A stretch of DNA of 37,716 nucleotides from Opitutia bacterium. Lineage in GTDB: Bacteria; Verrucomicrobiota; Verrucomicrobiia; Opitutales; Seribacteraceae. The DNA is taken from the NCBI GenBank assembly GCA_002721705.1, contig PBLJ01000072.1, forward strand, positions 1 to 37,716, read 5' to 3'. The notes under the pieces are model-generated. The model did not search any database. It saw nothing but the letters and a program-made list of their open reading frames with translations, and was not told the origin of the DNA. Both the position numbers and the translations under genes were made by a program. This document shows positions 1 to 37,716 of the stretch, piece after piece; position 1 is the first letter of the stretch; each line of letters opens with the position of its first letter.

Positions 1-1
1 C

Positions 2-3000
2 CCCGCCGCCACCGCTCTCATCGCTCAAGCCGAGATCGGCTCCGAGGTAAGGGCCACCTGGACCTACGACGAACGCATACGCCTTGTTTCACTCGAGAAG
101 ATCGAAGACCAGTTTCCGCCTCCCTCGATGGCAGAGATCGGCATTGCGGATGGCATTCTGGTGGGCAAGGGGCCCAACAATGAATGGGTGGAGGTCCGCG
201 AAGACGGCAACGGCACCCTGATCGAGATTCTGGTGCCCAACGACTTGGTTCTAATGGCAGATGAACTTCGTATACCCAACCGGGTCGTGGTGAACTGGAA
301 TCGCGAGGAGAACGCGACCCACCCGATCGCCACCTCCTTGGTCAACCTGCGTCCCGGGGAAAACCAAGGAATGGTCACAGGTCACGTCGTGGACAAATGG
401 GATGACAACTGGATAGAGATCAGTTCTACCGAGCAACCGTTGCGTCGCTACGTACCGCGCTGGATCAACGGCCAAGATGATCCTATTGCCGGCAACCTAA
501 TTCGTGAAGCCGAGATCGGTTCAGAGGTCATGGCGTCCTGGTACAACGACGGAGAACGCGTCCGCCTCGTATCTCTCGAAAAAATCGGGGGAGAACAGCC
601 CCTGCCTCCAGAAATCATTGAATTCGAAGGTGTAGTTAAATTCATCGAGCTTGAAGGTGGATTCCATGGAATAATAAGGGATGGGGCCGAAGGTTTGTTG
701 CCACTAAACCTACCACCGGAACTTGCCCTTGATGGCCAACAAGTCAAAGGCAGGGGGCAAAAGATAGATATTGTGACTATCCAGCAATGGGGAATACCAA
801 TCGATCTCGAGAATATCGAGACGATTGGCGAACAAGAGCCCGAACCCGAACCGGGGACTGCTCCTGCGACGGGTGGAACCACAGAAGGCGTCCTGTTGGC
901 AAAAGGGAATGAGAACGACTTCATCGAAGTTCGCTTGGACGGTGGTGCGGGCGTAAAGGTTTTCGAACCTCGTTGGCTTGATGGAACATCTCCAACTGGT
1001 GGAGGGTTCGATCAAGGTGTCACTCAGCAAATCGGGCAACTTTTCGTGGGCAACCGGGTCCAGATAAATTGGGAACAAGATGAGAAATTGAGGGTGATTT
1101 CCATTGTGCAATTTGCCCCCGAATCAAACGAAGGCACCTTGCAAGGCATTGTGATCGAAAAGAGCGATGGATGGATCGAAATCCAATCACTGACAGATGG
1201 CTTGATCGAACGTTATTCACCAATTTGGAACGGTGGAGCTCCAGTAGACGGAGGTGGCTTGGACAAGGAAATGCTCATCGCAATCTCTCGCGCTGAAATC
1301 GGAGGCATAGTCGAAGTGGGATGGGTTTACGACGAACGAAAAAGGGTGACCTCATTGACTGGCCCCGGCATCATGGAAACCGATCCTTCCACGGAAGAAG
1401 AAACCACCGTGAATCCTGGTCTGCCGGAATGGCTCGAGCAGTCCATTGGCACGCAACCCAGTGAAGGGCAGCAAGAGCTTTTCGGCTCCGTTACAGGCAT
1501 TGTACGCGACGCGCAAGGAGAAGTCGTTCCAAGATCTCCAGTTTCCGCTCATACTCCGGATGGTCTGCTCTGGCTAGAAACCGAGACCAATGCCGAGGGT
1601 CGCTTTGAATTTGAGCACCTCTCTCCAAGAAACTGGTGCTTCTCGGCTTTCCCAGGCCCCGACGAATCCATGGCTCGGGAATCCGAGCCGGTTGAATTAA
1701 GAATTGTCCAAAACGAATCCACGACAGTCGAACTGCAATTGGGTCTGGCCAACGTATACGGTAGAATTCTTGCCGAACGCCCTGACGGGACCCACGAAGC
1801 ACTCCAAGACGCTCACCTTTGGATTTTCCCCGACCAAAATGGCGATGGCCTCCCGGATTACGAAGAGACTACGCAAAACTTTGAAACAACTCCGGAAGAG
1901 GCATTGCCAGCCGCAAATGCAGGCTTCGTTGCCTACAGCGACAGTCGAGGCTATTTCAGTTTGGATCTGCCGCCAGGTGCATACTCCATGCTAACTGACT
2001 TGCCGAGTGGCACTGGTTTATCGGAACCAGAAGCCATCTCTTTCGTAGTCGGGGCAGGAGCTGAACCGCTGCGATTGGGCAACGCCGACGTTGAAGGTTG
2101 GTGCGTGGTTGTGGAGATTCCAAACCAAGTCATTCACGGACGCGTACTAGACCAAGAAGGTTCTCCGGCATCCAACGCCGTGGTGGCTGCCTGGAATTTA
2201 AACGGTCGTGGGTGGGCGGAATCAAAGGTCGAAATTGACGGAGCCTATGCACTGAAGGTCGGCCCCGGCAAATGGGAGGTAGTTGCTCATCCACCCTTCG
2301 ACTCGCCCGCGGACTGGAGTTATCAAGAAGACCCTGAAATCGTTGAGGTATCCGGCGAAAACCCGAACGCCAGCCTCAATTTCACAGTCACTCGTAGATC
2401 GGCTGCAACCGGATTGAAAGGGAGGCTTCTGAAGCCCGATGGAACGTCGGAATGGACCATGGATCAATTAAAGGAAATTTCCATCGAGGCATGGAATGCC
2501 GAAGGTCTGGGAAACTGGGCTCAAATCAATTCCAATGGCGTCTTTGAATTAGCGCTGGAACCGGGCCATTACGATGCCTACGTCTGGATTTCTCCGGAGC
2601 ATGGTTACGTCTCTCCAAATGTCGGTGTTATACGTGTCACGGCCGAAGCCCCGGTTGACCTCGGTGACCTTCGCTTTGCCGAACTTTCATCGAAAATCAC
2701 GGGCCAGATTGAATCCACCGATGACAATGAACCGTTGGCAAACCTTTACGTTTACGCATGGAATGAAGAAGGCGATTACGCGTCCGCTCTGACCGGAGTC
2801 GACGGGAGCTATTCCTTATCGGTCGGAACAGGCTTCTGGCACGTTTCCTACGAGGCTCCCTTAGGTGAAAACGACACGGTTTCGCCCTATCTTTCAACCA
2901 ATCCAACGGGCGTGGAGGTGGCTTTGGATCAAGTGGTTGAAAACGTTGATTTCGGAGTACAAAGCGCGTCGCGCCAGATCGAAGGATCCTTGGTGGGAGT

Positions 3001-5185
3001 CGATGGACTCCCCCTTTTGGAAGTCGATGCCGAGGTGTATGCTCGCAGCGCATTGGATGAAGATTGGTTTCACGTGGTAGCGGAAGCTCCAGTGGATGCG
3101 CGAGGACGCTTCCAGCTCCAACTGCCTGAAGGCGAATACCTGCTAGGCGTATGGCTCTCTCCCGATTCCTCCTTCGAAATGAAGGAAGAAGTGAGAGTGA
3201 GCGACTCCGCCGCATCCGCGAATATCACCTTGCTGAAGGACGACGCCGTTATCTCCGGTTCCTTCATGCTCGATGGCCAACCAGTGACAGGGTTAAGTGG
3301 CGACGTTTTCGCGGTGCCCATGGATGACAGGGCCGGGTGGAGGGTAGCCCCCATCGAATGGGATGGCAGTTACCATTTGGAAGTCGGAGCGGGAGAATGG
3401 TTCATCGATTACCATCTGTTCGATTGGCCGGCCGAACTGCCACCCTTCCGTCCCTTTCCGGAAAAGCCACTGGTTGCCGCAGCCGGCGCAGGCGAGGAGA
3501 CTACTTTCGATTTCGAACTGCAAAACCTTTCCGGATCCGTTACGGGTTCCATCGTGGACGCGGACGGAAATGCGGTGGACGGCGACGTTTACGTTTGGAT
3601 CGAACGCATAGGCATAACCGGAGACAATGAATGGTTTGGGTTGGAAACCATGGCCGTAAATGGAAGTTTCGAGCTGACCGTTCCAAATGGAGCGAAATTC
3701 GCCGTTGGAGCATACCTAGGTCCCACGCTTCGCAATGCCGGTCATCTCGAGCCAGCGGTCGTCTTCGCCGATCTGCGAAAACAGGATGCAGTTGCAATCA
3801 CCTTGGCCTTGGGCAAACGAGCCGAAGATGAATTCATTGCCGGTCAAGTAGTCGACGGAAACGGTACGGCGGTAGCGGGCGCGTTTGTTTACGCTTGGTC
3901 GGAAGGGGGACGCTTTGCCGAAGCCGAGTCGGATGCCGAAGGGGCGTTCAAATTGCCGGTTGCAACGGGCGACGTATGGCGAATCGGAGCGGAAACCGTC
4001 ACGGAAAATGCAGAGGGCCAAATGCCGTATGCCACGGAAGTGGAAACTCGGATCGACCTACGCAAGGACCGTTCCCTTGACGGCATGTTGCTGACCTTGG
4101 CAGAACCGGAGTTCGTAGTGCCCGACGGAATCGTGGAAAGCTTTGATCCGAGAGAAGATTTCACCGCTGCCCTACCGGATGGCACGAAAATCATCATTTC
4201 CGCAAACAGTCTTCCCGTGGATGAACAGGAGACTCTTGTGCGACTCGTTGCTCAACCCGTGGTGCAAGGGCTCGTAAAGACCGTGAACGACCGTCCCTTG
4301 GACTATGCATACTCAATCGAGCTCTTCGACTCGTCCGGCAAGGAGATTTCTCAGCAATTCAACAAGCCCGTCACCATTGCCATTGATTACGACAAGGAAG
4401 ATTTGGAGCGATGGGGAACCACTGAAGAAGACCTCGCGATATCCTTCTTTTCCTCTACCAAAAACGCTTGGGAAGATGCAGAGGTATCGACTGTGGACGA
4501 GCAATCGGGCACCATATACGCACGCGTGGACCACTTTTCGCAATGGGCTCCCACCGCTTCACCGAACGTCACTCCAGGAGTATCGGTTCCTTCCGCTATT
4601 TCAGAATCAACCGGAGTGAACGACTTAGGTAACGGATGGAACCAATTGTCTTGGTTCGGCAGCTTTCACGACTCGGGCAATGGCTGGGTTTTTCATGAAC
4701 GCCATGGCTGGCTATTCGTTGACGACACCACCAACCAAAACGGGAACTTTTGGTTTCACGACGGCTCATTGGGTTGGCTCTGGACGGGGCCTGACTATTA
4801 TGGCCCAAACGTCGACGGGGACTTCATCTATTCCAGCACCGAACAATCATGGATGCACTATTACTACACCGCGGATGGAGAACGTTGGTTCTATCTTTAT
4901 TCTGCGGGCTATTGGAAAAGCGCTTCCGGAAAAACTCAAGTTGGCGTGAGAGCAAGAGTGAATTCAACCAAAGGAGGAAGCGTCACAGGAAGTGGCACCT
5001 ATTCCTTGGGAGAAGAGGCGACCTTGACGGCCATCCCTTCGGATGGCTACCAATTTACAGGCTGGAGCGGAGATGCATCGGGTGACTCGAAAACCATTAA
5101 CGTCACTGTGGATGGAGCGAAAAACATCCAAGCTGATTTCGAGGTTATACCTGTTTCATCAGTTATAAACAGTCTGTTCGAATAA
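2..5185 (+). CDS. Giant multidomain surface/secreted repeat protein, 5' end missing
   Basis: The frame is open from base 2 through the ATG at 128, and residues encoded before that ATG match an internal repeat (AEIGSEV, then DER and RLVSLEKI). The gene therefore begins left of the window and 1727 residues are visible. Order seen: alternating approximately 75-residue modules with a WIEI/WVEV core (nt 2-1366); about nine carboxypeptidase-regulatory-like (CNA-B-type) beta-sandwich repeats with G-x-V/L-x-D-x-x-G starts (nt 1481-4090); a ZU5-like region ending in an HFS motif (nt 4159-4560); a Trp/Tyr/Phe-rich block (nt 4630-4925); and a C-terminal InlB-type repeat with GYQFTGWSGD (nt 4960-5145). 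Such domains are known in exported cell-surface proteins. The signal peptide would lie outside the window. There is no catalytic motif, and the exact role (adhesion, matrix or envelope) is unknown. The stop is TAA at 5183. Confidence 0.85.
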   Translation, partial: PAATALIAQAEIGSEVRATWTYDERIRLVSLEKIEDQFPPPSMAEIGIADGILVGKGPNNEWVEVREDGNGTLIEILVPNDLVLMADELRIPNRVVVNWNREENATHPIATSLVNLRPGENQGMVTGHVVDKWDDNWIEISSTEQPLRRYVPRWINGQDDPIAGNLIREAEIGSEVMASWYNDGERVRLVSLEKIGGEQPLPPEIIEFEGVVKFIELEGGFHGIIRDGAEGLLPLNLPPELALDGQQVKGRGQKIDIVTIQQWGIPIDLENIETIGEQEPEPEPGTAPATGGTTEGVLLAKGNENDFIEVRLDGGAGVKVFEPRWLDGTSPTGGGFDQGVTQQIGQLFVGNRVQINWEQDEKLRVISIVQFAPESNEGTLQGIVIEKSDGWIEIQSLTDGLIERYSPIWNGGAPVDGGGLDKEMLIAISRAEIGGIVEVGWVYDERKRVTSLTGPGIMETDPSTEEETTVNPGLPEWLEQSIGTQPSEGQQELFGSVTGIVRDAQGEVVPRSPVSAHTPDGLLWLETETNAEGRFEFEHLSPRNWCFSAFPGPDESMARESEPVELRIVQNESTTVELQLGLANVYGRILAERPDGTHEALQDAHLWIFPDQNGDGLPDYEETTQNFETTPEEALPAANAGFVAYSDSRGYFSLDLPPGAYSMLTDLPSGTGLSEPEAISFVVGAGAEPLRLGNADVEGWCVVVEIPNQVIHGRVLDQEGSPASNAVVAAWNLNGRGWAESKVEIDGAYALKVGPGKWEVVAHPPFDSPADWSYQEDPEIVEVSGENPNASLNFTVTRRSAATGLKGRLLKPDGTSEWTMDQLKEISIEAWNAEGLGNWAQINSNGVFELALEPGHYDAYVWISPEHGYVSPNVGVIRVTAEAPVDLGDLRFAELSSKITGQIESTDDNEPLANLYVYAWNEEGDYASALTGVDGSYSLSVGTGFWHVSYEAPLGENDTVSPYLSTNPTGVEVALDQVVENVDFGVQSASRQIEGSLVGVDGLPLLEVDAEVYARSALDEDWFHVVAEAPVDARGRFQLQLPEGEYLLGVWLSPDSSFEMKEEVRVSDSAASANITLLKDDAVISGSFMLDGQPVTGLSGDVFAVPMDDRAGWRVAPIEWDGSYHLEVGAGEWFIDYHLFDWPAELPPFRPFPEKPLVAAAGAGEETTFDFELQNLSGSVTGSIVDADGNAVDGDVYVWIERIGITGDNEWFGLETMAVNGSFELTVPNGAKFAVGAYLGPTLRNAGHLEPAVVFADLRKQDAVAITLALGKRAEDEFIAGQVVDGNGTAVAGAFVYAWSEGGRFAEAESDAEGAFKLPVATGDVWRIGAETVTENAEGQMPYATEVETRIDLRKDRSLDGMLLTLAEPEFVVPDGIVESFDPREDFTAALPDGTKIIISANSLPVDEQETLVRLVAQPVVQGLVKTVNDRPLDYAYSIELFDSSGKEISQQFNKPVTIAIDYDKEDLERWGTTEEDLAISFFSSTKNAWEDAEVSTVDEQSGTIYARVDHFSQWAPTASPNVTPGVSVPSAISESTGVNDLGNGWNQLSWFGSFHDSGNGWVFHERHGWLFVDDTTNQNGNFWFHDGSLGWLWTGPDYYGPNVDGDFIYSSTEQSWMHYYYTADGERWFYLYSAGYWKSASGKTQVGVRARVNSTKGGSVTGSGTYSLGEEATLTAIPSDGYQFTGWSGDASGDSKTINVTVDGAKNIQADFEVIPVSSVINSLFE

Positions 5186-5230
5186 ACAGCGGTCCGACTA
5201 TCCGCAAAGCAAAGGAAGCAGATTCTAATC

Positions 5231-5494
5231 GTGGAAAAGCCAATCCTTTACGTTAAATCCGGGTGTCCATGGTGCATCGATGCGCTGGCTTACTTCGAAA
5301 GCAAGGACTTGGACTTGGAGATCGTGGACGTACGATTAGAACCCGCTCGTATGGACGAGTTGGTCGCTGCCAGCGGGCAAACGAAAACACCTACACTCAA
5401 GCATGGGGATTTCGTGGTGGCTGACTTCGACCTGGAGGAATTCGAGACTGCCCTTGCTCAATCCCCGGAAGCTCGCATCGAGCTTGGCTTATAA
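5231..5494 (+). CDS. Glutaredoxin-family thiol-disulfide oxidoreductase
   Basis: This 87-residue protein has the size and fold signature of a single-domain glutaredoxin. A beta strand (ILYVKS) leads into a CPWC active site at residues 13-16, followed by a long helix, a TPT cis-proline motif near residue 55, and a final helix starting at DLEEFE. Glutaredoxins reduce protein or glutathione mixed disulfides in the cytoplasm. The start is GTG, with a purine-rich AAGGAAG 12 bases upstream, which is farther than usual. It follows the giant surface protein by 45 bases on the same strand and may share its transcript, but no functional link is apparent. The stop codon sits only four bases before a hairpin shared with the converging aminotransferase. 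Confidence 0.8.
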   Translation: MEKPILYVKSGCPWCIDALAYFESKDLDLEIVDVRLEPARMDELVAASGQTKTPTLKHGDFVVADFDLEEFETALAQSPEARIELGL

Positions 5495-5498
5495 AGAA

Positions 5499-5521
5499 CC
5501 ATGCTTTCCGAGCAAGCATGG
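5499..5521 (-). terminator. Hairpin terminator of the minus-strand housekeeping block
   Basis: There is a perfect 8-bp inverted repeat, CCATGCTT (5499-5506) and AAGCATGG (5514-5521), with a 7-base loop. Read on the minus strand it is followed by TTCTTTAT, a T-rich tail of the kind expected for intrinsic termination. On the plus strand the downstream sequence is not T-rich. It therefore most likely ends the aminotransferase transcript, although it could also slow plus-strand readthrough from the glutaredoxin gene. Confidence 0.6.
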
Positions 5522-5567
5522 CATGGTCGGTGGCAGTATCTGTGACTGGTTGAACCTCAGGACGTTC

Positions 5568-6758
5568 TCACAGACTGGAGCAAAAGTCGCGAAAGCGAGA
5601 TATCCCCTTTTCAATAACCTCGTCCGAGGTAGCGTAACTGAGTCGAATATATCCTTCTGCGCCAAATCCACTGCCGGGCACTACCGCTACCTTATGCTCG
5701 TCAAGCAAACGATCGGCGAGATCATCCGTTCCCATGCCGAGAGCGGACACGTTGGGAAAAAGATAAAAAGCTCCTTGGGCTCGCGGACAAGTCACGCCCT
5801 CGATGGCATTCAGGGAATCCAGCAGGAAAAGACGTCTGCGATCGAAATGAGTCAACATCTCGGCCACGGCCGCCATTGCCTCGTCCGATCGATGGAGGGC
5901 GGCTAATGCACCATATTGGGCGAAGGTAGTGGCATTCGAAGTGGTTTGGCTTTGAATACTGGCTACGGCTTTGGCTACAGGGGTCGCGGCCACCAGCGTG
6001 CCCAACCGCCAACCGGTCATGGAGAACGTCTTGCTGAAACCAGCCACAGTAATGACTTTTTCGGCGGCTTCGGCGGAAAAAGAAGCAGGACTATGGTGAG
6101 TGACGTCGTCGTAGAGAAGATATTCATAGATTTCATCGGACATGACGTAGAGCCCGTGCTCGAGCGCAACCTCCATAATGGCTTCCATTTCAGCTCGGTC
6201 ATAAATAGCTCCAGTAGGATTGGAGGGGCTGTTGAGGATGAGCATTCTAGAACGGTCGGTGATCGCCTCTCGGAGCTGATCGGGGGTAATCTTGAATCCT
6301 TGGTCATCTCCAGCGAAAACAACCTTGGGCTCCGCTCCGGCAAGCTTGGCCATCTCGGGATAGCTCACCCAGTAAGGAGCAGGTATGATGACCTCGTCCC
6401 CAGGGCCGCAAGTAGCCTGAATGGCCAAGAAACATGAATACTTGCCGCCGGGACTGACCACCGTGTTCACGGGTTCGAGTCCGGCTATTCCGTTTTCTGA
6501 AACGTACTTGGCGGCCAGAGCTTCCCTCAAGGCGGGCAAACCGGCCGCGGGAACATACTTGGTTTGCCCATCGGACAATGCCTTGGCGCAAGCTTCCTTT
6601 ATAAATTCGGGTGTATCGAAATCGGGTTCGCCCGATCCGAAACCACAGACGTCCTCACCGGCTGCCGTGAGGGCTTTGGCCTTGGCATCTACCGCCAAAG
6701 TGGGGGATGGGGCAACGTTGGCCGCTACGTGAGAGAGGATTGAAGATTCGGAAGACAT
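5568..6758 (-). CDS. aspC: Class I pyridoxal-phosphate aminotransferase, aspartate aminotransferase type
   Basis: The 396-residue protein has the normal length of a fold-type I aspartate/aromatic aminotransferase. Visible landmarks are [10 protein letters not shown] near residue 41, SPSNPTG at 177-183, SDEIYEYL at 207-214 (Asp and Tyr contact PLP), and [14 protein letters not shown], with the Schiff-base lysine at residue 243 and a conserved Arg at 251. It would move an amino group between aspartate or another amino acid and 2-oxoglutarate in the cytoplasm. The exact substrate cannot be read from sequence. The ATG at 6758 has no Shine-Dalgarno site. An 89-base AT-rich gap separates it from the LolA-like gene upstream, so it may have its own promoter. 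A second aminotransferase of the same class lies at 12555-13757. Confidence 0.88.
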
Positions 6759-6847
6759 AATGAAAAAAGGGTTGAAAGCTTTTAGGTGAAAAAATCAATC
6801 GAAGAAAACAAAAGTTATCTTTGTTTGGGCTCGAAGAACTCAATATC

Positions 6848-7777
6848 TTATTCAAATGGGTCCAATGGGAAAGCTAGGTTTTCAGCGCTAAACTGATCGG
6901 TCGAGAAGGTTCGACCAATGTCTTCGCCCTCTTCTATCACAATTCGCAACCGGGTCTTTTCGCGGGAATTCAAGTCCATGAGATCAATGATCTTGACGAT
7001 CCAGTAAGGATTTTCATTCGAAGAGACTTTCTTGAAGGAAATGACTGAAAACTTTCGTTCCACCAAATTTCGGTTTCCGAAAACTTCAACACGCAACGTC
7101 TCTTTGTAAGCATGATCCACTGCTACGCGAACGAAACGCAAGCTAGGTCGAACGGCCTTGATTTCCTCAGGTGGATACAAATCAAACAAATGAGCCAGAC
7201 GCCCGATCACCCTAGTGGAACCTCTATAGGAAACATTCTTCCAGTGAACGAAAGGCATGAGGGCATCGAAAGCCGAATAGTCGACGTCCTCGGTCAAGGA
7301 GGCAAACAGATCGAGATTCTGCAGCAGACGCGGTTGTTTATCGCCAGTGTCGAAACGCCAAGCTTTTGGTTCCTTCCCGTTCAGGAGCAAAACGGAAGTA
7401 GTGGCGTTCTTGTCCCGTTGGGGAAACTGAATACGCAGAATGCCTCGATCCCCCCATAAGCCGAAAAGATATCCTTCTCTTTGTATTACTTTTCCACGTC
7501 TAGGTATTTTTTCCAAACGAACCTTGAAGGCAAAACCCGAAAGGGATGGCGCTTGAGGCACGACACCTTGAAATCGCTTGAGGAATTCCACCCAAGTATC
7601 ATTGGCGTCTTGAGGGGTCAGGAATTTCGGATTTATCCCCCGAACTGGGATTGAAGTGGATGCCTCAGCTTGACCGATTCCCACGAAGCTCGCAGACAAG
7701 CAAAGAAAAAGGACCCTGGAAATCGTTGCCGAAAAAAGATGCCTAAGCAGTGAAAACCAAAGCTCTCGAGTGGGCAA
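6848..7777 (-). CDS. Exported LolA-like (outer-membrane lipoprotein-sorting family) protein
   Basis: A hydrophobic signal segment (roughly VLFLCLSASFVGIG, ending QAEAS) is followed by a approximately 270-residue domain rich in alternating beta strands. The end pattern is a YW-V-K-I strand, then D-x-N-S-R-E-K-T-R-L. This resembles the LolA-like/TP0789 family, whose members are predicted periplasmic lipid or lipoprotein carriers, and the assignment is from pattern memory. The start is uncertain. An ATG at 7858 would overlap secG by 80 bases and put a approximately 45-residue Arg/Lys-rich stretch before the signal sequence. I prefer the TTG at 7777, which follows the secG stop by one base and has AAAGGTGG eight bases upstream. 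It is probably co-transcribed with secG. It is not clear that it delivers lipoproteins. Confidence 0.6.
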   Translation of the reverse strand: MPTRELWFSLLRHLFSATISRVLFLCLSASFVGIGQAEASTSIPVRGINPKFLTPQDANDTWVEFLKRFQGVVPQAPSLSGFAFKVRLEKIPRRGKVIQREGYLFGLWGDRGILRIQFPQRDKNATTSVLLLNGKEPKAWRFDTGDKQPRLLQNLDLFASLTEDVDYSAFDALMPFVHWKNVSYRGSTRVIGRLAHLFDLYPPEEIKAVRPSLRFVRVAVDHAYKETLRVEVFGNRNLVERKFSVISFKKVSSNENPYWIVKIIDLMDLNSREKTRLRIVIEEGEDIGRTFSTDQFSAENLAFPLDPFE

Positions 7778-7778
7778 A

Positions 7779-8315
7779 TTATTCGCCACCTTTGGGCTCC
7801 GGGCTTTCGGGCGCGACAGGCGGCTTGGTGGCGTTCTCCTCCGCCTTGACTTTCCCATCCGGCGGAACCAAGGGGGGTAGTCCCTCAGGAACTTTCGTTT
7901 CCTCCTGTGAATTCTGGTTCAAAGGGTCTTTCACGTCCTGCTTGGGATTGGAAGTTTGAGGGTCGCCGGCATTCTCTTTGGGCTCCGTTTCGGAACCATC
8001 ACCTGCCGTCGTTGTGTTTCCATCCTCCTTTGGGCTTTGCTCAGTGGATGGTGATCCACCACCTTGCGAATCAACCGCATCGACGGGACGGTTGCTCTGG
8101 GCAATCAAATAAAGTCCAAATGATATGATGAAGAAGCCCAGTACGCCCCAAACCGTCCATTTGGTGAGGACAGCCGCAGAACCTCCTCCGAACACCTGAT
8201 CAGCTGCTCCACCGCCCAATGCCGAACCCATGCCACCTGAACTCCTTTGTAGCAAAATCAGGAGGATCAGGAACAGGCTCAACAGAATGAGAACAACGGT
8301 AAGAAATCCAGTCAT
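7779..8315 (-). CDS. secG: Preprotein translocase subunit SecG with a long charged C-terminal tail
   Basis: Residues 3-22 and 52-73 form two transmembrane helices. They are joined by the family-typical Gly-rich cytoplasmic loop (LLQRSSGGMGSALGGG, then FGGGSA). SecG joins SecY and SecE in the inner membrane and aids SecA-driven export. I chose the ATG at 8315 because it starts directly at the first helix; an upstream TTG at 8372 would add 19 residues that SecG does not need. Residues about 77-178 form a low-complexity tail rich in Pro, Glu, Lys, Asn and Ser. Ordinary SecG is about 75-110 residues, so the tail roughly doubles it. The stop overlaps the region where the LolA-like gene starts. Confidence 0.88.
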   Translation of the reverse strand: MTGFLTVVLILLSLFLILLILLQRSSGGMGSALGGGAADQVFGGGSAAVLTKWTVWGVLGFFIISFGLYLIAQSNRPVDAVDSQGGGSPSTEQSPKEDGNTTTAGDGSETEPKENAGDPQTSNPKQDVKDPLNQNSQEETKVPEGLPPLVPPDGKVKAEENATKPPVAPESPEPKGGE

Positions 8316-8409
8316 CGGGGGAAAAACGAATACAAAGGTAAAACAGGAAATGGATTTGAGGAGAAAACGCAATACCCATTAAAAGAAGAAATGGGGAAAG
8401 ATGGGAAAG

Positions 8410-9366
8410 TCAAAGACCCATTTTTTTTGCCAGGTCATCCAGCTTGGCCGCGCTGTCGTATTCAATCACAATGCGACCTTTGCCTTCGCCATTGGAAGAC
8501 ACGCGAACTTTCGTATTGAACAGGGAAGCCAACTTGCCGGCCATTTCCTTGGCTACCTTGCCGTTGGCCTTGGCTGGTGAAGAAGTCGCTCGGCCCGAAC
8601 TCTTGTTCTTGAAAGATTCCACCTCATCCTCCGCTTGGCGCACGCTGAGCCCGTTATCGACGATCTTCCGAGCCAAGCGCAAACGGAGGTCCTCTTTTTC
8701 CACACCAAGTAAAACCTTGGCGTGTCCAACGGAAAAACGTCCTTCCGTGAGGTGTTCTTGAATTTCTTCATCGAGCTGCAACAAGCGCAACGCATTCGTG
8801 ACGTAGACACGGCTTTTACCCAAACGCTCAGCGACTTGGGCTTGCGTGAGGTCAAAATCTTGCATCAAGGCGGCAAAACCCAACGACTCCTCGATTGGAT
8901 CAAGGCCTTCTCTCTGCAAGTTCTCGATCAAGGAAAGCGCAGCGGAAGAAGCATCCTCCACGTCCAGAATGCGAACGGGTATGGTTTTTCGTCCCAATTC
9001 TCGATAAGCTCGCCAGCGCCTTTCCCCGGCAATGATTTCATAACCGTCTTCGGAAGAACGAACCGCTATCGGCTGAATCAACCCTTCGGCCTTTATGCTG
9101 GATGCCAGTTCCTTGATTTGCTCGGAGTCAATTCGCTTGCGAGGCTGGTAGCGATTGGGGCGCACCTTGGAGATTGGGGCGTTGAGCAAGCTTTCTCCAT
9201 TATTGGAAGGAGAAGCCTTGGCCTTCCCCTTAGTTACCTTGGGGGCGGCTTTCTTGCTGGTTTTGCCAGAAGCCTTGGTCTGCGTCGTTTTTTTGGATTC
9301 CGTACCTAGGCCAGAGGAAATCAACCCTCCCAAACCGCGTCCTAGTCGAATGGAATTTTTCGCCAT
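8410..9366 (-). CDS. parB: Chromosome-partitioning protein ParB
   Basis: The 318-residue protein carries the ParB/Spo0J signatures in order. These are a short N-terminal ParA-contact peptide (RLGRGLGGLI, 6-15), a Lys/Thr-rich linker (about 22-52), the ParB/Srx CTP-binding domain with GERRWRA at 114-120 and ENLQRE at 148-153, and a helix-turn-helix at about 173-197 (LTQAQVAERLGKSRVYVTNA). ParB binds parS sites near the origin and loads onto DNA as a CTP-gated clamp. The start was set at the ATG at 9366, just before the ParA-contact peptide; a longer frame reaching 9480 only adds residues encoded inside the LysM gene. No parA gene and no parS-like palindrome was seen in the window. It lies four bases after the LysM gene. 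Confidence 0.92.
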   Translation of the reverse strand: MAKNSIRLGRGLGGLISSGLGTESKKTTQTKASGKTSKKAAPKVTKGKAKASPSNNGESLLNAPISKVRPNRYQPRKRIDSEQIKELASSIKAEGLIQPIAVRSSEDGYEIIAGERRWRAYRELGRKTIPVRILDVEDASSAALSLIENLQREGLDPIEESLGFAALMQDFDLTQAQVAERLGKSRVYVTNALRLLQLDEEIQEHLTEGRFSVGHAKVLLGVEKEDLRLRLARKIVDNGLSVRQAEDEVESFKNKSSGRATSSPAKANGKVAKEMAGKLASLFNTKVRVSSNGEGKGRIVIEYDSAAKLDDLAKKMGL

Positions 9367-9370
9367 GGGA

Positions 9371-9994
9371 TCAGTTGTTTTGAGGAACGAAGACTTCTCG
9401 TCCGATTTGCAAACTGGTATCCTTGACGATATTGTTAGCAGCCTTGATCCATGGAACGGTTGAATCATGGTTGCGAGCAATGCGACTCAAGGTGTCGCCA
9501 CTCTGTACCGTGTAAACAATCCCCGTGGTGGGATGGTTGACCGTAGGAGGGTGTTGTGGCTTCGGAGGACGGTTCGCGTTTATTTTTTTCTCAAGGGCAT
9601 CGATGTGAGCCCTTGTTTTTCGGCCGTGATCCTCGAGTGTTGCGTTCACCTTGTTCAACAATTCCTTGTTGAATTTGGCATCACCGAGAACGAATTCCTT
9701 TCGAAGGGTCGCAAGTTCTCTGTCCATGGCTTCGGCAAAAGTTCGCAAATCTTCTCGGGACACGTTGTCCCGTGAGTTACCTTGGGAAAGCGTGGCTTTC
9801 AATTGGGCATTCTCTCTTCGCAAGGACTCCATTTCCGAACGCAAAAGAGTCACCTGACGATTTAGTATCGCCATATCCTGAGTCAGGTTGGCCAAACGGA
9901 CGCTGGCATCAGCAGCTTCCATATTCGGCATTGCAAAAACGAACGCTCCCAACAAGAGCGAACACCCCCATACGGACGGTTTTCTTCCCATCAT
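9371..9994 (-). CDS. Exported coiled-coil protein with C-terminal LysM domain
   Basis: The 207-residue protein starts with a signal peptide (hydrophobic WGCSLLLGAFVFAM, cleavage likely near NMEAADA). Two heptad-rich coiled-coil stretches follow at about 33-72 and 83-138, then a Pro-rich hinge, then one LysM domain at about 161-204 (YTVQSGDTLSRIARNH, ending FVPQNN). LysM domains bind peptidoglycan glycan strands. The coiled coil could span periplasm or drive oligomers, so it may be an envelope organising protein, but no enzyme domain is present. Two in-frame ATGs (9994 and 9991) stand next to each other, and the strong GGGGAGG ribosome site favours the second by spacing. It may be co-transcribed with parB, which follows after four bases. 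Confidence 0.8.
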   Translation of the reverse strand: MMGRKPSVWGCSLLLGAFVFAMPNMEAADASVRLANLTQDMAILNRQVTLLRSEMESLRRENAQLKATLSQGNSRDNVSREDLRTFAEAMDRELATLRKEFVLGDAKFNKELLNKVNATLEDHGRKTRAHIDALEKKINANRPPKPQHPPTVNHPTTGIVYTVQSGDTLSRIARNHDSTVPWIKAANNIVKDTSLQIGREVFVPQNN

Positions 9995-9999
9995 ACTAT

Positions 10000-10006
10000 C
10001 CTCCCC
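10000..10006 (-). promoter_or_regulatory. Strong Shine-Dalgarno site of the LysM gene
   Basis: GGGGAGG on the minus strand ends 5 bases before the first ATG (9994) and 8 bases before the second (9991). The second spacing is nearer the usual optimum. It stands out because most genes here lack a recognisable ribosome site. Confidence 0.6.
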
Positions 10007-10061
10007 TTAACTAAACTTAATGCAAATTGCTCTTTAATTGGTAAGGGCCGCGGAGAAAAAA

Positions 10062-11069
10062 TCAATCCACATATTTGTTTTTCCTAAAGAAACCCGCATG
10101 GTCGCCAACCAAAGGAGTATTGGAAATGGTCGGCAACCGGGTTCCATCGGGCAAAGGAAAGCCTCTTAAAAAGGAGGAGGCATCCAGCATTTTGCCACCA
10201 GGGCGTTGCATTTCGAGCACAGCCAAAGTCCCCTCCCCTGTAGCGAGGCACAAAGCTCCGTTTCGCTCCCCGATGATTTCACCGGGAACGCAGTTGGTCG
10301 AAGCATCGAGAGCGAGAGCAGCCCCCACCTTGATGCGAACGTCTCCGAAGGCAAAGAAGCATCCTGGCCAAGCTTTGAAGGCCGCCACGCGTCGAGCCAA
10401 GGTGTCGGCAGGCATCGAAAAATCCAAGTTTCCGTCCTCTTTTCTGAGAATTCGGCAGTAAGTGGCATGGGCTTCGTCCTGGGTCATCTCCTTGGCGCTG
10501 CCTGCAAGCAAATGGTTCAAGTTGCGTTTGAGCAATGCAGGGCAGAGAAGAGCTAGTTTCTCACGCAAGGAAGGCCCATCTTCGTCATCCTTCAGATCGG
10601 TTTTCTGCTGATCCACCAAGGGGCCAGCATCCATTTTTGAAATAATTCGCATCAAGCTGACGCCAGTACTTCGTTCCCCTTCAGCAAGAGCCGTTTCAAT
10701 GGGAGAAGCGCCGCGATAGGAAGGAAGCAAAGATGCGTGCAAGTTATAAATTCGCCCTCCGACCGAATCGATCAAATCCGGCTTCAAGAGATGTCCATAG
10801 GCCATGACCATGACCAACGAGATTCGTTTACTCTGCAACCAAGCCGCTTCGGCTGCGTCTGGCTTTTCCGGAGCCAGGCATTCGATTCCTCGCTTCGTCG
10901 CCCATTCCTTGATTGGATTTACGCGCAAGCGCTTTCCGCGACCGGCAGGCCGATCCGGTTGGGTGAACACACCCGCCAGTTCGACATCTTGCTGATCATC
11001 GAGAAAACGAAGGGCCGGCAACGCGATGAGGTCCGATCCCATGAATGCGATTCGCTTGGTTCCTCCCAT
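10062..11069 (-). CDS. fmt: Methionyl-tRNA formyltransferase
   Basis: The enzyme formylates Met-tRNA(fMet) with 10-formyltetrahydrofolate to make the bacterial initiator. Catalytic landmarks are all present: an N-terminal strand (RIAFMGSD), the NLHASLLPSYRGASPI block with the catalytic Asn and His, and SKMDAGP with the catalytic Asp (Asn115, His117 and Asp153 when counted from the upstream GTG). A C-terminal OB-fold-like domain starts near DGNLDFSMPADTL. The usual length is about 310 residues; the ATG at 11069 gives 335. An in-frame GTG at 11087 would add six residues but lies one base from the T-run of the der terminator. Neither start has a well-spaced ribosome site. Transcription must come from readthrough or a promoter hidden inside der. 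Confidence 0.92.
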   Translation of the reverse strand: MGGTKRIAFMGSDLIALPALRFLDDQQDVELAGVFTQPDRPAGRGKRLRVNPIKEWATKRGIECLAPEKPDAAEAAWLQSKRISLVMVMAYGHLLKPDLIDSVGGRIYNLHASLLPSYRGASPIETALAEGERSTGVSLMRIISKMDAGPLVDQQKTDLKDDEDGPSLREKLALLCPALLKRNLNHLLAGSAKEMTQDEAHATYCRILRKEDGNLDFSMPADTLARRVAAFKAWPGCFFAFGDVRIKVGAALALDASTNCVPGEIIGERNGALCLATGEGTLAVLEMQRPGGKMLDASSFLRGFPLPDGTRLPTISNTPLVGDHAGFFRKNKYVD

Positions 11070-11088
11070 GCCTCCATACTTAGACACG

Positions 11089-11123
11089 AAAAAAGGCCGG
11101 TGTTCAAGAAAACGACCGACCTT
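11089..11123 (-). terminator. Intrinsic terminator after der
   Basis: On the minus strand AAGGTCGGT (11123-11115) pairs with ACCGGCCTT (11101-11093) over nine positions. One pair is a G-U wobble, which makes the stem perfect only in minus-strand RNA. Six T residues follow at once (plus-strand A at 11089-11094). This is a classic Rho-independent terminator for der. It ends within a few bases of the first possible fmt start. Confidence 0.78.
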
Positions 11124-11150
11124 GACTGGAAAAAGGGGGAACTACTGGCG

Positions 11151-12545
11151 TCAGTTCTTCTTTGAGTAACGAGCCTCCTTACCGCTAAGGATGAAGCGAA
11201 GGGGAGCCCCCAGAAGATCGAATCGCGTGGTGAGACCATTGGCCAAGTAGCGCTGATAACCATCTTCCAAGCGATCGATGCGATTGCAAAAAAGACGAAT
11301 CGTAAAAGGGCGTGTGTTAGTCTGCACGGCATAGAAAATCTTGAATCGCTTGCCCTTGCGGGCTGCGGGTGGTCGATTCTCCATCATGCCGATGATTGCG
11401 CGGTTCAATTCCGGTGTCGGGAGAAAACGATCCAAGCCTTGATCCACTTCACGCACCGCGGAAAGCATGTCTTCGATTGCCAATCCTGTCTTGGCGGAAA
11501 CGAAAAGGATCGGGAAACCCGGCAAAACGAACAATTCCTTGCGAATCGCTTTTTCGTACTCTTTCCGGAAATGAGACTCGTTTTTGTAACCGCTCAAGGG
11601 GTCTCTGCGAAACCCCTGAACCGCAACGTCCCATTTATTGACGAGCACGACCAAAGCCTTGCCGGATTCCGCGATCAATCCGGCCATGACCTTGTCCTGT
11701 TTGGACACGCCTTCACGAGCATCGAGAACGAGAAGGGCGACGTCGGTGCGATTAATTGCTTCCTCTGTACGAAGAGAGGAAAAGTATTCCAAGGAGTCCG
11801 CGATTTTTTTGCGTTGTCGCAAGCCTGCGGTATCAAAAAGGCAAAATCGCCAAGTTTCATCCTGCTCGGCTTGGTAATCCAGCTCCCGCATGGTGGTTTC
11901 ACGCGTAGTGCCCGGGACGTCGCTGACGATCAAGCGCTCGGCGTCAAGCAGGCGGTTGCACAAGGAGGACTTGCCTACGTTGGGACGTCCCACGAAAGCC
12001 ATCCGAATACGGCGTTCACCGCGGACGTTGCTTTCGGGAGCAACGGGGCCAAGCCGTTTGCGGATGTCTGCGAGCAAGTCCTCGACCCCGAATCCGTGCT
12101 CCGCGGAAAGGCGATGGAAATCGTCGAACCCAAGCCTGGCGAACTCATCGGCACGACCCACCTCCTCGGGAAAATCGATTTTGTTGACGACAAGTACCAG
12201 TTGCTTGTCCAAACGCCGTAATTTCTCCGCCACCATTTCATCCAAAGGAGCAAGGCCTTCACGCCCATCGGTCACGAAAAGGATCAAATCGGCCGCCTCG
12301 ATGGCAAAATCAACTTGGGCCTCGGTTGCATCCTGAATTTCCACGGGAGTCATGCTTTCTCGGAGACCAAGGCCACCGGTATCCATCAAGACGTAACCGT
12401 CCGCGGATTCCGCCGTCACGACGTCCCTGGTAACACCCGGCCGATCATGCACGATGGAAATGCGGCGACCGGTCAACCGGTTGAAGAGCCGGCTTTTCCC
12501 AACGTTGGGTCGGCCGACGATGGCTATGCTTGGAACTGGGCCCAT
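11151..12545 (-). CDS. der: Ribosome-assembly GTPase Der (EngA)
   Basis: Der is the only bacterial GTPase with two tandem G domains, and both are intact. The first has GRPNVGKS (11-18), DTGG (55-58) and NKID (121-124). The second has GRPNVGKSS (186-194), DTAG (238-241) and NKWD (303-306). A C-terminal KH-like domain follows (about 365-455, with the RKGKRFKIFYAVQ pattern). Length is 464 residues, normal for the family. It acts in 50S ribosomal subunit maturation and is usually essential. The gene starts nine bases after the aminotransferase stop and is followed by a clear hairpin terminator, so it is probably the last gene of the lrp-aminotransferase-der transcript. Confidence 0.95.
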   Translation of the reverse strand: MGPVPSIAIVGRPNVGKSRLFNRLTGRRISIVHDRPGVTRDVVTAESADGYVLMDTGGLGLRESMTPVEIQDATEAQVDFAIEAADLILFVTDGREGLAPLDEMVAEKLRRLDKQLVLVVNKIDFPEEVGRADEFARLGFDDFHRLSAEHGFGVEDLLADIRKRLGPVAPESNVRGERRIRMAFVGRPNVGKSSLCNRLLDAERLIVSDVPGTTRETTMRELDYQAEQDETWRFCLFDTAGLRQRKKIADSLEYFSSLRTEEAINRTDVALLVLDAREGVSKQDKVMAGLIAESGKALVVLVNKWDVAVQGFRRDPLSGYKNESHFRKEYEKAIRKELFVLPGFPILFVSAKTGLAIEDMLSAVREVDQGLDRFLPTPELNRAIIGMMENRPPAARKGKRFKIFYAVQTNTRPFTIRLFCNRIDRLEDGYQRYLANGLTTRFDLLGAPLRFILSGKEARYSKKN

Positions 12546-12554
12546 GTCACGTAA

Positions 12555-13757
12555 TCAGCCGACGCCTTCCATGGACCCGGAAGAATGACCAAGAGAGTCC
12601 ATGAAGCGAGAGATTCTATCGGATGCCTGCTGCAATTGAATGTAGGAAGTGGAAAAACTGGCTCGCACGTGATCCTTTCCAGCCTCTCCGAAAGCGGAAC
12701 CAGGCACTACCGCGACTTCTCTTTCGCGCAAGAGGCGGTGGGCAAATTCGATTTCATCGAGACCCGTGGCCGCAACGTTCGGGAAAGCGTAAAAAGATCC
12801 GCCTGGAGAATGACAGGGGAGTCCGATTTCATTAAATCGGCGAACCAAGTAATCTCGCCTTCGCAAGTATTGTTCCTTCATCCTCAGCACACTTTCGCGG
12901 CCATTCAGGAGAGCTTCCAGAGCGGCTTCCTGGCTAAGGATTGGAGCGCACATCATGGAGTACTGATGTACTTTCATCATGGCCTCGATCAACTCGGATG
13001 GGCCACAAGCATAACCAATCCGAAAACCAGTCATTGCGAAAGCCTTGGAAAACCCGTGGAGAAAAATCACGCGATCCTTCATTCCGGGCAAGGAAGCGAT
13101 GCTGCAATGCTCGCCATCGAAAGTGAGCTCGGCATAGATTTCATCGCTTAGCACGAGAAGATCCTTTTCCACCGCGAATCGAGCGATTCGTTCCAAGGTG
13201 GACTTGTCCGCAACACCACCCGTGGGATTGGTGGGGAAATTGAGAATAAGAGCCTTGCAGCCTTCTTCCCATGCATCCTCCAAGGCAGCGGGAGCGAGAG
13301 CGAAGTCGTTTCGAGCCGAGGTGGCGGCTCCCAATGCCTTCCCATGCACCAAGACGATGCTTGGGTCGTAGGAAACGTAACAAGGTTGGTGGTAAAGGAC
13401 TTTCTCTCCGGGATTCACGAAGGCTCGCAGAGCAAGGTCGAGAGCCTCGGAAACTCCTACAGTAACGAGCACTTCATCTTCTGGATCATATTCGACGCCA
13501 AACGACGACTGGACGTAGCTGGAAATCGCTTTGCGCAGTCTCAGCAGGCCCAAGTTGTCGGTGTAACTGGTTCGTCCCTTTTCGAGAGCAAAGACAGCTG
13601 CTTCGCGAACATGCCAGGGAGTAACGAAATCCGGCTCGCCTATACCGAGAGATATGGCTTGTGGCATGTCCGAAACGACGGCAAAAAAGTCGCGAATGCC
13701 GGATCTTGGCAAATCCTTTACGTGATTTGCCACAAATCTGGATGATTGGAGGGTCAT
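12555..13757 (-). CDS. Class I/II PLP aminotransferase coupled to an Lrp regulator
   Basis: The 400-residue protein has the fold-type I landmarks SLGIGEPDF (36-44), NFPTNPTG (173-180), SDEIY (204-208) and GFSKAFAMTGFRIG, with the Schiff-base lysine at 238. It probably transaminates aromatic, branched-chain or aspartate-type amino acids; the sequence does not settle which. The frame is open 210 bases farther upstream, but the ATG at 13757 overlaps the TGA of the Lrp gene (TGATG) and begins at the conserved N terminus, so I chose it. The overlap suggests translational coupling with the regulator, which may sense the enzyme's substrate or product. It is a second member of the class, distinct from the one at 5568-6758. 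Confidence 0.87.
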   Translation of the reverse strand: MTLQSSRFVANHVKDLPRSGIRDFFAVVSDMPQAISLGIGEPDFVTPWHVREAAVFALEKGRTSYTDNLGLLRLRKAISSYVQSSFGVEYDPEDEVLVTVGVSEALDLALRAFVNPGEKVLYHQPCYVSYDPSIVLVHGKALGAATSARNDFALAPAALEDAWEEGCKALILNFPTNPTGGVADKSTLERIARFAVEKDLLVLSDEIYAELTFDGEHCSIASLPGMKDRVIFLHGFSKAFAMTGFRIGYACGPSELIEAMMKVHQYSMMCAPILSQEAALEALLNGRESVLRMKEQYLRRRDYLVRRFNEIGLPCHSPGGSFYAFPNVAATGLDEIEFAHRLLREREVAVVPGSAFGEAGKDHVRASFSTSYIQLQQASDRISRFMDSLGHSSGSMEGVG

Positions 13758-14239
13758 CAGGGGCTGATGGCAGGCTTGTCCGATGCAGAGCCTTCTTCGA
13801 CCAAGAGGTGGCGTTGCTCCTTGTAGGCTCTCAGCAAAAAGTGGGTAGCGGTGGAAAGGACGCCTTCGATCGTTGCCAATCTCTCGGAAACGAAAGAGGC
13901 GACAGTACGCAGGTTTTTGCCTGCCACTATAACCAGCAAGTCGTATCCTCCAGACATAAGGTAGCAAGACTCGACCTCGTCGAATCGACTGATTCGCAAG
14001 GACAGGCGATCGAATCCTCCTTCTCGCTCGGGACTGATCTTGACCTCGATTACGGCTCTCACTTGATCATCCTCCACTTCGGCGGGATTGAAGACCGGTC
14101 TCCATCCCAAGAGGATTTTTTCATCCTTGAGACGTTCCAGCTCCTCGGTGACCGCTGCTTCATCCATGCCCAAGACATCAGCCATCTGGTGGGTTTCCAG
14201 ACATTCACCTTCAAGCAACAACTGAAGAACGGAACTCAT
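13757..14239 (-). CDS. Lrp/AsnC-family transcriptional regulator
   Basis: At 160 residues this is a normal Lrp/AsnC protein. The N-terminal winged helix-turn-helix spans about residues 1-47 (MADVLGMDEAAVTEELERLKDE holds the recognition helix region). The C-terminal RAM/SAM effector domain runs from about 62 to 140, with RAVIEVKISPE and the CYLMSGGYDLLVIVAG strand-turn pattern. Such proteins form dimers to octamers and respond to amino acids. Its TGA overlaps the ATG of the aminotransferase, which is the best clue to its target. A 77-base gap precedes it after the NUDIX gene. No convincing promoter or operator could be read there. Confidence 0.83.
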   Translation of the reverse strand: MSSVLQLLLEGECLETHQMADVLGMDEAAVTEELERLKDEKILLGWRPVFNPAEVEDDQVRAVIEVKISPEREGGFDRLSLRISRFDEVESCYLMSGGYDLLVIVAGKNLRTVASFVSERLATIEGVLSTATHFLLRAYKEQRHLLVEEGSASDKPAISP

Positions 14240-14316
14240 GGCTTCATGGAGAGAACATGACCAAAAAAAGGAAAGCGAACATGGTAAAGGGAGTTAGTCC
14301 GGGGGCAATTCCAAAG

Positions 14317-14883
14317 TCAGCTCAAGTCCAAGGCTTGGCGTTCCAGCCAAAGATAAAGCAAGGCATCGAGACTGAGAGCATGGTCGATGCGGCCCGCCCT
14401 GACCCAGGAAACCGCCTCGCTCAAAGGAAGCAAGCGAGTCTCGAGTTCCTCGTTGGCATCAAAGGAAGTTGCGGCCACGAGCTTGGATTCTTCAACCAGC
14501 ACGAAATGACAACGATTTCGGAAGAGAGCGGGGTTGGGGCGACAGGATGCTAGAATCCGCGCCTTTTCACCGACAAAACCAGTTTCTTCTCGAAGTTCCC
14601 GCACGGCGGCATCGACCGGGGATTCTCCTGGGTCAATGACTCCGCCGGGCACTTCCCAGGAAAGTTGATCGGACCCGAACCTGTACTGACAAACCATGAC
14701 AAGTTCGTCGCTCGAGGTAAGGGCCACGACGTTGACCCAATCGGAAGTATCGAGAACGAAAAAATCTCCCTCGCGGCCATCGGGATGGCGACAACGCAAG
14801 CGACGCGCCTCGAAAATACGGCAATCCGCCTCTCTTTCATCGGAAAGAACGTCCCAGGAAGAGGGCTTGCGATCGGCAGTCAT
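14317..14883 (-). CDS. NUDIX hydrolase, ADP-ribose pyrophosphatase-like
   Basis: A complete Nudix box occupies residues 81-103 with the pattern G-x5-E-x7-R-E-L-x-E-E-x-G-F (G81, E87, R95, E96, E99, E100, G102). The preceding strand pattern (VNVVALTSSDELVMVCQYRFG, then SWEVPGG) is the one seen in ADP-ribose and nucleotide-sugar pyrophosphatases. Length, 188 residues, fits. It would cleave a nucleoside diphosphate linked to another group in the cytoplasm. The ATG overlaps the TGA of the phosphatase gene upstream (ATGA), so it is part of the hldA-gmhB transcript. In that setting ADP-heptose or another sugar nucleotide is a possible substrate, but this is only inferred from position. Confidence 0.85.
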   Translation of the reverse strand: MTADRKPSSWDVLSDEREADCRIFEARRLRCRHPDGREGDFFVLDTSDWVNVVALTSSDELVMVCQYRFGSDQLSWEVPGGVIDPGESPVDAAVRELREETGFVGEKARILASCRPNPALFRNRCHFVLVEESKLVAATSFDANEELETRLLPLSEAVSWVRAGRIDHALSLDALLYLWLERQALDLS

Positions 14884-15419
14884 TGCTTTTCCAAATGATC
14901 CACGAAGGCAGCCAAATCATCGAATACGCCCATATTCTTTTCCTCAGTGTAGAAGCGCACTTCCTCCGTAAAGGGTTTGCCCGTCTTCACGAAGGCGCCT
15001 CTTGCGCCGGCTGAAGCTGCAGTTTCGAGGTCCAGCAACTTGTCGCCAACCATGTAGGACGAGGAAACCTCGAGGTTGTGCTTTTCAACCATTTCCAAGA
15101 TGAATCGAGGGGATGGCTTACGATAGACGTGTTCGTCGTCCGGATGCTCGGTAGCAAGACAGACGTCGACGAAGAAATCAGCAGGAAGACCAAATAATTC
15201 GAGCATTCTCAAGTTACAGGCATGAACCGTCTCCAAGGTGAAAAAACCCCTTCCCACCCCGGACTGATTCGAAAAAAGAAATGGCAGGTAGCCCAAGGAG
15301 CAAGCCTTGGCCAAGGCATCGGCAACACCGGGAATTAATTCAATTCGACGAGGATCGGAAAGATAGTGGTAATCCGGGATCAAAGTGCCGTCCCGGTCCA
15401 GAAAAAGACCTCGCTTCAT
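14880..15419 (-). CDS. gmhB: HAD-IIIA phosphatase, GmhB-like heptose bisphosphatase, lacking zinc-site cysteines
   Basis: The 179-residue protein has the HAD motifs DRDGT (8-12; nucleophile Asp8, acid/base Asp10), SNQSGVGRG (50-58), YRKPSP with Lys101, and GDKLLD (125-130). This matches the histidinol-phosphate/GmhB subfamily. GmhB removes the 7-phosphate of D-glycero-beta-D-manno-heptose 1,7-bisphosphate in ADP-heptose synthesis. Its position directly after hldA, with an ATGA overlap, supports that role. Canonical GmhB has a CxH...CxC zinc site before RKP. Here only Cys87 remains of the pattern, the two cysteines before RKP are replaced (HVYRKP), and a single His stands at 97. It may be a zinc-free variant or act on a related sugar bisphosphate. 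Confidence 0.78.
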   Translation of the reverse strand: MKRGLFLDRDGTLIPDYHYLSDPRRIELIPGVADALAKACSLGYLPFLFSNQSGVGRGFFTLETVHACNLRMLELFGLPADFFVDVCLATEHPDDEHVYRKPSPRFILEMVEKHNLEVSSSYMVGDKLLDLETAASAGARGAFVKTGKPFTEEVRFYTEEKNMGVFDDLAAFVDHLEKQ

Positions 15420-16387
15420 GCCTCTCCCAAGTGAGTCAGTATTTCATCGGCGCAAGTGGTTGCAGTACCTACTTTACCCACTACGATGCCCGCCGCCGCA
15501 TTCGCCAAAGTCGCCGCTTCGCGAAAACTGCAACCGGATGCCAAGGCCAAGGTCAAGGTTGCGATCACGGTATCCCCTGCCCCGGAAACGTCGAAGACTT
15601 CACGAGCCGCCGTGGGAATAGTCTCACCAATTTCCCCCTCTTCCGAAAGCATCATGCCTTCATCACCCAAGGTAATGGCCAGAAAACGAGGGGCGTAACG
15701 CTCGTGAATCGCCGCGCAAACACGCTCGGCTGGGAAGGAAGCATGGTCCTCCTTGTCCAAGCCCGCCAACTCAAGGGCCTCAACCCGATTCGGGGTAAGC
15801 AAGTCGACTCCCTGATGATTCAGGCAACGCCTAGGCTTTGGATCCAAGGCCACGATGACCGAGGCGGAAGAACGTTTTTTCAAGACACGCTCCACCATAG
15901 AATCGTCCACGAAACCTTTGCCGTAATCGGACAAAATCACCGCCTCCGCTTTCGCTAACTGAAGGTCCAACCCTTCCCAATCGTTCTCCGAGTTCAAAGC
16001 ATAGGTTTCCACCGACTGTTCACGATCCACTCTGCAAAGTTGCTGGTTGCGAGCCATTACGCGGGCCTTGCAAATCGTTTCCCGTTGATCGCTGCGAAAA
16101 GTTGAATCGTATTGCACGCCGCGCTGACCAAGGACTTCAAGGAGCCGTTCGCCAGCTTCGTCTTTGCCTATCCAGCCACATAAAGTAGCTTCCGCTCCCA
16201 AGGCCGCGGCATTGAGCGCGACGTTGGCCGCTCCGCCAGCGGCATAGGAATCACGCTCCACTCGTACAACGGGCACGGGAGCTTCGGGAGAAACGCGATG
16301 GGCATCTCCCCACAGATAATGGTCAAGCATGGCGTCGCCCGCCACGAGGACACGCAGTTTGCTGATTTTTTCCAATGCGGACCTCAT
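15416..16387 (-). CDS. hldA: D-glycero-beta-D-manno-heptose-7-phosphate kinase (PfkB family)
   Basis: The 323-residue protein is a single PfkB-type kinase domain. VAGDAMLDHYLWGDAHRVSP (15-34) is the characteristic N terminus of heptose kinases. GGAANVA (51-57) and DVSGAGDT (266-273, with the catalytic Asp in GAGD) complete the ribokinase signatures. It would phosphorylate D-glycero-D-manno-heptose 7-phosphate at C1 in the route to ADP-L-glycero-D-manno-heptose for LPS core. It has no C-terminal nucleotidyltransferase domain, so it corresponds to HldA, not the fused HldE, and an hldC gene should exist elsewhere. It starts 53 bases from the divergent DUF192 gene and leads the hldA-gmhB-NUDIX transcript. 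Confidence 0.86.
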   Translation of the reverse strand: MRSALEKISKLRVLVAGDAMLDHYLWGDAHRVSPEAPVPVVRVERDSYAAGGAANVALNAAALGAEATLCGWIGKDEAGERLLEVLGQRGVQYDSTFRSDQRETICKARVMARNQQLCRVDREQSVETYALNSENDWEGLDLQLAKAEAVILSDYGKGFVDDSMVERVLKKRSSASVIVALDPKPRRCLNHQGVDLLTPNRVEALELAGLDKEDHASFPAERVCAAIHERYAPRFLAITLGDEGMMLSEEGEIGETIPTAAREVFDVSGAGDTVIATLTLALASGCSFREAATLANAAAGIVVGKVGTATTCADEILTHLGEA

Positions 16388-16440
16388 GACCTTGCAGTTG
16401 TTTTCATTGCATAGAACAAAGGAATCATTGTTTTGGCATC

Positions 16441-16995
16441 ATGCATCGAGAGCCTTCATTGACACGAAGAAAATTCTTGGTCGCGGTCATGGCAACACCT
16501 TGGCTGGACTCTTGTCGTTCGAAAAGTCCGCGTAGTTCAACTGAAGCGCGGCATGGGATAGACACATATTTCCCCATTCGAATTGACGGAAAGACTCTAC
16601 AGTTGCAGTTGGCAATCTCGGAAAAGGAAAAAAACCTCGGGCTCATGCACCGCAAGAAATTGCCCGAGGATCATGGCATGGTGTTTCTTTACGACAAGCC
16701 CGGAAGGAAAAGTTTCTGGATGAAAAACACCTGGATACCTCTCGACATTGGCTTCTTTTCACCCGACGGCGCCTTGCTCGAAGTAAGGAAGCTCTATCCA
16801 CAAGACGAGACGTCCGTCAAATCCGGCTCGACCAACGTCCTCTTTGCAATCGAACTCAACCGGAATGCCTATAGAGAAAAAGGAATCTCGATCGGCGCGA
16901 AAACAAACCTCGACGAACTACGTAAGGCGGTTCTGGCCAGAGGTTTCGATCCAACCAAATACGGCATCGAAAAGCTCACTCCTCGCTCCCCCTAG
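16441..16995 (+). CDS. DUF192 protein, likely Tat-exported lipoprotein
   Basis: Residues 70-140 carry the DUF192 pattern: GLMHRKKLPEDHGMVFLY, then FWMKNTWIPLDIGFF and a conserved acidic-polar end. The family is widespread, small and of unknown biochemical function. The N terminus has a twin-arginine motif (TRRKFL, residues 8-13), a short hydrophobic stretch and Cys25 preceded by LDS, so it may be a Tat-routed lipoprotein. The Asp at -2 is atypical for a lipobox. It is the only plus-strand gene between 5.5 kb and the right edge. It diverges from hldA and its last 20 bases overlap the 3' end of galE on the other strand. Confidence 0.75.
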   Translation: MHREPSLTRRKFLVAVMATPWLDSCRSKSPRSSTEARHGIDTYFPIRIDGKTLQLQLAISEKEKNLGLMHRKKLPEDHGMVFLYDKPGRKSFWMKNTWIPLDIGFFSPDGALLEVRKLYPQDETSVKSGSTNVLFAIELNRNAYREKGISIGAKTNLDELRKAVLARGFDPTKYGIEKLTPRSP

Positions 16996-18007
16996 AGTGT
17001 CCTTGCGGGTTCTCGAGCTGCCAGCGCCAAGCGTCCACCATCATTTCGTCAAGATCGCGGGTGGCCTCCCATCCAAGAACCTTCTTGGCGAGGGAAGGAT
17101 TCGCCCAGGCCTCCGCAACGTCCCCTGGTCGACGTTGGACGACTTTGCGGGGGATCTTTTGACCGGTTGCGCGTTCGAAGGCATCGACCAATTCGAGCAC
17201 GGTGGTTCCTCTACCCGTACCTAGGTTGAAAGTACGCAAACCGTCCACCTTCGCAAGGTGATCCAAAGCCTTCAAGTGGGCATCGGCCAAATCCACGACG
17301 TGGAGGTAATCTCTGACACAGGTGCCGTCGAGCGTGGAATAATCGCCTCCGAAAATAGAAAGGCTGTCCAGCTTGCCGGTGGCCACTTGGCAAATCACTG
17401 GCACGAGGTTTTCGGGTTTGCCGAGGGGGTCTTCGCCAATAAGAGCGCTGGGGTGGGCGCCCACGGGATTGAAATAACGTAGAATCGCGGCATTCCATCG
17501 TGAATCGGCGGCGCACAACCCACTCAGAATTTTCTCCACCATGTATTTCGTGGCGCCATAAGGACTGGAAACCTGTCCCGTGAGATGATCTTCTCGCAAA
17601 GGAACGGCTTGTGGTTCCCCATACACCGTGCAGGAAGAACTGAAAACGAAATTGCGCGCGCCATACTCCTCCATGACCTCGAGCAAGGTGATGGAGCCCG
17701 CGACGTTGTTGAGATAATAAGCGAGTGGTTTCTCGGTCGATTCGCTCACCGACTTGAAGGCAGCAAAATGGATGACGGCCGAAAAGGCTCCGTGACGATC
17801 GAATACTTTGTTCAGCGTCTCACGGTCTCCCGAATCCCCTTCCACCACCTCCACTTCCCTTCCCGCCAGCTCCCCTACCCTGCGGAGGGCGTCCGGCGAG
17901 GAATTGGAAAAGTCGTCGAGCACCACTACTTCTCGACCAGCCTCGAGCAAAGCAAGTGTAGTATGACTGCCAATGTAACCTGCTCCTCCGGTGATTAAAG
18001 TCTTCAT
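16976..18007 (-). CDS. galE: UDP-glucose 4-epimerase
   Basis: The 343-residue extended SDR has GGAGYIGS (7-14) for NAD binding, the SSSCTVYG strand (123-130) with the catalytic Ser/Thr, and the YxxxK pair Tyr150-Lys154 (SPYGATKYMVEK). The full-length pattern (FSNSSPDALRRV, RYFNPVGAH, DYLHVVDLA, a GTGRGTTVLE turn) is that of GalE, which interconverts UDP-glucose and UDP-galactose, and sometimes the N-acetyl forms. It lies seven bases after the sugar-transferase stop and is the last gene of the polysaccharide cluster. It can supply UDP-Gal or UDP-GalNAc to the glycosyltransferases there. It converges with the DUF192 gene, with no room for a separate terminator. Confidence 0.92.
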   Translation of the reverse strand: MKTLITGGAGYIGSHTTLALLEAGREVVVLDDFSNSSPDALRRVGELAGREVEVVEGDSGDRETLNKVFDRHGAFSAVIHFAAFKSVSESTEKPLAYYLNNVAGSITLLEVMEEYGARNFVFSSSCTVYGEPQAVPLREDHLTGQVSSPYGATKYMVEKILSGLCAADSRWNAAILRYFNPVGAHPSALIGEDPLGKPENLVPVICQVATGKLDSLSIFGGDYSTLDGTCVRDYLHVVDLADAHLKALDHLAKVDGLRTFNLGTGRGTTVLELVDAFERATGQKIPRKVVQRRPGDVAEAWANPSLAKKVLGWEATRDLDEMMVDAWRWQLENPQGHSRGSEE

Positions 18008-18014
18008 GAACGCA

Positions 18015-19349
18015 TCAACGACTACCCTTCGCCACGGAGCGAAGAGTGGACAAGATAATCTGCAAATCCAACAACAAGGAGGCGTTTTTCAGGTAGTATA
18101 GGTCATGAGCCAGTTTTTCTTTCGACGCAGACGACCCTGCCGCATAGCGAAAACGAATCTGAGCCCAACCGGTAAGTCCGGGTTTGACTAGATGGCGACA
18201 AGGCCAAAGAGGGATTTCATCATTTAGTTTCTCGACGAACTCGGGACGTTCGGGACGAGGTCCTACAATGGACATCTCTCCACGCAAGACATTCCAGAAT
18301 TGGGGAATTTCGTCGATTCTCGAACGCCTCAGGAAAGCCCCGACTCGAGTGGCTCTGGAATCGCGTTCACTGGCCCACTGGGCGCCTTTCGCTTCGGCAT
18401 CCGTTCGCATAGTACGAAGTTTGTGCAAAGTGAAGGGACGTCCTAGAAAGCCGACTCTTCGCTGTGAAAAGAAGACGGGGCCACCCGATTCCAAGACAAT
18501 GGCGGCGGCGGCCAAGAGCAGAAGAGGAGAAAGAACGACAAGACCCAAGATCGCTATGAACACGTCGAGGCAGCGCTTGGCTCGATGAAAAATGGGGTGT
18601 CGCACGCGGAGATCGAGCCTAGCCAGCCATGACTCATCAACGTGATCGGGAGGCACGCAGGAAAAAGAACGTTCCCAGAAATCGACCCAATCGGACACAC
18701 GCGTCCCTCCAGCCAATAATTCAACCAAGTCGAAATCCTGCCCCAAATCACGATCGTTGCGCATGGTCACGAGTTCGTCCACTCCGTGTTCGCGACAAAA
18801 TTCGGTTAAGGCCGAAACGCCTCCTGCTTTCTCCAAGGCCTCGAGGTCTTCCAAGACGAAAGGCGCTGATTCAGTTGCCGCCCGCTTGGTCAACTCCTCG
18901 GCGGCGTCTTTCGAGACCAAAGCCATCACCCGAGGTCGATTGCGAGAAGCCATGCTCCCGATCATGGCCCTGAGGAACGCGACCGCGACTACGGAACAAG
19001 CCCCGATCTTCAGTAAGGCCAAGCGGCCAACGAATTGAAACTCGATACCGTAGACTAACAACAACAACGCCAAACAGGCAATGGATGCGGCGAAAATCGC
19101 CAACACCACGCGGATACGCCAAGATCGGGGCGGTTGAGGTTCATGCAAACCAAGCATTTCACCCGCCAATATGAAAGCGATGCCGTAAAACAAACCGCAG
19201 AAAACCAAACGCTCGGTCGATAGGGCTCTCAAAGTCTCGCTTTCGGGAGCCCAGTAAAGAGGCACGAACACCACCGCGCATGCCGCCACCGCGAGATCGA
19301 ACGCAACCCAAGCGCCTTTGCCTAGATTCCAGTTTGAACCGCGGCTCAT
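18015..19349 (-). CDS. Polyprenyl-phosphate sugar-1-phosphate transferase (initiating enzyme)
   Basis: This is a polyisoprenyl-phosphate hexose-1-phosphate transferase of the WbaP/WcaJ type, 444 residues. Four N-terminal membrane helices lie at about 13-32, 47-65, 81-100 and 111-130. A soluble middle domain follows, then a fifth hydrophobic segment at about 262-284. The catalytic C-terminal domain has KRCLDV (258-263), RVGFLGRPFTLHKLRTM (298-314), the Asp-Glu pair in RIDEIPQFWNVLRGE (344-358) and IVGPRPERPEF. It moves a sugar-1-phosphate from UDP-sugar to undecaprenyl phosphate and so starts a surface glycan. The ATG at 19349 overlaps the TGA of the upstream GT gene (TGATG), which rules out the longer frame reaching 19451. 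Confidence 0.9.
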   Translation of the reverse strand: MSRGSNWNLGKGAWVAFDLAVAACAVVFVPLYWAPESETLRALSTERLVFCGLFYGIAFILAGEMLGLHEPQPPRSWRIRVVLAIFAASIACLALLLLVYGIEFQFVGRLALLKIGACSVVAVAFLRAMIGSMASRNRPRVMALVSKDAAEELTKRAATESAPFVLEDLEALEKAGGVSALTEFCREHGVDELVTMRNDRDLGQDFDLVELLAGGTRVSDWVDFWERSFSCVPPDHVDESWLARLDLRVRHPIFHRAKRCLDVFIAILGLVVLSPLLLLAAAAIVLESGGPVFFSQRRVGFLGRPFTLHKLRTMRTDAEAKGAQWASERDSRATRVGAFLRRSRIDEIPQFWNVLRGEMSIVGPRPERPEFVEKLNDEIPLWPCRHLVKPGLTGWAQIRFRYAAGSSASKEKLAHDLYYLKNASLLLDLQIILSTLRSVAKGSR

Positions 19350-20509
19350 CAATTCAGTTTCCCTTTCACTGAAGTTTCGTGAATTCGTTCCAGTCGCTCT
19401 GCGAAACGATTCGCGCCGTCTCGACGATCCAGCGAAGAGCGCAAAGCCCATGCGTTATCGGACATACGATTCCAAGCCGTTGGATCGGCCTTCAACTCTA
19501 CAATGGCTTGAGCCATGGCTTGAGGATCGGCTTTGGGAAAAACAATTCCCGCATCTCGCTCGGTCAAAAACTCGGTTAATTCGCCAACCGGAGTAGCCAA
19601 TACGGGCAAGCCCGCTCCGAGATACTCGTAAACCTTTGCTGGAAATGCTTTTTGCATGGCCTCTGAATCCTTGAGTAAACAAATTCCCAAGTTGGATTCA
19701 GCAAGAAAGTCGGCAATTCGTGGTAGCGACTTTTCTCCCAGGAATTCGGCTCGACCCCAATCTCCATTCCGGCTGACTGCCCCCAAGTCTCCAGCCAGCC
19801 GAAAACGAACGTTGGAATCCAAACGTTCCGTTTCCTGAATTAAGGCGCGAAGAGCTTCCACGTCGTAGAATCGGCCAAGTCGGCCATGATAAAAAACGGT
19901 GAACGGCCTGTCTTTGGATGGAAAGGAGGCTTTTTTCGCAAACACCTTGCCATCGAATCCATTGGGGAACCACGCCACTTTGCCTTTGCCTGCGACTTCT
20001 CCCAAGTCCTCGGTCAAACCGCGGGTCACGGTGGCAACCAATCGAGCCCCATCGTAAGCGTTGCGTTCCATGCGTTGCAGATACCTGCCGGTGATTCCCG
20101 AGGGCCGGACGAGCCCTAAGTCAAACAAAACTCTCGGGTATCGGTCACGAACGTCCAGAACGTAAGGCAAGTTCAAACGCCTCAATGTCCGGGCACAACG
20201 GCATGCCATGAAAAAAGGAGGTGAGGTGAGGATCGTCAAATCAGGTTTTGGAGCCAGCTGCTTCAATAATCGCCCGAGGTCACGTCCCAATCGCATTTCC
20301 TGAACCAAACGGCGAGGAAGGGAGCTTCGAAAGGATGGAGTCTCGAAACGAGAAACCTGCACTCTTGGGTCTTCGCTGGACGCTTGCTTGGAAGAGAGGA
20401 CCCTTACTTCATGTCCTCGTTCCTCGAGGGCATCCGCCAAGGGTCCCATACGAGAGGCGGCGGCGGCGGCCATCGGCGCAAATTCGGAAGTGACGAGGGC
20501 GATATTCAC
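19349..20509 (-). CDS. GT4-family glycosyltransferase
   Basis: The 386-residue protein is a GT-B glycosyltransferase. The N-terminal Rossmann half has the acceptor-side pattern SEFAPMAAAAASRMGPLADALEERGHEVRVL. The linker holds NGFDGKVF, and the donor-side half has FYHGRLGRFYDVEALR, followed by KVYEYLGAGLPVLATPVGE near residue 310, the nucleotide-sugar-binding region of group 1 transferases. Sugar and linkage cannot be read from sequence. The start is a GTG directly abutting the TAA of the 2-epimerase gene, and the end overlaps the sugar-transferase gene by one base, so translation is likely coupled on both sides. It probably adds an early residue to the lipid-linked glycan. Confidence 0.82.
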   Translation of the reverse strand: MNIALVTSEFAPMAAAAASRMGPLADALEERGHEVRVLSSKQASSEDPRVQVSRFETPSFRSSLPRRLVQEMRLGRDLGRLLKQLAPKPDLTILTSPPFFMACRCARTLRRLNLPYVLDVRDRYPRVLFDLGLVRPSGITGRYLQRMERNAYDGARLVATVTRGLTEDLGEVAGKGKVAWFPNGFDGKVFAKKASFPSKDRPFTVFYHGRLGRFYDVEALRALIQETERLDSNVRFRLAGDLGAVSRNGDWGRAEFLGEKSLPRIADFLAESNLGICLLKDSEAMQKAFPAKVYEYLGAGLPVLATPVGELTEFLTERDAGIVFPKADPQAMAQAIVELKADPTAWNRMSDNAWALRSSLDRRDGANRFAERLERIHETSVKGKLN

Positions 20510-21595
20510 TTAATCAGCTTCAACCAAGGCGGCGGCAATGATATCGGAGGAATGGCCATCTCCGTAGAGAGGAAGGTCCCAGTCCGGAGAGGAATGGATG
20601 GCCTCCATGGCTTTTTCCGGGATCGAATCCACGCCGGGGCGAGCAAGACGGTTGTGGCCTCCGGGAAGGAGTTCCATCCATTCGGTCTCAGTTCGTATCG
20701 TCACGCATGGAGTCCGATGGAAGAACGCTTCCTTCTGCATGCCACCTGAATCAGTCAAGACGAGGGCTGCTGCGGCTTGAAGACGCAACATGTCCAAGTA
20801 ACCTACCGGCTCGATAATCCGAGCGTTCGAGGCAAGGCTTTCCAGCAAACCGAATTCTTTTAATCTGGCTCGCGTGCGCGGATGCAGCGGGCAAAGAATC
20901 GGCAAGGACTGAGCAACCTCGCCTAGGCCCTGCAAAACCTCGGTCAAGCAATCTTCATGGTCCACGTTTTCCGGTCGATGCATCGTGCAAAGAGCGAAGC
21001 CGCCTGGCTCAAGACCGTACTCCTCGAGAACACGGCTCTTTTGCTGGGCAAGGTCACCGAAAAGCCTAACGGCATCGAACATCACGTCTCCCGTGCGGAC
21101 AACGTTTTTGCCGCTAAATCCCTCCATTGCCAACCTACGAGCAGCTTCCTCGGTAGGAGCGAACAGAAGATCGCAGGCGTGATCGGTCAATATGCGGTTG
21201 ATTTCCTCGGGCATGTTGCGGTTGTTTGAACGCAAACCGGCCTCGACGTGCGCGCAGGGCAAATTCAACTTGGTAGCGGCGAGGGCACCTGCGAGGGTAG
21301 AGTTCGTGTCACCGTAAACCAGAGTCCAGTCGGGGCGTTCGCGTTCGAGAACCTTCTCGATTTGAGTCAGCATGGCTCCAGTCATGGCTCCATGACTTCC
21401 TCCGGAAATGGCGAGATTGGCATCCGGTTCGGGGATGCCCATTTCCTCGAAGAATATGCGGGACATGTTGTCGTCGAAATGCTGCCCGGTATGGAGAAGG
21501 TACTCATCGGCGCCCTGTTTTTCGCGCAAGGCTCTGGAAACAACGGCCGCCTTGACGAATTGGGGGCGGGCTCCAATGACACTGACGATTTTCAT
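20510..21595 (-). CDS. wecB: Non-hydrolysing UDP-GlcNAc 2-epimerase family enzyme (WecB/WbpI type)
   Basis: The 361-residue protein has the family motifs GARPQFVK (8-15), TGQH (36-39), GDTNST (95-100, Asp96), HVEAGLRS (116-123, Glu118) and PEEINR (129-134, Glu131), plus DSGGMQKEAFF and a TEW-x-EL stretch near the C terminus. These residues match the catalytic acids of WecB, which converts UDP-GlcNAc to UDP-ManNAc. The overall wording (GARPQFVKA, HTGQHFDDNMS, MQKEAFF) resembles WbpI-like enzymes that act on a diacetamido uronic acid, by my recollection, so the true substrate may differ. The ATG overlaps the upstream GT stop (ATGA); a longer frame to 21667 lies inside that gene and was not used. 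Confidence 0.85.
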   Translation of the reverse strand: MKIVSVIGARPQFVKAAVVSRALREKQGADEYLLHTGQHFDDNMSRIFFEEMGIPEPDANLAISGGSHGAMTGAMLTQIEKVLERERPDWTLVYGDTNSTLAGALAATKLNLPCAHVEAGLRSNNRNMPEEINRILTDHACDLLFAPTEEAARRLAMEGFSGKNVVRTGDVMFDAVRLFGDLAQQKSRVLEEYGLEPGGFALCTMHRPENVDHEDCLTEVLQGLGEVAQSLPILCPLHPRTRARLKEFGLLESLASNARIIEPVGYLDMLRLQAAAALVLTDSGGMQKEAFFHRTPCVTIRTETEWMELLPGGHNRLARPGVDSIPEKAMEAIHSSPDWDLPLYGDGHSSDIIAAALVEAD

Positions 21596-22770
21596 GATTG
21601 CCGCCCTGAATTTGAAAACAAGCCGTGATAAAGGCCGAGGAGGGCATTTTCCTGTTTTTCCCAGCAATGATCTTCCGCCATAACGCGAGCATTGGCTCCC
21701 AAGTGATCAAGGTTCATGTTCAAGATTCGTTCCACGGCATTCGCAATGCCTCGAGCGGTAATGTCGGGGCAAACCACGCCGCATTCGTATTGCTCGATCG
21801 TGGACCTCATCTCAGGTAAATCACTAACCAATACGGGCAACCCAGCCATACCGTATTCAAACAACTTGTTGGGCATGCAATAACGATAGCTCAAACAGAG
21901 ATCCTCGATGAGTGACAATCCGACGTCGGCGGAAGAAACGCAATCGATCAATTCGCTCGAGGGGACAGGGTCATGGAAGTATACGTTTGGCTCTCGACGG
22001 GCAACGCTCCGAACCCGAGCTTCCAAATTTCGTCCCTCCAAGGAAGTCCCGCCATATCCAATGAAAACAAGAGCTCTATCCTTCTGACCCGAGAAAGCGT
22101 CGAGGGTGGCCTCCACGGCGCGCCCCTTCGCCAGGCTTCCAACGTAAAGGAAGATCGGAGTGTCGGGAGAAATTGAAAATCGCTCTCTCAAGAGGTTCGT
22201 TTTGTTCCGCTTCCACACAGGAGGCGCATTACGCACCACACTAGGTCTGGCGACGTCATAGCGAGCGGAGTACCAATCCGCTATTTTATCACCGACCGTA
22301 ATGGTGGCGTCGACACAAACGAAGAACGCCTTCTCCAGCCATCTCGACAAGTACTTGCGCATGCCGCGGGCAGCCATCTTCTCGGTTTCAAGTTCATGAG
22401 CATCGTAAACAAGAACACTTCTTCCGCCTAGCAATTTCGCCATCGCGGCCAAAGGCAAAGGTTCCAAGTCGTTGCAGTGAATTGCGTCGAATTCACGGGC
22501 TGAACCAAGCAAGCGACAAGCCATGCCGACAAGGCTTCCCAATCTACCCGGCCCGGAACAACGAACCACGCGAAAGCCATCTATCTCCTCCTTCGCAGGC
22601 AAACCTTCACCGGAGAAAGCGAACAAAGTCACGTCAAACCCATGGGAAGCCAGACTTCGACAAGTTTTCTCCACACGGGAATCATGACGGAAATCGTTGA
22701 AGACCAAGTTGGCGAGTCGCACTCCTTTCCCTTTGGAGGATATGGTTTGAACCTGTGTATGCGAGGTCAC
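21592..22770 (-). CDS. GT4-like glycosyltransferase
   Basis: The 392-residue GT-B protein has an N-terminal half with NLVFNDFRHDSRVEKTCRSL and the YDAHELE motif near residue 125 that recurs in GT4 acceptor domains. The C-terminal half contains FLYVGSLAKGRAVEATLDAF, and NKLFEYGMAGLPVLVSDLPE near residue 320, the donor-binding region. Donor and acceptor are unknown. The start is a GTG at 22770, 15 bases after the preceding stop. A second in-frame GTG at 22722 has AGGG six bases upstream and removes a polar 16-residue leader, so it is a real alternative. The stop overlaps the 2-epimerase start. Confidence 0.8.
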   Translation of the reverse strand: MTSHTQVQTISSKGKGVRLANLVFNDFRHDSRVEKTCRSLASHGFDVTLFAFSGEGLPAKEEIDGFRVVRCSGPGRLGSLVGMACRLLGSAREFDAIHCNDLEPLPLAAMAKLLGGRSVLVYDAHELETEKMAARGMRKYLSRWLEKAFFVCVDATITVGDKIADWYSARYDVARPSVVRNAPPVWKRNKTNLLRERFSISPDTPIFLYVGSLAKGRAVEATLDAFSGQKDRALVFIGYGGTSLEGRNLEARVRSVARREPNVYFHDPVPSSELIDCVSSADVGLSLIEDLCLSYRYCMPNKLFEYGMAGLPVLVSDLPEMRSTIEQYECGVVCPDITARGIANAVERILNMNLDHLGANARVMAEDHCWEKQENALLGLYHGLFSNSGRQS

Positions 22771-22785
22771 GGCTTGGGTTCGAAG

Positions 22786-24099
22786 CTAGCTTTTCCTTTC
22801 TCGGTTGGCTCGCATGAAGTCGCGCCCCTTGCGCAACGCCTTGCCTACGACGGGAAAGGAACCCACCCGTTGTTTGATATCGGACCATGCCCATAGGAGC
22901 TTTTTCTTGAGGCGCAGGTCTTTTTCATATTCCTCGATCAAGTTAGCGGCTCGGCCAAAAGCTTCGGAATCGACGTCCGGCCCGCGGTATTTGTCATGAA
23001 TGAGTTTCACGATTTCACGAGCTTTCACGGAGTACCGCAAGGCGGTGCAATCGGCAATCGCTTCACGACACCGCTCAATCATGCTTTCGACCTCGCCGAC
23101 GTCAGCCATCGACCTTCGCACGGTATCGAAATCCGAAGCATCGGGCTTGATTGGCAAGTAATGGTCCCAAGGGGTGAGCAACCCACTGTAATCTCCTTCC
23201 ACCAAGATTTGGGCGCTGCGTAGAAGAGCCGCCTCCAAGGCACGAGGGGAAATGGCGGTAAAATCCCCATGTCGCTCATCCTCGGAGGGAAAGCAATTCT
23301 CTGCCACTTCCTCGAAAGCGGCATTGGGTCGCTTGAGCAAATAGCGACGAACTGCGCCCGCGACGTCGCCGACTGGATCCAACAGGCTGGAACCGCTGTT
23401 GGATCCCAAAGTAAATTTGCAGTCATTGATGAAATCCAGCCACGCATCCCCTTTGAGAAAGCCCGATGCATCGGGGAAAAGCTCAATCGAGACCTTTAAG
23501 TCGGCGTCTTCCGTGAGAGCCTTGAGGTCACGCCCTATGGTCCATTTGGTTTCCCCCAACCGTCCACGAGTCGGCAATAACTTCTTAGCTCGATATCCTA
23601 TGTCAATGGAGCGCCTTGAAAAAGGTTTGGTGGGATAATCCAAAAGGGCGTCGTCCACGCATCCGGTGTACCACAACTTGATTTCACCCTTCTGGAAATA
23701 TTTTGGATAAAGTAATTCCCAACGATCGGGAATGACTGAAAACAACACGTCCACTTCCCACTCGCACATCCATTTGTCGGTGATCAAATGACAATCGTAA
23801 TCGTCTTGAGGAAAAGCCAGCACGACGGCGTTCGAATCCTTGACGAAAGCAAAATCTCTTTTCCGCCGTTTCAGAATGGCTGGGTCGAAACACCGCTCTC
23901 CCATGAAGGTAGTGTCGAGGACAATGGCATGGAAATGGATTTCCTTGAGGTATTCGGGAAAAGGAAGCGAAACTTCATGGTAGACGTAATTATGCTCGGG
24001 GAAATGATCTTGCAGGAAGAAAAGATGCTTTCGCAAGGAGCGGTTGGCCTTGGCGGGATTACCGAGACGATGCAAGGTGAGAACGTTTAGTTTGTTCAA
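22786..24099 (-). CDS. Uncharacterised GT-like protein, paralogue 1 of 3
   Basis: The 437-residue protein has no motif of a named family that I can assign with certainty. It is homologous over its full length to the next gene upstream. Shared blocks are LTLHRLGNP (7-15), AFPQDDYD (95-102), DIGYRAKKLP (166-175, later YR-x-R/K-LP in all copies), FINDCKFTLGSNSGSSLLD (223-241), AISPRALEA (282-290) and PWDHYLPIKPD (310-320). The last two resemble the donor half of group 1 glycosyltransferases, so a GT-B enzyme is the best guess. The tail is basic, with no membrane helix. The TTG start aligns with the GTG start of paralogue 2 and follows its TAG by seven bases. Confidence 0.7.
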   Translation of the reverse strand: MNKLNVLTLHRLGNPAKANRSLRKHLFFLQDHFPEHNYVYHEVSLPFPEYLKEIHFHAIVLDTTFMGERCFDPAILKRRKRDFAFVKDSNAVVLAFPQDDYDCHLITDKWMCEWEVDVLFSVIPDRWELLYPKYFQKGEIKLWYTGCVDDALLDYPTKPFSRRSIDIGYRAKKLLPTRGRLGETKWTIGRDLKALTEDADLKVSIELFPDASGFLKGDAWLDFINDCKFTLGSNSGSSLLDPVGDVAGAVRRYLLKRPNAAFEEVAENCFPSEDERHGDFTAISPRALEAALLRSAQILVEGDYSGLLTPWDHYLPIKPDASDFDTVRRSMADVGEVESMIERCREAIADCTALRYSVKAREIVKLIHDKYRGPDVDSEAFGRAANLIEEYEKDLRLKKKLLWAWSDIKQRVGSFPVVGKALRKGRDFMRANRERKS

Positions 24100-24106
24100 G
24101 TAGCGC

Positions 24107-25432
24107 CTAGGGTTCCGTTTTTGGCCGAGCCACTATCTTTCGACGAGTTCTTTCCTGAAAAGCGGACATTGTTTTTCTCAACCCAGGACCGAGGATCGGA
24201 ATCTTCGCAATGATGCTCTTGGTGTCCTGCCAAGCCCACAGCATCTTGTTTTTCTTTCCGATTTCTCGTTCGTATTTGGCAATAATGGCTTCTACTCCCT
24301 GCAAATGAGATTCGGGACGACTGTCTCCCGAGCGCTCTCGAATCAGGTCCAAAATGCGTTGCGCTTGAAAGGAGTAGCGAAGAAACCGACAATCCAAGAT
24401 CGCCTCGCGGCATCGCTTTATCATGCGTTCCATTTCCGCAACGTCTCCCATCGCCTCGAAAACCTCATCGAAATTGGAGGCATCGGGTCGAATCGGAAGG
24501 TAATGCTCCCAAGGTTCGACGATTCCACTGTATGCCCCATCAACCAAGATTTGCCCACTGCCAAGGGCGGCTGTCTCGAGAACTCGAGGGGAAATCGCCG
24601 TGAACTCGTATTTCCCTTCCTGACCCGGGAAACAGGCTGCCTCCACCTCCTCGAAGGTAGCATCCGGGGAATCCGCAAGATAGCGCCTCACCGCTTGCTG
24701 AATCTCTCTTCTGGGATCAAGGAGACTGGACCCACTGTTGGCTCCCAAGGTAAACTTGCAGTCATTGATGAAATTGATCCAATCATTCCCAAACAACCTC
24801 TTTCCATCACCCAAGACGACGTCGGTGCGAAGCCCGGCGGCTCGAGCCAAACGATCGACCTCTCGACCAATGGTCCATTTCGTCTGGCCCAAGCGACCGA
24901 AGTAAGGAGGTAGTTTCCTGGCGCGATAGCCAAGGTCGATGGTACGGTCTGCAAACGGTTTCGGTTGGAAGGACAGCAACTTTTCATCCAGGCACCCGCA
25001 ATAGGACAACTGAAATTCCCCTTTTTCATGATAACGCGGGTACAACACCTCCCGATGGGATTCCAAAACCGAAAAAACGACGTCGACCTTCCATTCCATC
25101 ATCCAATCGTCCAGCAACTCGTTGCAATCGTACTCGTCTTGCGGAAAGGCAAATCGAACGGCATCCAAGTCAGCGACGAACGAATATTCTTTCTTGCAGC
25201 GCTCGAGAACGTCGGGTTGCCCCCATCGAGAACAGAGGAGAGTGACGTCCAGAATGACTGCATCGAAAGGGATGTCCTTGACGTAGTCGGGAAGATGCAC
25301 CGCCACGTCGTGGTAGACGTAATTGTGCTCGGGAGCATGGTCCCTGAGAAAAAAGACGTGTTTGCGCAGGAAGCGCACCGCCCGTCGAGGATTCCCAAGA
25401 CGGTGCAGGGTAAGTATATTCAACTTCTCCAC
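24107..25432 (-). CDS. Uncharacterised GT-like protein, paralogue 2 of 3
   Basis: The 441-residue protein aligns end to end with paralogue 1 and almost surely arose by tandem duplication. It shares LNILTLHRLGNP at the N terminus, AFPQDEYDCN, DLGYRARKLPPYFGRLGQTK, FINDCKFTLGANSGSSLLD, AISPRVLE and PWEHYLPIRPDASNFDE. The C-terminal approximately 60 residues are helical and basic. The putative donor-site half suggests a glycosyltransferase acting on the cluster's glycan; no substrate can be named. The frame is open 177 bases farther upstream, but that stretch lies within the preceding epimerase gene, so I set the start at the GTG at 25432, 22 bases after that gene's stop and in register with paralogue 1. 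Confidence 0.7.
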   Translation of the reverse strand: MEKLNILTLHRLGNPRRAVRFLRKHVFFLRDHAPEHNYVYHDVAVHLPDYVKDIPFDAVILDVTLLCSRWGQPDVLERCKKEYSFVADLDAVRFAFPQDEYDCNELLDDWMMEWKVDVVFSVLESHREVLYPRYHEKGEFQLSYCGCLDEKLLSFQPKPFADRTIDLGYRARKLPPYFGRLGQTKWTIGREVDRLARAAGLRTDVVLGDGKRLFGNDWINFINDCKFTLGANSGSSLLDPRREIQQAVRRYLADSPDATFEEVEAACFPGQEGKYEFTAISPRVLETAALGSGQILVDGAYSGIVEPWEHYLPIRPDASNFDEVFEAMGDVAEMERMIKRCREAILDCRFLRYSFQAQRILDLIRERSGDSRPESHLQGVEAIIAKYEREIGKKNKMLWAWQDTKSIIAKIPILGPGLRKTMSAFQERTRRKIVARPKTEP

Positions 25433-25454
25433 TAGAAATGGAGCTACGCGGAGC

Positions 25455-26507
25455 TCAGAAGCCTTGCATTTGAGAATCGTGCCGCGCGATGCATTGGGCG
25501 ACCAAGTCTCGGTTCGCTTTCGTCCAATCGACGAGACGCGAAATGCCTTCCGATATCGAGACCTTGGCCTCGAAGCCAATTTCGTCTTTCGATTTCTCGG
25601 TTGACCCAAATCGTTTTCCGGAACGATCCCAATCGCGAGCCGGAAGTAAATCCACCGGGGTGGGGTTGCCCGTCGCCTCGTTGATCAAGGCGGCCAACTC
25701 GGCGATGGTGGTTTCCTTGCCGGAAGCCAAATTGTAAACGTCGCCGGGTTCGCCAGCCAAGGCGCAACGAATCAAGCCATGAGCCAAGTCCTCGACGAAA
25801 ATGAAGTCTCTGCTCGACTTGCCCTCGTTCTCTAGTGGCAGGGCTTCGTGATTCAGGGATTTCCAAACAAAGGTGGGTGTAACGTTGCGCCAAACGGTAT
25901 GAGGCGTGCCACGCCAGCGTCCGGCTCCCAGAATTTCACCGGGACCGTAGACGTTTTGGAAGCGGGCGCGCACGAAGGGAAGCCCGGCGGCTCCAAAATA
26001 ATAATTCCCGTAGAGTTCCCCGATCAATTTGGAAATGGAGTACGGGGAATCATGGAAAAGGGAGATGGGAGCATCCTCCTTGGTGGCAACGGCATCGTCG
26101 AACGTCTTCTCCGCCACGGCGCACCCGGCAGCCGAGTAGACCACCTTGCGAAGAGTGGGAACGTCCTTGAGGCGCTCGAAGAGCTTGAGGGAGGTAAGGG
26201 TATTGTTTTCGTGATCCGCCAAAGGATCTGCGATGGACGACTGGTTGCCATGGTAGCAGGCAAGGTGAAAGGCGAAATCGAGATCGTCAGGCAAAACGGA
26301 GAGGATCGAGTCGTCCGTGATGGAGCCGTGGATGAAGGTAACGGTGGAGGCTTCAGGCAGGTTACTTTCCTCGGAAGACAGAAGATTGTCCACCACGAGG
26401 ATTTCCCGTGGATCGCGTTCGAGCAATTGCCTGAGCAAATTGGATCCCACGAAACCGGCTCCTCCCACAACGAGGATCTTGGCGGCCTTGAAACTTTCTT
26501 TGCTCAT
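25455..26507 (-). CDS. NAD-dependent sugar-nucleotide epimerase/dehydratase (extended SDR)
   Basis: The 350-residue extended SDR has GGAGFVGS (15-22), a YSAAGCAVAE strand around Ser125, and the catalytic Tyr156-Lys160 pair (PYSISKLIGE). NVYGPGE and RDFIFVEDLAHGLIR are the usual substrate-domain and cofactor-domain landmarks. A dTDP-glucose 4,6-dehydratase-type TGD motif is not seen, so an epimerase or uronate-type enzyme is more likely, but the substrate is open. The ATG at 26507 is 13 bases after the preceding stop and starts a few residues before the dinucleotide-binding strand; the longer frame to 26576 was rejected. It is the third SDR gene in a row and the most diverged of the three. Confidence 0.8.
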   Translation of the reverse strand: MSKESFKAAKILVVGGAGFVGSNLLRQLLERDPREILVVDNLLSSEESNLPEASTVTFIHGSITDDSILSVLPDDLDFAFHLACYHGNQSSIADPLADHENNTLTSLKLFERLKDVPTLRKVVYSAAGCAVAEKTFDDAVATKEDAPISLFHDSPYSISKLIGELYGNYYFGAAGLPFVRARFQNVYGPGEILGAGRWRGTPHTVWRNVTPTFVWKSLNHEALPLENEGKSSRDFIFVEDLAHGLIRCALAGEPGDVYNLASGKETTIAELAALINEATGNPTPVDLLPARDWDRSGKRFGSTEKSKDEIGFEAKVSISEGISRLVDWTKANRDLVAQCIARHDSQMQGF

Positions 26508-26520
26508 CGCCACTACCTGC

Positions 26521-27456
26521 TCAATTCTTCGGCTCAGCCAAATGACTGAAGACGTCGGACACCCCATGCTCGTCATACCAAAAAAGCATGCGGTGAATGG
26601 TTTCCTCGAAACCGATCGTCGCCTTCCATCCCAAAACCCGCTCGGTCTCGGAGGGATCGAGAACTACTTCCGGAACGTCGTCCTCTCCAGGAGGAACGAT
26701 GGGTGGGGGTTCTTCGATGGTGATCCCCAAAAAGGAAGCCACCGCATCGAAGACGTCCTTGATGGAACGGCTTTCGCCGGTGGATACGTTGAAGATGCCG
26801 GTTGGGGCATCGGGTTGCAACACGACGTCGACGACCGAGAAGAAATCGTCCATATCGAGAAAGTCGCGTTTGGTGTCGCTGCAGAAGCAGGACTTTCCCT
26901 GTTTGAGTCGCTGGTAAAAAGTGGGGATGGGGCCAATCGCGAGTCGAGGTCCCGTGACGTTGGCGAGGCGCAAGGACGTGACGGGGATTCCGGAAGACAT
27001 GAGAAACCTTTCGCCCGCAGTCTTGGAAATTCCATAGCTAGTGAACGGGCGTTCGGGATGATCCACGGGAATAGGAACGCGATCGGGCCGACCATAACAA
27101 AGAGCAGTCTGGAAATTCACCACCCGACGGACTTTTGTTCTCTCCGAAGCCTTGGCCACGTTGATGGATCCCGTTACGTTGGTGGCGGCGTCTTCCTCCC
27201 AATCCGAAGGGTCCTTGTATGCGGCAGCGGAGTGAATGACGACTTCGGGCGAAAACTCGTCGAAACACCGATCGACCAGCGAGGCATCCGCAATCGTTCC
27301 CTCCACTACTTTCAATCCAGGCATTTCCGGAACAACTTCCCGTTTACCAGTGGCGAAATTGTCGATCACCAAAATCTCGTTGCCGGCGGGCAACAAACGC
27401 TCGATCAGGTTCGAGCCCAAGCAGCCCGCTCCGCCAGTTATCAATATGCGAGACAA
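26521..27456 (-). CDS. NAD-dependent epimerase/dehydratase, tandem copy A
   Basis: This is a 311-residue extended SDR with GGAGCLGS (8-15), Asp32 after the second strand (NAD preference), NFQTALCYG (114-122, Thr117 in the catalytic Ser/Thr place) and the pair Tyr141-Lys145 (SYGISKTAGE). LRLANVTGPR and RDFLDMDDF are the later landmarks. It matches the gene directly upstream at equal length and along its whole sequence. Expected reaction: epimerisation or dehydration of a nucleotide sugar. The start is a TTG two bases after the neighbour's TGA, with no ATG in a fitting place. The substrate is not known. Confidence 0.8.
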   Translation of the reverse strand: MSRILITGGAGCLGSNLIERLLPAGNEILVIDNFATGKREVVPEMPGLKVVEGTIADASLVDRCFDEFSPEVVIHSAAAYKDPSDWEEDAATNVTGSINVAKASERTKVRRVVNFQTALCYGRPDRVPIPVDHPERPFTSYGISKTAGERFLMSSGIPVTSLRLANVTGPRLAIGPIPTFYQRLKQGKSCFCSDTKRDFLDMDDFFSVVDVVLQPDAPTGIFNVSTGESRSIKDVFDAVASFLGITIEEPPPIVPPGEDDVPEVVLDPSETERVLGWKATIGFEETIHRMLFWYDEHGVSDVFSHLAEPKN

Positions 27457-27458
27457 GT

Positions 27459-28394
27459 TCAGTCCTCGTGTTTGAGGTGGGTGTAGCCTCCGGCAGCTCC
27501 GAATTCTCGAAAATACTCCACGCCGGCCCGAGCCGTTTCCTCCAGTGGAGTAAATTCCATTTCACCGAAATCCTCGAAGGTGCGCGTAGGGTCCAAGAGA
27601 ATGGAAGGCGCGTCGTCCGGACCGATTTCACGAACCTCGGGCTCCGGATATTCGTCAAGCTCCATGGCCTTGACCACGGCATCGTAGAGTTCCTTGATCG
27701 CAACGTCCGCGCCGGAAGAAAAATGATAGGCGCCCGAACCGGTACCGTCGATCGCTCGAATGACGGCCTTGGCTAAATCACCGACGAACACGAAGTCTCT
27801 TCTGGCTGTGGTGACGAAGCATTTCTTCCCTTCCGAAATCCGTTGGTAAAAGATAGGGAGAGGTCCGGACACGTTACGAGGTCCAATGACGTTGGCCAAA
27901 CGGAAAGTGACGTAATCGAGTCCTGAAATCTCAATGTAGTCCTCGGCCGCGGTCTTGGATATGGCATAAGAGGAATTGGCGGGAAGTTTCGGATGATTGA
28001 GGGTGATCGGTTGCTCGAGGGGTTTTACACCGTAGCAAAGCGCGGTCTGGAAATAAATAAACCTCCCGACGTCGTTCTCGAGGGCGGCCCGGACCAGGTT
28101 GGCTCCGCCCACGCAATTGGTCAGGGTGTCGTTGTGCCAGTCGTCGGGATCCTTGTAGGACGCGGCGGTATGGACAATGGCGTCGGGACGAAACTGACTC
28201 GTTACTTTGTCCACCAGCGCTTTGTCCGCTATGGTGTCCTCCACTAGGGTCAATCCCGGATGATTGTCCGGCAGGTGTTCACGCCTGCCCGTGGCGAAGT
28301 TTTCGATCACGAGTACTTGGTCCCCTCGATCGAGCAGCATTTCGGTGATACGCGAACCTATCTGTCCGCATCCTCCGGTTACTAGTATTTTCAT
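27459..28394 (-). CDS. NAD-dependent epimerase/dehydratase, tandem copy B
   Basis: The 311-residue extended SDR has GGCGQIGS (7-14), YFQTALCYG (114-122, Thr117) and Tyr143-Lys147 (SYAISKTAAE), all in register with copy A. Glu31 stands where copy A has Asp32 at the end of the second strand, both fitting NAD binding. Shared stretches such as AAxYKDPxDW and GPLPIFYQR show common descent. Divergence is large enough that the two may do successive steps on one sugar. The ATG overlaps the TGA of the asparagine-synthetase-like gene (ATGA), linking the pair to that amidotransferase in one translationally coupled set. Confidence 0.8.
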   Translation of the reverse strand: MKILVTGGCGQIGSRITEMLLDRGDQVLVIENFATGRREHLPDNHPGLTLVEDTIADKALVDKVTSQFRPDAIVHTAASYKDPDDWHNDTLTNCVGGANLVRAALENDVGRFIYFQTALCYGVKPLEQPITLNHPKLPANSSYAISKTAAEDYIEISGLDYVTFRLANVIGPRNVSGPLPIFYQRISEGKKCFVTTARRDFVFVGDLAKAVIRAIDGTGSGAYHFSSGADVAIKELYDAVVKAMELDEYPEPEVREIGPDDAPSILLDPTRTFEDFGEMEFTPLEETARAGVEYFREFGAAGGYTHLKHED

Positions 28395-30340
28395 GTGTCG
28401 TTTTCCTTGGGTTTCATTACCGTCTCCCGATCGGGCATGGATCTAAACTCGGCTGCTTTGTCATGGAAGGTCTGATGCCAAATTTCAAGACTAAGAAGAC
28501 CCCAGACCTTACGGGAAAAACGTCCAGCGGATTCAAAGTTTTGCAGCACCGCCTCTGGCTGGATGTAGGGACGATTGCGCTGTTTCATTCCTTGAAAAAC
28601 ATCCAAAATCATATCACGCAACTCATCGCCACACCATTCCTTCAAAGGAACGGGGAAACCCATTTTGTCTCGCCGGTTGACTATCCCCTCCGGCAAAACG
28701 TCGCGGTAAGCATTCTTGAGAAGATGTTTCATGTTGCCTCCCGCGAACTTCACGTCAGCTGGAGCGGTGGCGAGGAATTCCACGATGGGATGATCCAGCA
28801 AGGGCACCCTGCTTTCAAGGCCATGAGCCATGCTCATGCGATCCTCGACGTGAAGCAGGGCGGGCAGGAGTGTCTTGAAATCGAAATGGGTCATGTGGTC
28901 GAAATAAGCTCCCTTGCGAACGTTTGCCCGGTTGAGGAAAATTTCGCGGAAGGAATCGTACACTCTCCCCTTGTCCAATTCAGACCAGTCGATCTCGCTT
29001 TCCATGTCCGTGGAACGATCGACCAAGCGAAAATACCTCTCCTCCAGAGGGGAAAACAGTCCGTCTCGCCAAAACTCGCGCATCATGGGCTTGTATTCGC
29101 GAAGAATGCCTAGGTTCGGCACGATGGACTCGAGCGTGACGACGAAGTTTCCATTCTTGTAGGTGCCGTCGATAGCCGCCCGAATGCATTGTTCGAAATA
29201 AGCCAGAAGATAGCGGGCGTAACCACCGAAGATTTCGTCGCCCCCCTGCCCTCCCAATACCACCTTCACTTTTTCAGCCGCCATTTTGGAGACCATGAAT
29301 TGAGGGAAGGAGCCAGGCCCAGCCACGGGATAATCCAAATGGTATATGACGTCGCGGAGATGCTTGGCAAAATCCTCATGCGTAAGGTCGAGGACGTTCA
29401 AGGAACCGCCGCTGCTCTCGACGGCCATCTCCGCGAAACGACTTTCGTCGTATCCGGGATACTCCAGGAATCTGCCATGAAAAGCCTCTCTGTTGGAATC
29501 GTCGTGACGAGAGGCCAAGATTGCCATCAAACTCGAATCGATTCCTCCGGAAACATAGGAACCCACAGGCACGTCTGACCGCAAATGCACCTGAATGGAG
29601 TCATCGACCAATTCGACCAGACGCTCTTGGAAATGCTCGGGGGGACTGTCCCAATCGACTTCATAGTTAACGTCCCAATAACGACGAGTCCGCACCTCCC
29701 CGTCCTCCACCACGAGAGCATGACCGGGAAGCAATTGACGAATGCCCTTGAACATAGTCGCTTCGCCGATGACGTAGTTGAAGGTCAAATACTCGGCCAT
29801 GGCATCGGGATCGGTCTCGATCGCAGGCATAAAAGGCAGCAATGCCTTCGGTTCGGAAGCGAAGAAGAAAAGGTCTCCCACCTGGGCGTAATAGAAAGGC
29901 TTGATTCCAAAACGATCACGGGCGCAAACCAATCGACGCTTCTTTTGGTCCCACAAGGCAAAGGCGAACATCCCCCTCAAATGCGAGAAGCAGTCATCGC
30001 CAAATCGGTCATAGGCAGCGAGAACGGTCTCGGTGTCGGACTGGGAACGAAAGCTCCATTGAGAACCAAGGAGATCGCGAAGTTCAAGGTAGTTGTATAT
30101 CTCACCGTTCAAAACAACCACGGTATCGTTGGGCGCCCGCATGGGTTGAGCGCCTGAGGGACTCAAGTCGATAATGGAAAGCCGCCGATGAGCGAGGCCC
30201 GCGGAAGCTCCCGGAGCCACCCACTGGCCACTGTCGTCGGGTCCCCGGTGGGCAAGCAATCGACCCATCGCCGCCAAGGATGGTTCCGCTGATTCAAAAG
30301 CGCCTTCACGCAAATGAACGAATCCCGCTATGCCGCACAT
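28391..30340 (-). CDS. asnB: AsnB-type glutamine amidotransferase / asparagine synthase family
   Basis: The 649-residue protein has the full two-domain plan. The class II glutaminase has Cys2 as nucleophile (MCGIAGF), HRGPDDSG (31-38), HRRLSIIDLS (51-60), NGEIYNY (78-84) and SDTE at 101-104. The AsnB synthetase domain has the ATP-binding PP-loop SGGIDSS (264-270), and GGQGGDEIFGGY farther on. True asparagine synthase makes Asn from Asp and Gln. Members inside glycan clusters are instead thought to amidate carboxyl groups, for example of uronic acids, and the location here favours that reading. It follows the third GT-like paralogue by two bases and overlaps the tandem epimerases. Confidence 0.88.
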   Translation of the reverse strand: MCGIAGFVHLREGAFESAEPSLAAMGRLLAHRGPDDSGQWVAPGASAGLAHRRLSIIDLSPSGAQPMRAPNDTVVVLNGEIYNYLELRDLLGSQWSFRSQSDTETVLAAYDRFGDDCFSHLRGMFAFALWDQKKRRLVCARDRFGIKPFYYAQVGDLFFFASEPKALLPFMPAIETDPDAMAEYLTFNYVIGEATMFKGIRQLLPGHALVVEDGEVRTRRYWDVNYEVDWDSPPEHFQERLVELVDDSIQVHLRSDVPVGSYVSGGIDSSLMAILASRHDDSNREAFHGRFLEYPGYDESRFAEMAVESSGGSLNVLDLTHEDFAKHLRDVIYHLDYPVAGPGSFPQFMVSKMAAEKVKVVLGGQGGDEIFGGYARYLLAYFEQCIRAAIDGTYKNGNFVVTLESIVPNLGILREYKPMMREFWRDGLFSPLEERYFRLVDRSTDMESEIDWSELDKGRVYDSFREIFLNRANVRKGAYFDHMTHFDFKTLLPALLHVEDRMSMAHGLESRVPLLDHPIVEFLATAPADVKFAGGNMKHLLKNAYRDVLPEGIVNRRDKMGFPVPLKEWCGDELRDMILDVFQGMKQRNRPYIQPEAVLQNFESAGRFSRKVWGLLSLEIWHQTFHDKAAEFRSMPDRETVMKPKENDT

Positions 30341-30342
30341 AA

Positions 30343-31542
30343 TTAGTTAAGGTTTTGAGAATGTAATCGAAGGTAGTCTATCATGGCGTCCATGCCTTTG
30401 CCGAGAACGGACATTTCGTATTTCCCCGAGGCAATGATCTCTTGATACGCCCGATCCACAAGTTCCTGCAGGAAGTCGTCGTCGCGCAAGAATCCGCAAA
30501 TCTCATCGAAATTGGAAAAGTCACGCTCCAAGGGAAGGTAATGCCGCCAAGGCTCGAGAACGCCTCGGTATTCTCCGGGAAACATGACTTGGGCGGTGCG
30601 AACGGCAATCGCCTCGAAGGAACGAGGAGTAATGGTGCGGTGAACGACGTTTCCTTCGTGCGGAGCGAGAAAACGGCGATGCACTTCTTCATAACCTGCG
30701 TCCGGATTTTCTTCTTGGTAAGCGCGCACGGCGCTTTCAATGGAATCGTCGAAATCGAAAATACTCGCTCCCCCCTCAAGCCCGAGGACCGCTTTGCCCG
30801 ACTTCATGAAGTCGATCCAATCATCGCCATAAATTCTATCTTCTTCCTTTGAACTCAAATCGGTTACCAATTCCCGTCCCGCCAAGCGCTTGGACACTTC
30901 GTTGGTCAAAGTGGTTTTTTCGCGAGCGGCGTGACCGAGCCAAAAAGGCAATTCCCGCCCCCTGTAGACAAGGTGCCTGCGACGCTCGCGGATCTTTGGG
31001 GAATCCTGCTGTATCCAATCCTTCGACACGTAGCCCGGAAGGGCCGAGACTTTCACCACATTTTCCATGTCCGGACTGCGGTAGACCTTCTCGAGATTTT
31101 CGATGGTGAGAGACGAGAAGAGACCGTCTATGCCAAGGTGCGTCATCTCTTCCATCATTCGGTTGATCCAACGATACTCGTCTTGAATAATCTGGATTTT
31201 GAGCCCTTTGAATTGCTTTAAAGCCTCTCGCAAATAGGAGGGCAGGTAACTCTCGAAAAGAATGCAGAGCGAGTAATGAATGACCACCACGTCGAAGTTG
31301 CCTCCCTTGTCCGACTGTAAGCGAATTTTCGGGATCTTCCGGAATTTCCCCCATTTCCTTCGCGTTGCTCTTGGAGAAAGAACGGTCACTCGATGGCGGG
31401 AATGGTCGCTCAAAGCGTCGACGTGTTCCTTGACGACCTTGGCAGGATAGCTTACGTCGGCTAGAATGAGAATATCCAGGCAATCCTCCTCTTGACCGCT
31501 CGTCCGAAGCATTTCTTCCAATGAAAAAGCGGTTTGCGCCAT
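30343..31542 (-). CDS. Uncharacterised GT-like protein, diverged paralogue 3 of 3
   Basis: The 399-residue protein shares the block order of paralogues 1 and 2 at lower similarity. QDEYRWIN stands where they have PQD(D/E)YDC. YRGRELPFWLG stands where they have YRARKLPPYFG. DWIDFMKSGKAVLGLEGGAS stands where they have the FINDCKFTLG-N-SGSS block. ITPRSFEA and PWRHYLPLERDFSNFDE match the putative donor-site end. The N terminus (LDILILADVSYPAKVVKEHVDAL) looks like the first strand-helix of a GT-B fold. Probably a glycosyltransferase; activity is unproven. I used the ATG at 31542, 16 bases after the sulfotransferase stop; a longer frame to 31617 overlaps that gene. Confidence 0.65.
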   Translation of the reverse strand: MAQTAFSLEEMLRTSGQEEDCLDILILADVSYPAKVVKEHVDALSDHSRHRVTVLSPRATRRKWGKFRKIPKIRLQSDKGGNFDVVVIHYSLCILFESYLPSYLREALKQFKGLKIQIIQDEYRWINRMMEEMTHLGIDGLFSSLTIENLEKVYRSPDMENVVKVSALPGYVSKDWIQQDSPKIRERRRHLVYRGRELPFWLGHAAREKTTLTNEVSKRLAGRELVTDLSSKEEDRIYGDDWIDFMKSGKAVLGLEGGASIFDFDDSIESAVRAYQEENPDAGYEEVHRRFLAPHEGNVVHRTITPRSFEAIAVRTAQVMFPGEYRGVLEPWRHYLPLERDFSNFDEICGFLRDDDFLQELVDRAYQEIIASGKYEMSVLGKGMDAMIDYLRLHSQNLN

Positions 31543-31558
31543 GACCTGTAATTGGTTT

Positions 31559-32548
31559 CTAGGAATTGTCGACGGAAGCGTTTTCATCGACACGACGAAA
31601 GGAAGACAAACGATCATCGGTCATCGAATTCAAGTACTCCAGGATTCGGCGGCCTTCTTCGTCGGACTCCAAGTTCCGCTTGCGAAGAGAAGGAGCAAAG
31701 GCAAAGTCGGGTTCGCGACGAACAACTTCCATGCCTTGGCCGAGAAAGAAGTCATCCAGCGTTTGCAAGACTTGCTCGGGTTGCCCGCAAAGATCCTCGT
31801 ACCAAACCTGCACGCTTCTTTCCGGACAACTGGAAGCGAAATCCGTTTCGATTCGCCTGCCGTACTCGTATTGCTGTTCGACAACCTGTTCCCAATAAGG
31901 CCTCTCACGAATCTCCATATAATTGCTTGGCGTGGCCGAGTTCCAAATTTCGTAACCTCCTCTTCGCGCTCGGGCCTCCAAGTCGGAACGAGCGGCTTGG
32001 GCAACGTCCCGGCGGATCCATACGAAACTGGAAGCGGGAAACAACCGGGCTAACGCTTTTACACGGTAACAATTCCAAGCGTTCTTGAACAACAACGGGT
32101 TTCCGGAAAGGGAATGAAGAGCGGCAAAGGTCTCCACCATCAAGTTCTCCATATCCGGCAAAGGTTCCTTGCTGCAGGTTTCACTAGGATGCTCTCCTCC
32201 AAACCATCGTTTGAAAAAACAGGATGCTTCGGACGGACCCCATGGGCCTTCGGTCTTTCCATAACGACTTTCATAGGGAACCGAGGCCTGCCCAGCCATG
32301 CCACCTTCAAGGCAAGCTCCGGCAACGGGAGTGTCGCAGAAATTATCGTTGAAAAGATTCGTTGGGTAATGGAATGCAAAATGATTGATGAGAAACTGAT
32401 AAAGCAACGTGCTGCCTGTCCGAGGAGATCCCAAAAGGAAAACGCAAGGCACTTCGATCGAGCTAACTCTCTTGGCATGATCTCTGCGAAGAGACTCCTC
32501 AAGAAGAGTCAAATGATCAACCGGAGGCCTGTTCTCTCGTTCAGTCAT
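31559..32548 (-). CDS. PAPS-dependent sulfotransferase
   Basis: The 329-residue protein carries the two PAPS-binding signatures. The 5'-phosphosulfate loop is LLGSPRTGSTLLYQFL (38-53). The 3'-phosphate motif FVWIRRDVAQAARSDLEAR starts near residue 180, with Arg and Ser contacts. Sulfotransferases move sulfate from 3'-phosphoadenylyl sulfate to a hydroxyl or amine. Position in the glycan cluster suggests a sulfated surface polysaccharide, which would fit a marine life style. The ATG at 32548 lies within the last codons of the SGNH gene, giving an 8-base overlap. No sulfate-activation genes (cysD/N/C) are in the window. Confidence 0.82.
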   Translation of the reverse strand: MTERENRPPVDHLTLLEESLRRDHAKRVSSIEVPCVFLLGSPRTGSTLLYQFLINHFAFHYPTNLFNDNFCDTPVAGACLEGGMAGQASVPYESRYGKTEGPWGPSEASCFFKRWFGGEHPSETCSKEPLPDMENLMVETFAALHSLSGNPLLFKNAWNCYRVKALARLFPASSFVWIRRDVAQAARSDLEARARRGGYEIWNSATPSNYMEIRERPYWEQVVEQQYEYGRRIETDFASSCPERSVQVWYEDLCGQPEQVLQTLDDFFLGQGMEVVRREPDFAFAPSLRKRNLESDEEGRRILEYLNSMTDDRLSSFRRVDENASVDNS

Positions 32549-33203
32549 TGAGCAATTCCAAAACCGCCTCCTCAAACCGCGGATAAGTGAAATCGAGATA
32601 CAAATCGTGTCCTTTCTTGCTCAAATGGAGTTGATCCGAAGGCAGAAGCATTTCCTGCAATTTTTCCGTTTCCTCTCCAAGCTGGTCCCAAAAAAAACGC
32701 TCCACGTCGTTGAAGGTAACCTCGGCATCCTGAGCCAGTTCCCTAATTGCTTGGTTGTAGGACTCGTTGCTCTTCTGGTAGGTGACGTCGGTATGCGGGA
32801 AAACCTCCGCATCCAAGGTCGTGGGGTGGTTGGTGTGCAGGAAAATTCGCCGTGCGCCGAAATTGCTCACACGGTCGATTATCTCGCGCAAATTCGCCGC
32901 GAAAGCTTGGCAACTCACTCGGGGCAAACCCTTGTCGCTTGCCCAATAGTTGCAATCATTCATGCCGAACTGAATAATGACCAAGTCGGGACAATGAGAT
33001 TGCACCTCGTAGGGAATGCATTCCAGAGCCTGACGAGTGGTTCGGCCATTGACTGAAGCATTGGTGACCATGATCTCGGCATCATGCAACTTGCCCAATT
33101 CAGCAAGCTTGGCCGAAGTGCGAGTAACCCATCCATCGTGTATCGCGACGTGTTGACCCGTGCAGATCGAATCACCGAAAAACATTACGCTGATCGTTTT
33201 CAT
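32541..33203 (-). CDS. SGNH/GDSL-family hydrolase
   Basis: The 220-residue protein shows the four SGNH blocks: FFGDSI with nucleophile Ser12, Gly53 in the NASVNGRTT stretch, GMND with Asn82, and DQLH with Asp190 and His193. This family includes esterases and deacetylases of lipids and polysaccharides. No signal peptide is visible, so it would act in the cytoplasm, perhaps adding or removing acyl groups on a glycan precursor. The ATG forms an ATGA overlap with the methyltransferase stop, and the 3' end overlaps the sulfotransferase start, so the three are coupled in one reading block. A longer frame to 33239 was rejected because it begins inside the methyltransferase gene. Confidence 0.83.
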   Translation of the reverse strand: MKTISVMFFGDSICTGQHVAIHDGWVTRTSAKLAELGKLHDAEIMVTNASVNGRTTRQALECIPYEVQSHCPDLVIIQFGMNDCNYWASDKGLPRVSCQAFAANLREIIDRVSNFGARRIFLHTNHPTTLDAEVFPHTDVTYQKSNESYNQAIRELAQDAEVTFNDVERFFWDQLGEETEKLQEMLLPSDQLHLSKKGHDLYLDFTYPRFEEAVLELLND

Positions 33204-33901
33204 AAGCTTTCCAAATCTCCCTTCAAGGTTACCAAGCAAACTTGTCTGCCATTAGGGAACAAGCTCGGTTCGTCTCGTTCCAGAAAATCGAAGTCCGGCT
33301 CGACGATACGATCCTGGAAATACAAAAGTTCACGCGACAAACGATAGCCATCCCAAGGTCGCATGAAAAAGATTTCATCACCATCCACTCTTTTCACTTT
33401 GTAGCACCTGGTATTGTTGTAATACGTCAGCGAAAGCCTGATTTCCCTGGTCAGGGGTAAAAATTTTTCGAGAAACTCGCCCAAGCGCTGATCGACGTTG
33501 GGAAACAAATCGTTCGCGATCACGACGTCGTAGCCCCCGGAAGGAACGAACTCCTGCCAATCAAGGGCATGAATCACTCCTTCAGGCACCGATGCAGTCA
33601 AGGAGCGAACGATTTGCTGGTCGTCATGGTGCATCAAGTCGAGCAATTGATACGAAAAGCGGCTGGCGAAAAAAGAAGTGAATGCGGTCAAACCACCTCC
33701 TACGTCGAGAGCTTTGCCAGAGAAACCGTTGGCAAAATCTTCGTAGAGGGTGGAAAAGAGGTAGCGTTTAGGGGGGCTGTCCAGCAACCATTGGTTGCAA
33801 GTCAATGAACCGGGCAGATCGTCGGTCCTGGAAAGAAGGAAGCGTTCGATCCAATCGTCCCGGAGGTACTCTTTTAAATCCTCTTCCTTGGCCAATTTCA
33901 T
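33200..33901 (-). CDS. SAM-dependent methyltransferase-like protein
   Basis: The 233-residue protein has a Rossmann-type motif I, ALDVGGGLTAFT (64-75), an acidic post-I turn (LLDLM, 87-91) and a motif IV-like strand YDVVIANDLFPNV (124-136). These fit a class I SAM methyltransferase. The C-terminal part lacks landmarks that would name a substrate. The ATG forms an ATGA overlap with the ABC transporter's TGA. Together with the coupled SGNH and sulfotransferase genes it suggests O-methylation of a glycan residue, a common decoration, but methylation of a lipid carrier or another target cannot be excluded. Confidence 0.65.
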   Translation of the reverse strand: MKLAKEEDLKEYLRDDWIERFLLSRTDDLPGSLTCNQWLLDSPPKRYLFSTLYEDFANGFSGKALDVGGGLTAFTSFFASRFSYQLLDLMHHDDQQIVRSLTASVPEGVIHALDWQEFVPSGGYDVVIANDLFPNVDQRLGEFLEKFLPLTREIRLSLTYYNNTRCYKVKRVDGDEIFFMRPWDGYRLSRELLYFQDRIVEPDFDFLERDEPSLFPNGRQVCLVTLKGDLESL

Positions 33902-35700
33902 CCAATCACCTCGTCAAAGGAACCACTGCTTACAATCTTGCCGTCTTCCAAACGATACAAGAGGTCGCAATCCTTGACCGTGCTCAACCTGTGAGCCACG
34001 ATGACGAAGGTCTTTTCGCCCTTCAAGGAACCAACCGCCTCCATGATTCCATCTTCCGTTTTTTCATCCAGAGAGCTCGTAGCCTCGTCAAGCACGAGAA
34101 CGGAAGGGTTGTGATACAATGCTCGCGCTATGCCCACGCGTTGGCGTTGACCACCACTCAGGCGAACACCTCGTTCTTCCAGGGAGGTATCCAGGCCTTC
34201 GGGTAATTCACGGGCGAAGTCTTCTAGCTGGGCCGATCGCAAAGCTTTCCAGACACAATCGTCATCGATGCTCGAATCGCTGAGGCCAAAGGCCACGTTG
34301 TTACGGAGCGAGTCATCCGTAAGATAAATTTCCTGCGGGACGTAACCTATGCGGTTCTGCCAAGAACGAATCTTGGCAGACACCTTCTTTCCGTCCAGCA
34401 AGACACTGCCTTCTTGTGGATCAAGCAAACCCAGCATGACGTCGACCAAGGTACTCTTGCCGGAACCACTTTCTCCTACAATTCCCACCGAAGCTCCCTT
34501 GGGAATGCGAATCGACACGTCCTGCAAAGAAGACTTGTCGCTGGCTGGATATCGATAGTTGACCTCGGAGAAGGAGATTTCGTGTTCAAAGGGCAAAGAT
34601 TCCACCTCTTCGTCGACGCCGCGGGAGGAAGTTCCTTCCTGATCTTTACAATCAATTTCATTTTCCAACACCTGAACGCAGGGCCATCCGAAGCGTATCG
34701 ATTGAATGGCATTCAAGATTCGGCTGAATGAGGGAATCAATCGAAAGGCGGCAGCGGCCAGCATCGCCAAAACCGGCAATGCGGTTTCCACCGGCCTTTC
34801 CTGTCCGATCAGCGCCAAAGCCAGGATCACCAAGCTGAGAACAGCCAGCATCTCGATTCCTAATTTGGGCAATTGTTGTAGCACCAACTGACGCTTGCCC
34901 ATAATGGCCGCGATCCGGTTGTGCTCCTTGTACCGTGCCAGAAACTCTTGTTCGCAACCGAACAACTTTATGTCCTTTATGCCTCCCAGTCCTTGCTGCA
35001 AATGCAACAATTTGAGCCCTTCACGCTTTTGGCGTTCCTTGCCCCATGAAGCAACCGACTTCCGAGTAATCCGGTGATATAACCATGCCACGGAGCCAAG
35101 AACCAACAGCAAAAAGGCCGTACCCAACGGTTCCACCCAAAGAAGCAAAACAAGTACTGCCAACATCACGAAAATCTCGGTCAACAAGATCATGCAAGGC
35201 TGGAGGACGTAGCCTGAGAATGAGTTTACCTCCCCCACCACGTTGCGGATGAGCTGGGAGGTATTGGTTTTAAGATGAAAAACGTAAGGTCTCCGCAAGT
35301 AATGTTCGAAAAGACGGAAAGAGGTTTCCTCCTGCACTCCAAAAGCAAAGCGAGCCTGACGCCGGACCTGAAAGGCCAAAAAAAGGTTCTTGCACAAATA
35401 AACCATAGCCAAGATTAGCAAACCCCAGGTGACCAACATGGCATGCGTAGGATTGCCCAAAGCTTCAAGCCAGGGATCGACTGCGGGAAAACGATCCAGA
35501 TATGATTCCTGCATCAAAATACTAATCGCAGGAATGACCAATCCTATGCCCAAAGTTTCCAAAGCCATGCCGACAAGCATCATGGCAAGAACGAAAACCG
35601 AACGCCGACGAGCCGACGGGCTGAGAATTCCACAAACTCGCCCAAAGCCTTTGAACCATCGTCCAACCAAAGATTCGGCAGCTTTCTTTTTGTCGTTCAA
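33898..35700 (-). CDS. ABC exporter with fused membrane and ATPase domains (PglK/MsbA type)
   Basis: The 600-residue half-transporter has six membrane helices between about residues 30 and 330. The ATPase domain follows: Walker A GESGSGKST (about 400), signature LSGGQRQRVGIARAL (about 510), Walker B VLVLDEATSSLD (about 530) and AHRLSTV (about 568). It would dimerise in the inner membrane. PglK and MsbA relatives flip lipid-linked sugars or lipid A; here flipping of the cluster's polyprenyl-linked glycan is the likely job. The only usable start is a TTG at 35700, with an in-frame stop six bases upstream. It lies 21 bases after the SDR gene and overlaps the methyltransferase gene (ATGA). Confidence 0.87.
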   Translation of the reverse strand: MNDKKKAAESLVGRWFKGFGRVCGILSPSARRRSVFVLAMMLVGMALETLGIGLVIPAISILMQESYLDRFPAVDPWLEALGNPTHAMLVTWGLLILAMVYLCKNLFLAFQVRRQARFAFGVQEETSFRLFEHYLRRPYVFHLKTNTSQLIRNVVGEVNSFSGYVLQPCMILLTEIFVMLAVLVLLLWVEPLGTAFLLLVLGSVAWLYHRITRKSVASWGKERQKREGLKLLHLQQGLGGIKDIKLFGCEQEFLARYKEHNRIAAIMGKRQLVLQQLPKLGIEMLAVLSLVILALALIGQERPVETALPVLAMLAAAAFRLIPSFSRILNAIQSIRFGWPCVQVLENEIDCKDQEGTSSRGVDEEVESLPFEHEISFSEVNYRYPASDKSSLQDVSIRIPKGASVGIVGESGSGKSTLVDVMLGLLDPQEGSVLLDGKKVSAKIRSWQNRIGYVPQEIYLTDDSLRNNVAFGLSDSSIDDDCVWKALRSAQLEDFARELPEGLDTSLEERGVRLSGGQRQRVGIARALYHNPSVLVLDEATSSLDEKTEDGIMEAVGSLKGEKTFVIVAHRLSTVKDCDLLYRLEDGKIVSSGSFDEVIG

Positions 35701-35721
35701 GCCTTAAGCAAACTTAGTGTT

Positions 35722-36687
35722 TCAACTGGCACCACGCCATTCCAACAATCGACGCAAGCCCTCGCGAAGATCAATGTTCGCATCAAACCCCAAGTCTCGT
35801 TTGGCCTTCTGCGTACAAGCGATACGATTCTGCACGAACTGTCTGGCATCATCATCGGCATAGGGTTTGTACGTTACTTTCAAATCGGATCCCGTAAGTT
35901 CCAAAATAACGTCGCACAAATCGCGGATGCTGGTCTGCCGTCCTGTCCCCACATTGTAAAATTCGTCCGATGCTTCCGTTTGCAAGCCACGTACGTTGGC
36001 CCGCGCCACGTCCTCCACGTAAATGAAATCATAGGCTTGGGATCCATCTCCGTTGACCTCGGGATTCTCACCAACTCCTATTTTATTAAGCATGATTGGA
36101 ATAACCCCGGTATATGCAGCGTCTTGATCTTGACGGGGGCCGTAGACGTTCATGTACCGAAGGCCGACGTAATCGAGGCCATGGCGGTCATGGAAAGCGC
36201 GGCACATCGCCTCCCCGGCAATCTTGGTGGATCCATAGAAATTACGATTATTGAAAGGGTGGCTCTCGGTCATCGGTGTTTCCATGGCATCACCATACAC
36301 CGAGGCGGAAGAAGAAAACACGAGTTTCTCCACCTCGTTGTCGACACAGGCCTCCAAGACGTTGAAGGTACCCTCGACGTTGACCTGAAAAGCAGTGCGT
36401 GGAAATTCCTCGCAATGCAGCAGCCACACCGCCGCCAAATGCAAGACTCCATCGGCCTCTTTCATGGCATCATTGAGCAAGTCGAGGTCGCCGAGGTCGC
36501 CGCCATGAGAATAAATTTCGCAACGCGAATCCTCTAGAACTGCGCTCAAATGCGCCATCTTGCCTCTGGAAAAATTGTCGTACACAAGGACTTTTCCGAC
36601 ATCGGTCTTGAGCAGTTCCTCGACAACGTGGCTACCAATGAATCCAGCTCCCCCGATCACAAGGATGGTCTTACCCTCGACTTTCAT
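35722..36687 (-). CDS. UDP-sugar 4-epimerase-like extended SDR
   Basis: The 321-residue extended SDR has GGAGFIGS (12-19), a VFSSSASVYGDA strand (123-134) with the catalytic Ser, and Tyr151-Lys155 (FYGSTKIAGE). The substrate-side landmarks RYMNVYGPRQ and YDFIYVEDVARA fit UDP-glucose 4-epimerase or UDP-glucuronate epimerase relatives. An earlier TTG one codon upstream is less likely than the ATG at 36687. It follows a 193-base gap that is the largest non-coding stretch inside the cluster, so a promoter may stand there. The product is probably a galacto- or uronic-type nucleotide sugar for the same glycan. Confidence 0.82.
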   Translation of the reverse strand: MKVEGKTILVIGGAGFIGSHVVEELLKTDVGKVLVYDNFSRGKMAHLSAVLEDSRCEIYSHGGDLGDLDLLNDAMKEADGVLHLAAVWLLHCEEFPRTAFQVNVEGTFNVLEACVDNEVEKLVFSSSASVYGDAMETPMTESHPFNNRNFYGSTKIAGEAMCRAFHDRHGLDYVGLRYMNVYGPRQDQDAAYTGVIPIMLNKIGVGENPEVNGDGSQAYDFIYVEDVARANVRGLQTEASDEFYNVGTGRQTSIRDLCDVILELTGSDLKVTYKPYADDDARQFVQNRIACTQKAKRDLGFDANIDLREGLRRLLEWRGAS

Positions 36688-36880
36688 CAATTAATGATCG
36701 GTGCAAAGCATTTGCTTGAAACTCACCTGCAATGAAAAAACGGATAGCAAAAATGAGGTTGGAGAGATCAACAGTCAGCTCCTAGTTGACGGAGGAAGCA
36801 TCCTGCGGGATGCCAATGAGCCAAGATGCAGAAAAGCCGATTTCCTTTTCCGGTCCAAGGGAATCAATTAGCGCGGCAAA
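36688..36880. other. Largest intergenic gap of the cluster
   Basis: This 193-base stretch has no frame that looks like a gene. It holds a 6-bp hairpin with a 4-base loop at 36798-36813, GCATCC and GGATGC, followed on the minus strand by TTCCTCC. A weak terminator of the upstream SDR gene and a promoter for the genes downstream are both possible, but no clear -10/-35 pair was found. Confidence 0.35.
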
Positions 36881-37716
36881 TCAACTTGCGCGCTTATCGC
36901 CATCGTTCTTGGTCAATTCTTCAGGCAGTTCGGGAAGATTTAGCAATTCGCTGGTCCATACGCGCTGCTTCTTCGTAAAGGCAGAATCACCCGCTTCGTG
37001 CAAATAGGCAATATTGCTGTGCTGCGGCTCGGTATAACTCGTGACTTGACCGGAGCGGACGGACTCGATGATTTGACGTATCCCATCCTTTACGCTCCAT
37101 TCAGCCTTGAACCGCAGACGACGCTCTATTTTGTCGAAGCACACTCGATAATCACGACGGTCAGCGTCCTTGTCGTCGATTTCCAGCTGCGAGCCTTCCA
37201 CCTCATCGCATATCATTTGACCGATCTCACGAATACGGTGGTTGTTGGCGTTGGAGCCTACGTTGAAAACTTCTCCACCCACAAGTCTCAAGGGAGCTTC
37301 CAGCGCCAACAAAACCCCTCTGGCGGCATCGTGAACATGCACAAATGGACGCCACTGATCGCCTCCCATAACTGGAATGGATTTCTCAAAAAGAGCTTTG
37401 GCCGTGAGCAAATTAACGACCAAATCAAAGCGCGTTCGCCCGGAGAGGCCGAAAATCGTACCAAACCTTAAAATCACGGGCTTGAAGTCATCATCCTCGA
37501 ATTCAGACAAAACTCTTTCAGAGGCAATTTTGCTCCTGGCATAAAGGGAAACGGGATTAAGAGTAGATTTTTCATCCAAAATATCATCGCTGGCTCCATA
37601 AACGGAACAAGTGCTGGCAAAGAGAAAGCGCCTCACGTTGTGAGCCTTAGCGATCTCGGCAATCATTCGCGTGGCCACAAGATTCACTTCCACTGTCAGC
37701 TCCTCGTCCCATGCGC
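36881..37716 (-). CDS. NAD-dependent epimerase/dehydratase, N terminus beyond the window
   Basis: The frame stays open to the right edge with no stop, so the start and the dinucleotide-binding GxxGxxG lie outside; about 278 residues are visible. FASTCSVYGASD holds the catalytic Ser/Thr and SLYARSKIASE the Tyr and Lys pair. RFGTIFGLSGRTRFD and WRPFVHVHDAARGV are the usual later landmarks of extended SDR enzymes. A polar tail of about 50 residues after the domain (from near SYTEPQHSNI) is unusual and has no recognised motif. It is the most upstream visible gene of the cluster and probably makes or epimerises another nucleotide sugar. Confidence 0.8.
   Translation of the reverse strand, partial: AWDEELTVEVNLVATRMIAEIAKAHNVRRFLFASTCSVYGASDDILDEKSTLNPVSLYARSKIASERVLSEFEDDDFKPVILRFGTIFGLSGRTRFDLVVNLLTAKALFEKSIPVMGGDQWRPFVHVHDAARGVLLALEAPLRLVGGEVFNVGSNANNHRIREIGQMICDEVEGSQLEIDDKDADRRDYRVCFDKIERRLRFKAEWSVKDGIRQIIESVRSGQVTSYTEPQHSNIAYLHEAGDSAFTKKQRVWTSELLNLPELPEELTKNDGDKRAS

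Follow-up and report, generated by a model that had tools for sequence, protein, structure and literature searches.

Why would a single glycan operon hold three copies of one glycosyltransferase-like gene, and which sugar would their products handle? The question arose from a stretch of 37,716 nucleotides of an Opitutia bacterium (contig PBLJ01000072.1; Verrucomicrobiota, Seribacteraceae), which is referred to here as the window. Its operon is tightly packed on one strand and runs from position 36690 down to 16976; between 35700 and 16976, neighboring genes are spaced by -59 to +22 nt. All three genes are on the minus strand and were found where the first-pass annotation had placed them, namely, gene A (22786 to 24099), gene B (24107 to 25432; GTG start, 441 amino acids), and gene C (30343 to 31617; 424 amino acids, with an alternative start at 31542). 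Genes A and B form a tandem pair that is alike from end to end, with 52% identity over 435 residues (E 3e-167). Gene C is a diverged third copy that shares 25% identity with A over 316 residues (E 4e-25) and 28% with B over 365 residues (E 2e-38). Since these similarities are far above chance, the three are true paralogues, and the genome assembly contains exactly these copies and none besides. The motifs proposed as common to the three proteins occur in the proposed order, and all three carry exact copies of QD(D/E)Y and PWxHYLP(I/L). Two details had to be amended: B and C match YR(A/G)(R/K)xLP exactly, with YRAKKLLP in its place in A, and the glycine block is present but has the spacing LG-x3-G(S/A)S instead of LG-x4.

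To place the family, we looked for a strong match to an already characterized family and for a structure other than GT-B, and obtained neither. No model of Pfam, NCBIfam, or PHROG matched A, B, or C above its cut-off, which leaves all three proteins outside the curated families, and the family had no match in the plasmids or in the phages searched. Weak matches to RovC, Strumpellin, and methane monooxygenase were taken as chance. AlphaFold models, built from family alignments, had mean pLDDT values of 94.0 (B) and 89.4 (C), and are consistent with the two Rossmann-like domains and cleft of the GT-B fold. Foldseek matched both models to the GT4 enzymes BshA, PimB', PimA, and HepE, as well as to phage T4 alpha-glucosyltransferase, with a probability of 1.00 and a TM score of ~0.5; viral CgeB-like models were also among the top fold matches. 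By predicted fold, B and C are thus GT-B glycosyltransferases with the GT4 enzymes as nearest relatives, in agreement with the initial view of a glycosyltransferase-like family. GT4 membership itself was rejected: the profile match is not significant (E 0.04), and the E-x7-E pair of GT4 is not conserved in the family, which has the invariant E286 (numbering of B) but lacks a fully or almost fully conserved acidic residue eight positions before it.

Profile comparisons pointed to two other groups. PF13524 (Glyco_trans_1_2, YkvP/CgeB-like) is a GT-B donor domain whose R.FEA element is common to the family, and hhalign aligned both with an E value of 3.5e-4 over the last 84 columns. At the PF13524 cut-off of 25 bits there was no match for A and B, and C scored 14.8 bits; 18 of the 54 aligned family members match it weakly, a fused member (L036) reached 25.3 bits, and a sister subfamily passed the cut-off, at 32.8 bits, with one of the two members scored. 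This sister subfamily mostly adjoins WecB genes in Rhizobiales. The family differs from PF13524 in an N-terminal half without match and in its invariant set QD..R..K..W..G..P..E..G..H. GT90/CAP10 (PF05686; POGLUT1, Rumi) resembles the family in a block that runs through HYIP and D-SN. The family profile matched human POGLUT1 in the PDB (E 6e-6 over 40 residues), and hhalign matched two bacterial GT90-like proteins (E 1.6e-4, 41 columns). The GT90 likeness is, however, confined to ~41 residues; PF05686 gave no match to A, B, or C up to E 1 and was touched by 2 of the 54 members (best E 0.004), and GT90 membership was rejected on profile scores and motifs. By these profile similarities, the donor half is a divergent and distant relative of both donor domains, and we regard the family as a divergent branch near PF13524. 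This is consistent with the earlier proposal of a GT-B donor half, which is GT-B by model. The absence of a known motif from the N-terminal half was likewise borne out, in that this half has no sequence match and the PF13524 model is limited to the C-terminal part; the novelty of the acceptor half is one of sequence and not of fold. The best reading is that the three proteins form one GT-B family that is unclassified with respect to the models of Pfam and NCBIfam.

An alignment of 54 members, taken from relatives and public genomes, contains ten residues that are invariant in 54 of 54 sequences, namely (in the numbering of B), Q98, D99, R170, K185, W218, G234, P282, E286, G299, and H310. All ten are present in A, B, and C. 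Across the 54 members, the tryptophan in the PW motif varies, H310 is retained, and position 283 is R or K. The C-terminal half is predicted to bind the UDP-sugar, with R170 and K185 near the phosphates, together with the SPR..E286 element and H310. The growing glycan would be held by the N-terminal half, with Q98-D99 near the reaction center. The strongest candidate for the catalytic base is D99, by analogy with D133 of POGLUT1 (PMC5543122). GT90 enzymes have a catalytic aspartate in the N domain and two arginines on the diphosphate (D133, R218, and R279 in POGLUT1; PMC5543122), and D99 and R170, both invariant, together with R283 may be their counterparts. A GT90-like role of D99 would imply inversion, by which a UDP-beta-L sugar would yield an alpha-L linkage, whereas the closest folds, those of GT4, are retaining enzymes. 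Transfer may thus be inverting, as the analogy of D99 suggests, or retaining, as the fold matches suggest.

The neighboring genes suggest what the donor may be. Between B and C, on the same strand, lie genes for three extended short-chain dehydrogenase/reductase (SDR) proteins and a glutamine amidotransferase. Based on PDB matches, these are orthologues of WbmF (25455 to 26516; 2pzj/2q1s-u, E 3.6e-143), for which the start at 26516 was chosen inside a longer ORF that reaches 26576, of WbmG (26521 to 27456; 2pzk/l/m, E 1e-147), and of WbmH (27459 to 28394; 2q1w, E 1.2e-161). The structures 2PZK-M, 2Q1W, and 2pzj/2q1s-u correspond to WbmG, WbmH, and WbmF, respectively (King et al. 2007, Table 2, PMC2279256). 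The tandem epimerases of the first-pass annotation are WbmH and WbmG, and the next SDR is WbmF; they had gone unrecognized there, and no other part of the context tells more. The WbmF fingerprint consists of H90-G91-N92, A131, and C133 (PMC12820599), and the protein in the window, which reads ACYHGNQ and SAAGC, matches it, keeping the cysteine and the histidine to which 3,5-epimerization has been ascribed as a proposal and lacking the SDR serine. In Bordetella, the O antigen was lost in wbmG and wbmH mutants and strongly reduced in a wbmF mutant; in the proposed route WbmG and WbmH, as C-4 oxidoreductases, oxidize and reduce C-4, WbmF, as a 3,5-epimerase, epimerizes C-3 and C-5, and the proposed product is UDP-2,3-diacetamido-2,3-dideoxy-L-galacturonic acid for the O antigen (PMC2279256). 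The three orthologues are arranged here in the order H-G-F; unlike the Bordetella wbm O-antigen locus, the operon of the window also holds an ABC exporter, a sulfotransferase, and three glycosyltransferases of the family, a family that Bordetella may or may not share. The AsnB-like glutamine amidotransferase (28391 to 30340; PF00733, 5.9e-85, and PF13537, 4.6e-43) recurs beside the cassette in many phyla, and from this adjacency we infer that it probably makes a uronamide.

To assess whether this neighborhood is general, we followed the family and the epimerases in both directions, including the survey of co-occurrence with asnB and the tandem epimerases that had been suggested. A number of observations can be derived from these searches. 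(i) Family genes found without reference to the epimerases adjoin AsnB and WbmH/G/F genes in Alpha-, Beta-, and Gammaproteobacteria, Planctomycetota, Omnitrophota, Actinomycetota, and Armatimonadetes. (ii) Among 134 relatives, the family occurs in 8 and WbmF in the same 8 and nowhere else, an overlap that has a probability of 5e-13 under random drawing, shared descent being ignored. (iii) Of the 24 genomes, from several phyla, that were found through the glycosyltransferase alone, 21 have one WbmF, at 56 to 70% identity; among the three exceptions, L041 retains part of a WbmF gene that runs off its contig, L040 has only a weak SDR fragment where a contig begins, and L031 has no WbmF on its short contig. 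(iv) WbmF is carried by 11 of 397 Rhizobiales genomes, two already known and nine new. In eight of these nine, a family member scoring >330 bits lies no more than 20 kb away; in the last, whose contig measures 11 kb, only the distant sister subfamily is present; this count of family members covers the WbmF-positive Rhizobiales genomes only. (v) In 300 evenly drawn Burkholderiales, both WbmH and the family were present in the seed genome only. The family is thus tightly linked to the WbmFGH cassette in both search directions. Many of the clusters also carry ordinary GT4 enzymes.

The family members fall into two deep, well-supported clades of a maximum-likelihood tree. The tree places A and B in one clade (subfamily I) and C in the other (subfamily II). 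By this tree, both clades are represented in about 10 of the genomes sampled. Five copies occur in Legionella impletisoli, and in an Omnitrophota genome two copies are fused into one frame of 903 residues. Between the clades, identity amounts to 33% in the C-terminal half and 19% in the N-terminal half, compared to ~42% and ~34%, respectively, within clades. The better-kept C-terminal half would fit one donor and several acceptors, although this is weak evidence, since GT-B enzymes commonly conserve the donor half more strongly. It is plausible that the three copies stand for separate linkages, as suggested earlier, and the idea gains strength from two ancient subfamilies that occur together in many genomes and whose acceptor halves have diverged further than their donor halves.

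The exact Bordetella sugar was not assumed for the window. WlbA was not found in its genome at E 1e-40 in an assembly that is 89% complete, so that the Wlb route to UDP-ManNAc3NAcA, on which Bordetella-type synthesis of UDP-L-GalNAc3NAcA draws, is not apparent here. The sole nucleotide-sugar 6-dehydrogenase found in the assembly is of the UDP-glucose type, and none of the HexNAc type was found. Given the incomplete assembly and a contig that breaks off within the cluster, the missing WlbA may be a gap; alternatively, the sugar may derive from UDP-GlcA or UDP-ManNAcA. The operon does encode a WecB-type UDP-HexNAc 2-epimerase (20510 to 21643, minus strand; TIGR00236 above cut-off), which has a WlbD-like position in related clusters (neighbors in L108, L111, and L145-L158). 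In the Herminiimonas cluster (L108), Wlb genes and then wbmHGF follow in one string; its WlbA-like protein matches PDB 3q2i (E 7.6e-181) and its WlbB-like protein matches 3mqg (E 2.3e-92), structures that we take to be WlbA and WlbB, respectively. This gene order makes it probable that the full Bordetella precursor route exists in Herminiimonas.

With moderate confidence, we propose that A, B, and C represent a soluble GT-B family that is dedicated to the UDP-sugar made by WbmFGH and transfers it, or close variants of it, to different acceptors. A UDP-HexNAc or UDP-hexuronate would be oxidized at C-4, epimerized at C-3 and C-5, and reduced by WbmG, WbmH, and WbmF, and AsnB would amidate the product, giving as donor a C-3/C-5-epimerized L-hexuronic acid, probably in amidated form. 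As judged by their families, the EPS_sugtrans enzyme encoded at 18015 would prime the lipid carrier, and the ABC exporter (33898 to 35700, minus strand), which is closest to PglK-type glycolipid flippases at a score below the cut-off of that model, may flip the product. On the carrier, A, B, and C would each add the sugar to successive acceptors as the repeat unit grows, with the two ancient subfamilies making different linkages.

The linkage to WbmF on which this proposal draws cannot separate donor from acceptor, and other sugars could be added beside the WbmFGH sugar. It fits equally well with enzymes that take the WbmFGH sugar as acceptor and add ordinary sugars to it, the link to WbmF then reflecting acceptor specificity. 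Such a role would account for a glycosyltransferase copy number that varies while WbmF stays at one per genome, and the N-terminal QD(D/E)Y motif is among the most invariant; it would, however, lead one to expect the N-terminal half to be better conserved between the subfamilies, and it is the C-terminal half instead. We therefore consider this role unlikely. Use of the WbmFGH sugar as donor by the family has further points against it, in that the ordinary GT4 enzymes of many clusters could use the rare donor and that the sugar made in the window is not established, given a genome in which WlbA was not found and the 6-dehydrogenase is of the UDP-glucose type only.

Weak similarity of a third of the members (18 of 54) to PF13524 and a cluster that seems mobile and has a patchy distribution (8 of 134 relatives) would also suit ordinary members of the CgeB/PF13524 superfamily that hitch-hike with WbmF in a mobile glycan cluster. 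The linkage nevertheless spans several phyla, holds in both search directions, and persists in clusters whose other genes differ; the sulfotransferase, the SGNH hydrolase, and the ABC exporter of the window are missing from most linked loci. Hitch-hiking is accordingly rather improbable. The GT-B fold also occurs in epimerases such as WecB, and no activity is known for any family member, so that proteins with this fold that do not transfer sugars, or some copies that are inactive scaffolds or regulators, have to be considered. With ten invariant residues kept in A, B, and C and members that sit in glycan clusters, this appears very improbable indeed.

WbmFGH sugars were already known from the Bordetella O antigen. 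A keyword search of the literature available to us returned no paper that assigns glycosyltransferases to the WbmF/G/H sugars, and a family that tracks WbmF across many phyla provides direct candidates for these transfers. It would also help to recognize such glycans in uncharacterized genomes, and it offers a starting point for predicting the number of these residues per repeat unit. We suggest, tentatively, that the family may be specific for one rare donor, the L-uronic acid or amide made by WbmFGH, with copy number and subfamily reading out the number of residues and their linkages in a bacterial surface glycan.

A sister subfamily of these predicted GT-B glycosyltransferases was found in Rhizobiales, with members at L147:14344-15972, L149:16713-17939, L151:7027-8334, L152:17279-18850, and L156:12383-13654 (L-numbers denote loci in other genomes). 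A WecB-type gene adjoins most of these Rhizobiales genes, and the two members read lack the acceptor-side QDEY motif and retain donor-side residues. In an Omnitrophota genome, two family domains are fused in a single 903-residue frame (L036:8555-11263), which adjoins AsnB and the epimerase cassette genes WbmH/F. Family genes are repeatedly adjoined by a second AsnB homologue (L024, L026, L027, L028, L032, L033, L044, and others), which shares about 30% identity with the window AsnB at 28391.

Beside gene C, the window member of subfamily II, lies one block encoding a sulfotransferase, an SGNH/GDSL hydrolase, and a methyltransferase-like protein (31559-33901, minus strand), which accompanies gene C again in relatives and at the actinobacterial locus L047. 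Near the window start, a 1685-residue protein (128-5185, plus strand) carries carboxypeptidase-regulatory-like repeats followed by a terminal InlB-type repeat.

Since the ABC exporter at 33898-35700 (minus strand) is closest to PglK and no Wzx or Wzy genes were recognized within the window, the sequence hints that this cluster exports a lipid-linked glycan in a PglK-type manner.
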